From the NCBI RefSeq assembly GCF_011801145.1, contig NZ_CP046172.1:3906001-3970000 (forward strand): a DNA stretch of 64,000 bases. The letters are read 5' to 3'. The notes beneath the pieces were generated by a model. That model ran no database searches and had not been told where the DNA came from. It saw nothing but the letters and a program-made list of their open reading frames with translations. Both the position numbers and the translations under genes were made by a program. The stretch comes from Nocardia arthritidis. GTDB taxonomy: Bacteria > Actinomycetota > Actinomycetes > Mycobacteriales > Mycobacteriaceae. Positions 1 through 64,000 of the stretch are shown in pieces; position 1 is the stretch's first letter; the number at the start of each line of letters is the position of its first letter.

Positions 1-702
1 GATCTGATCGGCGTGCTGGCGAATTCGGTCGAATCGGCGCGCACCATCGCGGACCGGCGGGGGCAGCTGGTGGCGTTGCTCACCGGAAGTACCAGCACGG
101 TGGGCACGGTGCAGGACCTGTTCGCGCGCAATCCCGATGTCGGCAAAGAGGTTACGGCGGGCACCAGCGATACCTTCGGCGGTCTCGCCGCCGACCCGGA
201 CGCGGTGACACAGGCCATCGCGAACCTGAACGATTCGACCCGCCGACTGAAGACCACCTTCACTTGGGGCCCACAGCACCAACAGGTTTGGAACGCGGGC
301 ATCAGCTTCACCCCGTGGGAGCCGAATACCGTCGCCGACTGTCCGCGCTACGGCGCGCTGACGGGTCCGAGTTGCGGAACCGCCCCTGCCGTCCCGGATT
401 ACGGCTACCTGCCCGAATCCATGCGCCCGCACCGGCTGGACGCGGCCGCCGGATTACCGCCGCCCGCACCTGTGGCGCCCGGAAATCCGTTGCCGCACAG
501 TGGGCCCGACCCGTTCGCCGGAACACCGTTGCAGGGCCTGTTTCCGGCCGCGCTGGCGCAGCCGGGCGGCACGATCGCGCTCTCGGGTGATGCCGCGCAG
601 ATCGCGCTGCTCGGCCGACGGCCGAACACCGCCGAATACCTCCTGCTGGCAACGATTCTGCGTGGCGGGACCGTGCAAGTGAGCCCGGGGGAGGGGAAAT
701 GA
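1..702 (+). CDS. mceA: MceA-family protein, 3' part (5' end outside window)
   Basis: C-terminal part of an Mce-family protein, truncated by the window edge and open from base 1. The visible 233 residues hold the end of the helical Mce region and a Cys-containing segment (CPRYGALTGPSC) typical of MceA C-termini, then a Pro/Ala-rich tail. MceA-F proteins form the periplasmic/cell-wall part of Mce lipid importers driven by YrbE permeases and an MceG ATPase. Its stop overlaps the next start (ATGA), so it is translated with mceB. Placement as the A gene rests on operon order and the Cys segment; the yrbE genes would lie upstream, outside the window. Confidence 0.85.
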   Translation, partial: DLIGVLANSVESARTIADRRGQLVALLTGSTSTVGTVQDLFARNPDVGKEVTAGTSDTFGGLAADPDAVTQAIANLNDSTRRLKTTFTWGPQHQQVWNAGISFTPWEPNTVADCPRYGALTGPSCGTAPAVPDYGYLPESMRPHRLDAAAGLPPPAPVAPGNPLPHSGPDPFAGTPLQGLFPAALAQPGGTIALSGDAAQIALLGRRPNTAEYLLLATILRGGTVQVSPGEGK

Positions 703-1727
703 GCATCCGGCGGCCGCTGATCGGCTTCGGTTTGTTCGCCGTTGTCTCGGTGCTGGTGACGGCGGTGATCTGGAATACGTTGGCGCGGCCGGTACGTGGG
801 GCGACCGACACCTACACCGCGACCTTCACCGATGTGCTCGGGCTGCGCGAGGGTGACGACGTGCGCATGGCGGGCGTGCGGGTCGGGAAGGTGGATGGCA
901 TCGAGCTCGACGGCGCCGATCACGCGCGGGTGCGAATTCTGGTGCGGCGCGACAAGAAGTTGTACGGCAATACGAAAGCCCTTGTCCGCTACCAGAATCT
1001 GATCGGCCAGCGCTACATCGCACTCGAACCGGGCAAGGACGGCGATCCGGCGCCGCTGCCCGGCGGCGCCACGATCCCGCTGACCCGCACCGAACCGTCG
1101 TTCGAGGTGTCGGTGCTGCTCAACGGTTTCCGGCCACTGTTCCAGGTGCTGTCCCCGGATCAGGTGAACAACCTCTCGGAGACCTTGATCCAGGCGTTGC
1201 AGGGTGACGGAGTGTCGTTGAGCGCGTTCATCACCCAGGCCGCCGCGCTGGCCACCGACTTCCGGCAGCGCGACACGCTGCTCGGTGACGTGATCACCGA
1301 ACTCTCCGGTGTGATGTCCGGATTGGCAAGGCGCGGAAGCGAATTGGAGACACTGGTGACCCAGACCAGGGCGCTGGTGAACGGGCTGTACGAACAGGGG
1401 CAGTCATTGCAGCGGTCGACAACGCGGATCGCCGAGGCCACCGGCTCGGTCGTCGCCATGCTTTCCCGGGTCCAGCCGCAGTTGGGACAGGCCCAGCGCG
1501 CTACCAGGGATGCGCTGGATCTGTTGCTGGCCAACGGTGAGCGACTGGACCGGACGGCGGTCGATCTGCCCGCGATCATGGCCGACGCGGGCCGATTCGC
1601 CGACGAGGGCACCTACACCAACGCCTACATGTGCCGCGTCGACATCACGCTGTGGGGTGTGCTTTTCCCGCGCGGCCTGATCTCGCAGATCGGCGGCCCG
1701 GCACAGTCGGCGGTGTGCCGTCCGTGA
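699..1727 (+). CDS. mceB: MceB-family protein
   Basis: 342-residue Mce protein, second in an A-to-F series. One N-terminal membrane anchor (about residues 8-28) is followed by the MlaD/Mce beta domain (about 36-115, with GLREGDDVRMAGVRVGKV) and a long helical region that would build the lipid-conducting needle. The C-terminus ends with paired Cys residues (MCRVD... VCRP), as is usual for MceB. The ATG at 699 overlaps the mceA stop and the gene ends with a GTGA overlap into the next, so translation is coupled. Role in lipid or sterol import is inferred from the family; the substrate cannot be read from sequence. Confidence 0.9.
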   Translation: MSIRRPLIGFGLFAVVSVLVTAVIWNTLARPVRGATDTYTATFTDVLGLREGDDVRMAGVRVGKVDGIELDGADHARVRILVRRDKKLYGNTKALVRYQNLIGQRYIALEPGKDGDPAPLPGGATIPLTRTEPSFEVSVLLNGFRPLFQVLSPDQVNNLSETLIQALQGDGVSLSAFITQAAALATDFRQRDTLLGDVITELSGVMSGLARRGSELETLVTQTRALVNGLYEQGQSLQRSTTRIAEATGSVVAMLSRVQPQLGQAQRATRDALDLLLANGERLDRTAVDLPAIMADAGRFADEGTYTNAYMCRVDITLWGVLFPRGLISQIGGPAQSAVCRP

Positions 1728-2716
1728 CCGGCATCCTCGCCCGATTCGACGGGAACCGCAATCTGTGGATCGGCCTGCTGGGCGCGGTGCTGCTCGCGCT
1801 CATGCTCGCGGTGCCCCGCGGCTGCCAAATGCTCGGCGCCGGTGAGCAATCCATTCAGGCGGAGTTCGCGCAGGCGGCTGGGATCCGGGTGGGGGACGAG
1901 GTGGATGTGGCCGGCGTTGCGGTGGGCCGGGTTTCGGGGCTGCGGCTGGACGGCAGCTTCGTGACGGTCACCCTTCAGGTGGGCCGTGACGTGCGGCCCG
2001 GTCCGGACGCGAAGGCATCGATCCGGCTGGCCACCCTGCTCGGCCGTCGTTACGTCGATCTGCGTCCCGGCGACCACTCCGGCCTGCCGGGAAATCGGAT
2101 TCCGCTGTCCAACACCGATGTTCCGTACAACCTCGCCGATGTGGTGCAGATCGGCACGCCGAAGTTCGCGGCGCTGGACACCGGCAAGCTGGTGACCACG
2201 CTGAACCTGCTCGACCAGCAGTTCGGCAGTTCACCCCAGCTGTTCGCGCAGGCGCTGGACAGCGTCGGCGCGCTCGCCGAGGTGATCGACAAGCGGCGCG
2301 GCGAGGTCGCGAACCTGCTCCAGGATCTGGACCGGGTGACGAAAATCCTTGGGGAGAACCGCAACAGCGTGCTGCTGGTGATCACCCAGGGCGATGCGAT
2401 CGCCGCCAGGGTGATGGAGCGGGAGGGGTTGCTGCGGCAGCTGCTGGACAATATCGCCACGCTCACCCGGCAACTGCGCGATATCGGCGCCGACAACGAC
2501 GACCAACTCGGCCCGACCATCGACCAACTGGACACCATGACCCAGGGCCTGCGGAAGAACAAGGAGAACCTGGACCGGCTGCTGTCGATCATGCCGCCCT
2601 CGGTCCGCTATCTCGCGAATGCCTGGGGCAACGGCAATTACGCCGAGGTGGCCTTCCCGTGGCTGTTCCCGGACAACTGGCTGTGCTTCGCGAACGTGAT
2701 CGAGGGGTGCCGGTGA
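1724..2716 (+). CDS. mceC: MceC-family protein
   Basis: About 330 residues. The GTG at 1724 is chosen because it overlaps the mceB stop (GTGA), although the frame is open further upstream. It has a short cytoplasmic start, one membrane anchor (about residues 13-32), the Mce domain (AGIRVGDEVDVAGVAVGRVSG) and a long helical region ending FPDNWLCFANVIEGCR. It is third in the operon and has the expected family length. It acts in the cell envelope as a subunit of the Mce lipid transporter. The substrate of this particular mce system is unknown. Confidence 0.88.
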   Translation: MTGILARFDGNRNLWIGLLGAVLLALMLAVPRGCQMLGAGEQSIQAEFAQAAGIRVGDEVDVAGVAVGRVSGLRLDGSFVTVTLQVGRDVRPGPDAKASIRLATLLGRRYVDLRPGDHSGLPGNRIPLSNTDVPYNLADVVQIGTPKFAALDTGKLVTTLNLLDQQFGSSPQLFAQALDSVGALAEVIDKRRGEVANLLQDLDRVTKILGENRNSVLLVITQGDAIAARVMEREGLLRQLLDNIATLTRQLRDIGADNDDQLGPTIDQLDTMTQGLRKNKENLDRLLSIMPPSVRYLANAWGNGNYAEVAFPWLFPDNWLCFANVIEGCR

Positions 2717-3798
2717 TGATCAGGTGGGTCAGGGTACTCGGGGCCGGGTGTATCGCACTCGCCATGGGCGGCTGCTCGCTGGTGCCGGGCTCGGTGAACA
2801 GCGCGCTGGGCAATACGATTCGCATCACCGCCGATTTCGAGAGCGGCGCAGGCGTTTTCGAGGGCGACGAGGTCGATGTGCTCGGCATGCCGGTGGGCCG
2901 GGTCGAAAAGGTGGTGCCCAAGCCGACATTCGCCGAAGTGCACCTCTCGATCGACCGGAACGTGAAGATCGCGCACGACGTGGTCGCCGCGATCGTCTCG
3001 CCGTCGGTGGTGACCGATCGGCACATCGAGCTGACACCCGCGTACACCGGCGGCGAAACCCTCGCGGCCGGAACGCATCTCCCGACGGCCAGGACCAGGA
3101 CGCCGGTCGAGATCGATGCCCTGATCAAAACCATCGATCAGTTCGCCGCGGCGCTGAAGCCGGAGCCGGGCACCGAGGTCGGTGTGCTGTCGGGCCGGGT
3201 GCTGTATCCGATGCTGAACGGGAACGGTGCGAAGCTGCGGGACACGCTGAACGCGCTGTCCGGTGCGCTGAAGGTCGGCGTGGACAACAAGGACGCGGTG
3301 GCCACCATCATCGTGCAGCTGAACGAGCTCACCACGGTGCTCGCCGAAAACGACGAATCCGTACGGGATTTCAGCAATCGGACCACCCAGCTGTCCGGGT
3401 TGCTCGCCGATCAGGCGCCGGGCCTGCAGGCGACGCTGGAGCAGATCAACGGCTTCCTGGTGAACACCAGCTCGCTGCTGAGCAAGTACCAGGACAGGCT
3501 GATCGACACCGTGCACCGGCTGACCGAGGTGACGGATCAGCTGCGCGCCAACGCGTTCGGCGTCACCGAGATCGTCGATGTGGCGCCGATGCTGCTGCAG
3601 AGCATCGATCGGTCGATGAACCGGCAGTACGGCTACATCAGGTTGCACGCGCTGCTCGGCACCGCGCTGTCCGGCGAGCAGATCGCCGTGATCTGCCAAC
3701 GGCTGCAGATGCGTGCGGACGGCTGCCGCACCGGCCGGGTCGCCGATCTCGGACCGGATTTCGGTATCACCGCCGCGCTGCTGGGGTTGACGAAGTGA
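2716..3798 (+). CDS. mceD: MceD-family protein with lipobox
   Basis: About 360 residues with ATG at 2716 overlapping the previous stop (a GTG at 2713 is also possible). The N-terminus is a lipoprotein signal: basic MIRWVR, a hydrophobic stretch and the lipobox LAMGGC, which would lipidate Cys20. The Mce domain follows (AGVFEGDEVDVLGMPVGRVEKV, then VVTDRHIELTPAY), with a coiled helical C-terminal half. In the well-known mycobacterial operons the E protein is the lipoprotein, so a lipobox on the fourth protein as well is notable. It ends with a GTGA overlap into mceE. Confidence 0.87.
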   Translation: MIRWVRVLGAGCIALAMGGCSLVPGSVNSALGNTIRITADFESGAGVFEGDEVDVLGMPVGRVEKVVPKPTFAEVHLSIDRNVKIAHDVVAAIVSPSVVTDRHIELTPAYTGGETLAAGTHLPTARTRTPVEIDALIKTIDQFAAALKPEPGTEVGVLSGRVLYPMLNGNGAKLRDTLNALSGALKVGVDNKDAVATIIVQLNELTTVLAENDESVRDFSNRTTQLSGLLADQAPGLQATLEQINGFLVNTSSLLSKYQDRLIDTVHRLTEVTDQLRANAFGVTEIVDVAPMLLQSIDRSMNRQYGYIRLHALLGTALSGEQIAVICQRLQMRADGCRTGRVADLGPDFGITAALLGLTK

Positions 3799-4871
3799 GG
3801 CGGGCTGGTATGCCGCTGATCGCGGCGGCGGTCCTGGCCACGACCGCGGGCTGCGGGGTCACGGTGGAGCGATTGCCCTTGCCGTCCAAGGGAATGTTCG
3901 AAGCCACCTACCCGATACACGCGATCTTCGCGAATGTGCTCAACCTGCCGGATCAGGCGAAGGTGAAGGTCGGCGGTTCGGATGTCGGGGTGGTCTCGCA
4001 CATCGATGTCGACAATTATCGGGCGGAGGTCGAGCTCGATATCCGCAAGGATATCGAATTACCAAGGGGCACAACGGCACAGCTGCGGCAGGCGACGCCG
4101 CTCGGCGATGTGTTCATCGCGCTCGCCGAACCGAACGCGGCTCCGGACGGTCCGAAACTGCGCGCGGGCGACACCCTGCCGATCGAGCAGACCTCCGCGG
4201 GCGCCACCGTCGAGGAATTGCTGGTTTCGGTATCGCTGCTGTTCAACGGCGGCGGCATCGCCGATATCGCGCAGCTGACCGACGAATTGGACGCGGCGGT
4301 CGGCGGCCGCGCCGACGAATTGTCCTATCTGATCACCAAAACGACGAGCACCTTCACCACCCTGCACGACAACAGCTCCCGAATCGACGGCGCGCTGGCC
4401 GGATTCGACGCGCTCACCGCCACCATCGAGGCGAATCACGCCGAACTCGGGCAGGTCGCCGAGACCTTGCCGCCGCTGCTCGGCACGATCGCCGAAAACA
4501 ACAGGGCGCTGGGGGAATTACTCGCGAAGGTGGCGACCGTCAGTGCGGCGCTCGGTGATTACGCCGACTCCTCGACCGAACAGTTGCGCGGGCTGCTGGA
4601 CAACACCCGAAAGCTGATGTCCGCCTTGGCCGCCACCGGTGACACCTTCGGCGCGCTGCAGGACGCCTTCCACGAGATCCGGCCGTATGTCGATGCCACC
4701 TTCCGCGGCAGCGCGCTCGCGCCGTACGCGAATATCCAGTACCTCGATATCGGGCTGCTGACGGCCCCCGGCACCAGCAAATTCTTCGATCTGACCGATA
4801 TGGCGGATTTCGTCGGCAGCCTGATGCAGGTGCTGCAGATCATCACCGCCCGGCTGACGGGGCCGCGATGA
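3795..4871 (+). CDS. mceE: MceE-family lipoprotein (LprK-like)
   Basis: 358 residues from a GTG that overlaps the mceD stop; a longer open frame upstream is noise. The signal MRRAGMPLIAAAVLATTAGC ends in a lipobox with Cys20, matching the LprK/LprN class of Mce lipoproteins. The Mce domain (LPDQAKVKVGGSDVGVVSHI) and a long helical domain follow. Next to MceD this makes two consecutive putative lipoproteins. It is coupled to mceF by an ATGA overlap. An ATG at 3810 is a weaker start because it removes the basic N-region of the signal. Confidence 0.89.
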   Translation: MRRAGMPLIAAAVLATTAGCGVTVERLPLPSKGMFEATYPIHAIFANVLNLPDQAKVKVGGSDVGVVSHIDVDNYRAEVELDIRKDIELPRGTTAQLRQATPLGDVFIALAEPNAAPDGPKLRAGDTLPIEQTSAGATVEELLVSVSLLFNGGGIADIAQLTDELDAAVGGRADELSYLITKTTSTFTTLHDNSSRIDGALAGFDALTATIEANHAELGQVAETLPPLLGTIAENNRALGELLAKVATVSAALGDYADSSTEQLRGLLDNTRKLMSALAATGDTFGALQDAFHEIRPYVDATFRGSALAPYANIQYLDIGLLTAPGTSKFFDLTDMADFVGSLMQVLQIITARLTGPR

Positions 4872-6037
4872 AAACCCTTGTGCGGCACCGGCTGCTGCTG
4901 GCGAACCTGAGCCTGGTGCTGGTGTTGCTCGTTGGCGGCGGATATCTGCTGGTTTCGGTGATGCGGGTGAATCCGCTGCGCTCGACCTACACCGTCACGG
5001 TGCTGCTCGACGCGTCGGGCGGCCTGCAGTCGGGCGGTGATGCCACCATGCGCGGGGTACGGGTCGGCGATGTCGCGAAGGTCGACGTGGTCGATGCCGG
5101 GAATTCGATTGCCGCAGAGGTGAGGATCGACGCGAAATACCGGATTCCGGTCGACACGGATGTCGCCGTCGCCCGATTGTCCGCGGCGGGCGAGCAGTAC
5201 CTGGATTTTCGTCCGGCGCACGACGCCGGGCCGTACCTCGACGACGGGGCTGTGGTGCCGTTCGATCCGCGGCGGGTGCACACGCCGACGCCGGTGTGGT
5301 CGCTGCTCGACAATGTCAGCGCACTCATCACCCAGCTCGACCCGGAGAAGATCGGGGTGATACTCGGCGAGCTGGATACCGCGCTGAGCGGCGGCCCGGA
5401 TCAGCTGCGGCACACGGTCGATGGGCTCAGCCTGGCCGCCGCCGGTCTGGACAATCTGCTGCCGCAGACCACGAATCTGATCACCGACCTGCGCACCATC
5501 GCCGCGACCACCAAGCACGCTCAACCGGATCTGACCACCCTGACCCGTAATTCGGGCGTGCTGGTCGATCAGCTGAATCGAGCCAATGCCGAACTGCGCA
5601 CCGTATTGGACAGCGCGCCAGGACAATTGACCGAGCTCGGTGCGGTACTCGACCGCAGTGCCGACCCGATCACCGGCCTGCTCACGAACCTCTCGGCCAT
5701 CGTCAGGGCGGCGCAGCTGCGGAATTCCGCGCTGCGGGCGCTGTTCCCGTCCTTGGCGCTCGGCGGTGCGGCGCTGGGTGTTCCGGCGCACGAGAACGAA
5801 TTCCACGCCATCTTCGATATCTGGCTGCGGCCGTACTGCCAGTACCGGTCGACGCCGATCAAATCCGAGGTGGTTCAGGACGGCACCCTGCCGAAGTGGA
5901 ATTACTGCGATTTCCCGCCGCCGGGACAACAAATTCGCGGCGCGGCCAACGCTCCCCGGCCGGATGTGCCGAACAACGGCGCGAATATGCCGCCCGATGT
6001 CGACCCAGACGAGCGCACCCTGCCGCCGGTGCGCTGA
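4868..6037 (+). CDS. mceF: MceF-family protein
   Basis: 389 residues, last gene of the mce series. The N-terminal membrane anchor (about residues 9-31) is followed by the Mce domain (GLQSGGDATMRGVRVGDVAKV), a helical region and a Pro/Asn-rich C-terminal tail that is probably unstructured. The ATG overlaps the mceE stop (ATGA). No mce-associated (mas) genes follow; the next gene encodes an unrelated secreted glycosidase after a 154-bp gap. I see no clear terminator in that gap. Confidence 0.88.
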   Translation: MKTLVRHRLLLANLSLVLVLLVGGGYLLVSVMRVNPLRSTYTVTVLLDASGGLQSGGDATMRGVRVGDVAKVDVVDAGNSIAAEVRIDAKYRIPVDTDVAVARLSAAGEQYLDFRPAHDAGPYLDDGAVVPFDPRRVHTPTPVWSLLDNVSALITQLDPEKIGVILGELDTALSGGPDQLRHTVDGLSLAAAGLDNLLPQTTNLITDLRTIAATTKHAQPDLTTLTRNSGVLVDQLNRANAELRTVLDSAPGQLTELGAVLDRSADPITGLLTNLSAIVRAAQLRNSALRALFPSLALGGAALGVPAHENEFHAIFDIWLRPYCQYRSTPIKSEVVQDGTLPKWNYCDFPPPGQQIRGAANAPRPDVPNNGANMPPDVDPDERTLPPVR

Positions 6038-6191
6038 ATTGCACAACCGGTAGTTTCCCCGGCTTCCGGACGAGCTGTTTGTGTTGGCACCATCACGTGC
6101 GTGCCTGTCGGGGATCAGGTCCGCCGGTCGATAGTGTGTCAGCCGGGGCTGTGGTGTGGATGGAATACGCTCGTCGAGAGGACACTCGCGG

Positions 6192-8483
6192 ATGGCATCG
6201 GCCCGGGGATCGCGGATGCGGTACGGCATCGTGCGCATGGCACTGGTCCTGCTCACCATCGTCATGTTGCCGTCGGCCTATCTGGCCCGGCCGGTTCGCG
6301 CCGAGACCGATGATTCCGGCCAGTGGGCGGCCACGTCGGATACGTTCGCGCCGCAGGACTTCCGGGCGGCCCCGTATCTCGGCAACGGCCGGATCGGAAC
6401 CATGCTGCCGCCGAGCGGCGGCGGCTACCAGGGCTACGGCGACGACGTGCGCACGGCATTTCCCTTGCAGGAACCTAGGTACACAGGCACCTATCTCGCG
6501 GGTTTCTATGCGCGCTCGCAACTTTCGTGGAACAACACCCAGGTGATCGCGGCGCTGCCCGCGTGGTCCGGCTTCACCGTCGAGGCGGCGGGGCAGGCCT
6601 ATCGACCGGATACGGACCCGGCCACGGTCCGGGATTACCGGCAGACCATGGATTTTCGCGCCGCGAAAGCGACCACCCTGGCGACCTGGACGCCGGACGC
6701 TGATCATCCGGTGGAGTTGACATACGAAACCTTCGTCTCGCGTGCGCGTCCCGATCTGGCGGTGCAGAAAGTGACTGTGCGCCCGCACTTCTCGGGCCCG
6801 CTCACGGTGACCGACCTGATCGATCGGGCGGCCGCCCGCCGCGCGTCGGTGATCACCGCGGCCGCCGATCCCGGTCTCGGCCGGACCGTGGTCGGGGTGC
6901 GCGCGGACGGCACCGACGACACCGCGTACCTGGTCTCCGCGGTGGACGCACCGGCGGGTGCCGCCGGATCCGCGCTGCCCGGCGGCGACGGCATCGCCTA
7001 TACGCTCGACGTGCGCGACGGCGGCAGCTATGGCTTCGTCAAATACGTCGGCATCTCCTCCGACGACTACGGTCCCGACCCCCGCGCCGCCGCGACGGCC
7101 GCCGCCGAAGCGGGCCGCGCCGCTGGTTTCGACGCGGTCGGCACCGAGCATGTCGCGGCGTGGGATGCGCTGTGGCGGCCCGCGATTCGGATCGCGGGCC
7201 GCGACGATTACGGCCGCTGGGTGCGCACCGCCCTGTATTCGGTACTGGCCAGCGTGCGGGCGGGGGACCGGTGGTCGGTGCAGCCCGCGGGTCTTTCCTC
7301 GGACGACTATGGCGGGCTCACCTTCTGGGATGCCGAAACCTGGATCTTCCCAACGCTTCTCGCGCTGTATCCGGAGCTGGCGCGCACCGTCGTCGAATTC
7401 CGGGTCGCGGCTTTGCCCGCGGCACAGGCGAACGCGCACGCCTACGGTCTGCCCGGCGCGCTGTATCCGTGGGATGAGGGCCCGGGCCAGCGCTGCGCGT
7501 CACCCGCGGTGTGCGGCCTGGTGGAAGAGCATCTGCACAACGAAATCGTGCTGGCGCAGTGGCAGTACTATCTCGCGACCGGTGACGAGCAGTGGCTGCG
7601 CGCCGACGGCGCACCGGTGATCGCCGCGATCGCCGACTACCTCACCGCCAGGGTCGGCCCGAAACTGCCGGACGGCAAATACCATTACGCGCCGGTCGGT
7701 GGCGCCGACGAATACGTCGCGACCTCGGTCGACAACGCCCTCACCAACGGCGGTGTCATGAACACCATGCGAATCGCGAGGCGCGCGGCGCAATTGGCGG
7801 GTCTGCCGGTGGATCCGCGGTGGGCCGATATCGAGGCGAATATGGCGATGCCGCCGGATATCGTGCCCGGTGTGCCCGCCGAATACCTCGGCTACGCGGG
7901 CGCGCCGATCAAGCAGGCCGACACGGTGCTGCTCAGCTATCCGTTCTCCTATGCGGGGCAAGGCTATTCGCCGGTCGATACGTTGCACTACTACTTCGAC
8001 CGGACCGATCCGGGCGGCCCGAATATGAGCAACAGCGTCGGCGCGATCCTGAGCGCGCAATACGATCCGTGCCGCACCCAGGAATTCCTGGATCAGGGCG
8101 CACAGCCATATGTGCGCCCGCCCTACGGTTTTCAGTCCGAGGCGCGCGGTGACCGCTCCGGTGCGAACGCCCAAGGACAGTCGGCGTGGATCTTCGTCAC
8201 CGGCTCGGCGGGCTTCCTGCAAGGTCTGCTCTACGGCCCGACCGGCCTGCGCTGGACCGATTCCGGTCCGCGCCTGGACCCCATGCTGCCCAGCGGTTTT
8301 CGCGACGGCATGACGGTGCGCGGCCTGGCCGTCGGCGACGGCAGGCTCACGGTGCGCATCGAAAAGTCCACCACCACGGTCACCGTGACCGACGGCGGCC
8401 CGGTCACCCTCGAAACCCCGTTGGGCCGCAAGACGATCGGCAAGGGCGACGAACTGCGCCTACCGACCCGGCCATCCTGCTAG
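6192..8483 (+). CDS. secreted glycoside hydrolase family 65 protein
   Basis: About 763 residues from the ATG at 6192, chosen because AGAGGA lies just upstream and it gives a good signal peptide (basic start, then LVLLTIVMLPSAYLA, cleavage near VRA-E). The catalytic (alpha/alpha)6 region carries FWDAETWIFP (about 378-387), GADEY with the likely general acid Glu507, and KQADTVLL (about 574). These match GH65 enzymes acting on alpha-glucosides such as trehalose or kojibiose. Hydrolase versus phosphorylase cannot be decided here, though an exported enzyme is more likely a hydrolase. Its stop codon shares bases with that of the convergent lipase gene. Confidence 0.8.
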   Translation: MASARGSRMRYGIVRMALVLLTIVMLPSAYLARPVRAETDDSGQWAATSDTFAPQDFRAAPYLGNGRIGTMLPPSGGGYQGYGDDVRTAFPLQEPRYTGTYLAGFYARSQLSWNNTQVIAALPAWSGFTVEAAGQAYRPDTDPATVRDYRQTMDFRAAKATTLATWTPDADHPVELTYETFVSRARPDLAVQKVTVRPHFSGPLTVTDLIDRAAARRASVITAAADPGLGRTVVGVRADGTDDTAYLVSAVDAPAGAAGSALPGGDGIAYTLDVRDGGSYGFVKYVGISSDDYGPDPRAAATAAAEAGRAAGFDAVGTEHVAAWDALWRPAIRIAGRDDYGRWVRTALYSVLASVRAGDRWSVQPAGLSSDDYGGLTFWDAETWIFPTLLALYPELARTVVEFRVAALPAAQANAHAYGLPGALYPWDEGPGQRCASPAVCGLVEEHLHNEIVLAQWQYYLATGDEQWLRADGAPVIAAIADYLTARVGPKLPDGKYHYAPVGGADEYVATSVDNALTNGGVMNTMRIARRAAQLAGLPVDPRWADIEANMAMPPDIVPGVPAEYLGYAGAPIKQADTVLLSYPFSYAGQGYSPVDTLHYYFDRTDPGGPNMSNSVGAILSAQYDPCRTQEFLDQGAQPYVRPPYGFQSEARGDRSGANAQGQSAWIFVTGSAGFLQGLLYGPTGLRWTDSGPRLDPMLPSGFRDGMTVRGLAVGDGRLTVRIEKSTTTVTVTDGGPVTLETPLGRKTIGKGDELRLPTRPSC

Positions 8484-9379
8484 GGGCAGGGGTTGCCCTC
8501 GAAGGAGGGATCGAGGGCGCGCTCGACGATGTAGGCGACGGTTGGTGAATTGGGCAGGGTGGCGTGTAGGTAGGGGTCGGCGGGGCAGAGGTCCTGGACC
8601 ATCACGTTGTGCACTGTCGCGCCGGGGCCCGCATGGAGGAATGTCTCCTCCGGCGGCCGCGATACGTCGTCGAGGCGGCTGGCGATCGCCGTGTAGTCGA
8701 TGCCGGGCACGGTTTCGCCGTCGTCGTTGAGCTGGTGCAGGAATTCGCTGCCGACCAGCTGCTGCACTATCGCGACGCCGAGCAGCGGCGCGGCCATATG
8801 CTCCGGGCTCTGCGGGGTGTCGACGCGATTGGCGTTGACGAGTCCCTGGTACGAGGTGCCGTGATTCGATCCGACCAGGGTGATGAGGTGGCCGACCCGG
8901 TCGCCGCCACCGTCGAACCGCACATACTGCCGGGACACCACCGCACCCTGCGAATGGCCGACGAGCGCGACCTTCGCCGCCCCGGTCGCGGCCCGCACCC
9001 GCTCGACGAACGCGCCGACCTCCCGTGCCGATGCCCGGATATCGCCGGTCGCGTACTGGCCGGGAATCGACCCGAACAAACTTGTGGCGTCTCGGCCGTA
9101 GTTCAGCGAGAAGACGCAGTAGCCAACGGCTTTCAGCCGCGGCGCGAGCACGTCCCAGGCGTTCTGGTTGTCCCAGGTTCCGTGGACGAGCACCACGGGC
9201 TCCGGATGTGCGGCGCTCGGTGCGCAGCTCCAATCGTTCGCTCCGGGCGGCGCAACGCTGCCGTCGGGGTTCTTGCCGAACGGCGCCGCGGCCGCATTCG
9301 GGGCCAGGGAGCCGAAAAGCGCTGAGCAGCACAGAAAACCGCTGAGCGCGGCGGCGAACCACCGCTTCGAACCGGCCAT
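8480..9379 (-). CDS. secreted lipase/esterase (alpha/beta hydrolase)
   Basis: 299 residues starting at the CAT complement at 9379, with AAAGGA eight bases before. A signal peptide (LSGFLCCSALFGSLAPNAAAA) implies secretion. Motifs: VVLVHGTWDN (62-71, oxyanion loop) and VGHSQGAV with nucleophile Ser143, as in actinomycete class 2 lipases/triacylglycerol esterases. Four Cys in the mature part (SCAP, YCVF, DLCP, NPCP) could form disulfides. It converges with the GH65 gene, both ending in one CTAG, and is divergent from the AraC gene upstream. Confidence 0.85.
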   Translation of the reverse strand: MAGSKRWFAAALSGFLCCSALFGSLAPNAAAAPFGKNPDGSVAPPGANDWSCAPSAAHPEPVVLVHGTWDNQNAWDVLAPRLKAVGYCVFSLNYGRDATSLFGSIPGQYATGDIRASAREVGAFVERVRAATGAAKVALVGHSQGAVVSRQYVRFDGGGDRVGHLITLVGSNHGTSYQGLVNANRVDTPQSPEHMAAPLLGVAIVQQLVGSEFLHQLNDDGETVPGIDYTAIASRLDDVSRPPEETFLHAGPGATVHNVMVQDLCPADPYLHATLPNSPTVAYIVERALDPSFEGNPCP

Positions 9380-9508
9380 CGGGCTTCCTTTCGTCCGAAT
9401 CGATTGGGAAAGATCAATTATCCGAATGATCATGCCGTCAACCGGTTCCCGGCGCACGCCCTCGGTCTCGGGGTCCCGGCAGGCGGATGGCCGAGGGATC
9501 ATGAAACC

Positions 9509-10321
9509 GTGGCAGAACAGGTCAGGTACTGGCGGCATCCGGCCGTCGCCGACGTCGATCTGGTGGTGGCCCGGTACCGGCGGCACGAATTCACCAGGCA
9601 CAGTCACGAGGCATTCGCCATCGGGCTGAACGAGATAAACGGCGAGCGCCTCGGCATCCGCGGTGACAACGAGGTGGTGCGGCCCGGCGGACTCATCCTG
9701 ATCAACCCGGGGCAGGTGCACACCGGGCGGCCCGCGACGCCGGGCGAATGGGGTTATCGCGCAATATATCCGAGCCCGGCCCTGGTCGGCGCGGTGGCAC
9801 GGGAACTGTCGACCGGCGCGGCGGAGTTCCGGCGGTCCGTAGTGTATGACGACCTGTGCGCCAACGGTATTCGCGTCGCGCACCGGGCCGCCGAACGCGG
9901 TGACCGGCTCGCCGCGAGTTCGGCGCTGCACGCCGCGCTCGGCCTGCTGCTCACCCGGCACGGCGATCGGCGACCGCGGCCGGTGCGCACCGCGGGCCGC
10001 CGCGATGTCGCGCTGGCCCGGGCCATGTTGCACGAGCGGATGGCCGCACCGCCGACCCTGGATGAGCTGGCCGAGCACGCCGGAACCGGAAAGTTCGCGC
10101 TGCTGCGGGCATTTCACGCGGAGTTGGGACTTCCGCCGTTCGCATACCTCAACCAACTGCGGGTGCGCCGGGTGCGCGAACTGCTCGCGGCCGGTACCCC
10201 GCTCGCGGCCGCGGCGGCCGAAACCGGATTCGTGGACCAGGCGCACATGTCGAGGCATTTCCGCCGCATCGTCGGAATGCCGCCGGGTATCTATCGGGCG
10301 CAGACGGGCGGAGCTCGCTGA
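9509..10321 (+). CDS. AraC-family transcriptional regulator
   Basis: 270 residues from GTG 9509, which follows GAGGGA; the frame is open further upstream but is not protein-like there. The N-terminal half is a cupin-type sensor (HEFTRHSHEAFAIGLNEI, RPGGLILINPGQVH). The C-terminal half has two helix-turn-helix units (LDELAEHAGTGKFALLRAF and PLAAAAAETGFVDQAHMSRHFRR), ending GMPPGIYR as usual for AraC proteins. It is divergent from the lipase and 50 bp upstream of the decarboxylase gene, so either could be its target. The ligand is unknown. Confidence 0.88.
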   Translation: MAEQVRYWRHPAVADVDLVVARYRRHEFTRHSHEAFAIGLNEINGERLGIRGDNEVVRPGGLILINPGQVHTGRPATPGEWGYRAIYPSPALVGAVARELSTGAAEFRRSVVYDDLCANGIRVAHRAAERGDRLAASSALHAALGLLLTRHGDRRPRPVRTAGRRDVALARAMLHERMAAPPTLDELAEHAGTGKFALLRAFHAELGLPPFAYLNQLRVRRVRELLAAGTPLAAAAAETGFVDQAHMSRHFRRIVGMPPGIYRAQTGGAR

Positions 10322-10371
10322 CCGCAATCACGTACAAGAATCGCCGACCGGTCGCGTTCTACCGTCGCGGA

Positions 10372-11730
10372 ATGACGGAATTCCCACTGGAGCCCGATGC
10401 CGAGGCCATTCGTGAAATGGGCATGCGCGCAATAGATTTCGTAGCGGAACAGGTCGAGAAATGGCCGCGGACGCCGGTGTGGCGCCCGGGGGCGACGAAT
10501 CCGCTGCTCGCGCCGCCGCCGGAGCTGCCGGGCGAGCTGGACAAGCTGTTGTCGATGGTCGGCGATGCCGCCGATCGCGGACTGAACACCGCGTCCGCGG
10601 GCTATCTGGCGTACTTTCCGGCCGGCGGGCTGATCAGCGCCGCGATCGGCGAGATGGTCGCCATGTCGCTCAACCGCTTCACCGGATTCGCCGCGCTCGC
10701 ACCGGAACTCGTCGCCATCGAGCACAGCGTCATCGCCTGGCTGTGTCGCCTGTTCGGGCTGCCGGAAGGGGCCGGCGGGTTGATAACCACCGGCGGATCG
10801 CTGGCGACGCTGGCCGCCGTCGTCGCGGCGCGCGAACGCGGCGGCGGCCCGGATTCGGTGCTCTACGTAGGCGAATACGCGCACCACTGCATCGCGAAGG
10901 CGGCGCGGCTGTGCGGACTGCCGGACGACCGGATCCGGATCGTGCCGTCCACCGCGGAACTGCGGATGGATGCCGGGCGGGCCGCGGAGATGATCGCCGC
11001 CGATCGGGCGCGTGGGCTACGACCGTTCCTGCTCGCCGCGGCGGCGGGCAGTACGAGTACCGGATTGATCGACCCGCTCGACGAACTCGGCGAATTGGCC
11101 GAACGCGAGGGGCTGTGGTTCCACGTCGACGGCGCGTACGGTGCGCCGTTCCAGCTCACCGAGCGCGGGCGGGCGCTGCTGACCGGCATCGAGCGGGCGG
11201 ATTCGATCGTGCTCGATCCGCACAAGAGCTTGTTCCTCCCGTACGGGACCGGGGTGGTGCTGGTGCGCTCGGAAAGCGCACTGCGGGCAGCCCATTCGGG
11301 AGACGGCAGCTATCTGCACGATATCGAACGGTGCGCCGGTCTGCCCGACTACGCCGACATCGGCCCCGAATTATCAAGGGAGTGGCGAGGTTTGCGGTTG
11401 TGGCTGCCGCTGCACCTGCACGGGATCGGCGCGTTCCGCCGAGCGCTCACCGAAAAGCTCGAACTCGCGGAATTCGCCCATCGCGAGCTGATGCGGATAC
11501 CGCGACTGGAGGTGCCGTGGGCGCCGGATCTGACCGTCGTCGGATTCCGGCACCGCGACGGCACGGCGGCGAGCAGGCAACTGCTGGAACGGATCAACGG
11601 CGCCGGACGGTACTTCCTGTCCAGCACCGAGGTGGCGGGCGCCTACACCGTTCGCATGTGCCCGTTGAGCGTGCGCACCCATGCGGAGCAGATGGAGGAG
11701 GTGATCCGGGCGATCGCGGCGGCGGTGTGA
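10372..11730 (+). CDS. PLP-dependent aromatic-L-amino-acid decarboxylase family (group II)
   Basis: 452 residues. The family signature is clear: TTGGSLATL for phosphate binding, HVDGAYGAP with Asp253 pairing to the pyridine nitrogen, and DPHKSLFLPYGTG with Lys285 forming the Schiff base. N-terminal residues resemble the PLEPDAEAIREMG start of this family. Likely reaction is decarboxylation of an aromatic amino acid (Trp, Phe, Tyr or Dopa) or a related acid; specificity cannot be assigned. It lies just downstream of the AraC gene on the same strand and may be controlled by it. Confidence 0.82.
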   Translation: MTEFPLEPDAEAIREMGMRAIDFVAEQVEKWPRTPVWRPGATNPLLAPPPELPGELDKLLSMVGDAADRGLNTASAGYLAYFPAGGLISAAIGEMVAMSLNRFTGFAALAPELVAIEHSVIAWLCRLFGLPEGAGGLITTGGSLATLAAVVAARERGGGPDSVLYVGEYAHHCIAKAARLCGLPDDRIRIVPSTAELRMDAGRAAEMIAADRARGLRPFLLAAAAGSTSTGLIDPLDELGELAEREGLWFHVDGAYGAPFQLTERGRALLTGIERADSIVLDPHKSLFLPYGTGVVLVRSESALRAAHSGDGSYLHDIERCAGLPDYADIGPELSREWRGLRLWLPLHLHGIGAFRRALTEKLELAEFAHRELMRIPRLEVPWAPDLTVVGFRHRDGTAASRQLLERINGAGRYFLSSTEVAGAYTVRMCPLSVRTHAEQMEEVIRAIAAAV

Positions 11731-11800
11731 ACAGCTATCGTCCGGTATCGATCGCGCGCAGCGGCCCGTATATTGCGCCGGAACGTGATATGAACTCCGA

Positions 11801-12013
11801 ATGTCGGAGGACCCGGATGTGGCGCAGGCCCGTGTGCTATTGGACGCCCTTGCCGCACAGATCATCTCGCTGACGCGCGCGGTCGACGTCGCCGAGCGGA
11901 ATCGGCGGCCGGACGAAGCCCGCGCGCTACGCGTCGACCTGCACAACGTCCGGCGCTATATCGAGCGCATACACCAGCGCTTTCCGGAAACGGTTGAGCC
12001 GCGCCACGATTAG
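11801..12013 (+). CDS. small hypothetical helical protein
   Basis: 70 residues (MSEDPDVAQ... VEPRHD). The middle is predicted helical and heptad-like (ARVLLDALAAQIISLTRAVDVAERNRR), compatible with a short coiled coil. No signal peptide or known motif. The codon bias is like its neighbours, which supports coding. It lies 70 bp after the decarboxylase gene and converges on the YeiH-type gene with a 10-bp gap. Function unknown. Confidence 0.5.
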   Translation: MSEDPDVAQARVLLDALAAQIISLTRAVDVAERNRRPDEARALRVDLHNVRRYIERIHQRFPETVEPRHD

Positions 12014-12023
12014 CTCGAGCTGA

Positions 12024-13073
12024 TCAGCCCGCGAGCAGCGCACCGCCGAGTGCGACGGCGGCGATCCAGCCGGTGCTCGCGGCGGCGAGCACAATCGGGC
12101 GCGGCCCGACCTTGGCGAGCGCGGTGAGCCGGACCCCCGCGCCGATGGCGAACATGGCGGCGGTGAGCAGCGCGGTTTGCAGCAGTTTCGCCGGTCCGAG
12201 CACCCCGGCGGGCACGATGCCGGTGGTGCGCAGCGCGGCGCAGCCGAGGAAGGCGAGCACGAAAAGCGGCATCAGCGGAACATTTTTCGCGGCGGCCCGG
12301 TCGGGGCTGGTGCGCCGCACCTGCCAGCCGACGATCGCGAGCACCGGGGCGAGCAGCACGACCCTGGCCAGCTTCACCACCACCCCGACGGTGAGCGCCG
12401 CACCGCCGATCGCGCCGCCCGCCGCGACCACCTGGGCCACCTCGTGGATGGCGCCGCCGGCCCAGATGCCGCCGGTGTGCTGATCGAGTCCGAAAGTATC
12501 AGCCAACAAGGGGATTACGCCGATCATCACGGTGCCGAAGACGACTACCAGTGCCAGCGCGGTCAACAGCTCCTCATCCTCGGCGTCGATCACGCCGTCC
12601 ACCGCTGCGGCCGCCGCGGCGCCGCAGATGGAGAAGCCGCAGGCGATCAGCAGCCGCTGGCTCCAGCTGATGCCGAGAAACCGGCCGAGCCACATGGTGA
12701 ATCCGATACCCGATCCGACGATCGCGACGACGACGATGATGGCCACCGGGCCGAGTCCGAGAATATCGCTGAAGGTCAGCTGCAAGCCGAGCAGCGCGAC
12801 TCCCGAACGCAATAGTCTGCGGCCGGAGAATTGCAGGCCCGGCTGTAAACGCTGCGGCAGCGCAACGACATTCGCCAGCACCGCACCGAGCACGATCGCG
12901 ACCAGCAGGGGGCTCAGCGCGGGCAGATAGTGGTTGATCGTCAGCACGATCGCCATGACCGCGCAGGCGAGGCCCAGTCCCGGTGCCGCGGCACGCAATT
13001 CGGCGACCCGGCGATTGGTCCATGATGTCTTGCCCGGCAGGGTTTTTCGATTGCCGGTCGCTTCGGTTGTCAC
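12024..13073 (-). CDS. YeiH/UPF0324 family putative sulfate or small-anion exporter
   Basis: 349 residues, starting at a GTG (13073) chosen because the LysR gene begins divergently at 13172. About ten membrane helices. Family features are visible: INHYLPALSPLLVAIVLGAVLAN, SGRRLLRSGVALLGLQLT, CGFSICGAAAAAAVD and HEVAQVVAAGGAIGG. Members of this family are usually paired with a LysR regulator (CysB/YeiE-like), as here. Transport of sulfate, sulfite or taurine-derived anions is a family-based guess. Confidence 0.85.
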   Translation of the reverse strand: MTTEATGNRKTLPGKTSWTNRRVAELRAAAPGLGLACAVMAIVLTINHYLPALSPLLVAIVLGAVLANVVALPQRLQPGLQFSGRRLLRSGVALLGLQLTFSDILGLGPVAIIVVVAIVGSGIGFTMWLGRFLGISWSQRLLIACGFSICGAAAAAAVDGVIDAEDEELLTALALVVVFGTVMIGVIPLLADTFGLDQHTGGIWAGGAIHEVAQVVAAGGAIGGAALTVGVVVKLARVVLLAPVLAIVGWQVRRTSPDRAAAKNVPLMPLFVLAFLGCAALRTTGIVPAGVLGPAKLLQTALLTAAMFAIGAGVRLTALAKVGPRPIVLAAASTGWIAAVALGGALLAG

Positions 13074-13127
13074 CCCATCACGGTGCGGGGTGCGGATCGG
13101 CGGCGGTAGAGCCGATCCGGCTATCAC

Positions 13128-13148
13128 CTCATATCCCGGTGATATGAG
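13128..13148. promoter_or_regulatory. LysR-type operator palindrome
   Basis: Perfect inverted repeat with 8-bp arms, CTCATATC (13128-13135) and GATATGAG (13141-13148), separated by 5 bp. It lies between the divergent YeiH-type gene (start 13073) and LysR gene (start 13172), the classic place for a LysR recognition site. It contains an AT-N(x)-AT core but is not an exact T-N11-A box. The site is seen directly; its binding protein is inferred. Confidence 0.6.
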
Positions 13149-13171
13149 CTCCGACCCCATATGATCGGGAC

Positions 13172-14062
13172 ATGTCGAGGCCCGATCTGGTGCTGTTGGA
13201 GTTGCTGGTGGCCGTCGACGAGCAGGGCAGCCTCGGTGCCGCGAGCCGGAATGTCGGTATGGCACAACCGAATGCGAGCCGCGCGCTGCGGCAGTGGGAG
13301 CGCAGGCTCGGATTGCAACTCGTCGAACGCAGCCCGCGCGGCTCCCGGCTGACCCCGGCGGGCACCGTGGTGGCGCACTGGGCGCGGGAGGTACTCGCCG
13401 ACCTGGACCGGCTGGTCGACGCGGCGCACGCACTGCGCGCCGACCGGGCGGCCGAACTCACCATCGCCGCCAGCCTGACCGTCGCGGAATGCCTGCTCCC
13501 CGCTTGGCTCGGCGAATTCCGCAGGCAGCGACCGGATATCCAGATTCACCTGCAGGTCAAGAATTCACAACAGGTGTTCGAGGAACTGTTCGCCGGCGAA
13601 TGCGACCTCGGATTCGTCGAATGCCCCACCGTGCCGCCACGGCTGCACAGCGTCGCGGTGGCGCGCGACAGCCTGGTGGTCGTGGTGGCGCCGCGGCATC
13701 CGTGGGCGCGGCGCAAACGCCCGCTCGCCACCGCCGAACTCGCCGCGACCCCGCTGCTGGTCCGCGAGCCCGGCTCGGGTACCCGCGACACACTGGATCT
13801 CGCGCTCGCCGAATATCCGCGTGCCGAACCGCTTTTGGAACTCGGCAGCGCCGCCGCGATCCGGGCCAGCGTGCTCGGCGGTGTCGGCCCGGCCGTGCTC
13901 AGCACCCTCGTCGTCGCCGACCAGCTCGCGCGCGGCGAGCTGTGCCCGGTGCGCGTCACCGAACTCGACCTGCACCGCACGCTGCGGGCCGTCTGGCGGG
14001 CGCCGCGCGAACTCGGCGGCGCCGCAGGGGAATTGCTCGCGGCGGTGGTCGGCCGAGGGTGA
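13172..14062 (+). CDS. LysR-family transcriptional regulator
   Basis: 296 residues. The N-terminal winged helix (LVLLELLVAVDEQGSLGAASRNVGMAQPNASRALRQWERRLG) is a standard LysR HTH, followed by the periplasmic-binding-fold effector domain (AELTIAASLTVAECLLPAWL, CDLGFVECP, VVVAPRHPWA). It is divergent from the exporter gene across a 98-bp region with a perfect palindrome and probably controls that gene and itself. It converges on the next minus-strand gene with a 14-bp gap. Confidence 0.9.
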   Translation: MSRPDLVLLELLVAVDEQGSLGAASRNVGMAQPNASRALRQWERRLGLQLVERSPRGSRLTPAGTVVAHWAREVLADLDRLVDAAHALRADRAAELTIAASLTVAECLLPAWLGEFRRQRPDIQIHLQVKNSQQVFEELFAGECDLGFVECPTVPPRLHSVAVARDSLVVVVAPRHPWARRKRPLATAELAATPLLVREPGSGTRDTLDLALAEYPRAEPLLELGSAAAIRASVLGGVGPAVLSTLVVADQLARGELCPVRVTELDLHRTLRAVWRAPRELGGAAGELLAAVVGRG

Positions 14063-14076
14063 ACCGGCCGAATAGC

Positions 14077-14634
14077 TCAGGTCGACAGCAGCTGTTGGAA
14101 GAACACGCGATATTCGCGGAACCTGGTGCGCAGCGCCTCCGTATCGCCCGCGCCGCTCGACCATTCGTCGGACATGCGCTTGTGCCGATCGGCATAGGAG
14201 GCGGTGAGCTGATCGATTGTCGCGCCGACCAGTTCGTGCGCCTGCTCGACCGCGGCGCGTGGATCGTCGACGAAGGCGATCTGCAGTTCGCGCCAGCGGT
14301 CGCGCAGCCGCTCCCGGTCGGCCGCGACGAACAGTGGCTCGATCGGTTCCTGCCCCGAATTCGATTGCGCGGCAAGCCGATCGGACTCCGAGAGCGGTTG
14401 CGGACCTGAGGATTCGCTTGCGATACCGGCCTCACGCATATCGTGTACCGCCGATTCGGTGGATGTGTCGGTATCGGACGTGCTCGGGCCGGATTGTGGT
14501 GCTGTCGTCTTCGCCTGCGGCGCTTCATGCTCGGCTTGACGGTGTACTGCGGCAAGCTTCGGGTCGCGGCCTGCGGCATGCTGGCCGGTCTCGGCATCGT
14601 CGCGTTCGGTCGCGTCCGTTGTTCGTTCGTTCAT
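14077..14634 (-). CDS. hypothetical protein, paralogue of its upstream neighbour
   Basis: 185 residues. The first 100 or so are polar, low-complexity and rich in Glu, Ser, Thr and Gln, probably disordered. The C-terminal 80 (DRWRELQIAFVDDPRAAVEQAHELVGATIDQL ... FREYRVFFQQLL) resemble the C-terminal domain of the upstream gene (EWAGVQEQFIDNPDEAVHAADRLVTEVM ... HYRALFAELL). The ATG overlaps the stop of that gene (ATGA), so they are co-translated. No signal peptide. I do not know the function; it may be a soluble partner of the membrane-anchored paralogue. Confidence 0.7.
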   Translation of the reverse strand: MNERTTDATERDDAETGQHAAGRDPKLAAVHRQAEHEAPQAKTTAPQSGPSTSDTDTSTESAVHDMREAGIASESSGPQPLSESDRLAAQSNSGQEPIEPLFVAADRERLRDRWRELQIAFVDDPRAAVEQAHELVGATIDQLTASYADRHKRMSDEWSSGAGDTEALRTRFREYRVFFQQLLST

Positions 14635-15218
14635 GGCAGCACGTCCTTCTTGTGGTTTTCGGATCCCGTCGCGTGCTTGTCACCGCGCTGCGCGTCGTGC
14701 GAATTCCCGTCCAGCAGTTCGGCGAACAGCGCGCGATAGTGCACCAGTGCGGTCCGCATATCCTCGGTCGAGGCGCCGTCGTGCCGGAGGGCGATGGCGT
14801 GCGCGTTGCGGTAGTTGTCCAGTACCCCGCCGTGCTCGACCGAGAGGTCCGCCACCTGCTGATCGTAATCCGTTGTGGGATAGCCGCGTTCGGCCATCAC
14901 CTCGGTGACGAGCCGATCCGCGGCGTGTACCGCCTCGTCGGGGTTGTCGATGAATTGCTCCTGCACGCCTGCCCATTCGTCGGCGAAGTGCCGCTTGCGT
15001 TCGGCGGGCAGCTCCCGCAGCTCCAATTGCGAATGCCTGCGCTCCCGGTCCTTCAGCTCGCGTTCGGCCGACCGACGGTCCGCATGGTCGGCCACGGCCC
15101 GGTCGTATTCCGCACCGAACCGCCTGCGTAGTCGCTGCCGTTGGATCAGCGGCCAGCACAGCACTACGGCGACCGCCAGGATCAGCACTACCACTACGAT
15201 CACCCACACAACAGCCAC
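14631..15218 (-). CDS. membrane-anchored hypothetical protein
   Basis: 195 residues from a GTG at 15218, preceded by a near-perfect AAGGAGG ribosome binding site, which decides this start over a longer frame. One N-terminal membrane helix (VVWVIVVVVLILAVAVVLCWPLI) is followed by a basic stretch, a charged coiled-coil-like segment (about 45-75) and the roughly 80-residue domain shared with the downstream gene. The C-terminal tail is polar. The pair resembles small envelope proteins conserved in actinomycetes, but I cannot assign a role. Confidence 0.72.
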   Translation of the reverse strand: MAVVWVIVVVVLILAVAVVLCWPLIQRQRLRRRFGAEYDRAVADHADRRSAERELKDRERRHSQLELRELPAERKRHFADEWAGVQEQFIDNPDEAVHAADRLVTEVMAERGYPTTDYDQQVADLSVEHGGVLDNYRNAHAIALRHDGASTEDMRTALVHYRALFAELLDGNSHDAQRGDKHATGSENHKKDVLP

Positions 15219-15490
15219 CTCATCCTCCTTCGACGAGACCGCCCCTCCAGAACCGGTAGTGCCTCGCGGGCAGGAACTCAAACCTTCGGCGGCGAGCTTT
15301 CAATTCCCCTTCCGAACAGCGGAATTCGATCTTGGGCGACAGCCGTTTCGGATCGGTCGGGCCGCGGTGTCGCGGTCTGGGCTCACCTCGGCGGCCCGCT
15401 TGGGCTTTCGTCCGGTCGGCACCTTTGAATGGTTCGATGCCGAGCAGACCCTGTGCGTGGCCGGGCTGCACTCGTTCAAAGGCGAAATGC

Positions 15491-16035
15491 TCAGAAGTCC
15501 GCGACTTCGCTCATGATTTCGAGTGTGCCGCTGCGGCTGAATCGCCTGCGGCGCAGGAATACATAGATCGGCCACGCGATGCCGAAGAGAAGCAGGGCGG
15601 AACCGATGGCGATATCGATGCTGACCCACTCGGGGGTAGGCGGGTCGATCGAGGCCCGGTGCACGGGTTGGCCGTTCGATCGGCAATCGACGGTATAGGT
15701 GCCCGACTTCGGCACGGCGAACGTGCCGATAGTGGTCGTCTTACTGTGTTTTCCGGATGTGCTTGGGGAACGGTGAATTCGCGATCGAAGGGCGGCTGCC
15801 CGGCCGGTGGCCGGAATGCGCACATGATGTGGTCACCGGTGCTGACGGAACCGCTGAGCTGGTACGAGGCGTCCGCATCCAGTAGCACCGGCCGCCCGAG
15901 CTCATGCGGATGCACGAACACCACTGAAACGAGCAGGATGATCAAACAGACGCCGGCGCCCAATAGCGCCGGCGGCGACAGCAGATACCACAGTGCGCTC
16001 ATTCGCTTGCGGCGCAACCCATCACGACGAGCCAT
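15491..16035 (-). pseudogene. two-helix membrane protein, reading frame broken by one base
   Basis: Two overlapping frames encode the halves of one protein. The N-terminal half (MARRDGLRRKRMSALWYLL..., membrane helix about 16-38, then VSTGDHIMCAFRPPAGQPPFDREFTVP) and the C-terminal half (KTTTIGTFAVPKSGTYTVDC..., membrane helix, then LRRRRFSRSG) join if one G is added to the GGGG run at 15765-15768 on the plus strand. Repaired length is about 181 residues: a cytoplasmic basic start, an extracellular beta-rich domain with two Cys, and a second helix. Sequencing loss or a true frameshift are both possible. Function unknown. Confidence 0.65.
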
Positions 16036-16160
16036 CTCGCCCCCCATTCCGGTCGAATCGGCTCAGCGTAACCGCAGCTATGTCCGGATGCATGCCTGGG
16101 CAGGGTGTTTCGATCGGCTCGGTGGTCTCTTGCCGCGATGTCGCGGCGTTACGCTTGGCC

Positions 16161-16940
16161 ATGCGCTTCTGGTTGGTGGATGCCTTTACCGATTCCGCGT
16201 TCGCCGGTAATTCCGCAGGTGTCGTCTTACTGGACGCTCCGGCAGATGATGCGTGGATGCAGGCGGTGGCCGCCGAGTTCAAACATTCGGATACCGCTTT
16301 CGTACATGGTGATCGGCTTCGGTGGTTCACTCCGGCGAAGGAAGTGGATCTCTGTGGGCATGCCACGCTGGCGGCCGCGCACGTGCTCGGTGGCGAGCAC
16401 GTGTTCCGGACTCGCAGCGGCCCGCTGGTCTGCCGGGCCGAGAACGGCTGGGTGCACATGGACTTCCCGGCCGACCCGCCCGAACCGGCGACGGTGCCCG
16501 TCGAGCGAGCCCTGCCCGGTGTGGCGGTCGAATTCGTCGGCCGAGGTGTATCCGATGTGATCGTGGCGGTGGCCGATGCGGCCGAAGTCCGTGCCGTGCA
16601 ACCTGATCTGGCTGTTGTATCCACGTGGGACGCACGCGGTCTGGTCGTCACCGCACCCGGTGATCGACCGGGCATCGATATGGTGAGCCGAGCCTTCTAC
16701 CCGGCGTTCGGTTTACCGGAGGATCCGGTCACCGGCTCGGCGCACTGCACGCTGGCCCCATATTGGGCGGCCCGGCTCGGCCGGAACGAACTGGTCGGCG
16801 AACAGGCATCGGAGCGCGGCGGCATCGTACGCATGCACCTGCGTGGCGACCGGGTAGACCTGGCAGGTCAGGCGGTGATAGTGGCCTCGGGTGAGCTCAC
16901 CGCCGTAACGACCCGAGGTCGAAATCCGATGATCGGATGA
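16161..16940 (+). CDS. PhzF-family protein (phenazine biosynthesis-like isomerase fold)
   Basis: 259 residues from ATG 16161 (family starts begin MRFWLVDAFT). Conserved parts: VDAFTDSAFAGNSAGVV, VDLCGHATLAAAHVL and LPEDPVTGSAHCTLAPYW, characteristic of PhzF/YddE proteins with two diaminopimelate-epimerase-like halves. In PhzF the catalytic acid is a Glu in a SET-like segment; here the matching segment reads HSDTAF with Asp44. Asp could still act as an acid, but specificity or activity may differ. There are no phenazine genes nearby, so this is not evidence of phenazine production. Confidence 0.82.
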   Translation: MRFWLVDAFTDSAFAGNSAGVVLLDAPADDAWMQAVAAEFKHSDTAFVHGDRLRWFTPAKEVDLCGHATLAAAHVLGGEHVFRTRSGPLVCRAENGWVHMDFPADPPEPATVPVERALPGVAVEFVGRGVSDVIVAVADAAEVRAVQPDLAVVSTWDARGLVVTAPGDRPGIDMVSRAFYPAFGLPEDPVTGSAHCTLAPYWAARLGRNELVGEQASERGGIVRMHLRGDRVDLAGQAVIVASGELTAVTTRGRNPMIG

Positions 16941-16959
16941 CCTATTGGGAGGATTTCAC

Positions 16960-17328
16960 ATGAGAAAACCGACAATCGCCGCCGCACGGGTCGCGGTCGG
17001 GGCCGTATCGGTGCTGGGCTTTGCCGCGGTAATCGGTTCGGGGACAGCCGAAGCCGCACCACAGGACTGTGTCGTCACGCGAGACCTGTTCGGCGCGACA
17101 GCGACATGTCACGACACCGACGCGCCTGCTGGCAGGGAGTACGCCCTGATCGTCGAATGCGTTGGCCTGCACGGTATTCCGAACGCCTTTCCGCTCATGG
17201 CAATCGGTCCCTACGAGGGTTCATGGAGTGGTTCCTTCGCCCCGACCGGTCAGGGCACGGCCTCGTGTTTGGGGCCCACCAGTATTGGGACAGCCACCAA
17301 CGCTTACGTAGCGATCTACCGCAACTGA
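16960..17328 (+). CDS. small secreted protein
   Basis: 122 residues from ATG 16960 with GGGAGGA seven bases upstream. A clear signal peptide (MRKPTIAAARVAVGAVSVLGFAAVIGSGTAEA) gives a mature domain of about 90 residues with four Cys (DCVV, TCHD, ECVG, SCLG) likely forming two disulfides. The pattern resembles small exported actinomycete proteins of unknown role. It follows the PhzF-like gene by 19 bp and may share its transcript. Confidence 0.72.
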   Translation: MRKPTIAAARVAVGAVSVLGFAAVIGSGTAEAAPQDCVVTRDLFGATATCHDTDAPAGREYALIVECVGLHGIPNAFPLMAIGPYEGSWSGSFAPTGQGTASCLGPTSIGTATNAYVAIYRN

Positions 17329-17351
17329 TCGGATCGCGGTTGCGATAACCA

Positions 17352-17477
17352 TCAGGTCGTCGCGGGAAGGGACGCACCGCCGCGCAGTCGGTTCAGCCCG
17401 GCGACGAACTCGCTGAGCAGTCGGTTCGCCGAGCCGGATACGAACAGGTGCTCCAAGTCCGCCCGGGCGACCTGACC
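17352..17477 (-). pseudogene. 3' remnant of an unidentified gene
   Basis: On the minus strand this stretch reads ARADLEHLFVSGSANRLLSEF followed by VAGLNRLRGGASLPATT and a stop, with coding-like codon use. An in-frame stop at 17478-17480 and the start of unrelated sequence cut it off upstream. It looks like the last 40 codons of a deleted gene left between the secreted protein gene and the ThrE-type gene. The family is not recognisable from so little. It could instead be chance coding-like sequence. Confidence 0.3.
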
Positions 17478-17513
17478 CTACCGGCCACGCGGCCGACATC
17501 CGGAAGCCGCGAA

Positions 17514-19013
17514 TCACACTGTGCCGGAACGACGGGAGAAGATGGGGCGGCGAGTTGTGCCGTCGGTGCGCAGGATTCGGGGTCTGCGGACGGTGCGGTC
17601 GAACCATTCGCCGAGGGTTACGCCCGCGGCGAGGGCGCAGCCGACGCCGAAGGCGGCGAGCAGTTGGTTGGCTCCGAGGATGAGTTGATCGTTGAGCAGC
17701 GCGTACAGGCCGCGATACACCTTGAGGCCCGGTAGCAGCGGGGTGATTCCGGCGACGGCGACGACCAGCGGGGGAGTGAGCGCGCGCCGCGCGAGCAGAC
17801 CGCCGGCCAGGCCGATCATCGTCGCGGCGACCCCGGAGGACACCACCGGGCCGAATCCGGCGTCCTGCACCAGCAGATAGCAGATGGTGCCCGCCGCGCC
17901 GCCGAATGCGGCCGCCGCGAGCGCTCGCCGCTCGGCGTAGCAGGCGAGCGCGAACATGAACGCCGCCACCGCACCCGCGACCACCTTGAGCACCAGGTCG
18001 GTGCTGTCCCGGCCCGGATTCATATTGATCGCGGGCACGGTGGCGCCGGTGATCTCGCCGACCCGCAGCGCGCAGGCGATGCCCGCGATGATGCCGCCGG
18101 TCATGATCATCACCTCCAGCATGCGCGCCGACGCGGTGATCGGCGCGCCGGTTATCGCGTCCTGCACCGCGCCGAACAGCTGTAAACCGCTGAGCAGCAC
18201 GGTGATTCCGGCGGCGATGATCAGGGTGGCGTCCACCTTGATGCCCAGTGGTTCGGCCAGCGTGGACAGCACGATCGCCGGTGTCGCCGCGATCGCGCCG
18301 CCGACCATGTGCTGGAAGAAGAACGGCAGCCCGTACCGGTTGAGCACCCGGTTGGTGCGGTCGATGGCGGCGGTCGCGACGAAGCTGACCGCCGCGACGA
18401 TCAGATCGCCGCCGAGCAGCGCCGCGATGGCGGCGGCCAGCAACGACCACGCCAGCGTCGCGGCCCAGCGCGGATACGGGTGGGCCGCGGCCACGATGGC
18501 GTCGAGCGTGGCGCGGGCCTCCTCCGGCGGCGGCAGTTCCCGGCGGATGCGGCGGGTGAGCCGGTCGGCCGCGGCCAATCGGGTGAAATCGAGCGCCCGA
18601 TGGTGCACGACGCGCATGGTGCTCGCGGGCGGCAGCAGCGGCCCGCGGTCGGCCCAGATGCGAATCGCGTCGTAGGTGACATCGATGTGGCACTGCGACA
18701 GCCCGTACGTCTCGGCGATAAACCTGACCTGAGCGGTCGTATCGATCACGCTGGTGCCGGACGCCAACACCACCTCACCGACCCGCACGGCCAGCTCGAG
18801 CACCTCCGCGACCCTGGCGTCGTCGGTGAGATCGATCGGCTGCAGCGGCGCGGGCGCGGTGACGACCCGGTCGATGATGGCGTGCCGGTCGCCCGCCAAT
18901 TTGTCCAGAACCGGGCTGAGCAGCGGGATCCGCAGCGCGAGGCGGCGCCGCGGCCCGCGTCGCACATCGGTGTCCAGTACGGCCCTGTCATCGAAGGCTG
19001 CATCACTCGCCAT
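17514..19013 (-). CDS. ThrE-family threonine/serine exporter
   Basis: 499 residues from ATG 19013 (an ATG at 19034 would add seven residues). The N-terminal cytoplasmic half (about 50-200: LELAVRVGEVVLASGTSVIDTT, HIDVTYDAI, MRVVHHRALDFTRL) is the ThrE hydrolase-like domain. The rest has about ten membrane helices covering the two ThrE membrane domains (DUF1212 and DUF3815 types). Corynebacterial ThrE exports L-threonine and L-serine; small hydrophilic amino acids or peptides are the likely substrates here. It is downstream of the GH1 gene on the same strand, 59 bp away. Confidence 0.85.
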   Translation of the reverse strand: MASDAAFDDRAVLDTDVRRGPRRRLALRIPLLSPVLDKLAGDRHAIIDRVVTAPAPLQPIDLTDDARVAEVLELAVRVGEVVLASGTSVIDTTAQVRFIAETYGLSQCHIDVTYDAIRIWADRGPLLPPASTMRVVHHRALDFTRLAAADRLTRRIRRELPPPEEARATLDAIVAAAHPYPRWAATLAWSLLAAAIAALLGGDLIVAAVSFVATAAIDRTNRVLNRYGLPFFFQHMVGGAIAATPAIVLSTLAEPLGIKVDATLIIAAGITVLLSGLQLFGAVQDAITGAPITASARMLEVMIMTGGIIAGIACALRVGEITGATVPAINMNPGRDSTDLVLKVVAGAVAAFMFALACYAERRALAAAAFGGAAGTICYLLVQDAGFGPVVSSGVAATMIGLAGGLLARRALTPPLVVAVAGITPLLPGLKVYRGLYALLNDQLILGANQLLAAFGVGCALAAGVTLGEWFDRTVRRPRILRTDGTTRRPIFSRRSGTV

Positions 19014-19072
19014 GATCGCGAAGGTAGTCACCATCCGCCGGGTCGCGCATCCGCAAAACGCGATTGCGGTGG

Positions 19073-20419
19073 CTACACCCCCGGAAGTGTGATCGGATCG
19101 TCGCAGCTGGACGGCGGATCGATCTGGGAGCAGCCGGCCGGCGGGCGGGTCGGCAGATAGTTTCCGGGCACGCCGCCGCTCCTGGTGATCTCGCTGTAGG
19201 CTCCGACGGCGTCGGTCGGGCGGCGCAACAGGATCGGATCGCTGCGGACATCCACCGTGTAGAGGCCGAAACGCGGTGTGTAGGAACCCCATTCGTAGTT
19301 GTCGGTGATGCTCCAGTAGTTGTAGCCGATCACCGGGATGCCATCCATGCGTGCGCGCTGCAACCAGTACACGACATCGCGCAGGTAGTCGGCGCGGTCG
19401 TAGCCGTCCGGACGCGGCAGCCCGTTCTCGGTGGCCATGCCGTTCTCGACGACGTAGAGGCTCTTGCCGGGGAAGATTCGCTGATAGCGCCGCAGCGCGT
19501 AGTAGATTCCCTCGCTCGCCAGCGGCAACTCCCACAGTTGCAGCGTGTCGCTGCCCGCGGCGGAGCGGGCGACGGCCCTGGGGTCGGCGACCGCGTCGAA
19601 GTAGTAGTCCACCCCGACGTAATCGAGCCGGTCCCGGATCCGGTTCACCCACGGCCCGTTGACCTGCTCGTCGGCCTTCGCGACGAATCCGACATTGCTG
19701 GTGACCATGGCACCCGGCTGCACGCCGTGGATGTAGTCGTAGATTCCGTTGTGCGCCTGCGCCATTCGGTCCGCGATCGCGTTGAACACCCGGTCGCGGT
19801 CGGCTCCGGGCACGCCGGTGTTGTTCAGCTCCTGCACGATATAGGCGACCGGCTCGTTGATGGTGACCCACAACGGATTCCGGTTCGCGTACCGGTCGAC
19901 CACCCGGCGCATGCCGGTGAGCCACCGCTGCACCATTCGGTCGTCCTGCCAGCCGCCGTCACCGGACACCCAACCCGGATACACCCAGTGGTCCAGCGTC
20001 AGCATCGGCCGCATGCCCGCGGCCGTGATCGCGCCGATGAGGGCGTCGTAGAACAGGAATGCGCCCTCGTCCCACCCGTCCGGACGCGGTTGCACCCGAG
20101 CCCATTCGATGCTGACGCGGTACACCTTGACGCCGAGTGCGGCCGCGCGGGCGATGTCCTCGAGGAAACGGTGATAGCTGTCAACGGAATTCAGATAGGG
20201 CTCGTATCCCGACCGGGCAATATAGCGCGTCCAGTTGCTATCCGGGGCCGAACCCTCGGTCTGGAATCCGGAAGCCGCGACGCCCCAAAGGAAATCGGGT
20301 CCCAGCGATGCGACCGGCCCGGGCGCTTGGGCGTGGGCCTGCGCGGGCGTTGCCGCCCCGGCGAGCACGGCCAGCGCGGCGGCCATGGCAATCGAACACA
20401 GACGAACAGACGAGCGCAT
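19073..20419 (-). CDS. secreted GH1 beta-glucosidase
   Basis: 448 residues with a signal peptide (MRSSVRLCSIAMAAALAVLAG, cleavage near AQA-H). The GH1 barrel shows FLWGVAASGFQTEG, the acid/base Glu189 in TINEP and the nucleophile Glu325 in VVENG, with the GYNYWSITDNYEW aglycone loop. It would hydrolyse beta-glucosides or related disaccharides outside the cell. Export is unusual among GH1 enzymes, which are mostly cytoplasmic, but is known in actinomycetes. A Cys-containing tail (GCSQIDPPSSCDD) may close a disulfide. The start at 20419 fits the signal peptide best. Confidence 0.88.
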   Translation of the reverse strand: MRSSVRLCSIAMAAALAVLAGAATPAQAHAQAPGPVASLGPDFLWGVAASGFQTEGSAPDSNWTRYIARSGYEPYLNSVDSYHRFLEDIARAAALGVKVYRVSIEWARVQPRPDGWDEGAFLFYDALIGAITAAGMRPMLTLDHWVYPGWVSGDGGWQDDRMVQRWLTGMRRVVDRYANRNPLWVTINEPVAYIVQELNNTGVPGADRDRVFNAIADRMAQAHNGIYDYIHGVQPGAMVTSNVGFVAKADEQVNGPWVNRIRDRLDYVGVDYYFDAVADPRAVARSAAGSDTLQLWELPLASEGIYYALRRYQRIFPGKSLYVVENGMATENGLPRPDGYDRADYLRDVVYWLQRARMDGIPVIGYNYWSITDNYEWGSYTPRFGLYTVDVRSDPILLRRPTDAVGAYSEITRSGGVPGNYLPTRPPAGCSQIDPPSSCDDPITLPGV

Positions 20420-20828
20420 AGAACTCCGATCCGAAAGGCCAATCAGAACAAGGGTTTCGGCACCACCACACATCCGCATGGCCTTCGGAGCGGCCGCATG
20501 CCCGGATGGGATCGCCGGACCAACTGGGGATCTTCCGTTGCCGTACCTCCGTGCGTCGACGGGACCGGCCGCGAGCACGCGGCACGCCGCATTCGGTCAG
20601 TGATACCACGGCCCCGCGGGCTTTTCCGGGTGAACCGGATGCGCGATGATCACGATTCCGGCGTGGTCGCGGGCGGGGCGGGACCGCCGGTCGCCGGATT
20701 GGTCGGTCGATCCGATCACACTGGACGTTCTGATTGATTACTGTCCGAGGGAATCACAAGTGGACCGTCCCGGTGCGGGCACCCCGCGCCGGGCGGTTCG
20801 AACTCTGCTTTGTCGATCGGAGAACCCG
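20420..20828. promoter_or_regulatory. divergent intergenic region, GH1 gene and binding-protein gene
   Basis: 409 bp between two divergent starts, expected to hold both promoters. I see no gene, strong hairpin or repeat that I can defend. The binding-protein gene has a GGAG at about 20819-20822 ahead of its TTG start. Apparent open frames here are not protein-like. Confidence 0.4.
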
Positions 20829-22436
20829 TTGAGGCTCGACAGAATCGCCGCGCTGGGCGCCGCGGTGTTGCTGACCGCAGGACTGGCGCTGACCGCCTGC
20901 TCGTCCAGCAGCAGCGACGACACGGGCGTCGTGCGAACCAATCTCGGCGAACCACAGAATCCGCTGCTACCCGCCAACCAGAACGACAACAACGGCAGCC
21001 GCATCGTCGACCGGTTGTTCGCGGGCCTGAAGTACTACGACGCGAATGGCAAGGCCTACAACGAGGTGGCCCAGTCGATCGAGACGAACGATCGCATCCA
21101 CTACAAGATCACCCTGAAGCCGGACTGGAAATTCACCGACGGCACCCCGGTGACCGCGAAATCATTCGTCGACGCCTGGAACTACGCGGCGCTCGGCACC
21201 AACGCCCAGATTCAGGGCTACGTGTTCAGCTCGATCGTCGGCTACGACGATGTGAGCGTGAAAGATCCGAAGGTGCAGACGATGTCGGGTCTGCAAGTGG
21301 TGGACGACCACACCTTCACCGTCGCGCTGAAGAGTCCGTCGATCGATTTCGAGGCCGAGCTGGCGTACGCGCCGTTCTATCCGCTGCCCGCGGTGGCCTT
21401 CAAGGATCTGAAGGCGTTCGGCGAGAACCCGATCGGCAACGGGCCGTACAAGTTCGCGCGCAACGGCGCCTGGCAGCACAACGTACAGGTCGACCTGGTG
21501 CCGAACCCGGACTACAAGGGCAGCAGGCCCGCGAAGAACAAGGGTCTGCGGATGGTGATGTACCAGTCCCTCGACACCGCGTACGCGGATCTGCAGGCGG
21601 GCAACCTGGATACCCTCGACACCATTCCGGATAGCGCGCTGGCCACCTATAAGAAGGACCTCGGCGACCGCGCCATCACCAAACCCACCGCGCAGAATTC
21701 GCATGTCGGCGTGCAACCGACGATGGCGCATTTCGGTGGACAGGAGGGCGTGCTGCGCCGCAAGGCGATCTCGATGGCGGTGGACCGGAAGCTGATCGCC
21801 GACAAGATCTTCCATGACCTCCGTGTCCCGGCGCGCGACTTCACCGCGAGGACGCTGCCGGGCTTCAACTCGGACCTGCCCGGGGCCGATGTGCTGAATT
21901 ACAACCCGGACGAAGCCAAGAAGGTGTGGGCGCAGGCCGACGCGATCTCCCCGTGGTCGGGCCAGTTCCAGATCGCGTACAACTCCGACGGCGGCCATCA
22001 GGCCTGGGTCGACGCCGTGTGCAACAGCATCAAGAACACCCTAGGTATCGACGCCGCCGGCGCACCGTATCCGACCTTCAAGGACATGCGGTCGGCGATC
22101 ACGAACAAGACGATCGGCAAGGGGTTCCGCTACGGCTGGCAGGGCGACTATCCGACGATGCTGGAGTTCCTGACCTCGAACTACTACAGCACCGCCGGAT
22201 ACAACAACACCAACTACGACAATCCCGAATTCGACCATCTGATCGACCAGGCACTGGCCGCCCCGACCCAGGCGGAGTCGGACAAACTGGTCGGCCAAGC
22301 CCAAACCCTTTTGCTCCGTGACCTTCCCAGCATCCCGCTGTTCGATTACATTGCGGCAGGGGGCCGTTCGGACAAGGTGAAGAAGGCGGAACTCAACTGG
22401 GCTGGACAGTTCGATTTCGAAAACATCGAGAAGTAG
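20829..22436 (+). CDS. solute-binding lipoprotein, family 5 (oligopeptide type)
   Basis: 535 residues from a TTG at 20829, chosen because GGAGA lies seven bases upstream and it gives a clean lipoprotein signal (LRLDRIAALGAAVLLTAGLALTAC, Cys24) followed by a Ser/Asp linker. The mature part is a DppA/OppA-type protein: LKPDWKFTDGTPVTAKSFVDAWNY, NPIGNGPYKF, LRRKAISMAVDRKLIADKIF. It would capture peptides or similar solutes at the outer face of the membrane. No permease or ATPase genes are adjacent. It is a paralogue of the broken gene at 48300-49930. Confidence 0.88.
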   Translation: MRLDRIAALGAAVLLTAGLALTACSSSSSDDTGVVRTNLGEPQNPLLPANQNDNNGSRIVDRLFAGLKYYDANGKAYNEVAQSIETNDRIHYKITLKPDWKFTDGTPVTAKSFVDAWNYAALGTNAQIQGYVFSSIVGYDDVSVKDPKVQTMSGLQVVDDHTFTVALKSPSIDFEAELAYAPFYPLPAVAFKDLKAFGENPIGNGPYKFARNGAWQHNVQVDLVPNPDYKGSRPAKNKGLRMVMYQSLDTAYADLQAGNLDTLDTIPDSALATYKKDLGDRAITKPTAQNSHVGVQPTMAHFGGQEGVLRRKAISMAVDRKLIADKIFHDLRVPARDFTARTLPGFNSDLPGADVLNYNPDEAKKVWAQADAISPWSGQFQIAYNSDGGHQAWVDAVCNSIKNTLGIDAAGAPYPTFKDMRSAITNKTIGKGFRYGWQGDYPTMLEFLTSNYYSTAGYNNTNYDNPEFDHLIDQALAAPTQAESDKLVGQAQTLLLRDLPSIPLFDYIAAGGRSDKVKKAELNWAGQFDFENIEK

Positions 22437-22460
22437 GAAGGTCTCGCCGGTCCGCCGGGT

Positions 22461-22492
22461 CGTGGGCGTACCCCAATTCGGGTACGCCCACG
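22461..22492. terminator. bidirectional hairpin between convergent genes
   Basis: Perfect 13-bp stem, CGTGGGCGTACCC (22461-22473) and its complement (22480-22492), with a 6-base loop, lying between the convergent binding-protein gene and rpoB2. No T tract follows on either side, as is common for actinomycete terminators. Confidence 0.7.
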
Positions 22493-22512
22493 GCTGTTGG
22501 CCCTGTGCGGAC

Positions 22513-25500
22513 CTAGTTCATCAAATCGTCGACGGTTGCGGCTTCGTTGCGGGAGAGGTTGATTCCCAGGTTGGCTGCCGCGCGTTCGAGGTCTTCGTCT
22601 TCGCCTTCGCGTAGTTCGATGGCGGCGCCGTCGGAGGAGAGTACTTCGACGTTGAGGCACAGGGATTGCAGCTCTTTGAGCAGGACCTTGAACGATTCGG
22701 GGATGCCGGGTTCGGGGATGTTCTCGCCCTTGACGATGGCTTCGTAGACCTTGACCCGTCCGACGACGTCGTCGGATTTGATGGTGAGCAGCTCTTGCAG
22801 GGTGTAGGCGGCGCCGTAGGCCTGCATGGCCCAGCACTCCATTTCCCCGAACCTTTGGCCACCGAACTGGGCCTTACCACCGAGCGGCTGCTGGGTGATC
22901 ATCGAGTACGGGCCGGTGGAGCGGGCGTGGATCTTGTCATCGACCAGGTGGTGCAGTTTCAGGATGTACATGTAGCCGACCGCCACCGGGTACGGGAACG
23001 GTTCACCCGAACGCCCGTCGAACAACTGGGCTTTGCCGTTGGCGTCGACCATGCGTTCCCCGTCCCGGTTGGGCAGGGTCGACCCCAACAGGCCGGTCAA
23101 CTCTTCTTCGCGGGCGCCGTCGAACACCGGGGTCGCGATATTCGAATCCGCGGGGGCGGCCAGCATTTCCTCGGGCAGGGCCTTGGCCCAGTCCGGGCGG
23201 CCCGACCCGTCGGCGTCGACGTCCCATCCGGCCTTGCCGATCCACCCGAGGTGGGTTTCCAGGATCTGGCCGATGTTCATACGCCGCGGCACACCGTGGG
23301 TGTTCAAGATGATGTCGACCGGGGTGCCGTCGGGCAGGAACGGCATGTCCTCGGTGGGCAGGATCTTGCCGATGACACCCTTGTTGCCGTGGCGGCCGGC
23401 GAGTTTGTCACCGTCCTGGATCTTCCGCTTCTGGGCGACGTAGACGCGCACGAGTTCGTTGACGCCGGGGGGCAGGTCGTCATCGTCGTCGCGGGAGAAC
23501 ACCCGGATCCCGATGACCTTGCCGGACTCGCCGTGGGGCACCTTCAGCGAGGTGTCGCGGACCTCGCGGGCCTTCTCCCCGAAGATCGCCCGCAACAGGC
23601 GTTCTTCCGGGGTGAGTTCGGTTTCACCCTTCGGGGTGACCTTCCCGACCAGGATGTCGCCGTCGCGGACCTCGGCGCCGATCCGCACGATGCCGCGCTC
23701 GTCGAGGTCGGCGAGGACCTCGTCGGAGACGTTGGGATGTCGCGGGTGATTTCCTCGGCACCGAGTTTGGTGTCGCGGGCGTCGATCTCGTGTTCCTCGA
23801 TATGAATCGAGGTCAACACATCCTCTTCCACCAGACGCTGGGACAGGATGATGGCGTCTTCGTAGTTGTGGCCCTCCCACGGCATGATCGCCACCAGCAG
23901 GTTCTTACCCAACGCCATTTCACCGTTCTCGGTGCACGGCCCATCCGCGAGGACCTGCCCGGCCTCCACGCGTTGGCCCTCGTCCACGATCGGACGCTGG
24001 TTCGAGCACGTGCCCTGATTGGACCGGTTGAACTTGCGCATCCGATAGGACTTGCGGGTGCCGTCATCGGCCATCACCGTGACGTAGTCGGCCGAAACCT
24101 CCTCCACCACACCGGACTTCTCGTTCACCACCACATCACCGGCATCGACCGCGGCCCGCAACTCCATCCCGGTACCCACCAACGGGGCCTCCGACCGAAT
24201 CAACGGCACCGCCTGACGCTGCATATTCGCACCCATCAGCGCACGGTTCGCGTCATCATGCTCGAGGAACGGAATCATCGCCGTCGCCACCGACACCATC
24301 TGACGCGGCGACACATCCATATAGTCGACCTCCGACGCGTCGACCACCTCGACTTCCGCGCCCGCGCGCCGAACGGTGATGCGCGCGTTGCGGAATCGGC
24401 CGTCGGCGTCGAGCGGTTCGTCGGCCTGGGCGACGACGTGCCGGTCCTCGATATCGGCGGTGAGATAGTCGATCTCGTCGGTGACCTTGCCGCCCAACAC
24501 TTTTCGATAGGGCGTCTCGATGAACCCGAACGGGTTCACCCGGGCGAACACCGAAAGGTACCCGATGAGACCGATATTCGGGCCTTCCGGCGTCTCGATC
24601 GGGCACATGCGGCCGTAGTGGGTGTAGTGCACATCCCGCACCTCCAGCGCCGCGCGTTCGCGGGTGAGGCCGCCCGCGCCGAGCGCCGAGAGGCGGCGCT
24701 TATTCGTCAGACCCGACAGCGGATTGTTCTGATCCAGGAACACCGACAGTTGCGAGGTTCCGAAGAACTCCTTGATCGCGGCGACCACCGGGCGGATGTT
24801 GATCAGGGTCTGCGGCGTGATCGCCTCGACATCCTGGGTCGTCATCCGCTCCCGGACCACCCGTTCCATGCGGCCCAGACCGACTCGGATCTGATTCTGG
24901 ATGAGCTCGCCGACGGTGCGCACGCGGCGGTTGCCGAAGTGGTCGATATCGTCGATCTCGACCGGAACCTCGATACCGCCCGGCACGGTCATGGTTCGGT
25001 CGCCCCGGCGCAGGCGCAGCAGGTACTCGACGATCGTGCCGACATCCTCTTTGGTGAGCGCCGTCGTCACCCGATCGTCTTGCGGCACACCGAGTTTCTT
25101 GTTGATCTTGTAGCGGCCGACGCGGGCCAGGTCGTAACGCTTCTCCTTGAAGAACAGGTTCTCCAACAGCGTCTGCGCCGACTCCTTGGTCGGCGGCTCA
25201 CCCGGACGCAACTTCCGGTAGATATCCAGCAGCGCCTCGTCCTGACCGGCGGTGTTGTCCTTCTCCAAGGTCGACATCATGATCTCGGAGAAACCGAACC
25301 GCTCGACGATCTCCTCGGTCGTCCAACCCAGCGCCTTCAACAACACCGTCACCGGCTGCCGACGCTTACGGTCGATACGCACACCCACGGTGTCACGCTT
25401 GTCGACGTCGAACTCCAGCCACGCACCACGCGACGGAATCACCCGCACACTGTGCAGATCCTTCTCGGTGCCCTTGTCGACCGAGTGATCGAAATACACA

Positions 25501-25987
25501 CCCGGCGAACGCACCAACTGCGACACCACAACACGCTCGTGCCATTGATGATGAACGTGCCCTTATCGGTCATCATCGGGAAATCCCCCATGAACACCGT
25601 CTGGGACTTGATCTCACCAGTGTTGTTGTTGATGAACTCCGCGGTCACGAACAACGGCGCCGCGTAGGTCATGTCCTTGTCTTTGCACTCATCGATCGAG
25701 GCCTTCACCTCTTCGAAGCGCGGATCCGAGAAGGACAACGACATGGAACCGGAGAAGTCCTCGATCGGCGAAAGCTCCTCGAGCACCTCCTCGAGTCCAC
25801 CGACTAGGCCGACGTCACCACGAGCGGCCCGCCACTCCGGTGCGCCGATCAACCAGGCGAACGATTCCGTCTGCACCGCAAGCAGATTCGGAATGGCCAT
25901 GGGCTCGGCGATTTTCGCGAAGGAGACCCGCCTCGGGGCTCCGGGTACCCCGTCCCTGGATTCGGTTCGAGAGCTAGTTGCCACCAT
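22513..25987 (-). pseudogene. rpoB2: second RNA polymerase beta subunit (RpoB2 type), broken by two single-base indels
   Basis: Three frames carry successive parts of one RpoB. The start is ATG 25987 after GGAAGGAC; the C-terminus is [13 protein letters not shown]. Frames join if one G is added at about 25539 (restoring [13 protein letters not shown]) and one to the GGG at 23734-23736 (restoring [12 protein letters not shown]), both plus-strand positions. Repaired length is about 1158 residues. No rpoC follows, so this is an extra copy, as in Nocardia. The rifampicin region reads [22 protein letters not shown]. coli-numbered Q513V, M515L and H526N, plus P535A and P552Y nearby. H526N-type changes are linked to rifampicin resistance. 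If the indels are real the protein is dead; if they are read errors, this is a resistance-type polymerase subunit. Confidence 0.85.
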
Positions 25988-26347
25988 GCGTCCTTCCACC
26001 CCGTGCACCGGCGTATGCCCGGCGCCCACCGACTATGCGTAGATCAATTCCGTACCGCCCGCGGAACTCGATGACGACGACCCGATTCCGGGACGAATTC
26101 AATGGGGTCGTGAATCGAGGTTTGGGCAGGCGGCGGCCAACGCTCAGCCGAAATTACACCCATATTCGGTGGATGTCGAGAGGTGATGGGAAATAAAATT
26201 CCGGAATCCGAACCGGTTGCTACTACAATAATGACATTCGGGCCCTTCGATAGTCAAGTATTCGGCTTCGAAGTTTCGGATATATCTCATTTCCGTGGGT
26301 CGGCGAGAAAAACTCTATTTTTCGGCGAGTCGGTGTGTTATGGTTAT
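25988..26347. promoter_or_regulatory. AT-rich upstream region of rpoB2
   Basis: 360 bp without a credible gene between the rpoB2 start and the end of the quinone reductase gene. The part from about 26150 to 26350 is clearly AT-richer than anything nearby (for example GAAATAAAATT at about 26189 and TTATGGTTATTTATGA at about 26338). It probably contains the rpoB2 promoter and perhaps binding sites for nucleoid proteins. I can define no exact -10/-35 pair. Confidence 0.4.
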
Positions 26348-27133
26348 TTATGAGGGGGAATTCACGTGCAGTCCGAAACCTGAGCGTCCCGCGGGCTCCA
26401 GCCCCGCCTTCAAGTGCAGCGATGGGATCTCGTAGTCGCCGAAGTTCTGGCGGCGGAACGCGATCGGCTCGGTCGAGTCCAGGGTGAGCAGGCGCTGTTC
26501 CCAGGCTTTGGCGATCTCGGGAAAATCGTCATCGGTGGTTCGGTCCGTGCCGTACAGCACGAACGGCGGCAGCGCCTCGATGCCCGGGTAGAAGAGGATC
26601 CCATGGTGGATCGGGAACAGCAGGTCGTCGATCGGGCCGTTGATTCCGCGCTCGGCATAGTGCGGCCGCGGGCCGCCGACGGTCACCGACAGCAGCGCCC
26701 GCCTGCCCGCGAGCGTCCCCTCACCGTAACGCTCCCCGTACTTGACATCGCTGTGCTCGCCGACGCCGTACGCGAAGTGAGAGGTGAAAACCCGGTCGAC
26801 CCAACCCTTGAGGATCGCGGGCATCGTGTACCACCACAGCGGGAACTGGAAGATGATCGTGTCCGCCCACAGCAGCTTCTCCTGTTCGGCGCGGATATCG
26901 GGGGTGAGGGTTCCGGTGTCGAAGGCCCGCCCCGAATCCGCGACGACCTTCAACGGGCTCGAAGCGGACGGGCCGAAATCCCCGGCGTCCGCGACCGCCT
27001 TCCAGCGCATCTCGTACAGATCGCTGACTCGCACCTCGTGCCCGGCCTGCTCCAGCGTGGCCACCGCCAGATCCTTCAGCGAACCGTTGAGCGAGCGCGG
27101 CTCCGGATGTGCGTAGACGATCAGCGTTTTCAT
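26348..27133 (-). CDS. NAD(P)H quinone oxidoreductase, flavodoxin-like fold
   Basis: 261 residues. The N-terminus MKTLIVYAHPEPRSLNGSLKDLAV is the FMN/FAD phosphate-binding start of the NQO1/MdaB/KefF-type family, and FQFPLWWYTMPAILKGWVDRVF is the family's flavin-contact loop. It would reduce quinones or similar electrophiles by two electrons in the cytoplasm. It is divergent from an XRE-type regulator gene across a 138-bp gap, an arrangement common for redox-responsive reductase/repressor pairs, so that regulator probably controls it. Confidence 0.87.
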   Translation of the reverse strand: MKTLIVYAHPEPRSLNGSLKDLAVATLEQAGHEVRVSDLYEMRWKAVADAGDFGPSASSPLKVVADSGRAFDTGTLTPDIRAEQEKLLWADTIIFQFPLWWYTMPAILKGWVDRVFTSHFAYGVGEHSDVKYGERYGEGTLAGRRALLSVTVGGPRPHYAERGINGPIDDLLFPIHHGILFYPGIEALPPFVLYGTDRTTDDDFPEIAKAWEQRLLTLDSTEPIAFRRQNFGDYEIPSLHLKAGLEPAGRSGFGLHVNSPS

Positions 27134-27271
27134 GTGAACTCCTTCGAATCGGATGCCTTCGATCCTGCGCATCCGGGCGGCCGTTGTTCAGGGACGGCGC
27201 TTCCGTCGGATTCGACTTCCTGGTAACGACAGGGCCACCCTCGTCGCCGCGGCCCGCGCGATACTTGGCCG

Positions 27272-28105
27272 ATGGACGATCTCGCGGGCTTCCTACGCAC
27301 CCGCCGCGCCCGGGTGGACCCGGCGGCGGCGGGCATTCCGGTCGACAGCCGCCGCCGGGTCGAAGGGCTGCGCCGCGAAGAGGTCGCGCACCTGTCCGGG
27401 GTGAGCGTCGACTACTACGTCCGCCTCGAACAAGGCCGTGCCACACAGCCTTCGGAGCAGGTGCTCGACGCGCTCGCACGGGTCCTCGGGCTCGACGACA
27501 TCGAGCGCGGACACCTGTACCGACTGGCCCGGCAGCGGCGCCGGAAGGCGAAATCGCCCAGCGGGCGGCTGCGCCCGGAACTGGCGCGGGTCCTGGGCCT
27601 GATCACCGACGCACCCGCGTTCATCGTCAACCACCGCCTCGACGTCCTCGCGGGAAACCGCCTCGGCGAGTTGCTGTACGGCAGGCCGTTGCAGGGCTTC
27701 AACACGGCTCGGCACATCTTCCTGGAGGAAACCGAACGCGGCCTGTACGCCGACTGGGAACGGTGCACCCGCGACGGGGTCGGGCATCTGCGGCTGGCGG
27801 CGGGCAAGTACCCCGATGATCCGCGTCTGGCCTCGTTGATCGGGGAGCTGGCGATGGGCAGCGAACGCTTCCGTCGCCTGTGGGCCCGCGCGGACGTCTG
27901 CGCGCGGACCTACGGCCGCAAGGCCTACCGACACCCACTGGTCGGGAAACTCGAACTGCACCAAGAGAATTTCGCGCTGCCGGATGAATCGGGGATGGAG
28001 TTGCTCGTGCAGTCCGCGGCTCCCGGCAGCCCATCCGCGGACGGTCTGCGACTCCTGGCCGGGCTGGACGCCGATGCGCGACAGTCCGAAAGTTCTTTTC
28101 GCTGA
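27272..28105 (+). CDS. XRE-family regulator with MmyB-like ligand domain
   Basis: 277 residues. The HTH spans about residues 32-70 (RRVEGLRREEVAHLSGVSVDYYVRLEQGRATQPSEQVLDALARVLG), the classic MmyB-class signature. The C-terminal part (about 100-265: APAFIVNHRLDVLAGNRLGELLYG ... HPLVGKLELHQENFALPDESGMELLVQSAAPGS) is the PAS-like MmyB domain thought to bind a fatty acid or similar ligand. It is divergent from the quinone reductase gene and is its likely regulator. Confidence 0.9.
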   Translation: MDDLAGFLRTRRARVDPAAAGIPVDSRRRVEGLRREEVAHLSGVSVDYYVRLEQGRATQPSEQVLDALARVLGLDDIERGHLYRLARQRRRKAKSPSGRLRPELARVLGLITDAPAFIVNHRLDVLAGNRLGELLYGRPLQGFNTARHIFLEETERGLYADWERCTRDGVGHLRLAAGKYPDDPRLASLIGELAMGSERFRRLWARADVCARTYGRKAYRHPLVGKLELHQENFALPDESGMELLVQSAAPGSPSADGLRLLAGLDADARQSESSFR

Positions 28106-28216
28106 ACGTCTTTCGTGGATCGGCGGCTTCGGTTCGCCCGGACTTCGTCGGTGACGTCGACGCTGTTATGGTTGGTTCCGCGCAGGACGCGCGTTGTGAC
28201 CGGAACGAAGGAGCTG

Positions 28217-28273
28217 ATGAATATGGCCGTCACGGGCTTTATTCAGCATGTCCTCGTCCGGTCCGTGCGCTGA
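28217..28273 (+). CDS. possible leader peptide upstream of double GNAT gene
   Basis: A short frame of 18 codons (MNMAVTGFIQHVLVRSVR) preceded by AAGGAG at 28208-28213. The second ATG, at 28223, has the better spacing (nine bases), giving 16 codons. Its stop sits in the loop of a small hairpin (28264-28279), and a second hairpin comes just before the ribosome binding site of the GNAT gene. This resembles leader peptides that control antibiotic-inducible genes by attenuation. Too short to prove by sequence alone. Confidence 0.35.
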   Translation: MNMAVTGFIQHVLVRSVR

Positions 28274-28299
28274 CGCACGACCGGATCGTTTCCACGATC
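28264..28299 (+). promoter_or_regulatory. tandem small hairpins in GNAT leader
   Basis: Hairpin 1: CGTGCG (28264-28269), loop CTGA containing the leader stop, CGCACG (28274-28279). Hairpin 2: GATCGT (28284-28289), loop TTCC, ACGATC (28294-28299), immediately before the GGAG (28301-28304) of the GNAT start. Ribosomes translating the leader would cover hairpin 1, so coupling to downstream expression is plausible but inferred. Confidence 0.4.
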
Positions 28300-28309
28300 T
28301 GGAGTTTTC

Positions 28310-29329
28310 GTGTCTTCTATTTCCCCGGTGACCGAGCTGGTCACCGAACATCTTGTTCTGCGTTGCTGGACCCACGCCGAGATCGAAGCCGTGCTCGCGG
28401 GCCGGCGCGGACCGCACTGGGCCGCCGACTTCCCGGCCGAGGGGGATCTCGTCATTGCCGGTCTGCTGTCGGATCATCCCGGCTGGCTGACCGCGTATGG
28501 CCATCGGCTCGTCGTCGAACGCGGCAGCGGTCTGATCGTCGGATCGATCGGCTTGTTCTGGCCGCCGAGCGATCGTGCACTCGAAATCGGTTACGGCATC
28601 GTGCCGTCTCGACGTGGCCGCGGCTATGCGCCGGAGGCCGCGCGGGCATTGACCGAATTCGCGTTCACCGCACCAGAAGTGCATACGGTGTTCGCGAAGG
28701 TGAAACTGTCCAATCCCGCATCGGTGCGGGTGCTGGAGAAATCCGGGTTCCAGCGATGGCCCACGTCCGCCGACGAGAATGTCATCGAACTGCGTATGAC
28801 TCGCACCGACGCTCGGGTGAGCGGACGACCGTGGATCACGCGCGCGGAAATCGACGCCGACATCCCCGCCATCCGTGAGATCGACCTGGCGGCTTTCGAT
28901 ACCGCGCAAGAGGCCGTTCTGGTCGAGGCACTACGCACCGACCCGGCGTGGATCGACGGCCTGTCCCTGGTCGTCACGGACCATGACGACAGGCCCGTCG
29001 GGCATGCGCTGCTGACCCGCTGCCACATCGGTGATGTCCCGGCTCTGTGTCTGGGCCCGGTGGCCGTATTGCCCGAACACCAGAACACCGGCGTCGGGGA
29101 CGCCGCGGTGCGTGCGGCACTGCGGGCCGCCACCGACATCGGCGAACGCTTCGTCACCGTTCTCGGGCACCCGAACTACTATCCGCGGTTCGGTTTCACC
29201 CGCGCCGGTACGCACGGGATCGGCATCACCATCGATGTCCCGGACGAGGCGCTGATGGCCATGGCCCTCGACGCCCGGCATCCGCTGCCTGGCGGCGTCA
29301 TCCGATACGCCGCGCCCTTCGGTATCTGA
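28310..29329 (+). CDS. double-domain GNAT N-acetyltransferase
   Basis: 339 residues from GTG 28310 with GGAG six bases upstream. The first domain (about 8-165) resembles RimJ/RimL-type acetyltransferases (TEHLVLRCWTHAEIE, YGIVPSRRGRGYAPEAARALTEF, NPASVRVLEKSGFQ). The second (about 175-335) resembles a YhbS-type GNAT (LGPVAVLPEHQNTGVGDAAVRAAL, GHPNYYPRFGFTRAG). The fusion is odd: the halves belong to different subfamilies. In the second, the acetyl-CoA loop reads QNTGVG. Substrates could be protein N-termini, an antibiotic or another amine. The leader region before it suggests inducible expression. Confidence 0.85.
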   Translation: MSSISPVTELVTEHLVLRCWTHAEIEAVLAGRRGPHWAADFPAEGDLVIAGLLSDHPGWLTAYGHRLVVERGSGLIVGSIGLFWPPSDRALEIGYGIVPSRRGRGYAPEAARALTEFAFTAPEVHTVFAKVKLSNPASVRVLEKSGFQRWPTSADENVIELRMTRTDARVSGRPWITRAEIDADIPAIREIDLAAFDTAQEAVLVEALRTDPAWIDGLSLVVTDHDDRPVGHALLTRCHIGDVPALCLGPVAVLPEHQNTGVGDAAVRAALRAATDIGERFVTVLGHPNYYPRFGFTRAGTHGIGITIDVPDEALMAMALDARHPLPGGVIRYAAPFGI

Positions 29330-29334
29330 CCGAT

Positions 29335-29364
29335 CACCGTGTGGGGTCTCGGCCCCACACGGTG
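29335..29364 (+). terminator. hairpin after GNAT gene
   Basis: Perfect 12-bp stem CACCGTGTGGGG (29335-29346) with its complement (29353-29364) and a 6-base loop, five bases after the GNAT stop codon. There is no T tract, but position and strength fit a terminator. Confidence 0.65.
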
Positions 29365-29449
29365 TCCTGCGGCAGTGTCCCGTAAACACGAAAGTCGATG
29401 ACCGACAACCACAACCGCCGCATCCTGCTATCGAGAGCTGCGGCTGGGC

Positions 29450-29478
29450 CGAAATATATTCGGCCACAGCATATTTCG
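29450..29478. promoter_or_regulatory. AT-rich inverted repeat upstream of holin-like gene
   Basis: Arms CGAAATAT (29450-29457) and ATATTTCG (29471-29478) separated by 13 bp, in an otherwise GC-rich intergenic region 120 bp before the DUF1469-type gene. It could be an operator. No partner protein can be named. Confidence 0.35.
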
Positions 29479-29597
29479 AATCATCGGCCGGTCGAGGTGT
29501 CGGCGCCGACCCGCCGGGTATTCGCGGCACGACCGTGGGTCGGTGCGGGTGTGCGCCCCGCGGTGTCGACATGCCAGCGCAAACGGAGGAATCGGAT

Positions 29598-30011
29598 ATG
29601 ACCGGCACGGTCGGGGACCGGGCGGCGCAGTCACCGCCCGTATCGGAATTGGTCAGCACGGCGAGCGAGCAGTTGAGCAGGCTGATCCGCGAGGAGGTCG
29701 CGCTCGCCGCGCTGGAGACGCGGGGCAAGGCGCGGCAGGCCGGATTCGGCGCCGGATTGACCGGCGCCGCAGCGGTTTCGGCGCTCGGTGGCATCGGCGC
29801 GCTGATCGCCGCGGCGATACTGGCGCTGGCATTGGCGCTGCCCGCATGGGCGGCGGCGCTGATCATCGCGGGCGCACTGCTATTTGTCGCCGCGCTGCTC
29901 GGGCTGGCCGGGTGGGCGGCCGTGCGCAAGGCGGCACCACCACTGCCGCGACAGGCGGTCGCCGATATCAAGACGGACGTCGCCGTCATCAAGGACAGGA
30001 GTCAGCGATGA
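29598..30011 (+). CDS. putative phage holin-like / DUF1469 membrane protein
   Basis: 137 residues from ATG 29598 with GGAGGA upstream. An N-terminal amphipathic helix (VSELVSTASEQLSRLIREEVALAALE) is followed by two membrane helices (about 51-78 and 82-108) and a charged tail. This is the pattern of the actinobacterial 'holin superfamily III' (DUF1469) proteins, which are chromosomal and not proof of a prophage. It overlaps the DUF3618 gene by ATGA; the two are commonly paired in actinomycetes and have been linked to envelope stress. Confidence 0.78.
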   Translation: MTGTVGDRAAQSPPVSELVSTASEQLSRLIREEVALAALETRGKARQAGFGAGLTGAAAVSALGGIGALIAAAILALALALPAWAAALIIAGALLFVAALLGLAGWAAVRKAAPPLPRQAVADIKTDVAVIKDRSQR

Positions 30012-30409
30012 GCATTCCGAACGATCCCGAGGAACTGCGCCGCGATCGCGACCGAACCCGGGAGGAATTGGGCCGCACCGTCGCGGCGCTCACCGAGAAA
30101 TTCGATGTCACCGGCCGGGCGCGGGCCTCGCTGCGCCACGGTGTCGAATCCGCGCAGGACACCGCGGCGCTCGCGGTGGACCGCGTCACCGGTACCGCGG
30201 CCCGCCTCGGCCAGACGGTGCAGCAGCGCGGCGCCGAGGCGGCGGAACAAACCCGGCAGGTGATGGACAAGGCGCCGATCCCGGAGGCCGTCGCCAGCCG
30301 GGGCCGCCGGATTTCCGCGGTGGTGCGCGGCCAGCCGCTACCGATCGCGATCGCCCTGCTAGTGCTCGCGGCGCTGCTGTGGTTCATCGTCCGCAGACGG
30401 ACTTCGTGA
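30008..30409 (+). CDS. DUF3618 domain protein
   Basis: 133 residues. The N-terminal DUF3618 signature (DPEELRRDRDRTREELGRTVAALTEKFDV) is followed by a helical region and one C-terminal membrane helix (LPIAIALLVLAALLWFIV) with a basic cytoplasmic end. Translationally coupled to the holin-like gene (ATGA overlap). The family is conserved in actinomycetes without a defined function. The pair likely acts at the membrane. Confidence 0.82.
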   Translation: MSIPNDPEELRRDRDRTREELGRTVAALTEKFDVTGRARASLRHGVESAQDTAALAVDRVTGTAARLGQTVQQRGAEAAEQTRQVMDKAPIPEAVASRGRRISAVVRGQPLPIAIALLVLAALLWFIVRRRTS

Positions 30410-30522
30410 ATTCACGGATTGCGTTGCGGCGCGTGGTCTTTCCCGCCCGGTGCGGATGCTGATACCGTGCCTGCGATCGCCATTGCCTCGATGCGCGGTG
30501 GCCGAGCAGGGGAGGTGTGCGG

Positions 30523-32550
30523 GTGCACGAGGTGCCGAGGCAGATTCCACCGCGGAACCGCAATCACGTGAATCGGGAGTCGCAGCTCCAGTTGGTCGAG
30601 CGGTTGGTCCGCGACGCCGACGGTAATAAGGTGATCGTGCTGTCCGGCCCTCATGGCGTCGGAAAGACGGCACTCGCCATCGAGTCCGTACATCACGTGA
30701 AACAGGTTATGCCCGATCGGTTTTCGGATGGTCAACTGTTTCTGCCGCTGTCGATCGACGGCGTGTCCGCGAGCGCGGCGGATCTGCTCGGCGTCGCGTT
30801 GGCCGCACTCGGCGATCAGTACGACGAGCTCCCCGATCGACTCGATGCGCGCTACAACCGATACATCACGAAGACGCAGGGTCGGCAGCTGTGCGTGGTG
30901 TTGGACGGCGCTCTCACTGCGGGACAGTTGAAGTGGCTCGAGCCGGGGGATGGCAATTCGGTGGTGCTGGTGACCGCGCGCACCGCCGCGACCGATCTGA
31001 GCCGGGGCACGACGGCGATCGATGTCGATGAGTTGCCTCCCGTGGCCGCCCGAGAGCTGTTGGGCCACATCGCCGGACCCCACCGCGTCGAGCGCGAACC
31101 GGAGGCGGTGGACCGGCTGCTGGCGCTGTGCGGCAATGTGCCCTCCGCGATCCTGGTGGTCGGTGGAACACTCGCGGTGAATCCCGGCTGGTCGATTTCC
31201 CGCTTGGCCAACCTGATGTCCGACGACGGGCGCAGGGCGGAGGAGTTGAAGTTGTCCGAGATATACGATGCGGCATACCAATCGCTGCCCGACACCGCCA
31301 AGCGGTGTTACCGTGCGCTGGGCGCGCATGCGTACGCGGGGTGGATCAGGACGCCGGTACTCGCGGCGGCACTCGAACTGCCGGTCGACGACATCGATTG
31401 GGCCATGCTGAAATTGGTGCGGATGGACCTGGTCCGCGAATTCCATGGCGGTTACCGGGTCGGCGATTTGGTGCGGGTGCACGCCCGCGGCGTCGCCCGT
31501 GACCCGAATCGCGATGAATACCTGGCCATCGGGAATCGGCTGGTCGAATACTATGACCGGGCAATCCGTTTCGCCGACGTACTGCTGGCGCCCGGCCGGC
31601 CGTGGCGCGCTCTGCTGCTTCGGGCCGTCCAGTTTCCGGGGCCCGGCGTCGGCGAATTCGACGATGCCGCGTCGGCGCGGGAATGGTTGCGCCAAGAGAT
31701 CTACAACATCGCCGCCGCGGCCGAATTCGCGAGCCGCGCGGGTAAAAGCCAGTTGGTCGCGCGGTGGTGCGTGCTGCTGTGGTCGTTCCACGAGAAGGAC
31801 AAGTACCTCGACACCATGCTGGCCATGCACCTGCTGGCCCTCGAAACGCCGCAGCGGAGCCAGGATCCCGCGGTGGCAAGCCTGCTGCATACTCAGCTCG
31901 GATTCCTGTATTACTGGCGGCGCGAACTCCCGGAGGCCGATTCGGCATTCGGGAGCGCCGTCGAGCTGGCGCGAGCGCTGCCCAGATCGATGGCGAGCAG
32001 GCAACTGGAGGCATCCGCATTGGAGGGCAGGGGTCTCGCGTTGCTCGCATGGGATCGGCTGGACGACGCGCTCGCGGAACTCCGACTGAATTACCAGCAG
32101 GCGGAGGAGATCGGTGACACACGCCGAATCGCCATCGCCGCAATGCATTTGGCGAAGATCGAGGAATCGGGTCAGGCACTGGAACTGCTGTCGCAGGCCG
32201 AGCGGGTGTTCGCCGCCTCGGCGGATGACGAGACCGAGAACCGCGCGAAGACCGAAGGGTGGCGCGGCCGTGCGTTGCTGCGGCTGGGGCGGATCGCCGA
32301 GGCCGAGACGGCGCTGCGCTCGGCGCTCACCGTGCTGCGTGCGCGGCGGCGGCGCTTCGACGAGGCAGAATTCGTTGTTGCCCTTGGCGCCTGTCTATTC
32401 GCCTCCGGGGACGTGGACGGTGCGCTGGAGCAGCATCGAATCGGCCTCGGCATATATGAGGAGCTGTGTTTCACTGTCCCGGCGCGGGCGGTCGCGGAGC
32501 GAATCAGCGCGATGATGGACGGTCGAGTTCCGCCGCCGCTTCGACCGTGA
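30523..32550 (+). CDS. NB-ARC ATPase with C-terminal TPR repeats
   Basis: 675 residues from GTG 30523; GTG 30517 is almost on top of the GGGGAGG site, so the later start has better spacing. An NB-ARC (STAND-type) domain shows a P-loop GPHGVGKTA (about 42-50), Walker B LCVVLDGA and the GNVPSAILVVGG (GxP-like) motif. From about 390 to the end are helical repeats of TPR type (LHTQLGFLYYWRRELPEADSAFGSAVELA and others). No N-terminal DNA-binding or effector domain is visible. Such proteins sense a ligand through the repeats. Its 3' end overlaps the convergent phase-variable gene by 47 bp. Confidence 0.82.
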   Translation: MHEVPRQIPPRNRNHVNRESQLQLVERLVRDADGNKVIVLSGPHGVGKTALAIESVHHVKQVMPDRFSDGQLFLPLSIDGVSASAADLLGVALAALGDQYDELPDRLDARYNRYITKTQGRQLCVVLDGALTAGQLKWLEPGDGNSVVLVTARTAATDLSRGTTAIDVDELPPVAARELLGHIAGPHRVEREPEAVDRLLALCGNVPSAILVVGGTLAVNPGWSISRLANLMSDDGRRAEELKLSEIYDAAYQSLPDTAKRCYRALGAHAYAGWIRTPVLAAALELPVDDIDWAMLKLVRMDLVREFHGGYRVGDLVRVHARGVARDPNRDEYLAIGNRLVEYYDRAIRFADVLLAPGRPWRALLLRAVQFPGPGVGEFDDAASAREWLRQEIYNIAAAAEFASRAGKSQLVARWCVLLWSFHEKDKYLDTMLAMHLLALETPQRSQDPAVASLLHTQLGFLYYWRRELPEADSAFGSAVELARALPRSMASRQLEASALEGRGLALLAWDRLDDALAELRLNYQQAEEIGDTRRIAIAAMHLAKIEESGQALELLSQAERVFAASADDETENRAKTEGWRGRALLRLGRIAEAETALRSALTVLRARRRRFDEAEFVVALGACLFASGDVDGALEQHRIGLGIYEELCFTVPARAVAERISAMMDGRVPPPLRP

Positions 32551-34282
32551 CCGGGTAAGTCGTTGCGGCGCAGCTTATTCGCCATTCGCCGAGCAGATCG
32601 TCGAATGCCGCGCCGTCCGCGCGGAGTTCACGGCTCAGCGAGGCGAACAGGCGGCAGCCGAGGTCGGCCCCGCGCACCGACAGCAGTCCGGTCGCATCGC
32701 CCACCAGCCACCGGCCATGCTCGGCGGGAGCGCAGGCTATTGCGCAATTACGCAGGTGGGCAAGGGTTTCCGTGATCCACGCCGCGGCCTCCCCGCCGTG
32801 GCCGCCGATCAGGACGTCGGCGGATTCCAGCCAGCGGATCTGTGGTTCGTCGACACCGACGGCGAGATGGCTGCGGCGACCGTTGGTGTGCGCCGTAGAC
32901 AGCCGTTCGGCCGGGTAACGCGTGACGGTCGCCGTACGTTCCGAATCCATATGCACCACAACCATATGCGCATTCGGTGCGTGCAGCGGTTTCTGCGGGA
33001 CCGGCAGCGTGGTGAGCGCGGGCGGGCGCGCGGGTTCGGGTAGATCCATCGCGCGATACATCGCGGTGCGCAGCAGGGCGGCGGCGGAACCGGGGATGGA
33101 GGTGGTGAGCGCACCGATCGCCGCGTAACGGCCGGTGTCGTGCTCGTCGATCGCACGCCGCACCTGTGCGGCGATATCGCCGGAATCATCCAGTCGCGGT
33201 GCGGAATTCAGCAGTCGAGCGATGGGCGACGCCGGATCGACGGTATGTGCGGGGGCGGTGGCGAGCAGGATCGGGTTGCCGAGCGCCGTCGAATAGAAGC
33301 CGACCGAGCCGTGATCGCTGACGGTGAGATCGGCGGCGATGATCGCGACCCGCCAATCGTCGACCGAATCCGGGACATGCACCCCGGCCCGTGCGGCGTC
33401 GGCGAGATATTCCGCGACCTGCCAGCGGGAGTGATATGCGGCGATATTCGGGTGCATGGCCAGCGTTATCCGGAATTCGTCGGACGGCAGCGCCGTCGCG
33501 AGCGCGAGCGGCAGATCCGGATTGGTGGCGAGCAGCGAATCGGGGCCCCAGGTGGAGGAGAGGACGATCAGTTTCTGATCGGTGCCGAGGCCGAGCGCGC
33601 GGCGGTATGTCGGTCGCAATGGGGTGCTTGCGCGAATGCGGTCGAAACATATGTCACCGGCGATGAGGGCGCGGTCGACCGCAGGTGGGCAGGCTCGGGC
33701 GAGGCGTTCGCGCTGTTCGTGGTGGGAGAGAACGATTATCGATGGAATGAGTTGTTCGTTATGTAGCAGCCATTCGGGGGCTAATCCGAAGACCGAAGTT
33801 CTTTGTTCTTTGTTCTTTGTTCTTTGTTCTTTGTTCTTTGTTCTTTGTTCTTTGTTCTTTGGCGAGATATTTATTGTATCCCATACCGTGTGGCACAACA
33901 ATTAACGGAGCGTCCACCGAATATAAATCCCCGCCATAACTGGCGGAAACGGCTAGATCGTATTCGCCCTCGATCGCCTGTGCCCACGGAATCTCCAGCA
34001 CGCCCCGCGCGGCGAGAAATTCCGCTGTATCGGTATCGAAGACCGACGATCCGGTCCGAGTGAACACGATCCGAACCCTCGGATCCGCCGCGAGCAATCC
34101 GACGACATCGAACAACCGGGTCGCCGCCGTCGTATTGTGCACGACGGCGAGTACGGTTCGCTCGTTCGAGTAAGTCGACCAGCGCCCCGCACCGAACGCT
34201 GACTGCTGATCGACCGATGACATGACCACTCGATCGTAATGCCGCCCCGGATGCCCTGGTAATCGGTGACGACTACCTTCAT
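32504..34282 (-). pseudogene. predicted phase-variable glycerophosphotransferase-like protein, out of frame at a 7-bp repeat
   Basis: One gene in two frames. The N-terminal part reads TVLAVVHNTTAATRLFDVVGL ... LIVVPHGMGYNKYLA. The C-terminal part reads VFGLAPEWLLHN ... SHHEQRERLA ... LTVSDHGSVGFYSTALGNPIL. The two are separated by nine copies of AAAGAAC (minus strand). This resembles GT-B-fold proteins related to CDP-glycerol glycerophosphotransferases, often annotated only as hypothetical. Loss of one repeat (eight copies) or gain of two joins the frames exactly. The start is probably ATG 34282 (ATGA overlap with the upstream gene) if one C is added to CCCC 34245-34248; otherwise GTG 34229. 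Repaired length is about 590 residues. Confidence 0.7.
33798..33860. repeat. intragenic tandem repeat, GTTCTTT x 9
   Basis: Nine perfect, uninterrupted copies of GTTCTTT (AAAGAAC on the coding minus strand), 63 bp, followed by one further G. The unit has no stop codon in any frame and encodes the repeating heptapeptide KEQRTKN in all three. Since 7 is not a multiple of 3, each gain or loss shifts the downstream frame. The composition is far below the local GC content. Sequence is certain; its switching is inferred. Confidence 0.97.
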
Positions 34283-34791
34283 CGCGGCTCGGCCGACCGG
34301 TTCCGCAGCCAGCGGCGCCGGATCGGGCCCATGCCGACCCGGATGAGGAAAAGCAGGGCGGTGAAGGTGGCTATCGCGGTACCGGTGGCGGTGCAGATGG
34401 CCGAGCAGGCCGGGGCGGGTGGGTCCGTGGGGGTGCCGTCGGGGGTGAGCCAGATTTGTGCGCGAGCGCCGCGGGCGGCGAAGTTGCCGACGGGCGCCGT
34501 CGCGATGTGCGGTTTGCCGTCGCGGACCCAGCGGACCTGCGCCTCGTAGCGGCGGGCGGCCTGATCGTAGTGTGGATCGTCGGTGATCGTCGCTGTGACA
34601 ACGGTTTTCGCACGGTCCATCGCGCTGATCCGGTCGGCGGCGTCGCGGTAGGCGACCGCGCCGACTACGCTGGCGATCAGGACGCCCACCAGGCACAGCG
34701 CGGTGATGACGAGTACCGTGCGCGGCATCCGGAGTGATCCTTCGGCGGCGGAAATCCCGCCCGCTATCCCGCTACCATCCGCCGCCGGCAT
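34279..34791 (-). CDS. Rv1733c-like two-helix membrane protein
   Basis: 170 residues from ATG 34791, preceded by GGAAGG; an internal ATG at 34728 is the alternative. Two membrane helices (about 23-45 and 136-158) flank an extracellular domain (YDQAARRYEAQVRWVRDGKPHIATAP, GARAQIWLTPDGTPTDPP). This matches the architecture of mycobacterial Rv1733c-type proteins. Its start overlaps the HTH gene by 20 bp and its stop overlaps a possible start of the phase-variable gene (ATGA at 34279-34282), so the three form one operon. Function unknown; probably an envelope protein. Confidence 0.75.
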   Translation of the reverse strand: MPAADGSGIAGGISAAEGSLRMPRTVLVITALCLVGVLIASVVGAVAYRDAADRISAMDRAKTVVTATITDDPHYDQAARRYEAQVRWVRDGKPHIATAPVGNFAARGARAQIWLTPDGTPTDPPAPACSAICTATGTAIATFTALLFLIRVGMGPIRRRWLRNRSAEPR

Positions 34792-35098
34792 GGCGCCGCC
34801 TTCCGAAATCGGTTCCGGTGTAGAGCGCCGCCCAGGTGGCGGAGCTGGACAGGTCGGCGACGAGTGCGCTGCCGCGCGGCGTCAGGCGCACGACGGTGTC
34901 GACCGGATCGTCCCAACTGCCGCCGCCCGCGCTGATCAGGCCGTGCGCGGCGATGGTGCGCAGCGCGCTCGCCAGCGGGCGGCGGCGGCACCCCACGATC
35001 TTCGCCAACTCTCTTGTGGTGCATGGGCATTCCGACAGTGCGTCGAGTACTTCGACCACGTGTCGGTTGCTCACCAAATCCCGCAGGTCTCGACTCAC
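34772..35098 (-). CDS. winged-helix transcriptional regulator (ArsR/HxlR-like)
   Basis: 108 residues from a GTG at 35098; the frame is open upstream but is not protein-like there. The winged helix is clear (NRHVVEVLDALSECPCTTRELAKIVGCRRRPLASALRTIAAHGLI), followed by a wing and helix (VRLTPRGSALVADLSSS). First gene of a three-gene operon with the Rv1733c-like and phase-variable genes, which it probably regulates. Two Cys in the HTH (CPCTT) might sense metal or redox state, but this is a guess. Confidence 0.75.
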   Translation of the reverse strand: MSRDLRDLVSNRHVVEVLDALSECPCTTRELAKIVGCRRRPLASALRTIAAHGLISAGGGSWDDPVDTVVRLTPRGSALVADLSSSATWAALYTGTDFGRRRHAGGGW

Positions 35099-35624
35099 CT
35101 GGTTCGTGCCTCGCGTCGTCGTAAGGAATCCGGTAATCGAACCTACGAGCGACGACCCGATGCCACCGGCACATTGACGTCTCGTTACCGGTGCACGCCG
35201 TTTCCTTGACGAAACCCATACGGGCCGCGAATCCGCTTCGTTCAGGACCCATCTCAGTGGCCCACACCATAGAGAAACGATATCCATCCGGAGCACTTTG
35301 CCGAAATCGTTAATGCTGGGCCGTTTTCCGCCGATCCAGGGGTGGATGCGGTGTGTCCGCTACTCGCCGGTACCTCGCTGTCCGTTCATCTGCCGGACGA
35401 ACGAATCGAATTGGAGGCCCCTTGTTCGTGTGTACCGTGAACCGCGGGAGCCGCACCGTCGTGTTCCGGAGACAATGCTCTGTTCGCGGTGGGCGACCCC
35501 GGTACGCGCGCGCCCGGGAGCGCGACCGGTACCGCTGCGGTGACCGACACGGATGTCGAGCGGCGGCACTAGGCCCAGGCGTTCCCTTGTGCCGCACTGT
35601 GATTCAGAAGTTGGACAACTGCAC
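35099..35624. other. intergenic region between divergent operons
   Basis: 526 bp between the HTH gene and the second NB-ARC gene. It must carry promoters in both directions. I find no convincing gene, hairpin or repeat. Short open frames here have poor codon use. Confidence 0.4.
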
Positions 35625-36998
35625 ATGGGTAGACGAGAACGACCCATCGACACCTGTACCGGGCCGCTTGCCGCCTTCGCGGGCGAGCTCCGCGGGCTCC
35701 GCGCGGCAGCGGGCAATCCGTCCTACCGGCGGATGGCCGGTGTCGCCCTGTATTCACCGTCGGTGCTCTCCGAGGCCGCGAGCGGCCACCGGCTGCCGAC
35801 GCTGCAGGTGACCCTGGCATTCGTCAAGGCGTGCGGCGGCAGCGCCGCCGAGTGGGAGTCGCGCTGGCGGGCGGTATGCGGCACCGACGCGCCCGGCGAA
35901 CAATCGGCCGACGATCGCCAGGCCGCCGCGGATCCCGGCCGTCCGCGCCCGGCCCAGCTACCGATCGGGCCGCACGAATTTGTCGGGCGCGCAGCGGAAT
36001 TCGACCGTGCGCGCGCCACGGCCGCACAGCTGGATTCCCGGGCGCCGCTGATCGTGCGCGGACCGGTCGGTATCGGTAAGACCACCTTCGCGCTGCGGTT
36101 CGCCCATCAACTGGTCCGCGACTTCCCGGATGGGCAACTGTATGCCGATATGGGTGCGACCAGGCCGGACCGGGCCGTGCCGATGGACGTGATGGCGGGA
36201 TTCCTGCATGCGCTGGGCGTGCCGCCGGATCAGGTACCCGGCGACGAGATGCACCGCACCGGCCTCTATCGCTCCATGCTCGCCGAACGCCGGGTGATGG
36301 TGTTGCTGGACAACGTATTCGACGAGCGGCAGGTCCGGCCGCTGCTGGCTCGCTCACAGCACAGCCAGATCCTGGTGACCAGCCGCTCACGGCTGCTCGG
36401 GCTGGAGGGGGTGCGGCGCATCTCCCTCGGCCCGCTGTCACGGGCCGAATCGATCGGGTTGCTGCGGGTGCTCGTCGGCGGCGACCGCGTCAATGCGGAA
36501 TATAGTGCGGCACAACAGATCACGGAGTTCTCCGGTCAGCTGCCGCTGGCGCTCACCATTACCGGACGGAAGATCGCGGCCCAGCCGGGACGCCGGCTGA
36601 TCGAGGTGGCCGATCGGCTCGCCGCCGGTGTGCACGTGGCGAATTGGCTGCGGATCGGCGACGTCGGGCTGTCCGACGCGGTATTGCCCGCATTCCTCGC
36701 GCTGCCACCGCTGGCCAAGCATGTTGTGCATATGCTCGGCGGGCGAGCGGATGAGCTGACCGTCGGCGGGCTGGCCGAAATGCTGCACATCTCCATCGAC
36801 TCCGCCGAATACGCGATGGACCGGCTGATCGATGGCGGTCTCCTGCATCGTGTTTCGTCCCATGATCGATATTTCGTGCCACCGTTGATCGGACAGTTGA
36901 TCGCGCAGGAGACCGATCGCTTCGCCATCCAGGCCGACCCGGACACCGAGCCGCTGCGTGCGGTGCTGCGGGTCGCGGGCGTCCCTTTCGCCGATTGA
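35625..36998 (+). CDS. XRE-type HTH and NB-ARC regulator
   Basis: 457 residues from ATG 35625, since the frame upstream is not protein-like. An N-terminal XRE-like HTH (about 10-75: LAAFAGELRGLRAAAGNPSYRRMAGVALYSPSVLSEAASGHRLPTLQVTLAFVKACGG) is followed by NB-ARC with P-loop GPVGIGKTTFA (about 144-154), Walker B VMVLLDNV, LVTSRSRL and the GQLPLAL motif. A short winged-helix region ends the protein, with no TPR tail. This is the truncated AfsR/SARP-like STAND regulator layout without the BTAD part. It is the second NB-ARC protein within 5 kb and may sense conditions for neighbouring genes. Confidence 0.83.
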   Translation: MGRRERPIDTCTGPLAAFAGELRGLRAAAGNPSYRRMAGVALYSPSVLSEAASGHRLPTLQVTLAFVKACGGSAAEWESRWRAVCGTDAPGEQSADDRQAAADPGRPRPAQLPIGPHEFVGRAAEFDRARATAAQLDSRAPLIVRGPVGIGKTTFALRFAHQLVRDFPDGQLYADMGATRPDRAVPMDVMAGFLHALGVPPDQVPGDEMHRTGLYRSMLAERRVMVLLDNVFDERQVRPLLARSQHSQILVTSRSRLLGLEGVRRISLGPLSRAESIGLLRVLVGGDRVNAEYSAAQQITEFSGQLPLALTITGRKIAAQPGRRLIEVADRLAAGVHVANWLRIGDVGLSDAVLPAFLALPPLAKHVVHMLGGRADELTVGGLAEMLHISIDSAEYAMDRLIDGGLLHRVSSHDRYFVPPLIGQLIAQETDRFAIQADPDTEPLRAVLRVAGVPFAD

Positions 36999-37197
36999 CA
37001 CCTCGTGCCCGATTGATCGGCGCCGGCTTCCGGACAATTCCCGGCCCGTCGCGCGTCGCCGTCGAATTGTTGTTCTTTTGTTCGTGATTCGCGTTCGGCG
37101 GCGGAATACATCGATGTCGCGTGGGTAGCGTCATCTCGCAAATCCGTTCCGCGGGTTGATATCCCAGACGTGCATCGCTCCCGACGAGGACCCTTCG

Positions 37198-38406
37198 ATG
37201 ACTGCTGTTCGTACCCGAGTCCGCGGCGGTGTGCTCACCGCGATCCGCGAAACTCCGCCGCCGGTCCGCTATCTCCTCCTCGGCGTGCTGGTGAATCAAA
37301 TGGGCGCGTTCGCCCAGACATTTCTGGTGCTGTACCTGACGCATCGCGAATTCACCGTCGGTCAGGCCGGTATCGCGCTCACCGCCTACAGCGGGGGCGC
37401 CGTATTCGGCACCGTACTCGGCGGGGAGCTGACCCATCGGCTGGGTGCGCGCGGCACGATAGTCGCCGCTATGACGGGGTCGGCGACCGTCCTCGCGGCG
37501 ATCCCGCTGCTCGCCCGGCCCGGACTGTTCTTCGCGCTGATCGGCGCGGTCGCGGCGGCCGGGCTGGTGACTCAGGCCTATCGGCCCGCCGCCGCGGTGC
37601 TGTTGAGCGACCTTATGCCGCAACAACATCGGGTGATGGCGTTTTCCATGATGCGGATCGCGCTGAACGCGGGCGCGGCGGTGAGCCCGTTGATCGCCGC
37701 CGCGGTGATCCTGGCCGACTGGAATCTGCTGCTGTGGATCGATGCGGCGACGGCGGCGGTCTACGCCGTTCTGGCCTGCACGCTGCTGCCCGGTCGTGCG
37801 GTCAGGGGTTCGATAGATACTGCTGCGGCGCACCAGAATTCGAAGCTGTCGGTAATTCTGCGCGACCGGCGCTACCACCTGTTCCTGGCCTCGGTGCTGC
37901 TCGGCTCGGTGATCTACACGCAGTACATCGTCGCGCTGCCGTTGAATATCACCGCCGATGGTTATCCGACAACGCTTTACAGCGCGGTGCTGGTGACGGC
38001 GTCCGCGGTGCTGATCGGGTGCGAGTTGAAGATCACCTCGTACGTGCGGCATTGGCCGGGCGCGGCGGCGGGTGCGGTCGGCACCATGGTGATGGGGTTC
38101 GGCGCCGCGGGCTTCGTCTTCGCCGGATACTCGGCCGCGGCGATCGTGGCCTGCACCGCGGTCTTCGTGCTCGGCGTAATGATCAGTGGCCCAACGATGT
38201 TCGCGTATCCGAGCAGCTTCCCCGCCGAGGTCAAGGCCCGCTATGTCGCCGCCCATCAGGCGACCTTCGGGCTCGGATCCGCGCTCGGGCCGACGCTCGG
38301 CGTGCTGGCGTGGGAGCGGCTCGGGTCCGGTGTCTGGCCACTGTGCGGCGCACTGGGACTCGTCGCGGCGTGGTGCGCGTACGCCGGGATGCGCCGGGCG
38401 GCCTGA
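37198..38406 (+). CDS. MFS transporter
   Basis: 402 residues from ATG 37198 with GAGGA eight bases before. About twelve membrane helices. The typical MFS loop 2-3 motif appears as GGELTHRLGARGT, and the overall pattern resembles drug or metabolite exporters (DHA type). It is followed after 29 bp by a small membrane protein gene, and a strong terminator separates both from the biosynthetic cluster. It could export the cluster product, but position argues for an independent unit. Confidence 0.85.
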   Translation: MTAVRTRVRGGVLTAIRETPPPVRYLLLGVLVNQMGAFAQTFLVLYLTHREFTVGQAGIALTAYSGGAVFGTVLGGELTHRLGARGTIVAAMTGSATVLAAIPLLARPGLFFALIGAVAAAGLVTQAYRPAAAVLLSDLMPQQHRVMAFSMMRIALNAGAAVSPLIAAAVILADWNLLLWIDAATAAVYAVLACTLLPGRAVRGSIDTAAAHQNSKLSVILRDRRYHLFLASVLLGSVIYTQYIVALPLNITADGYPTTLYSAVLVTASAVLIGCELKITSYVRHWPGAAAGAVGTMVMGFGAAGFVFAGYSAAAIVACTAVFVLGVMISGPTMFAYPSSFPAEVKARYVAAHQATFGLGSALGPTLGVLAWERLGSGVWPLCGALGLVAAWCAYAGMRRAA

Positions 38407-38435
38407 GGCAGCATCGATCGTCGCCGGAGGAAACC

Positions 38436-38990
38436 ATGCCCATCGATGTCGCCAAGGCGCGCAACGGCGTTCGGGCGCGTGGGCGGGAGTTGACGGCGCC
38501 GGTCGCCGTCGCGATCGCGGCGCCTGCCGCGTTCGGGGCCGCGATCTGGGCCTCGACCCGGATACACGCCGGGCCGGTGCTGTATCACGCCGCGCTGTTC
38601 ACCCACCTGTCCTCGCTCGTGCTCGGATTCGGTGCGGTCCTGGTCGCCGACTACCTCGCCGTGCTGTGGCTGGCGGGGCGCTGCACACTCGCCGAGGCGG
38701 TGGCGGGCGCACAACGGCTGCACCTGCCGATCTGGCTCGGCCTGTCCGGCCTCGTGACCAGCGGCATGTTCCTGCGCCCCGAACTCGATGCGACGGCGAC
38801 GCGAATCAAGCTGGCGCTCGTGCTGATCCTGATCGTCAACGGCGTGCAGGCGCTGGCGCTCGGCAGGCGGATGACGGCCGCCGAGCCGATCGGCACCCGG
38901 CTGCTGGTTCGCGGCGTCGCGACAACCGTTGTCTCCCAGCTGTGTTGGTGGGGATCGCTGTGGATCGGCTTCTGGACCGCGCAGTCGTGA
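38436..38990 (+). CDS. four- or five-helix membrane protein
   Basis: 184 residues from ATG 38436 with CGGAGGAAA upstream. Hydrophobic helices at about 20-38, 49-75, 92-108, 122-140 and 158-178. Charged loops are short. It resembles small actinomycete membrane proteins (possibly DUF2214/CopD-like), but I do not recognise a diagnostic motif. It is probably co-transcribed with the MFS gene and followed by an intrinsic terminator. Confidence 0.65.
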   Translation: MPIDVAKARNGVRARGRELTAPVAVAIAAPAAFGAAIWASTRIHAGPVLYHAALFTHLSSLVLGFGAVLVADYLAVLWLAGRCTLAEAVAGAQRLHLPIWLGLSGLVTSGMFLRPELDATATRIKLALVLILIVNGVQALALGRRMTAAEPIGTRLLVRGVATTVVSQLCWWGSLWIGFWTAQS

Positions 38991-38997
38991 CCAGCTG

Positions 38998-39039
38998 AGC
39001 CCTGGGTAGCGCGTAACACGTTGCTACCCAGGGCTTTTT
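38998..39039 (+). terminator. strong intrinsic terminator
   Basis: Perfect 13-bp stem AGCCCTGGGTAGC (38998-39010) and GCTACCCAGGGCT (39023-39035) with a 12-base loop, followed directly by a TTTTT run (39035-39039). It cleanly separates the MFS unit from the biosynthetic cluster starting at 39147. Confidence 0.93.
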
Positions 39040-39146
39040 GGTGTGTTCGGAGTTGATGTCCGGGTCCGGCGAACGCTGTCGATCAATGCGCGCGCCGCAT
39101 TCACTGATTCCAGCGAATCGAACCCATCGAGAATCAGGCGGAAGAT

Positions 39147-40439
39147 GTGACCGAATACGACCTCGACGTCCTGGCGGTCGGCGCCGGGCCCGCGAACCTG
39201 GCCCTCGCCGTCGCCTTGGAGGAATCCGGGCACCGGCGCCTCGCCGAGAACACCCTGCTGCTCGAACAGCACCCCGACGTGAAATGGCAGCGCAACCTGC
39301 TGCTGCCATGGGCGCGCAGTCAGGTCTCCTTCCTGAAAGACCTTGTGACACTCCGTAATCCGCGCAGCAAGTTCTCTTTCCTGAACTACCAGTACGAGCG
39401 CGGGCGGCTCGACGAATTCGTCAACCTAGCCACGTTCAACCCCTACCGCTGGGAGCTGTCGGATTATCAACAGTGGGTGGCACATTCGTTGGACCACGTC
39501 CGGGTGCGCTACAACGCGCGGGCCGAACGCATCGAGCCCCGCTGCGCCGGTGACGGCGGGATCACCGGGTGGACCGTGTATTTGGCCGACGGTGACCGGA
39601 TCAGTTGCCGCGATCTGGTTTTCGGTGCCGGACGTGATCCGCACATCCCCGGGGTCTTCGCGAATCTACCGGCGGACAAGGTGATTCACAGCAGCCAGTA
39701 CTGCGCCAGGATCGCGCAGGTCGCCGCGGCGGAGGAATCGGTTCGCCCGGTGGTGGTCGGCGGCGCGCAGAGCGCCGCCGAGATGTTCATGGCGGTGCAC
39801 GCTGACCTGCCGCGCAGTGAACCGACCATGGTGCTGCGCTCGATCGGGTTGCAGAACTACCAGACAAGCAAATTCGTCAACGAGCTGTTCTATCCGTCGT
39901 TCGTCGACGAGTTCTACGGCTGTGCGGGCGAGGTGCGCGGCCGGATTCTCGACGAGGTGCATCTGACCAACTACGCGGGTCTGGCGCCGCCGTTCCTCGA
40001 CGAGCTGTATTCGATGCTGTACCGGCAGAAGATGTTGGGGGAGCGGCGATCCCGGATCCGCTCGATGACCGAGGTGGTCGCGGCGCGGATGGACGGCGCC
40101 GAGATCGTGCTCGACCTGCGCGACCGCAAGAGCGGCAAGGTGGAACCGCTGCGCTGCGACACCGTATTGCTGGGCACCGGCTACGACCAGCGAATGCCTG
40201 CGATGGTGCGGGAACTGGTGGCCCGGATCGGGCTCGCCGAGCCGGCGGTGAGTCGGCGCTACCGGGTCGAGCTCGGTGGATCGAATTGGGGCGCACTGTA
40301 TTTGCAGGGCGTCAACGAGCGGACGCACGGTATCTCCGACAGCCTGATCAGCGTGCTGGCGCATCGCTCCCAGGACATCGTCGACGATCTGCTCGATCGC
40401 CGCGCGGTATCCGGCATGGCGCAGGTGCGGTCGGCATGA
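39147..40439 (+). CDS. L-lysine/L-ornithine N-monooxygenase family flavoenzyme
   Basis: 430 residues from a GTG. N-hydroxylating flavoprotein of the IucD/PvdA/SidA family: FAD motif GAGPANLALA (12-21), NADPH motif VVGGAQSAAE (about 203-212) and LGTGYDQRMP near the C-terminus; KDLVTLRNPRSKFSFLNY matches the family substrate region. It would hydroxylate the side-chain amine of lysine or ornithine. Because cupin, MetRS-like and amino-acid-oxidase-like genes follow, the closest functional model is Spb38/Tri26, which make N6-hydroxylysine for hydrazine formation. The alternative, siderophore synthesis, lacks support: no NRPS or IucA-like genes are nearby. ATGA overlap with the cupin gene. Confidence 0.9.
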   Translation: MTEYDLDVLAVGAGPANLALAVALEESGHRRLAENTLLLEQHPDVKWQRNLLLPWARSQVSFLKDLVTLRNPRSKFSFLNYQYERGRLDEFVNLATFNPYRWELSDYQQWVAHSLDHVRVRYNARAERIEPRCAGDGGITGWTVYLADGDRISCRDLVFGAGRDPHIPGVFANLPADKVIHSSQYCARIAQVAAAEESVRPVVVGGAQSAAEMFMAVHADLPRSEPTMVLRSIGLQNYQTSKFVNELFYPSFVDEFYGCAGEVRGRILDEVHLTNYAGLAPPFLDELYSMLYRQKMLGERRSRIRSMTEVVAARMDGAEIVLDLRDRKSGKVEPLRCDTVLLGTGYDQRMPAMVRELVARIGLAEPAVSRRYRVELGGSNWGALYLQGVNERTHGISDSLISVLAHRSQDIVDDLLDRRAVSGMAQVRSA

Positions 40440-40807
40440 TCGAGATCCGCGGTCTCGACCGCACCGAACTGATCCGGGCATACGGCGTCGAATCCGCGCG
40501 CCTGCTGCCGTGGCCCGCGCTGAACGCGCCGTTCGAGGGCGCGTGGTGTGTGCTGCGCCCCGGCGGGGTGTCCGCAGCGCACGCGCACCACGAATACGAG
40601 TTGTTCATCGGCATCGCGGGCCGGGCCGTCGTCGAGGTGGACGGCGAGCGGCACGCGTTCGCCGCGGGCGATCTGGTGCATCTGACACCGGGGGCGACCC
40701 ATCACGTCCGCAACGACGGCGATGCCGACTTCGAGTGGTACGCGATCTGGTGGGACACCGCCATGACGGCGAAATTCGCGGCGCGGCACGAGGAGTCGGC
40801 GCGATGA
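40436..40807 (+). CDS. cupin protein, probable N-N bond-forming component
   Basis: 123 residues, one cupin domain. Motif 1 is G(X)5HXH(X)3E(X)6G with His49, His51 and Glu55; motif 2 supplies His89 in PGATHHVRN. All four metal ligands are present. In Spb40 and Tri28 a cupin of this kind is fused to a MetRS-like domain and rearranges an aminoacyl ester of N6-hydroxylysine into the hydrazine. Here it is a separate gene whose stop overlaps ATGA at 40804, keeping it translationally coupled. Function is inferred from gene set and motifs. Confidence 0.85.
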   Translation: MIEIRGLDRTELIRAYGVESARLLPWPALNAPFEGAWCVLRPGGVSAAHAHHEYELFIGIAGRAVVEVDGERHAFAAGDLVHLTPGATHHVRNDGDADFEWYAIWWDTAMTAKFAARHEESAR

Positions 40808-40881
40808 GCGAGCTTGCGAGCGAATCAATGGGCACAGCGCGCACCGCGCATGCCGCGACCGAGCGCCAGCGAGGGAGCGGC
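40804..40881 (+). repeat. 78-bp in-frame insert at an ATGA gene junction (MIRU-like)
   Basis: The segment between the cupin stop and the likely MetRS-like start begins ATGAGCG (40804) and is followed by ATGAGCG (40882), so removing it restores a plain ATGA overlap. It is 78 bp, stop-free in the downstream frame, and contains repeated GAGCG/GCGAG words. Mycobacterial interspersed repetitive units have similar size and are known to sit at such translational-coupling sites. No second copy is visible in this window. Confidence 0.5.
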
Positions 40882-42411
40882 ATGAGCGGGCCCACTATCG
40901 TGATCTCCCCGGCGCCGACGGCGAACGGCGATCTGCACCTCGGCCATATCGCCGGGCCCTTTCTCGCCGCCGATGTATATACCCGGTACGCGCGGGCGGT
41001 CGGCCGGGAGGTGTTGTTCGGCAGCGGCGTTCAGGACACCTCCACCTTCGTGACGACGACCGCGCATCGGCTCGGCACCACCCCGGAGGCGCTGATCCGG
41101 CGTTCCGCGAAGGAGGTCGAGGCGACGCTCGGCGCGCTCGGTATCGCCGTCGACGGATTCACCGGTTGGGAGTCGCGTTTCACCACATTCGTCGCCCGCT
41201 TCGTGCGCGAGCTGTACGACCTGCGCCGACTGGAGCCGCGACCGATGACCTTCCCGTATCTACCGCGCACCGGCGAGTTCCTGGTGGACGGTCATGTGGC
41301 CGGGGCCTGCCCAGTATGCCTGGAGGAGTCGTGCGCGGGATTGTGTGAGGGCTGCGGACATCCGGTAGCCGCCGCCGAACTGCTCGACCCGCGGTCGACC
41401 CGGTATCCGGACGAGCCGCTCGAATTCCGCACGGCCGTGGTTCTCGTGCTGCCGCTGGAACGCTATCGGGTTCAGCTGCGCGCGCATTTCGCCGGCTTGG
41501 TCGCGACGTTGCGGCCGCACCCGGCCCGTCTGCTCGCCGAGCTGCTCAGTAGTCGATTGCCGGATTTCCCTGTGACATACCCGATTTCGTGGGGCATACC
41601 GGTGCAGGGCGGTGAGTTCGGCGGTCAGGTGATCAATCCGAACGCCGAGTCCGCCGCCTGGACGATGTACTGCGCGACGGTCGCGGCGGAGCGCCGCGGC
41701 GGCAACCCCGAGGCCGAGGATGCGCTGTGCCGCAGGGAATCCGGGGCGCGGATCGCGTATTTCCTCGGCGCCGACAATATCTACCCGTTCGCCATCGTCG
41801 CTCCGGCGCTGATGCTCGCGCACGGCGATCGCTATGCGCTGCCGAAGATGTTCCTCACCAACGAGTTCTATGAGCTGGACCATGAGAAGTTCTCGACCAG
41901 CCGGGGACATGTGGTGTGGGGCCGCGAGCTCGCGGCGCGGGTGCCGCGGGATCTGACCCGGTTCCATCTGGCCGATGACAGCCCGGAGTTCCAGCGCACC
42001 AGCTTCAACGAGCGCGCGCTGGCCGAGCGCACCGGCGCTCGGCTGGTGGACCCGTGGAATCGGGTGGCGGACAAGGTCGATGCCTGGGTAGGGCGCGGCC
42101 CGCTCGCGGTGTCGCCGCGGGCCCGGGAACTGTCCGCCCGGATCGTCGAGCGCTTCACCGCCGCATACGAATTGCCCGGATTCAGCCTGAATCGCGTTGC
42201 GCGGACAGTGACCCGGCAACTGATCCGGTTGGCCGCCACCGCCGAGGAAGGCGGCGATTTCTGTCAGCAGGTCGATGTGGTATTGCGCTGTGCCGCACCA
42301 ATTCTCATCGACCTGGCAGCCGTGCTGCCGGATACCGGGATCACCGGCGCGGCCGACCGGACCCATATCGAACCGCTGCGTCTTCCGCGCCTGAGCCGGG
42401 TGGGTGGCTGA
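40882..42411 (+). CDS. methionyl-tRNA-synthetase-like ligase (hydrazine synthetase type)
   Basis: 509 residues from ATG 40882, preceded by GAGGGAGC; an in-frame ATG at 40804 would add 26 residues encoded by the inserted repeat. Class I synthetase fold: PTANGDLHLGH (12-22, HIGH motif), a Cys cluster CPVCLEESCAGLCEGC (about 143-158, zinc-knuckle-like) and KFSTS (336-340, KMSKS equivalent). It is too divergent and too short at the anticodon end to be a housekeeping MetRS. In Spb40/Tri28 the equivalent domain activates glycine and transfers it to N6-hydroxylysine. Here it is split from the cupin. The amino acid activated cannot be read from sequence. Confidence 0.85.
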   Translation: MSGPTIVISPAPTANGDLHLGHIAGPFLAADVYTRYARAVGREVLFGSGVQDTSTFVTTTAHRLGTTPEALIRRSAKEVEATLGALGIAVDGFTGWESRFTTFVARFVRELYDLRRLEPRPMTFPYLPRTGEFLVDGHVAGACPVCLEESCAGLCEGCGHPVAAAELLDPRSTRYPDEPLEFRTAVVLVLPLERYRVQLRAHFAGLVATLRPHPARLLAELLSSRLPDFPVTYPISWGIPVQGGEFGGQVINPNAESAAWTMYCATVAAERRGGNPEAEDALCRRESGARIAYFLGADNIYPFAIVAPALMLAHGDRYALPKMFLTNEFYELDHEKFSTSRGHVVWGRELAARVPRDLTRFHLADDSPEFQRTSFNERALAERTGARLVDPWNRVADKVDAWVGRGPLAVSPRARELSARIVERFTAAYELPGFSLNRVARTVTRQLIRLAATAEEGGDFCQQVDVVLRCAAPILIDLAAVLPDTGITGAADRTHIEPLRLPRLSRVGG

Positions 42412-43437
42412 ATGGGCACCGTCGTCATCGTGGGGGCCGGGATCACCGGCCTGCTCACCGCCGTCCAATGCGTGGGGCAGGGGCATCGGGTGATCGTCAT
42501 CGATCGCGGCCCCATCCCGAATCCCGCGTCGAGCTCCTTCGATCAACACCGGGTGCTGCGGGCGCCGACCGACGCCGATGTGGGCCTGCACCGGCGGTGG
42601 CTGGGGTTGCAACTGCTGCTCGGCGGCCACTTCTACCGGCGGGTCGGCGTTGTCACCGGCTGGCCGAGCGAACGCGTGGACGGCGCGATGGCCGCGGCGC
42701 GCAGGGCGGGCATCCCGATCAGCTTCGTCACGCCGAACCGGCTGCCGCACATCGTATTTCCCGCCGGATACCTCGGCATCCGGGAGGCCGACGCGGGGGT
42801 GCTGCTCGCCGCGCGGGTATTGCACGCGGCCGTCCGGTGGCTGCGTGCGCGGCAGGCGGTGACGCTGCGGCCGTGGACCGAGGTGGTGGCCGTCGACGCC
42901 GCCGCGGGCCGCGTCGAGCTGGCCGACGGCACCGCGCTGACCGGGGATCTCGTGCTGATCGCCGCGGGCGTGCGGACGCGCGAACTGGTGTCCGTCCGGG
43001 TGGTCGTGCACCGTCAGACCGTCGTATACGTGCGGCCGCCGGAGGAATTGCTGCCGTGGTGGGAGCGGGCGCCGAGCGCGGGCGGTGTCGGCGCGGACGG
43101 TACGGGCTGGCTGCTGCCGCCCGGCGACGGCGCGCTGCTGAAGCTCAGCTCGACCGGAATGTGCCGTGCGGTATCGACATTCACCGAGCCCGCCGACACG
43201 GATGTGGCGGCCGCCCTGCGCTGCCGGGAACTGCTGTTGCCGCAGGCGGATCGGTACGGGGTGGTCGCGATCAAACACTGCCACTACACCGTCGACGCCG
43301 AATCCGGTCGCGCGGCACTGGAACAGGTCGGTCCCGCGGTGTGGGCCAGGGCGGCCGTCGGCGGCGACGGGTTCCGCACCGCGCCACTGGTCGCCGAGCG
43401 CATCGCCGAACTGGCCGCGGCCGGGCTGGCCGCCTGA
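42412..43437 (+). CDS. FAD-dependent amine/amino-acid oxidase (DAO/glycine oxidase family)
   Basis: 341 residues starting directly after the MetRS-like stop. N-terminal FAD fold: VVIVGAGITGLLTAV with GxGxxG at 8-13 and Asp31 at the end of beta 2; the C-terminal GGDGFRTAPLVAERIAELA is the second FAD contact typical of DAO enzymes. In the s56-p1 and triacsin pathways an enzyme of this family (Spb39, Tri27) oxidatively cleaves the lysine-glycine hydrazine to release hydrazinoacetate. That is the proposed role here. Family call is firm; reaction is by analogy. Confidence 0.87.
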   Translation: MGTVVIVGAGITGLLTAVQCVGQGHRVIVIDRGPIPNPASSSFDQHRVLRAPTDADVGLHRRWLGLQLLLGGHFYRRVGVVTGWPSERVDGAMAAARRAGIPISFVTPNRLPHIVFPAGYLGIREADAGVLLAARVLHAAVRWLRARQAVTLRPWTEVVAVDAAAGRVELADGTALTGDLVLIAAGVRTRELVSVRVVVHRQTVVYVRPPEELLPWWERAPSAGGVGADGTGWLLPPGDGALLKLSSTGMCRAVSTFTEPADTDVAAALRCRELLLPQADRYGVVAIKHCHYTVDAESGRAALEQVGPAVWARAAVGGDGFRTAPLVAERIAELAAAGLAA

Positions 43438-43462
43438 CGAAAACATAAGGGAGACAAAAAGT

Positions 43463-44761
43463 ATGAACACCTCCGACGACGCACTGCTGGTGATCGGCAG
43501 CGGGCTGCGGGTATATCGCGAATACCTGGTCCGGTCCGCGCACGCTCGGGCCAGGACACACGGGCTGGATCTGATCCTGCTGAACAACCTCGAACCCACC
43601 TGGCAGCGAGACTATTTCGACGATTTCGTCGTCGCCAACCTCTTCGATCACGACATCCTCATGGCGAAGGGCCGCGAAATCGCCCGTAGGCGAAGCATTG
43701 TCGGCCTGCTGTGCTGGGACGAACCTCTGGTGCAACCCGCCGCGGACCTGGCCGATGAACTCGGCGTACCCGGACTGAGCCCCGCCGGCGTGCGCGGTTG
43801 CCGGGACAAGAACCGGACCAGGACGGTGCTCACCGCCGCCGGACTGGTGCAGCCGCGTTTCGCGCTCACCGACACCGTGGCACAGGCGCGGGCCGCCGCC
43901 GCGCGCATCGGCTACCCGGTGGTGGTGAAGCCGCAGGCGCTCGGCGCGAGCATGGGTGTCGTACTCGCCCGCGACGAGCGCGAATTGACGGTGGCGTTCG
44001 GCGTCGCGGCCGGCGCGAGCACCATCGGCGACGCGCCGTTCCGGGACACCGCGCTGGTCGAGGAGTTCGCGGTGGGTCCGGAGATCAGCATCGACGCCGC
44101 GGTCTACAAGGGTGAGTACCTGCCGATGTTCCTGGCGCGCAAGCGAACCGGAATGGAGCCGTATTTCGAGGAGGTCGGGCATATCGTCGACGCCGACGAT
44201 CCGCTGCTGCGCGACGAGGCGTTGCTGCGCACACTGTCCGACGCGCACCGGGAACTCGGTGTCGAGAACGGCATCACGCACAGCGAGGTGCGGTTCACCG
44301 CGCGCGGCCCGCTGATCATCGAGATCAACGGGCGGCTCGGCGGCGATCTGATTCCGTTCCTCGGCAAGATCGCCACCGGGATCGATCCGGGCGAGGTGCT
44401 CGTCGATATCGCGACCGGGCGGCGGCCGACCCTGGCCCGGACGCGAAATGCCGTGGCGGGTATCCGTTTCGGCTATCCGGAGCACGACTGCGTCGTCCGC
44501 TCGGTGCGGGTGCCCGAGTGGGGACCCGGTCTGGTGACGGCGGCGGCGATGGTCGAGCCCGGCGCCGAATTGCGGCTGCCGCCGGGCGGATACATCGCGC
44601 GGCACTCGTTCGTGGTGTGCGCGGCGGCGGATCCGGCCCGATGCGCCGAATTCCTGGACGCCGCGGCGGATTCCGTGCGATTGGACGGCGAGCCGCTGGA
44701 ACCGCTCACCGCCGGTGCGGCTTTCACGCTGCCCGCCGGACTGCTGGACGCCGACAAATGA
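43463..44761 (+). CDS. ATP-grasp carboxylate-amine ligase
   Basis: 432 residues from ATG 43463 with AAGGGAGA upstream. The N-terminal part is a pre-ATP-grasp fold; the ATP-binding lysine lies in YPVVVKPQALGASMGVV, the 'VEEFAVGPEISIDAAV' strand follows, and the metal-binding end is FTARGPLIIEINGRLGGDLI. It resembles the carnosine-synthase/BtrJ-like group that joins free amino acids. In this cluster it would form an amide between a hydrazine acid or amine and an amino acid, replacing an NRPS. It overlaps the next gene by ATGA. Confidence 0.88.
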   Translation: MNTSDDALLVIGSGLRVYREYLVRSAHARARTHGLDLILLNNLEPTWQRDYFDDFVVANLFDHDILMAKGREIARRRSIVGLLCWDEPLVQPAADLADELGVPGLSPAGVRGCRDKNRTRTVLTAAGLVQPRFALTDTVAQARAAAARIGYPVVVKPQALGASMGVVLARDERELTVAFGVAAGASTIGDAPFRDTALVEEFAVGPEISIDAAVYKGEYLPMFLARKRTGMEPYFEEVGHIVDADDPLLRDEALLRTLSDAHRELGVENGITHSEVRFTARGPLIIEINGRLGGDLIPFLGKIATGIDPGEVLVDIATGRRPTLARTRNAVAGIRFGYPEHDCVVRSVRVPEWGPGLVTAAAMVEPGAELRLPPGGYIARHSFVVCAAADPARCAEFLDAAADSVRLDGEPLEPLTAGAAFTLPAGLLDADK

Positions 44762-45081
44762 TCAATTACGACGGCCGCCGCTTCCGCAACCCCGCCGATG
44801 ACGACGGTGTCATCGCGCGCTACCACCAGCGCGGCGACCTGGTGTGGGCGTATTTCGCCGGCGGTCCGGTGCGCCGCGGCGCCGCGACCGGGGTCTGCGA
44901 GCGGGACGGTGTGCTGCGACTGGCCTACACGATGGTGCTCGCCGACGGCGCGGTCATCGCCGGACACACCCGAACGACCCCGGAACACACCGAGCATGGC
45001 GTGCTGCGCCTGCGCGAGGAATGGGAGCGCTACGGAAGCGATTCGGCCACCGGCGTCTCATATCTGGAGGAGGTGCGATGA
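44758..45081 (+). CDS. small conserved protein ('N-acetylglutamate synthase-like')
   Basis: 107 residues beginning MINYDGRRFRNPADDDG. It belongs to a small family in Streptomyces and relatives that is loosely labelled n-acetylglutamate synthase but has no GNAT motif; the fold is probably a beta-strand repeat (RYHQRGDLVWAYFAGG, RLAYTMVLADGAVIAG, LRLREEWERYG). Coupled to both neighbours by ATGA overlaps, so it is part of the cluster. It may bind a pathway intermediate or act as a lipocalin-like chaperone; this is a guess. Confidence 0.75.
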   Translation: MINYDGRRFRNPADDDGVIARYHQRGDLVWAYFAGGPVRRGAATGVCERDGVLRLAYTMVLADGAVIAGHTRTTPEHTEHGVLRLREEWERYGSDSATGVSYLEEVR

Positions 45082-46424
45082 ACGAGCTCGCCGAGCTGCG
45101 CGCCGGGCGGGTTCGCTATCCGGGCGAACCCGGATTCGCCGCCGCGACAGCACCTTTCAACAAGCGTTACGCCGATTTGCGGCCCGCCGCCGCGCTATCG
45201 GTGCGCGGCGCGGTCGATGTCGCGCGCGCGATCGACTGGGCCCGCACCGAGGGGGTGCGGGTGGCGGTGCGCGGCGGCGGGCACAGCTATGCCGGTTACT
45301 CGGCGGGCGCGGAGCTGGTGCTCGATCTGCGCGCGCTCGACGATATCCGGGTCGACGCGCGATCCGGGCTGGTCACGGTCGGCGGCGGAACACGGTGTGG
45401 CGCACTTTATTCGGTATTGCAGCGGCACGATCTGGCGTTCCCGCTGGGAAATTCGGACGATGTCGGCATCGGCGGGCTGGTGCTCGGCGGCGGTGTCGCC
45501 GCCGTATCCCGCGCCTTCGGGCTGACCGCCGACGCGCTGGTGCGGACCGAGATCGTGTTGGCCGACGGCACCATTCGCACCTGCGACGCCACCGAACATG
45601 CCGACCTGTTCTGGGCCTGCCGCGGTGGCGGGGGCGGAAACTTCGGTGTGAACACATCTTTCACCTTCCAGGCGCGGGCGCCGCGGCCCAGTGCCACCTG
45701 CCTCGTGCTCTGGGAATGGGCGCATGCCCGCGAGGTGCTGGCGATATTGCAGAAGATCATGGCGGCCGCGCCCGACGAATTCGCGGCCAGGATCGGAGCG
45801 AGTCGTGCGGGCCGGGCGGCCGGGACGGTGTCCATCGTCGGCCAACATCTCGGCACCGCGGCCGAATTGCGTGAACTCCTCGCACCCGCGCTCGCGGCGC
45901 AACAGCCGCGACATTGCGATATCGGAGATCGATCGTATTGGGCGGCAAAGGATTTCCTGCGCCACGAGACCTCCGGCGATCCATTCGCCGCGCGCACCCG
46001 CTGCACGGCGGAACCGCTCCCGGAGGCGGGTATCGAGACGATCGTCGCCGCCCTCGATCGCTGGCCGGGCAGCGGCAATCCGGACGGCGCCGGTGTCGCG
46101 CTGTTCACCTGGGGCGGGGCCATAAGTCGGATCCCGGTGGCGGACACCGCGTTCCCGCATCGCGACACCCTGTTCCTGATCTCGATGGACACCTCGTGGA
46201 GCCGACTGGATCGGGCGCGGACGGTATGGTGCAACCTCGAATGGCTCGACGGCCTGTACGCGGAGATGGGCGCGTACGCGGGCGATGGCGCCTACGTCAA
46301 CTTCACCGATCCGAGCCTGCCGCACTGGCGTTCGTCCTATTACGGTCCGAACCGGTCGCGGCTGGTCGAGATCAAACGGCGCTACGACCCGGATCGTTTC
46401 TTCGACTTTCCGCAGGCGTTATGA
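45078..46424 (+). CDS. FAD-linked oxidase, berberine-bridge/PCMH type
   Basis: 448 residues. The FAD-binding PCMH domain has RGGGHSYAGYS, where His69 would link covalently to the flavin, and GIGGLVLGGGVAAVSRAFGL. The second flavin-linking Cys seen in bicovalent members is replaced (GNSDDVG), so only a His bond is expected. The C-terminal BBE segment reads YYGPNRSRLVEIKRRYDPDRFFDFPQAL. No export signal, unlike many secreted members. In the cluster it could dehydrogenate a hydrazine to a hydrazone or azo species. Start is set by an ATGA overlap and AGGAGG upstream. Confidence 0.87.
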   Translation: MNELAELRAGRVRYPGEPGFAAATAPFNKRYADLRPAAALSVRGAVDVARAIDWARTEGVRVAVRGGGHSYAGYSAGAELVLDLRALDDIRVDARSGLVTVGGGTRCGALYSVLQRHDLAFPLGNSDDVGIGGLVLGGGVAAVSRAFGLTADALVRTEIVLADGTIRTCDATEHADLFWACRGGGGGNFGVNTSFTFQARAPRPSATCLVLWEWAHAREVLAILQKIMAAAPDEFAARIGASRAGRAAGTVSIVGQHLGTAAELRELLAPALAAQQPRHCDIGDRSYWAAKDFLRHETSGDPFAARTRCTAEPLPEAGIETIVAALDRWPGSGNPDGAGVALFTWGGAISRIPVADTAFPHRDTLFLISMDTSWSRLDRARTVWCNLEWLDGLYAEMGAYAGDGAYVNFTDPSLPHWRSSYYGPNRSRLVEIKRRYDPDRFFDFPQAL

Positions 46425-47020
46425 ACGGGTGCACAGCGGATCTCGGCGGACAGCTGAGGGAACCGCCGGGACCGGTACCGGAATTCGATGGCCCGGACGC
46501 ATCGATGCCGTTGCGGCCCAGCGGAATTACCGCCGATGCCCTGCGCGACACCATGCGCGACTTCGCGACCGGGGTCGCCATCGTGGCGACATATGTCGAG
46601 CACACCGGTATCCGGGTGCACGACGCCGTCACCGTCAACTCGCTGACGTCGCTGTCGCTGTCGCCGCCGCTGGTGTCCATCAGCCTGCGCCGCGACTCCC
46701 GGTTCCGCGCGGATCTGGAGACGTCGAGGGTGTGGTCGATTTCCATACTCGATGGCGAATCACAGTGGCTGGCAGCCTATTTCGCACGCGAGCGGATCGA
46801 GCGCGCCGCCGCGCTCGGTTCGGTGCGCACCCGGCCCGGCCCGCACACCGGCGCACTGCTGTTCGATGCGGCGGGCTGGCTGGAATGCGTGCTGGAGCGC
46901 GGTTACGAGGTCGGTGACCACACGCTGTTCGTCGGCGCGGTCGTCGGGTCCGGCACCCACCGCAAGAGCAGCCGCCTGGTGTTCCTGCGCGGCGGCTACC
47001 ACGTACTACCTTCCGGCTAG
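46421..47020 (+). CDS. flavin reductase (HpaC/DIM6-NTAB family)
   Basis: 199 residues. The flavin reductase domain begins at about residue 38 (LRDTMRDFATGVAIVATY), with AVTVNSLTSLSLSPPLVSISLRRDSRF and the C-terminal DHTLFVGAVVG. The first 35 residues are an unusual polar extension. It supplies reduced FMN or FAD to a partner oxygenase, most likely the gene starting nine bases after its stop. ATGA overlap with the oxidase gene upstream. Confidence 0.88.
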   Translation: MNGCTADLGGQLREPPGPVPEFDGPDASMPLRPSGITADALRDTMRDFATGVAIVATYVEHTGIRVHDAVTVNSLTSLSLSPPLVSISLRRDSRFRADLETSRVWSISILDGESQWLAAYFARERIERAAALGSVRTRPGPHTGALLFDAAGWLECVLERGYEVGDHTLFVGAVVGSGTHRKSSRLVFLRGGYHVLPSG

Positions 47021-47029
47021 GAGACCCAG

Positions 47030-48253
47030 ATGACCATCGTTTCCGAACAACCGATCGCGCCCGAGCGCGGCGATGCCGCCGAAATCCTCGCCCGCGCACA
47101 GGCCGTCGCGCCGCGGCTGCGCGAGCGGTCCGCGGAGATCGAGCGGCTGCGGCGACTGCCGGACGATATCGTCGAAATGCTGCGCGACACCGGCGTTTTC
47201 CGGATGGGCTTCGCCCGGCGCTGGGGCGGACCGGAACTCACCTCGGTGGAGCAGACCGAGGTGATCGAGGCCATCGCCTACGGTGACACCTCGGCGGGCT
47301 GGTGCGCGATGATTGGCTCGGATACCGGGCTCTACGCCTCGTTCCTGGCCGAACATGTTGTGCAGGAGATGTTTTCGAGCCTGGACATGGTGACGGCCGG
47401 ACTGCTGTTTCCGGTGGGCCGGGCCGAGATCGTATCGGGCGGCTACCGGCTGACCGGCCGCTGGCAGTTCGGCAGCGGTATCACGCACGCGGATTGGGTG
47501 GTCTCGGGCGCGTTCCTGTACCGGGACGGGCGGCCCGAACCCGGACCCGAGGGCATCGCGCACGCCTCGCGGCTGCTGATGGTGCCGCGGGAACAGGTCG
47601 AGGTGCTCGACACCTGGCACACCACGGGTCTGGCGGGCAGCGGCAGTTGCGACTACACCGTCACCGACGTGTTCGTGCCCGAGGGACGAACCCTGCTGCT
47701 GAATGCCGCTCACGCACCGGGACCGCTGGCCCAGCCGGAGGTGCACATGCGGAATATGCCGGGCGTCGCGCTCGGCGCCGCCCGTGCCGCACTCGACTAC
47801 GTGCGGTCCGAATCCGCCTCGCGGGCCGACGATTACCGGCTGCAGGTCACCGTCGCGGAATGCGAGGCGGAGCTGCTGGCCGCCCGCTGCGCGGTGTACG
47901 GCAGCCTGCGGCGGCAGTGGGAGGTGCTCGCGGCGGGCGGCACGCTGGACGAGCTCACGCCGGAGGAACGCGCGGCGCTGCCGCTCGCGCGCCTGTTCGC
48001 CTTCCGCGCCGCGCGTTCGATCGTCGCCCGGCTCTACGACCTGCGCCAGACGGCGTCGATCTACCGTCCGTCGCCGCTGGACCGCTGGCTGCGCGACACC
48101 ACGACGATGTGCCAGCACGTCGTCGCGCAGGACCGCATCCTGCAGTCGGCGGGTGCGTATCTGCTCGGCGGCACACCGAGTTTCGGCCTGTGTCTCGGCC
48201 TGGCACCCGGAAACCCGACGGCCCGAGCCCAGCTCGGACAAGTCAACCGATAA
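47030..48253 (+). CDS. flavin-dependent monooxygenase, acyl-CoA dehydrogenase fold
   Basis: 407 residues from ATG 47030 after AGGAG. Acyl-CoA dehydrogenase-like architecture with N-terminal helical, middle beta (GGYRLTGRWQFGSGITHADWVVSGAF) and C-terminal helical domains. The C-terminal TASIYRPSPLDRWLRDTTTMCQHVV matches the HsaA/DszC/KijD3 group of two-component monooxygenases rather than true dehydrogenases, and it lacks the catalytic Glu context of the latter. With the flavin reductase it would N- or C-oxygenate a pathway intermediate, for example to an azoxy, nitroso or N-hydroxyl group. Confidence 0.86.
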   Translation: MTIVSEQPIAPERGDAAEILARAQAVAPRLRERSAEIERLRRLPDDIVEMLRDTGVFRMGFARRWGGPELTSVEQTEVIEAIAYGDTSAGWCAMIGSDTGLYASFLAEHVVQEMFSSLDMVTAGLLFPVGRAEIVSGGYRLTGRWQFGSGITHADWVVSGAFLYRDGRPEPGPEGIAHASRLLMVPREQVEVLDTWHTTGLAGSGSCDYTVTDVFVPEGRTLLLNAAHAPGPLAQPEVHMRNMPGVALGAARAALDYVRSESASRADDYRLQVTVAECEAELLAARCAVYGSLRRQWEVLAAGGTLDELTPEERAALPLARLFAFRAARSIVARLYDLRQTASIYRPSPLDRWLRDTTTMCQHVVAQDRILQSAGAYLLGGTPSFGLCLGLAPGNPTARAQLGQVNR

Positions 48254-48299
48254 CAGAGCTCGCCGGATAAGCGAGCCTGCTCGATCGAACGGAGAAAGA

Positions 48300-49930
48300 A
48301 TGCGACCCAAGACAATCGCGGCCTATTCGGTGCTCGCCGCGCTCACGCTCACGGCCGGCGCGTGCGGCGGTGCGCCCGCCCGCGCCCCCGTCACCCCCGC
48401 CCGCCCGGGGAGAACGCGGTGATCAGCTACAACGCCACCGAACCGGAAAGCCCACTGGTGCCGGGCGATACGGTGGAGGTCGGCGGCATCAAGGTGCTCG
48501 GCGCACTGTTCAAGGGGCTGGTGGAATACGATCCGAAGACCGCGGCGCCGCGCAATGCGATCGCCGAATCCATCAAGACCACCGATTCGAAGGTGTACAC
48601 CATCACGCTGAAGCCGGGATGGACCTTCCAGGACGGCACCCCGGTCACCGCGAAAAGCTTTGTCGACGCGTGGAATTTCACGGCGTACGGACCCAACCAC
48701 CAGAAGGGCGCCAGCCTGCTCTCGCACATCCAGGGCTTCGATCAGGTCAACTCGAGTGCGGACGTATCACCGGCCGCCGCCGGCCCGGCGCCTGTCAAAG
48801 AGATGTCCGGTCTGCATGTGGTGGACGACCGGACCTTCGTCGTGACGCTGAGCGCTCCGTTCGCGGTCTTCCCGAGTCAGCTCGGCAGCGTGCAGTTCTT
48901 CCCGCTGCCCGCGTCGTTCTACCGGGATCCCGTGGCGTTCAAGGCGCATCCGATCGGCGACGGCCCCTTCGAATTCGTCTCGCACAAACCGGGTTCGAAT
49001 ATCGTCGTGCGCCGGTACGACAAGTACGCGGGCCAGAAACCACATATCGGTGGCATCGAATACCGGTTCTATCGGAATCTGGACGACGCGTACGTGGATG
49101 TGGTGGCGAACAAGCTCGACTACCTGGATTTCGCCCCGTGGACGGCGCTCGTCAACGACCGGTACAAGTCCGAGGTGGGCGATCGCAGTGTCTCCCAGCC
49201 CTATATCGGCGTGCAGGGGATCTCCTTTCCCATCTATGATCAGCGCTACGCCGATCCGCGTGTGCGCCAGGCTATTTCGATGGCCATCGACCGAGTGGGG
49301 TTGATCCAGAAGGTATTCCTCGGCCATCGCGTGCCCGCCGACGGCATCGTGCCGCCGGATATGCCGGGCGCTGCCTCTCATCAGTGCGGTGACCTGTGCA
49401 CCTATCAGCCGCAGCGGGCCAAGGAGCTGTTCGACTCGACCGGGTTCACCGGCGCGGTGGAGCTGGCGTCCAATGTCGATTCCGCGAACGAGGCGTGGAT
49501 GCGGGTGGCCTGCGATTACATCGCCCAATCACTGGCCAGGCCATGTAATTTCGTCTCCGTGCCATCGCTCGGTGAGTTCCGCAGGCAGATCGATTCGCAC
49601 ACCATGACGATGCCGTTCCGTTCGGCGCTGGTCGCCGAATACCCGTCGATCGAGAACTTCCTGAACCAGGCGTACCGGACCGGCGGTTCGGTGAACGCGG
49701 GGCTCTACTCCAACCCCGCCGTCGACGCGCTGCTCACCCGCGCCGACGCGGCGCCGACGGAGCAGGACGGCTGGAAGCTCTACCAGGAGGCCGAACGCAT
49801 TGTCCTGCAAGATATGCCGTCGACCCCGATCTGGTTCCAAAGTGCGCTGTCGATCTGGTCGAGCCGGATGCACAATGTGCAGCCGACGCAGTTCCGCGAA
49901 CTGGACCTGTACAGCGTCACCGTGTCATAA
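48300..49930 (+). pseudogene. solute-binding lipoprotein, family 5, frame broken by one base
   Basis: ATG 48300 with GGAGAAAG upstream encodes a lipoprotein signal (RPKTIAAYSVLAALTLTAGAC, Cys22). The frame then stops at 48422, while the mature domain lies in another frame (ENAVISYNATEPESPLVPGD onward). Adding one G to GGGG 48407-48410 gives a 543-residue protein. It contains LKPGWTFQDGTPVTAKSFVDAWNF, HPIGDGPFEF and VRQAISMAIDRVGL, and is a clear paralogue of the protein at 20829-22436. In the cluster it could take up a precursor, recapture product or act in export sensing. No permease accompanies it. Confidence 0.83.
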
Positions 49931-49935
49931 CCATC

Positions 49936-49966
49936 CGCGCAGGGGCGGGTGCGCCGCCCCTGCGCG
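49936..49966 (+). terminator. hairpin after binding-protein gene
   Basis: Perfect 13-bp stem CGCGCAGGGGCGG (49936-49948) and CCGCCCCTGCGCG (49954-49966), 5-base loop, five bases after the stop. No T tract. It may end or attenuate the cluster transcript before the GNAT gene, whose start is 20 bp further on. Confidence 0.65.
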
Positions 49967-49986
49967 AATCACGAAAGTCCGGACAG

Positions 49987-50859
49987 ATGACGGAGTTACA
50001 CGGGATCGAAGCCCGATCCTTCCTGCGGCCCGCGGAATACGATCAACTGCGCGAACTGGCCCGAGCCGTCGACGAATTCGACGGCATCGAGGTGCGGCTG
50101 ATCTGGTCGCGCCTGACCTCGGACGAGCATCGCCCGGGTAGGCACTACCTGCTCTATTACCACCGCGGCAGGCTCGTCGGCTTTCTCGGCACCTTCACCT
50201 CGCCCGGCCCGGAGCTCAGCGGCATGGTCCATCCGGAATACCGCGGCCGCGGCATCTTTCGGCGCTTGTGGGCCGCCGCCATGGCCGAGGGCGCCCGGCT
50301 CGGCTACGAGTCGTATCTGCTGATCGTCGACGCGGCGTCGGTGCCGGGCAAGCGATTCGCCGACGCACTGCGCGCGACACCGGACCATGTCGAACACAAA
50401 CTGATATATCCGGCCGACCGTGCGGTTGTGCCGGTGCGGCGCAACGGATTCGAGCTCCGCCGTGCCACCGTCGACGATCTGCCGATCCTGCGCGCGCTGA
50501 CCGCCGACGGTTTCGGCATGCCGCTGGCGGAGGTCACCTGGTTCGACGCCCGAAATATCGCCGAGGACAAGGTGCGCGGTCTCCTGGCGCTGCACGAGGG
50601 ACGGCCGATCGGGAAGGCCGACTATTTCGAAACCGGTGACAGCGTCTGCATCATGGGGCTGACCGTCGATGCCGCGTACCGCGGCCGCGGCGTCGGCCGC
50701 CTGATCCTCACCGGCGTCGTGAAAGACATCCGCGACCGCGGCCCGCGCGATATCTGGCTGGAGGTGGACGCCGTCACCGACGACGCCCTGCACCTCTATC
50801 AATCGTGCGGTTTCGAGCGCGTGCGCAGCTACAACTACTACGCCTACCGGCAGCGATGA
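49987..50859 (+). CDS. double GNAT acetyltransferase
   Basis: 290 residues with two GNAT domains. The N-terminal one has VHPEYRGRGIFRRLWAAAMAEG, and the C-terminal one has LTVDAAYRGRGVGRLILTGVV and YQSCGFERVRSYNYY. Both acyl-CoA loops (RGRG) are intact. Triacsin biosynthesis uses a GNAT enzyme (Tri31) to acylate hydrazinoacetate, so a similar acyl transfer to the hydrazine is plausible. It could equally be a self-protection enzyme. Last plus-strand gene of the cluster; it converges on the aminotransferase gene with 16 bp between. Confidence 0.83.
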   Translation: MTELHGIEARSFLRPAEYDQLRELARAVDEFDGIEVRLIWSRLTSDEHRPGRHYLLYYHRGRLVGFLGTFTSPGPELSGMVHPEYRGRGIFRRLWAAAMAEGARLGYESYLLIVDAASVPGKRFADALRATPDHVEHKLIYPADRAVVPVRRNGFELRRATVDDLPILRALTADGFGMPLAEVTWFDARNIAEDKVRGLLALHEGRPIGKADYFETGDSVCIMGLTVDAAYRGRGVGRLILTGVVKDIRDRGPRDIWLEVDAVTDDALHLYQSCGFERVRSYNYYAYRQR

Positions 50860-50875
50860 TGGATTCCGTTGCGGC

Positions 50876-52261
50876 TCAGAGCAATTGCCACGCGCCGGTG
50901 AGCGCGTACCGCAGCGCCCGCTCCATCTCGTCGAATTGTTGCTGGTCGCAGATCAGCGGCGGCGCGAGCTGGATGACGGGTTCGGCGCGGTCGTCGGCGC
51001 GGCAGTGCAGGCCGGCCTCGAACAGTGCGTGCGAGACATGGCCCTTGAGGATGCGGGTGGCGTCCTCGTCGGTGAATTTCTCTTTGGTCGCTTTGTCTTT
51101 CACCAGTTCGACCGCGTAGAAGAAGCCGGTGCCACGGACATCGCCGACGATCGGCAGGTCGTACAGCTTTTCCAGCGTGCCGCGGAAGGCCGCCTCCTTC
51201 GCGCGGACGTGCCCGTAGAGATCCTCGCGCTCCATCAGGTCGAGATTGGCCAGCGCGACCGCGCAGGACACCGGATGCCCGCCGTAGGTGGAGCCGTGCA
51301 GGAAGGTGGACCCGCGCTGGAACGGTTCCATGATGCGGTCGCTGATGAGCACCGCGCCGAGCGGCGCGTAGCCGGAGGTGAGGCCCTTCGCGGTGGTGAC
51401 GATATCCGGCTGGTAGCCGAAACGCTTTGCGCCGAAGTCGTATCCGAGCCTGCCGAAGGCGCAGATCACCTCGTCGGAGACGAGCAGCACATCGTGGCGG
51501 TCGCAGATCTCGCGGACCCGCTGGAAGTAGCCGGGCGGCGGGACGAAGCAGCCGCCGGTGTTCTGCACCGGTTCCAGGAATACCGCGGCGACGGTGTCGG
51601 GGCCCTCGAACAGGATGGCCTCCTCGATTCGGTCGGCGGCCCAGCGTCCGTACGCCTCGTAATCGTCGGCGTGCTCGGTGGCGCGGTAGAAGTTGGTGTG
51701 CGGAACGCGCTGGGTGCTCGGCACCAGCGGCTCGAAATCGGCCTTGGCTCCGGGGATTCCGGTGATCGACAGCGCGCCCATCGAGGTGCCGTGATAGGCC
51801 ATCGACCGGCTGATCACCTTGTGTTTGGTGGGTTTTCCGGTGGCCTTGAAGTACTGCCGGATCAATTTCCATGCGGTTTCCACGGATTCGCCGCCGCTGA
51901 CGGTGAAGAAGACGCGGTTCAGGTCGCCGGGCGCGGCATTCGCCAGGCGCTCGGCGAGTTCGATGGCGGTCGGGTGGGCGTAGCCCCACAGCGGGAAGTA
52001 GGCCAGTTCGCGGGTCTGCCGGGCGGCCGCCTCGGCGAGTTCTTCGCGGCCGTGCCCGACCTGTACCGCGAACAGTCCGGCGAGGCCGTCCAGGTAGCGC
52101 CGTCCCGTCGAGTCCCAGATGTAGGCGCCGTCGCCGCGGACGATCACCGGTACATCGGCGCCGGTGAGCCCGGTGTGCGGGGTGAAGTGCAGCCACATGT
52201 TGTCCCGGATGATGCGCGCGGCATCCGGGCTGGTCGTGGGATGCGGATCGGTGACGGTCAT
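50876..52261 (-). CDS. class III aminotransferase, putrescine/omega-amino acid type
   Basis: 461 residues, PLP-dependent fold type I. Conserved parts: SGGESVETAWKLIRQYFKATGKPTKHKVISR, the PLP-binding DEVICAFGRLG and Lys292 in TTAKGLTSGYAPLGAV. The length and the MWLHFTPHTGLTGADVPVI start resemble putrescine-pyruvate (SpuC) and beta-alanine/omega-amino acid transaminases. With the aldehyde dehydrogenase across the regulators it would convert putrescine to GABA through 4-aminobutyraldehyde. It belongs to the polyamine block, not to the adjacent cluster, judging by strand and neighbours. Confidence 0.87.
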   Translation of the reverse strand: MTVTDPHPTTSPDAARIIRDNMWLHFTPHTGLTGADVPVIVRGDGAYIWDSTGRRYLDGLAGLFAVQVGHGREELAEAAARQTRELAYFPLWGYAHPTAIELAERLANAAPGDLNRVFFTVSGGESVETAWKLIRQYFKATGKPTKHKVISRSMAYHGTSMGALSITGIPGAKADFEPLVPSTQRVPHTNFYRATEHADDYEAYGRWAADRIEEAILFEGPDTVAAVFLEPVQNTGGCFVPPPGYFQRVREICDRHDVLLVSDEVICAFGRLGYDFGAKRFGYQPDIVTTAKGLTSGYAPLGAVLISDRIMEPFQRGSTFLHGSTYGGHPVSCAVALANLDLMEREDLYGHVRAKEAAFRGTLEKLYDLPIVGDVRGTGFFYAVELVKDKATKEKFTDEDATRILKGHVSHALFEAGLHCRADDRAEPVIQLAPPLICDQQQFDEMERALRYALTGAWQLL

Positions 52262-52412
52262 GTGCGGACTCCTAGCGAGCGGACCGGAAGGGCGGGGAGG
52301 ACTCCGTTTATGCCACAACTATTTACGGGTCCGCAACAGAATCGGTTGCCGATAGGCGCTCAGATTGCAAGAAACAGTTGCCGAATGGCACACGAGCTAC
52401 GGATTTCGTAGC

Positions 52413-52901
52413 TCAACGCGCGCCCCATCGATAGGTCTGTTTACGGAGTTCCAGATAGACCATGATCTCGGCGTGCCGCACCTGCGCCAGCCTGCGCAGC
52501 CGGTCCGATACCAGCTCGAGCAGCGCCGCGTCGTCGGCGCACACCGCCTCGCAGAGGATGTCGTAGCGTCCGGCGCATTCCACCACGTAGGTGATCTCGT
52601 CCATCGCGGCGAGCGCGTCGGCCACCGGCCGCAGCGGGCCGTCCACCGTGATCGCGATCATCGCCTGCCGAAATAGCCCGACCTGCAAGGGATCCGAGAC
52701 CGCGACGATCTGGATGACGCCCGCGTCGGACAGCCGCTGCACCCGCTGCCGCACGGCCGCCTCGGACAGACCGACGGCCTTGCCGATGGTGGCGTACGGC
52801 CGTCGGCCGTCCTCCTGCAGCTGGGCGATGATCCGCTTGGAGATCTCGTCGAGCATCGGGCGGGCCTGGCGGTTGATTTCCTGGTCGGTCACGGTGGGCA
52901 T
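52413..52901 (-). CDS. Lrp/AsnC-family regulator
   Basis: 162 residues from ATG 52901. The N-terminal HTH (LDEISKRIIAQLQEDGRRPYATIGKAVGLSEAAVRQRVQRLSDAGVI) and C-terminal RAM ligand domain (VGLFRQAMIAITVDG ... EITYVVECAGRYDILCEAVC) are typical. Such regulators often control a neighbouring aminotransferase gene, here 151 bp downstream on the same strand. The ligand is probably an amino acid or omega-amino acid. An open frame further upstream is not protein-like. Confidence 0.9.
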   Translation of the reverse strand: MPTVTDQEINRQARPMLDEISKRIIAQLQEDGRRPYATIGKAVGLSEAAVRQRVQRLSDAGVIQIVAVSDPLQVGLFRQAMIAITVDGPLRPVADALAAMDEITYVVECAGRYDILCEAVCADDAALLELVSDRLRRLAQVRHAEIMVYLELRKQTYRWGAR

Positions 52902-53025
52902 CCTGCCGAAGAACGGCGTCGCGGACAATCCGCACCGTGGTGCTTCGAGATCGAATACGTCTCTCGGCGGGCCGACAGACAACGAATTCCGTCGATTTTT
53001 CGATCTCTGCCGTGGAATCCGTAGC

Positions 53026-54534
53026 TCAGTCGCCGTGGGCGAGCAGCGCGAGCAGCAGTTCCGCGCGGACCCGCGCGCTGTCCAGATCGCGGTCGAGCAG
53101 GTCGCGCACCGTGCCGATGCGCTTGCGCAGCGTGTGCCGGTGCACGCCGGATGCCGCGGCCGCCGCGTCCCAGTGTCCGTTCGCCTCCAGGAAGGTTCGC
53201 AGTGCGACGACGAGTTCGGTGCCGTGCGCCCGGTCGTAGTCGAGTACCGGGCGCAATACGGTGACGGCCATCGACGCGAGCACGTCCCGGGTGGCGGCAT
53301 GCGACAAGAGGGTCAGCGAGCCGGATTCCACGACGGGGCCGCCGCGTTCGGCCGCCGCGGCGGCCGTCCTGGCGCCCGACACCGCCGTCGCCAGCTCGCG
53401 GACCGGATGCGCGGCGCCGAGTCCGGCTCGGATGAACCGCCGTGTGCCGCCGATGATTTGGGCATTCACCCGATGTGCGACGGGAACGGCCCGCGCCGCG
53501 GGTAGCACCACGAGTACGAGATGCCCTGTGCGATGCAGGAATAGTGGGAGCCCGGCCCGGATCACGGCGTCCTCGGCCGCGTCTCGCATCGCGTCGGCCG
53601 CCTCCTCGGTATCGCATTCGGCGGCGAGCACCCGGATCAGCCCCTGGGGGTCGGCGGCCTGCGTCAACTGCGCCCACGCCGGTTCCGGATCGGTGTCGGC
53701 GCCGAGTAGCAGCGCCAGCGCCTGGGCATTGAGCAGGTGCTGGGTGGCCTGAAGCCGGGCCGGTTTGGCGAAGTCCAGTGCCAGTAGCGAATTCGCGTGA
53801 CCGAGCAGGATCTGGTCGACATGGCCGAGCGGCGCCGCGCTCACCACCACCAGATCGCCGTGCCTGCGGCGGCCGACGCCGATGCGCTGGTGGGTGATCG
53901 ACGCACCGGACGGATCGGTGCGCACGCCGCTGGCGGGTCCGCTGGCGGCGGCCTCGCGCGCCGTGCGCACCAGGCCGGGATCCGTTCTGCCGGGCTGGTA
54001 TTCGACGACCGCACCGTCCGGATCCAACACGATCACCGTGGCGGACAACGATTTCGCCAGCTCCGCGACGATGGCGTCGGCACCGGATCTGATGAGCGCC
54101 CTCGTCATCCTCGGCTGTGCGTTCGACGCGCGCAGCACCGCGTCGTACTGCTGTTCGGCGATCCGCGCGGTGACCCGTTTGACGATGGCCGCGAACGGAA
54201 TCGGCAGCGGTACCTCGAAAACCGGCAGACCGATCGCGTCCGCCGCCGCGATCAGATCCGCGGGCACCTCGGCATGGGTGAGGCCGGTGCCGAAGCCGAG
54301 CCCGGCCACCCCGCACTCGGCGAGCCCGCGCAGATAGGCGGTGCGCCGTTCGACGCCGTTCGGCAGCCGCATCCCCGTGGTGAGCACCAGTTCGCCGCCG
54401 GACAGCCACCGGAACGGATTTTCCAGCTCGGTGGTGACGACGAGCTGGATATCGTGGCGCACCCCGGCCGCGCCACCGCGCAGCCGCACGGCCAGATCGG
54501 GTTGCCGCAACACCCATTCCACGGAGACGGTCAT
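53026..54534 (-). CDS. PucR-family transcriptional regulator
   Basis: 502 residues. The N-terminal PucR sensor domain (about 5-125: WVLRQPDLAVRLRGGAAG, NPFRWLSGGELVLTTGMRLP) is followed by a middle GGDEF-like domain and a C-terminal HTH_30 (ALRTFLEANGHWDAAAAASGVHRHTLRKRIGTVRDLLDRDL). PucR-type activators often sit beside polyamine/GABA (GlnR-linked, GabR-like) catabolic genes in actinomycetes. It is divergent from the aldehyde dehydrogenase gene across a 135-bp region and is the likely activator of the 54670-62645 operon. Confidence 0.9.
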   Translation of the reverse strand: MTVSVEWVLRQPDLAVRLRGGAAGVRHDIQLVVTTELENPFRWLSGGELVLTTGMRLPNGVERRTAYLRGLAECGVAGLGFGTGLTHAEVPADLIAAADAIGLPVFEVPLPIPFAAIVKRVTARIAEQQYDAVLRASNAQPRMTRALIRSGADAIVAELAKSLSATVIVLDPDGAVVEYQPGRTDPGLVRTAREAAASGPASGVRTDPSGASITHQRIGVGRRRHGDLVVVSAAPLGHVDQILLGHANSLLALDFAKPARLQATQHLLNAQALALLLGADTDPEPAWAQLTQAADPQGLIRVLAAECDTEEAADAMRDAAEDAVIRAGLPLFLHRTGHLVLVVLPAARAVPVAHRVNAQIIGGTRRFIRAGLGAAHPVRELATAVSGARTAAAAAERGGPVVESGSLTLLSHAATRDVLASMAVTVLRPVLDYDRAHGTELVVALRTFLEANGHWDAAAAASGVHRHTLRKRIGTVRDLLDRDLDSARVRAELLLALLAHGD

Positions 54535-54669
54535 CGCCCGGAGTGTACAAAACGGCGAAAGTTCTGCCCAGACTTATCCATTTCGTCAAGGGTGGGCTGA
54601 ATGTGTCGTGGCGCACACTGGTGCCCAGACGAACGACACAGCACGCTCAGATGGATGGACGGTGAATAC

Positions 54670-56100
54670 ATGTCGAGTCCCGTGCTCGAGAACTACATCG
54701 ACGGCAAGTTCGTGGCATCGTCGGCCATCGAAACCCTCGACCTGGTGAATCCGGTGGACGAGACCGTCGTCGGACGGGCGCCGATCTCGAATCGCGCCGA
54801 CGTCGACGCCGCGGTGGCCGCGGCGGCCAGGGCCTTCGAATCCTGGGGCAGGACAACGCCGGGCGCGCGCCAGACGGCGCTGCTGAAGCTGGCCGACGCG
54901 ATCGACGAGCACAGCGACGAACTGGTGGAGGCCCAGTGCCGCAACACCGGACAGCCCAAGGCGGTGATCGCGGCGGAGGAGATCGCCGTCGGCGCCGATC
55001 AGATCCGATTCTTCGCGGGCGCCGCCCGCCTGCTGGAGGGGCGCGCGGCGGGTGAGTACATGGCGGGGTTCACCTCGTATGTGCGGCGCGAGCCGATCGG
55101 CGTTGTCGCGCAGGTGACTCCGTGGAACTACCCCTTCATGATGGCGGTCTGGAAGATCGGGCCCGCCCTGGCCGCGGGCAATACGATCGTGCTCAAACCG
55201 AGCGATACCACGCCGGAGAGCACGCTGACGCTGGCCCGGCTCAGCCGCGGCATTCTGCCCGACGGTGTGCTGAATGTCGTTCTCGGCGATGCGAATACGG
55301 GCGCCGAGCTGGTGCGTCACCCGACACCGGGGCTGGTGTCGATCACCGGATCGGTGCGCGCCGGTATCGCGGTGGCCGGGTCGGCGGCCCAGCAGGTGAA
55401 ACGCGCGCATCTGGAGCTCGGCGGCAATGCGCCGGTGGTGGTGTTCCCGGATGCCGATTTGGCCAAGGCGGCCAACGGTATCGCGCAGGCGGCCTTCTTC
55501 AACGCGGGCCAGGACTGTACGGCGGCCACCCGGGTGCTGGTGCACGAGTCGGTCCACGACGAGCTGGTCGCCGCGCTGGTGAAGAGCGCGCAGAGCCTGC
55601 GGCCCGGCCTGCCCGACGACCCGGACACCTTCTACGGACCGCTCAACAACCGCAACCATTTCGACGCGGTCATGGGCAGGCTGGCCGCGCTGCCCGCACA
55701 CGCCACCGTGGTGACCGGCGGAAAACGACTGGGCGACAAGGGATTCTTCGTCGAACCGACCGTCATCACCGGAGTCCGCCAAGACGACCCGATCGTCCAG
55801 GAGGAGACCTTCGGCCCGGTGCTCACCGTGCAGCCGTTCACCGATGCCGACCACGCCGTCGGCCTCGCCAACGACGTGCGCTACGGCTTGGCCGCCAGCG
55901 TCTGGACCCGCGATCACGGCACCGTCGAACGGCTCACCCGCGCACTGGATTTCGGCGCGGTGTGGGTGAACTGCCACATCCCGATCGTCGCGGAGATGCC
56001 GCACGGCGGATTCAAATACTCCGGCTACGGCAAGGACCTCTCGGTCTACAGCGTCGAGGAATACACCCGGATCAAGCATGTCATGAGCGCGCACGACTGA
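54670..56100 (+). CDS. aldehyde dehydrogenase, probable 4-aminobutyraldehyde dehydrogenase
   Basis: 476 residues from ATG 54670 (an in-frame ATG at 54655 is possible). NAD(P)-dependent ALDH: VTPWNYPFMMAVWKIGPALAAGNTIVLKPSDTTP, general base in LELGGNAPVV and nucleophile Cys283 in AGQDCTAATR. The WVNCHIPIVAEMPHGGFKYSGYGKDLSVYSVEEYT C-terminus is characteristic of gamma-aminobutyraldehyde/betaine-type enzymes (PatD/YdcW). It would oxidise 4-aminobutyraldehyde to GABA. First gene of a catabolic run with the permease, gabT, gabD, aguB and aguA homologues. Confidence 0.87.
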   Translation: MSSPVLENYIDGKFVASSAIETLDLVNPVDETVVGRAPISNRADVDAAVAAAARAFESWGRTTPGARQTALLKLADAIDEHSDELVEAQCRNTGQPKAVIAAEEIAVGADQIRFFAGAARLLEGRAAGEYMAGFTSYVRREPIGVVAQVTPWNYPFMMAVWKIGPALAAGNTIVLKPSDTTPESTLTLARLSRGILPDGVLNVVLGDANTGAELVRHPTPGLVSITGSVRAGIAVAGSAAQQVKRAHLELGGNAPVVVFPDADLAKAANGIAQAAFFNAGQDCTAATRVLVHESVHDELVAALVKSAQSLRPGLPDDPDTFYGPLNNRNHFDAVMGRLAALPAHATVVTGGKRLGDKGFFVEPTVITGVRQDDPIVQEETFGPVLTVQPFTDADHAVGLANDVRYGLAASVWTRDHGTVERLTRALDFGAVWVNCHIPIVAEMPHGGFKYSGYGKDLSVYSVEEYTRIKHVMSAHD

Positions 56101-56190
56101 GCGCGTTCTCGCGTCGGCCTCGGGATCCGGGGCCGATCGGCGTCGTCCCGTGCCTTCTTCGGAAGTCGTTGCCGGGCAAGGAGAATACGA

Positions 56191-57735
56191 ATGGACATCA
56201 GCGCACCCCGCAACGGCGCGGGGCAGCAGCCCGTCGACAAAGGACTGGCGCCGGGTAGCGTCGGCACGATTTCCGGTGCCGTGCTCGGCATTTCGACGGT
56301 CGCGCCCGGTTACACGCTCACCGCGAGCATCGGATTGATCGTGGCCGCGGTCGGATTGCAGATGCCCGCGATCGTGCTCGCCGGATTCGTCCCGATGTTC
56401 CTGACCGCATACGCCTATCGCGAGCTGAACGCGCGGATGCCCGACTGCGGGGCGTCGTTCACCTGGTCCACCAAGGCATTCGGGCCCTACGTCGGCTGGA
56501 TGTGCGGGTGGGGCATGGTGATGGCGACCGTGATCGTCCTGTCGAATCTGGCCGCCATCGCGGTGAAATTCGGATACCTGTTCGTGGCCCGGATATCCGG
56601 CCATCCCGGCATCGCCGAACTCGCCGACAACCGCGCGGTGAACATCCTGACCACGCTGGCACTGGTCGCGGCGGCCACGCTGATCTCCAGCCGCGGCATC
56701 ACCACCAGCGAGCGGTTGCAGCAGGTGCTGGTCGGCTTCCAGATGGTCGTGCTCGTGGTCTTCGCGATCACCGCGCTGGTGCGCGCCTGCTCCGGTGACG
56801 CGCCCGCGCGACTCGACTTCCGGCTGGACTGGTTCAACCCGTTCACCGGAATCACCATGAGCGCCTTCATGATCGGCGTCACCGGATCCATCTTCGCCTT
56901 CTGGGGCTGGGACACCTGCCTGACGCTGGGGGAGGAGTCCAAGGATCCGAAGCGGGTGCCCGGCCGCGCTGGAATGCTGTGCGTACTTTCGATTCTCGCG
57001 ACCTATCTGCTGGTGACGGTCGCGGTGATGATGTACGCGGGGGTCGGCGAATCCGGACTCGGCCTCGGCAACGCGCGCAACGCCGACAATGTCTTCGGCG
57101 CGCTGGCCGATCCGGTGCTCGGCTGGGCCGGGCCGCTGCTCCTGCTCGCCGTGCTGGCCTCCGCGGTCGCCAGCCTGCAGACCACCTTCCTGCCCGCCGC
57201 CCGCACCGTGCTGGCGATGGGCGTGTACGGCGCCTTCCCGAGGCGATTCGCCGCGGTGAGCCCGCGATCCAGGGTTCCGGTGTTCGGCACCGTCGTCGCG
57301 GGGGTGGTCACCGGAGCCTTCTACACCGCCGCTTCGCTGCTTTCGACCAGGGTGCTGGTGGATACCGTTGCGGCACTTGGCATCATGATCTGCTGGTACT
57401 ACGGCATCACCGCCTTCGCGTGCGTATGGCATTTCCGCGGCGAGCTTTTCGCCTCCGCGCGCAATATCGCCTTCAAACTCCTCTTCCCGCTGATCGGCGG
57501 GATCATGCTGGCCGTGGTGTTCGTGGTGTCGGTGCGCGAGAGCATGGATCCGGACAACGGCAGCGGCGCCTCGATCGGCGGCATCGGCCTGGTGTTCTTC
57601 ATGGGCTTCGGCATCCTGCTGCTCGGCGGGCTGCTGATGCTGGTGGCCCGCTGGCGCAATCCCGACTTCTTCCGCGGTGGCCCGCTCGGCCGGGAATTCG
57701 CCGAACCCGCGCCGCTGGTATCCGAAGCGGCCTGA
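56191..57735 (+). CDS. APC-family amino acid/polyamine permease
   Basis: 514 residues, about twelve membrane helices. The first helix carries the APC signature (GAVLGISTVAPGYTLTASIG), and helix 6 has FWGWDTCLTLGEESKDPKRVPGRAG, typical of the family. N- and C-termini are cytoplasmic and polar. Its position between the aldehyde dehydrogenase and gabT suggests uptake of GABA, putrescine or agmatine. GGCAAGGAG lies just upstream of the ATG. Confidence 0.87.
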   Translation: MDISAPRNGAGQQPVDKGLAPGSVGTISGAVLGISTVAPGYTLTASIGLIVAAVGLQMPAIVLAGFVPMFLTAYAYRELNARMPDCGASFTWSTKAFGPYVGWMCGWGMVMATVIVLSNLAAIAVKFGYLFVARISGHPGIAELADNRAVNILTTLALVAAATLISSRGITTSERLQQVLVGFQMVVLVVFAITALVRACSGDAPARLDFRLDWFNPFTGITMSAFMIGVTGSIFAFWGWDTCLTLGEESKDPKRVPGRAGMLCVLSILATYLLVTVAVMMYAGVGESGLGLGNARNADNVFGALADPVLGWAGPLLLLAVLASAVASLQTTFLPAARTVLAMGVYGAFPRRFAAVSPRSRVPVFGTVVAGVVTGAFYTAASLLSTRVLVDTVAALGIMICWYYGITAFACVWHFRGELFASARNIAFKLLFPLIGGIMLAVVFVVSVRESMDPDNGSGASIGGIGLVFFMGFGILLLGGLLMLVARWRNPDFFRGGPLGREFAEPAPLVSEAA

Positions 57736-57797
57736 TCCGGTTGCGGCCGAATCGGTTTCGAAAACTTACCCATCTGTTCGACTGGAGAGTCTGCCGA

Positions 57798-59138
57798 ATG
57801 ATCGAACTCGCCCATCGCCTGCCGCAGCGCCGCAAGCTCGTCACGGCACTGCCCGGCCCACGCTCGGCGGCGCTCGCCGCCCGCCGCAAGGCCGCCGTCG
57901 CCGCCGGAGTCGGTTCCACCGCACCGGTTTTCGCCGCCGACGCGGACGGCGGCGTACTCGTCGACGTCGACGGCAATTCGCTCATCGACCTCGGCTCCGG
58001 TATCGCGGTCACCTCGGTGGGTGCGTCCCACCCCGCGGTGGCGGCGGCGATCGCCGAGCAGGCCGCGCGTTTCACCCACACCTGCTTCATGGTGACGCCC
58101 TACGAGGAATACGTCCGGGTGGCCGAGGAATTGGCCGCGCTGACCCCCGGCGACCACGACAAGCGCAGCGTGCTGTTCAATTCCGGCGCCGAGGCGGTGG
58201 AGAATGCGGTGAAGGTGGCGCGGCTGGCCACCGGCCGCACCGCCGTCGTCGCCTTCGACCACGCCTACCACGGCCGCACGAATCTCACGATGGCGCTGAC
58301 CGCGAAGAATATGCCGTACAAGGAGCGGTTCGGGCCGTTCGCGCCGGAGATCTACCGGATGCCGATGTCCTATCCGTATCGTGACGAGCCCGGGTTGACC
58401 GGCGCGATGGCGGCGCGGCGGGCCATTTCCCGGATCGAAACACAGCTCGGCGCCGATGCTGTCGCCGCGGTCATCGTCGAACCCATACAGGGCGAGGGCG
58501 GTTTCATCGTTCCGGCACCGGGTTTCCTTGCGGCACTGTCGGATTGGGCGCGCGAGCACGGGATCGTCTTCATCGCCGACGAGGTGCAGACCGGATTCGC
58601 CCGCACGGGAGCGTGGTTCGCCTGCGAGCACGAGGGCGTGGTGCCCGATCTGATCACCATGGCCAAGGGCATCGCCGGTGGTATGCCGCTCGCGGCGGTC
58701 ACCGGACGGGCCGAACTGCTGGACGCGGTGCACTCGGGCGGGCTCGGCGGCACCTACGGCGGAAATCCGGTGGCCTGTGCGGCTGCCTCGGCCACGCTCG
58801 GGGTGATGCGCGAGCTGGATCTGCCCGCGCGGGCCCGGGAGATCGAGGCGGTGGTGCTACCCCGATTGCGCGAATTGGCTGCCGAGACAGGCGTTGTCGG
58901 TGACGTGCGCGGGCGCGGTGCCATGCTCGCACTGGAGCTGGTCCGTCCCGGCACCGCCGAACCCGCCCCGGAACTCGCCAAAGCCGTTGCCGCCAACGCA
59001 CTCTCGCAGGGCTTGCTGACGCTGACCTGCGGCACCTACGGCAACGTCATCCGGCTGCTGCCGCCGCTGGTGATCGGGCCGGACCTGCTCGCCGACGGCA
59101 TCGGCGTGCTTGCCGACGCACTACGAGCCAGTGCCTGA
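57798..59138 (+). CDS. gabT: 4-aminobutyrate aminotransferase
   Basis: 446 residues. GabT hallmarks: the N-terminal RKLVTALPGPRSAALAARRKAAV, FNSGAEAVENAVKVAR, IVEPIQGEGGFIVP, FIADEVQTGFARTGAWFA and Lys290 in TMAKGIAGGMPLAAV. It transfers the amino group of GABA to 2-oxoglutarate, giving succinate semialdehyde and glutamate. It is followed after 28 bp by the semialdehyde dehydrogenase gene, as expected for a gabTD pair. Confidence 0.93.
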   Translation: MIELAHRLPQRRKLVTALPGPRSAALAARRKAAVAAGVGSTAPVFAADADGGVLVDVDGNSLIDLGSGIAVTSVGASHPAVAAAIAEQAARFTHTCFMVTPYEEYVRVAEELAALTPGDHDKRSVLFNSGAEAVENAVKVARLATGRTAVVAFDHAYHGRTNLTMALTAKNMPYKERFGPFAPEIYRMPMSYPYRDEPGLTGAMAARRAISRIETQLGADAVAAVIVEPIQGEGGFIVPAPGFLAALSDWAREHGIVFIADEVQTGFARTGAWFACEHEGVVPDLITMAKGIAGGMPLAAVTGRAELLDAVHSGGLGGTYGGNPVACAAASATLGVMRELDLPARAREIEAVVLPRLRELAAETGVVGDVRGRGAMLALELVRPGTAEPAPELAKAVAANALSQGLLTLTCGTYGNVIRLLPPLVIGPDLLADGIGVLADALRASA

Positions 59139-59166
59139 ATGTTCCACCGAGAGAGGAGAATTCGTC

Positions 59167-60620
59167 ATGCGTGAGGTGGCCGACCTGCTCGCCGCCGTGC
59201 CGACCGGCCTGTGGATCGGCGGCGAACAGCTGCCCGCGACAGGCGGCGGCGCCTTCCCGGTATTCGATCCGGCGACGGGGAGGTGCTGACGACGGTCGCC
59301 GACGCCACCGCCGCCGACGGTGCGCGTGCGATGGACGCCGCCGCGGCCGCGCAGCCGGGCTGGGCGGCGACTCCGGCCCGGGTGCGATCCGAAATCCTGC
59401 GCCGCGGTTGGGAATTGATCAACGAGCGACGCGACGACTTCGCCATGCTGATGACGCTGGAAATGGGTAAGCCGCTGGCGGAGAGCTACGGCGAGGTGAC
59501 CTACGGCGGGGAATTCCTGCGCTGGTTCGCCGAAGAGGGCGTGCGGATCAACGGCCGCTATACCCGTTCGCCCGCGGGCGGTGGCCGCATTCTGGTCACC
59601 AAGCAGCCGGTGGGCCCGGCACTGGCGATCACGCCGTGGAACTTCCCGCTCGCCATGGGCACCCGAAAGATCGCGCCCGCCTTCGCCGCCGGCTGCACGA
59701 TGGTGGTGAAACCGGCGGCCGAGACGCCGCTGACCATGCTGCTGCTCGGACAGATCTTCGCCGAGGCCGGGCTGCCGCCGGGCGTGCTATCGATCCTGCC
59801 GACCGCGCGGGCGGCCCGGTTGACCGATCCGCTGTTCGACGACGCGCGACTGCGCAAGGTGACCTTCACCGGATCCACCGCCGTCGGCAAAACCCTACTG
59901 GCGCAATCGGCTTCGCGGGTGCTGCGGACCTCGATGGAGCTCGGCGGCAACGCGCCGTTCGTGGTATTCGACGACGCCGACCTGGATTGCGCCATCGATG
60001 GCGCGCTGGCGGCGAAGATGCGCAATATCGGCGAGGCCTGTACCGCGGCCAATCGCTTCCACGTCGACAACGCGGTGCGCACGGAATTCACCGCCCGGCT
60101 CACCGATCGGATGCGGGCGCTGAAGATCGGTAACGGACTGCTCGACGGCGCACAGGTCGGGCCGCTCATCAGCGCGAAACAGCGCGAGTCGGTCGCCGAA
60201 CTGGTGGCCGACGCGGTGCGCAAGGGCGCGCGGATCACCACCGGCGGCGCGAGTCTGCCCGGGCCGGGCTACTTCTACGAACCCACCGTGCTCGCCGACG
60301 TGCCGCCCGATGCGCGCATCCTGCGCGAGGAGGTGTTCGGCCCGGTGGCCGCGATCACCGGCTTCGACGGTGAACAGGCCGGTGTCGCCGCCGCCAACGA
60401 CACCGAATTCGGTTTGGCCGCATATATTTACACGAAAGACCTGGACCGCGCGCTGCGCGTCGCCGATGCGATCGAGTCGGGCATGGTCGGTGTGAATCGG
60501 GGCGTCATCTCCGATGTCGCGGCGCCGTTCGGCGGTGTCAAGGAATCGGGGCTGGGCCGGGAGGCGGGCACGGAGGGCATCGAAGAGTACTTGGAAACGA
60601 AGTACATCGCGCTGCCGTAG
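59167..60620 (+). pseudogene. gabD: succinate-semialdehyde dehydrogenase, frame broken by one base
   Basis: ATG 59167 encodes MREVADLLAAVPTGLWIGGEQLPATGGGAFPVFDPATG and then runs into a stop, while EVLTTVADATAADG continues in another frame. One G added to GGGG 59277-59280 joins them into about 484 residues. Features: ITPWNFPLAMGTRKIAPAFAAGCTMVVKPAAETPL, MELGGNAPFVVFDDAD and the nucleophile Cys in GEACTAANRFHV (about 292), as in GabD. It oxidises succinate semialdehyde to succinate. Being in an otherwise complete pathway argues that the break is a read error. Confidence 0.88.
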
Positions 60621-60643
60621 TCGATCGAATCAGGAGATATCCC

Positions 60644-61627
60644 ATGACCGAACCGGCGTATGTGGTCGAAACCGCGCTCACGCCACCGCCTTCGTTCGCC
60701 CGCCTCGGCGCGCCGCACCGGCCGCCGCTGCGGGTGGGGCTGGTGCAGCATCGCTGGCTGGCCGATCCGGACGAGTTGGCCGCCCGGCTCGCCGACGGCA
60801 TCCGGATCGCCGCCGAATACGGCGCGCGGGCGGTATTCCTGCCGGAGTTGACGCTCTCGCGCTACCCGGCCGACACCAGGGCGGGCGCGAATCCCGGTGC
60901 CGGCGCGGAAGATTTGCTGTCCGGGCCGACCTTCACCTTCGCGGCCCGGGCCGCGAAGGAATACGGCGTGCTGGTTCACGCCTCGCTGTACGAGCGCGCC
61001 GATGCCGCGGACGGGCTCGGCTTCAATACCGCGATCCTGGTTTCGCCCGAGGGCGAATTACTCGGGCGCACCCGCAAATTGCACATCCCGGTCACCGACG
61101 GCTATTACGAGGACACCTATTTCCGTTCTGGCCCCGCCACCGATGCCTATCCGGTGTACCGGCCCGCCGCGCTGGACGGCGCCGCGCTCGGCCTGCCGAC
61201 CTGCTGGGACGAGTGGTTTCCCGAAGTGTCGCGGATGTATTCGCTCGGCGGCGCGGAAATCCTGGTGTACCCCACCGCGATCGGCTCGGAGCCGTCCTTT
61301 CCGAGCTTCGACACCGAACCGCTGTGGCGGCACGTCATCGTCGGAAATGGCATCACCGCAGGCACTTTCATGATCGTGCCGAACCGTTGCGGGGACGAGG
61401 GCGGTGTGTGCTTCTACGGATCGTCGTTCATCTCCGACCCGTACGGACGGATTCTGGTGCGTGCGCCGCGCGCCGCCGCCGCGGTACTGGTCGCCGATCT
61501 GGATCTGGCGCAGCGGCGCGACTGGCTCGATCTGTTCCCCTTCCTCACCACCCGCAGGCCCGACACCTACGGAAGACTCACCGCCGCTGTGGATGCCGCC
61601 GCACCGTACGGATCGGAGACGCCGTGA
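60644..61627 (+). CDS. aguB: N-carbamoylputrescine amidase (nitrilase superfamily)
   Basis: 327 residues from ATG 60644 with AGGAG upstream. Carbon-nitrogen hydrolase with catalytic Glu68 (FLPELTLSRY), Lys145 (RTRKLHIP) and Cys187 (PTCWDEWFPEVSRMYSL). DGYYEDTYFRSG and CWDEWFPE are typical of N-carbamoylputrescine amidases. It hydrolyses N-carbamoylputrescine to putrescine, CO2 and ammonia. It overlaps the agmatine deiminase gene by GTGA, matching the usual aguA/aguB pairing. It has an extra 30-residue N-terminal segment before the core. Confidence 0.88.
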   Translation: MTEPAYVVETALTPPPSFARLGAPHRPPLRVGLVQHRWLADPDELAARLADGIRIAAEYGARAVFLPELTLSRYPADTRAGANPGAGAEDLLSGPTFTFAARAAKEYGVLVHASLYERADAADGLGFNTAILVSPEGELLGRTRKLHIPVTDGYYEDTYFRSGPATDAYPVYRPAALDGAALGLPTCWDEWFPEVSRMYSLGGAEILVYPTAIGSEPSFPSFDTEPLWRHVIVGNGITAGTFMIVPNRCGDEGGVCFYGSSFISDPYGRILVRAPRAAAAVLVADLDLAQRRDWLDLFPFLTTRRPDTYGRLTAAVDAAAPYGSETP

Positions 61628-62645
61628 CCTGGATGATGCCGCCGGAAACCGCTCCGCAGGAACGGATCTGGATGGCATTCCCGCCGCTGGGCGCGAGCGT
61701 CTTCGATACGCCCGAATCCGCGCACGACGCCAGAACGGCTTGGGCCGCCGTCGCACACGCCGTACTGGACTTCGAACCGGTCACCGTCGTCGTCGACCCG
61801 GCCGACCGGGCGCAGGCGCGGCGCTACCTGTCCGCCGAGGTCGAACTCGTCGAGGCGCCGCTCGACGACGCCTGGATGCGGGATATCGGGCCGACTTTCG
61901 TCCTGGACGAGCAGGGCGGGCTCGGCGCGGTCGACTGGGTGTTCAACGGTTGGGGCGGCCAGGATTGGGCGCGCTGGGAACGCGACCGGCACATCGGCGC
62001 GCTCGTCGGCGGGCTGGCCGGGGCCGAGCTCATCGGTTCGACGCTGGTCAACGAGGGCGGCGGCATCCAGGTCGACGGGCGGGGCACGGTACTGGTCACC
62101 GAGACCGTCCAGCTCGATCCGGGCCGCAATCCGGGCATCGAGAAGTCCGCCGTCGCAGCCGAACTCGCCCGCACCATCGGCGCGCGGCATCTGGTCTGGC
62201 TGCCGCGCGGACTCACCAGGGACAGCGAACGTTTCGGTACCCGTGGGCATGTCGACATCGTCGCGGCCGTCCCGGCCCCGGGCGGCTGCTGGTGCACGCG
62301 CAACGCGACCCCGCCCATCCGGACGCCCAGGTCACCGCCGAACTGATCGCGGCACTGCGGGAATCCCACGATGTCGATGAAAAGCCCTGGGAGATAGTCG
62401 AAGTGCCCGCGCCGCGAGTGCTGCGCGATGCCGAGGGGTGGGTGGACTACAGCTATATCAACCATCTCGTGGTGAACGACGGGGTGATCTGCTGCGGCTT
62501 CGGCGATCCGAACGACGCGGTGGCGCGCGACATTCTGGCCGAGGCGTATCCGGGACGCCGGGTGGTGACGGTGGACGCGAGGGAGATATTCGCCCGCGGC
62601 GGCGGTATCCACTGCATCACCCAGCAGCAGCCCGCGGCCCGCTGA
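61624..62645 (+). pseudogene. aguA: agmatine deiminase, frame broken by one base
   Basis: A GTG overlaps the aguB stop. The first frame covers MPPETAPQERIWMAFPP ... APLDDAWMRDIGPTFVL ... NGWGGQ ... GHVDIVAAVPAPG; the rest (LLVHAQRDPAHPDAQ ... ARGGGIHCITQQQPAAR) is in another frame. One G added to GGG 62280-62282 joins them, giving about 340 residues. The nucleophilic Cys lies in GGGIHCITQQQP, the agmatine deiminase signature. It converts agmatine to N-carbamoylputrescine and ammonia. Last gene of the catabolic run. Confidence 0.87.
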
Positions 62646-62732
62646 CACCTTCGCCACCGGGCTCGGCGCGGATCCGGCGCATCGCGCATCCCGGTCACCA
62701 GTAGCTCGCGAATCGCCTGCGGCGCAGCGCGA

Positions 62733-64000
62733 TTACACGAGCGCGTGGACCAGGGCGTCCGGTTCGGCCGGTGACCGGTCTTCGGGCCGGTCGGCGGGTG
62801 GCGTACCCGGTTCGCCGCGTCGCGTGCGGCGGTAGCGCCACTGCAGCAGTCCGAGGCCGACCAGTCCAGCGATGGCGGTGGCGATGCCGATCTTCCAGCC
62901 GGGCGGCCACCAGGCCAGGACCAGCTCGGCGTCGTCGGTGCCGGGTGGTATGTCCACCGCGATGAAAGTGCGTGCGATGGTGCGGAATCCGATGTCGTGC
63001 CCGTTGAGTGTGGCCCGGTAGCCGGGCCACGCCAGGCGGGCGAAGACCACGCTGCCGCCGGTCCGCGAGCTGACGCGGATACGGCTGGTCATACCATCCT
63101 TGGAGATCGGTGCGGCGGTGGCGTCGCGGGTGTCGGCGATGAAACCGTTCCGCGTGGAGACCGGGCCGTTCGCGCGTTCGAGCACCCAGATGTAGCGGTC
63201 GTGGCCCGGATAGTCGACCCACTTCCAGCCCGGCGGCGCAGGGTGATTGCGCGCGTCCGGATACTGGACGCGTTGCAGCACAACGCGATCCACCTTCATC
63301 AAGTCCACTATCGTTCGGCCGGTTGCCGGTTCGGTGGCGAATGCGCGGCGGAAGGCATCGGGGCAGGTGCTGCCGTCCCAGCCCATGCAGAGGATCGCGC
63401 TGAACGCCGAGTAGCCGATGGGGGTGTAGGCGTTGACGTAGTTCAGTGGAATGTTCTTGGCGTAGTTGCCGAATGCCAGCGAACCCCAGGCGCCGGCCAG
63501 GCTCTGATCCTTCGGCCCGACCAGGCCCCGGTCGGCGAGTTGCAGTGTCACGCCATCGAAATGCGGAAAGGTCGCGGCGATTTCGGAGCGACGCTCCGGG
63601 AAGTGGTACGACATCGGGGTCGGCGACTGGGCCCGCACCTGGTCGTACGCGATCGGGAACATGGCCAGGATGGCGAGCACGCTCGCGACGGCCCCGCCCC
63701 GGGTGTGCGCCAGCCATACCAGCGCGGCGGTGAGCGCGCCGACGACGCATACGGCGATCAGATGCCGGATGATCAAATGCGGTGCCGCGCAATATGTTCG
63801 AATGAACAGCAGGCCGAGTAACACCGCGGCCGCGATACCGCGCCGCCGCCAGTCCGCGAAACGCCCGTAGCGACTGAGGAATACGCACACCAGTACCAGC
63901 AGCGCCACCGCGAGCATCGGCAGCACCCTGGCCGGCCAGCGCAGCGGACCGATCCGGCCCGGCCCGGCGGTCCACATCAGGAAGATGACGGCGAACAGGA
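62733..64000 (-). CDS. large membrane protein, C-terminal part (5' end outside window)
   Basis: 422 residues visible, open to the window edge. Several membrane helices (about 20-125 of the visible part) precede a large extracellular domain (FPERRSEIAATFPHFDGVTLQLADR ... WVDYPGHDRYIWVLERANGP ... GGSVVFARLAWPGYRATLNG), then one final helix (IGIATAIAGLVGLGLLQW) and a polar tail. The pattern resembles YfhO-type envelope proteins or GT-C-like glycosyltransferases. The catalytic N-terminal loops would lie outside the window. It converges on aguA with an 87-bp gap. Confidence 0.65.
   Translation of the reverse strand, partial: LFAVIFLMWTAGPGRIGPLRWPARVLPMLAVALLVLVCVFLSRYGRFADWRRRGIAAAVLLGLLFIRTYCAAPHLIIRHLIAVCVVGALTAALVWLAHTRGGAVASVLAILAMFPIAYDQVRAQSPTPMSYHFPERRSEIAATFPHFDGVTLQLADRGLVGPKDQSLAGAWGSLAFGNYAKNIPLNYVNAYTPIGYSAFSAILCMGWDGSTCPDAFRRAFATEPATGRTIVDLMKVDRVVLQRVQYPDARNHPAPPGWKWVDYPGHDRYIWVLERANGPVSTRNGFIADTRDATAAPISKDGMTSRIRVSSRTGGSVVFARLAWPGYRATLNGHDIGFRTIARTFIAVDIPPGTDDAELVLAWWPPGWKIGIATAIAGLVGLGLLQWRYRRTRRGEPGTPPADRPEDRSPAEPDALVHALV

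Follow-up and report, generated by a model that had tools for sequence, protein, structure and literature searches.

Enzymes that make N–N bonds are few and are sought after as biocatalysts; among them, pairs of a cupin and a methionyl-tRNA synthetase (MetRS)-like protein have been demonstrated to form such bonds (PMC8664883). The closest described examples are PyrN (pyrazomycin) and the RHS1 cupin of Rhodococcus jostii with its stand-alone MetRS-like partner, which combine a MetRS-like protein with a zinc cupin, in the RHS1 case also as two separate proteins, and which share with the present locus a Glu ligand and an adjacent N-hydroxylase (PMC8664883). Spb38/39/40, Tri26/27/28, Azs and Dob likewise bring together an N-hydroxylase, a cupin and MetRS-like synthetase and a DAO-type oxidase (PMC11705231, PMC10445470, PMC12154687). 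The locus analysed here has its N-hydroxylase next to the cupin/MetRS-like pair, as in hydrazine synthetase loci, and a DAO-type oxidase beside the synthetase, as in hydrazinoacetate pathways.

Coordinates are positions in a 64-kb window of the Nocardia arthritidis genome (NZ_CP046172.1), the whole stretch of DNA that was analysed (Table 1). The first-pass annotation had described four coupled genes at 39147–43437, and ORF coordinates and Pfam families agree with all four, but the extent given was too small, since the ORF map places five further genes in the same operon, which comprises nine genes (39147–48253). The first four ORFs are joined by two successive 4-base overlaps and then abut, and intergenic gaps within the operon are 25 bases at most, leaving no space for an overlooked gene. 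Most of what the locus reveals about its product comes from the five added genes, which the first-pass annotation had missed. In our view the nine genes and three of their neighbours, those for the regulator, the exporter and the binding protein, probably make up a biosynthetic cluster whose product is a small peptide-like metabolite derived from a hydrazine.

Table 1 Features of the predicted cluster, with positions in the 64-kb window.
Feature	Position	Strand	Evidence
Regulator, HTH_31 and NB-ARC domains; probable cluster regulator	35553..36998	+	Pfam; 56–71% identical protein in 11/12 same-genus loci
MFS transporter, probable export	37198..38406	+	PF07690 E 4.6e-31; 67–74% identical in 9/12 same-genus loci
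Accessory protein, membrane-like by eye, no Pfam family	38436..38990	+	In 3/12 same-genus loci
N-hydroxylating flavin monooxygenase, SidA/IucD/PvdA family, operon gene 1 (430 aa)	39147..40439	+	PF13434 (Lys_Orn_oxgnase) E 2.6e-84; 73–79% identical, 12/12 same-genus loci
Stand-alone cupin, predicted metal site H49/H51/E55/H89 (123 aa)	40436..40807	+	PF07883 (Cupin_2) E 3.1e-17
MetRS-like ligase half of hydrazine synthetase (535 aa)	40804..42411	+	tRNA-synt_1g E 4.7e-55
DAO-fold FAD oxidase, candidate for oxidative C–N cleavage of hydrazine (341 aa)	42412..43437	+	PF01266 E 2.2e-19; 11/12 same-genus loci
ATP-grasp ligase, L-amino-acid-ligase-like	43463..44761	+	PF13535 and PF18130 over cut-off; PF18603 under cut-off
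107-aa protein, predicted avidin-like 8-strand barrel; no Pfam or NCBIfam family	44758..45081	+	
FAD-linked oxidase, berberine-bridge (BBE)/EncM type, FAD-His69	45078..46424	+	PF01565 and PF08031
Flavin reductase, candidate partner of HsaA-type gene	46421..47020	+	PF01613 E 1e-28; 4/12 same-genus loci
HsaA-type flavin-dependent monooxygenase, acyl-CoA-dehydrogenase fold, last operon gene	47030..48253	+	PF08028; NCBIfam HsaA under its cut-off; 10/12 same-genus loci
Solute-binding protein family 5, start uncertain	48362..49930	+	PF00496 E 5.6e-58; 11/12 same-genus loci

To the right, the genes scanned from about 50844 on read as an amine-catabolism region (aminotransferases, aldehyde dehydrogenases, Lrp, PucR, permease, PAD_porph) and are taken to mark the right border of the cluster, while the scanned part of the left flank encodes Mce proteins, GH65, a piece of an RNA polymerase subunit, ThrE and others. 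A GNAT gene (49987–50859) was left out of the cluster because it had no match at 1e-10 in any of 80 loci. NRPS and PKS genes, said earlier to be absent nearby, were indeed not found among the 38 window proteins scanned, a subset of the ORFs. In 10 of 12 same-genus loci a PEP_mutase-family gene (assigned by Pfam on one of these and on one named-genome copy) stands beside the regulator. The true PEP mutase motif is EDKxxxxNS; these proteins instead have NLEDS or a close variant of it, and in the window the 200 bases between the regulator and the MFS gene leave no room for such a gene, so no phosphonate is proposed.

The MetRS-like protein carries the predicted HLGH (residues 45–48) and KFSTS (residues 362–366) motifs, with K362, the KMSKS-type loop lysine that we take to be the counterpart of PyrN K458, kept in 58/58 aligned rows. 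Its nearest solved structure, by sequence and by fold, is PyrN. A conventional MetRS with KMSKS is encoded separately at 8.81 Mb, the match between the two being confined to residues 16–120, so that, judged by sequence, the MetRS-like protein is distinct from the housekeeping enzyme. All four proposed cupin ligands (His49, His51, Glu55 and His89) were found in the protein sequence and are invariant in 60/60 aligned proteins, and the nearest solved cupin structures are 4rd7 and 4mv2, then 5uqp, the RHS1 cupin (PMC8664883). Ligand conservation by itself does not prove function, as two of the four PyrN ligands are non-essential, H50A keeping ∼82% and H90A ∼27% of activity (PMC8664883). Taken together, however, a MetRS-like protein apart from the housekeeping enzyme, PyrN as its nearest structure and an invariant metal site make predicted N–N bond formation by the locus well supported through family membership. 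The hydrazine synthetase proposed in the first-pass annotation is thereby upheld; conservation extends to the catalytic Glu, to the remaining metal ligands and to the Lys of the KMSKS-type loop.

Thirteen other genomes of the genus have a MetRS-like match at E ≤ 1e-60, and in 12 of these 13 the first three genes follow in the same order with 60–79% protein identity, which excludes a chance grouping of the four genes; the DAO gene is also present in 11 of these 12 loci, the twelfth ending at a contig end. Much of the operon recurs in many other actinobacteria. Genome contigs were scanned with two 8-residue motifs from the subfamily of the window protein as seeds, a choice that biases the counts towards close relatives. 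Of 80 related named-genome loci, 39 contain seven of the nine genes (without the reductase and HsaA-type genes), and in 49 the MetRS-like gene is accompanied by both a cupin and an N-hydroxylase, loci being counted at ≥43% identity and weaker homologues (Kribbella MetRS, 40–43%) falling mostly outside the count. A loose profile search matched 103 of 401 family genomes at E ≤ 1e-15, many of these matches, in small genomes and with E to about 1e-64, looking like conventional MetRS; E-value alone therefore fails to separate the two families, whereas cupin and N-hydroxylase neighbours do. Of six regions taken from this search, two (L156 and L157) are RHS1-like and one (L158) encodes a fused cupin-MetRS, while the other three (L159–L161) showed no relative of either the cupin or the N-hydroxylase.

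In the route that we propose, (1) a basic amino acid would be N-hydroxylated on its side-chain amine by the monooxygenase, (2) a second amino acid would be adenylated by the MetRS-like protein and esterified onto the N-OH, and (3) the putative zinc cupin would rearrange the ester to an N–N bond via Glu55. These putative steps follow from tested family membership; the later ones we infer from gene content alone. The DAO oxidase may then (4) cut one C–N bond to give a free hydrazino acid, a role assigned from reported neighbours; its PDB matches are weak (best 1.8e-06), and Pantoea FAD oxidoreductases gave no match to it at 1e-4. The ATP-grasp protein, nearest to the L-amino acid ligase 3vot and then BacD among solved structures and with K156, E287 and R291 in 52/52 aligned rows, could (5) couple the hydrazino acid, by its carboxylate or a hydrazine N, to another amino or carboxylic acid, a task that falls to carrier-protein chemistry in the azaserine, triacsin and DOBA pathways. 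Finally (6), the BBE-type oxidase (nearest solved 9p1o, then EncM; H69 in 44/44 aligned rows) and the flavin reductase/HsaA-type pair (the HsaA-type protein nearest to Rv3094c, then 3-HSA hydroxylase) may oxidise the product to a candidate hydrazone, azo or N-oxide, with the small barrel protein possibly binding an intermediate. Some loci lack the HsaA-type gene or the reductase gene, so a late oxidation might not be needed or might be supplied from elsewhere.

Substrate scope in hydrazine synthetases is tied to pocket residues of the MetRS-like protein, according to a review (PMC11705231). At pocket positions 77/278/280 the window protein has Q, N, N, against D, W, W in two fused Nocardia cupin-MetRS enzymes, whose own substrate is not established, and it has Trp286 where L156 and L157 have an Arg, a probable Glu binder, so that a Glu-type pocket as read from L156 is not found here. 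The pocket appears to belong to a derived Gln77/Asn280 clade with a His77 sister clade: in a tree of 63 MetRS-like rows the branch that sets the Q/N group apart is supported at only 89/58, while the H and D/W groups are supported at 100/99, and rows L031_metG and L156, on very long branches, are of unsure placement. Judged by these residues, the second amino acid would be something other than glutamate, and probably other than glycine too. More tentatively, we can envisage a carrier-free N–N pathway of some fifteen actinobacterial genera, in which a synthetase of the Gln77/Asn280 clade would join an amino acid outside the reported Gly/Ala/Ser/Glu/Tyr, and ATP-grasp ligation, flavoenzyme oxidation and an avidin-fold binder would lead to an azo, azoxy, hydrazone or diazo dipeptide.

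The first four proteins, being of the same families, would also suit the early s56-p1/triacsin/azaserine pathway, in which Lys and Gly yield hydrazinoacetate, here attached by the ATP-grasp ligase instead of carrier proteins; some characterised homologues do share the glycine specificity of Spb40/Tri28 (PMC8664883), and an ATP-grasp gene, azsJ, is among those listed for the azaserine cluster (PMC10445470). We find this rather unlikely, given a pocket that differs from that of the two fused Nocardia enzymes and the lack, among the 14 cluster proteins scanned (35553 to 50859), of any AMP ligase, carrier protein or PF03417 protein, the mining criteria and pathway components of the hydrazone cassette (PMC12154687). 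The earlier analogy with Lys plus Gly and hydrazinoacetate is accordingly not supported.

The N-hydroxylase is nearest, among solved structures, to L-ornithine 5-monooxygenase (3s5w) and then the lysine enzyme MbtG (9nns), both siderophore enzymes, an observation that counts against the N–N reading. With a solute-binding protein and an exporter adjoining the operon, it could point to a cluster making a hydroxamate siderophore or a peptide without an N–N bond, in which the MetRS-like protein would act as a conventional peptide ligase, a possibility left open by Aravind et al. 2010 (PMC2922099). This is very unlikely: cupin/MetRS pairs have since been proven to form N–N bonds (PMC8664883), scanning 14 cluster proteins gave no match to a siderophore synthetase, hydroxylamine acyltransferase or NRPS family, and four more N-hydroxylase-family genes (27–36% identical; known by family only) lie elsewhere in the genome. 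Less credible still is a reading of the MetRS-like gene as an extra or resistance copy of methionyl-tRNA synthetase, set beside oxidases by chance. Although its best NCBIfam matches are methionine--tRNA ligase models and its subfamily profile draws many other MetRS-type genes (to E about 1e-64), the NCBIfam matches are far under cut-off (best 185 of 553 bits), the genome has its separate MetRS, 49/80 loci join the gene to a cupin and an N-hydroxylase, and PyrN is the nearest structure.

The predicted hydrazine cluster also has a shorter version on Pantoea and Deinococcus plasmids. Four plasmid loci from Pantoea, Klebsiella and Deinococcus (L118, L122, L123 and L119) share NMO, cupin and MetRS in 4/4; L118, L119 and L123 also have an annotated FAD oxidoreductase, an ATP-grasp and a substrate-binding protein, L122 stops just within a DAO-like frame, and the Deinococcus locus adds a BBE-like oxidase (31%). 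In the three examined (without L122) the MetRS-like pocket is of the D/W type, unlike that of the window, and none of the four holds a match to the barrel protein. We know of no characterised product for these plasmid loci. The NMO-cupin-MetRS paralogue neighbourhoods of Aravind et al. 2010 show the same strict three-gene association and a peptide-like metabolite, both as predictions; the text seen predicts no N–N bond and places ATP-grasp ligases in a parallel system without the MetRS paralogue (PMC2922099). The titles and abstracts searched yielded no description of the present architecture, and one is possible in the Matsuda 2024 family survey or a triacsin paper, both outside that search. 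The term ATP-grasp is absent from the text, figures and supplements aside, of the preprint PMC12154687 and its Nature version PMC13061610, one cluster architecture of which could in principle overlap. Within this literature, the locus represents an undescribed, large and conserved type of cluster that has a pocket class of its own, and it offers a short, testable enzyme set in one operon without megasynthases.

Among the known systems, the RHS1 cluster was found through its saccharopine dehydrogenase (PMC8664883), in place of which the window has a DAO-type oxidase; in the RHS1-like locus L156 the cupin equals the 5uqp stretch by eye and an ATP-grasp gene is also present, while its MetRS is 31% identical to that of the window. 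The Spb, Tri, Azs and Dob synthetases are cupin-MetRS fusions, whereas the window encodes separate proteins, and where triacsin, azaserine and dob continue with succinylation, an AMP ligase and a carrier protein (PMC11705231, PMC10445470, PMC12154687), the window has an ATP-grasp ligase and flavin oxidases and no carrier protein. The locus makes it possible to test directly if N–N metabolites can be finished by an ATP-grasp ligase and flavin oxidases in a pathway that lacks carrier proteins.

The first-pass annotation had described a set of four coupled genes encoding an N-hydroxylase (NMO), a cupin, a MetRS-like protein and a DAO-type oxidase, and an ORF check bears out its coordinates exactly. 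These are the first four genes of a nine-gene operon, with neighbours overlapping or at most 25 bases apart, which continues with an ATP-grasp ligase, a 107-aa protein predicted to be avidin-like (the barrel protein), a berberine-bridge-type FAD oxidase (BBE), a flavin reductase and an HsaA-type monooxygenase. The host genome is a single 10.0 Mb contig, of which the window spans bases 3906001–3970000. By Pfam scan, an NB-ARC/HTH regulator, an MFS transporter and one protein without a Pfam family lie 5′ of the operon, and a family-5 solute-binding protein lies 3′. A lipoprotein-signal-like start is in a different frame from the body of the latter, possibly reflecting a frameshift or assembly error. 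Elsewhere in the window, an ORF with RNA polymerase β-subunit domains (Rpb2 domains 2, 3, 45 and part of 6) is possibly a partial or second rpoB.

Coordinates of the features discussed
Feature	Location	Positions	Strand
Nine-gene operon	window	39147-48253	
N-hydroxylase	window	39147-40439	
Cupin	window	40436-40807	
MetRS-like protein (535 aa)	window	40804-42411	
Barrel protein	window	44758-45081	
Lipoprotein-signal-like start	window	48300-48422	
Solute-binding protein body	window	48362-49930	
RNA polymerase β-subunit-like ORF	window	23544-25529	-
Barrel-BBE open frame, Saccharothrix carnea	L039	13975-15687	
PEP_mutase-superfamily protein, Nocardia (example)	L017	1285-2115	
Second hydrazine-type locus, own genome (L030 / L124)	G000 C1	1655443-1663673	

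MetRS-like matches at E <= 1e-60 occur in 14 of 150 same-genus genomes, own genome counted, and the syntenic cluster is present in 12 of the 13 others, one copy being truncated by a contig end and one lacking an HsaA-type match. The thirteenth match, L029 in genome G101, is a different locus with a cupin and a MetRS-like protein 38% identical; by our reading of its ORFs it also holds an NRPS and a PLP-decarboxylase-like ORF. Among 401 genomes sampled from the family there were five matches at 1e-60, every one in the same genus, own genome counted. In 10 of the 12 related Nocardia loci the gene next to the regulator encodes a PEP_mutase-superfamily protein, and the annotation of the Deinococcus plasmid locus includes a relative; the regulator-MFS interval of the window is too short for such a gene. 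Five Nocardia loci (L018, L020, L021, L024 and L028), all without a flavin reductase gene, carry a split-barrel PNPOx_N protein group (by Pfam in the L018 copy only), which may substitute for the reductase. L023 and L026 have neither.

A scan of named genomes found 90 loci, of which 80 were kept; cluster genes were matched at 43% identity or more across over half of the query. NMO, cupin and MetRS occur together in 49 of the 80, counts which are not unbiased frequencies, the scan having been seeded with two motifs of the window's own subfamily and some loci being truncated by contig ends. Cumulatively, the number falls to 43 with DAO, 40 with ATP-grasp, 39 with the barrel protein and BBE, 35 with the HsaA-type enzyme and 18 with the solute-binding protein. 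By our tally the 39 loci span fifteen named genera (Nocardia, Protofrankia, Saccharothrix, Nocardiopsis, Actinomadura, Micromonospora, Dactylosporangium, Streptomyces, Kitasatospora, Catellatospora, Pseudosporangium, Amycolatopsis, Actinokineospora, Streptacidiphilus and Kutzneria), with S. scabiei 87.22 and S. ipomoeae among the Streptomyces members. A single open frame of 571 aa in Saccharothrix carnea covers both the barrel protein and the BBE-type oxidase, which may be naturally fused there.

Plasmid records with a match at E <= 1e-40 number 29, and gene content was examined in six. NMO, cupin and MetRS are joined by FAD oxidoreductase, ATP-grasp and binding-protein genes in those of Pantoea ananatis, P. 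agglomerans and Deinococcus ficus. The Klebsiella variicola record ends after NMO, cupin and MetRS. In Streptomyces angustmyceticus a version of the locus adjoins an adenylation-domain gene, and an unannotated region of the Streptomyces sp. BHT-5-2 plasmid holds, by search, relatives of NMO, cupin, MetRS, DAO, ATP-grasp and the barrel protein. Hydrazine-synthetase sets on the Pantoea, K. variicola and D. ficus plasmids are L118, L119, L122 and L123; the Pantoea carriers are onion isolates, and both their plasmids are typed conjugative.

When 58 cluster-type MetRS-like rows were aligned with outgroups, window residues 77 and 280, in the predicted amino-acid pocket, fell into three combinations: Q/N (34 rows, the window among them), H with H (one D; 10 rows) and D (one A) with W (14 rows, L029 being a fifteenth). 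Housekeeping MetRS and two fused Nocardia enzymes have Asp and Trp here. A maximum-likelihood tree of 63 rows joins Q/N and H at support 100/99, with the D/W rows apart; H and D/W each have support 100/99, and Q/N only 89/58. Among classed loci (L091 is unclassed), the barrel protein, BBE and HsaA-type enzyme co-occur only in the Q/N and H groups. The pocket reading was calibrated on locus L156, whose cupin, compared by eye, matches the printed stretch of 5uqp (RHS1, the Rhodococcus jostii hydrazine-synthetase cupin), and whose MetRS-like protein has Arg in place of the window's Trp286. Glutamate is the substrate of the R. jostii partner of RHS1, according to PMC8664883. Judged from sequence, glutamate is predicted not to be a substrate of the window enzyme, and glycine is probably not one either.

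The proposed pathway would begin with hydroxylation, esterification and rearrangement to an N-N bond (steps 1–3), so assigned because of tested family membership. Oxidative C-N cleavage would follow (step 4), because of the roles that PMC11705231 reports for Spb39 and Tri27, the DAO-type oxidases of the s56-p1 and triacsin pathways, and for Apy10. We infer that ATP-grasp ligation and then flavin oxidation would complete it (steps 5–6).

In the PDB the window cupin lies nearest to 4rd7 (E 1.4e-40) and 4mv2 (plu4264; E 5e-32), two solved cupins whose names give no more than a family or a locus tag and which may belong to hydrazine synthetases. The host genome has a second hydrazine-type locus, encoding an N-hydroxylase, a DAO oxidase, a fused cupin-MetRS (665 aa), an AMP-binding ligase, an alpha/beta hydrolase and a JmjC/Cupin_8 protein. 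For hydrazinoacetate-derived diazo clusters, the mining criteria in PMC12154687 include an AMP ligase, PF03417 and other families. Both the ligase and PF03417 are missing from a Pfam scan of the window cluster's proteins, so that the cluster would have failed these criteria. Overall, the window locus reads as a hydrazine-synthetase cluster, a variant of an established type in which the pocket class is distinct and the tailoring enzymes are carrier-free.
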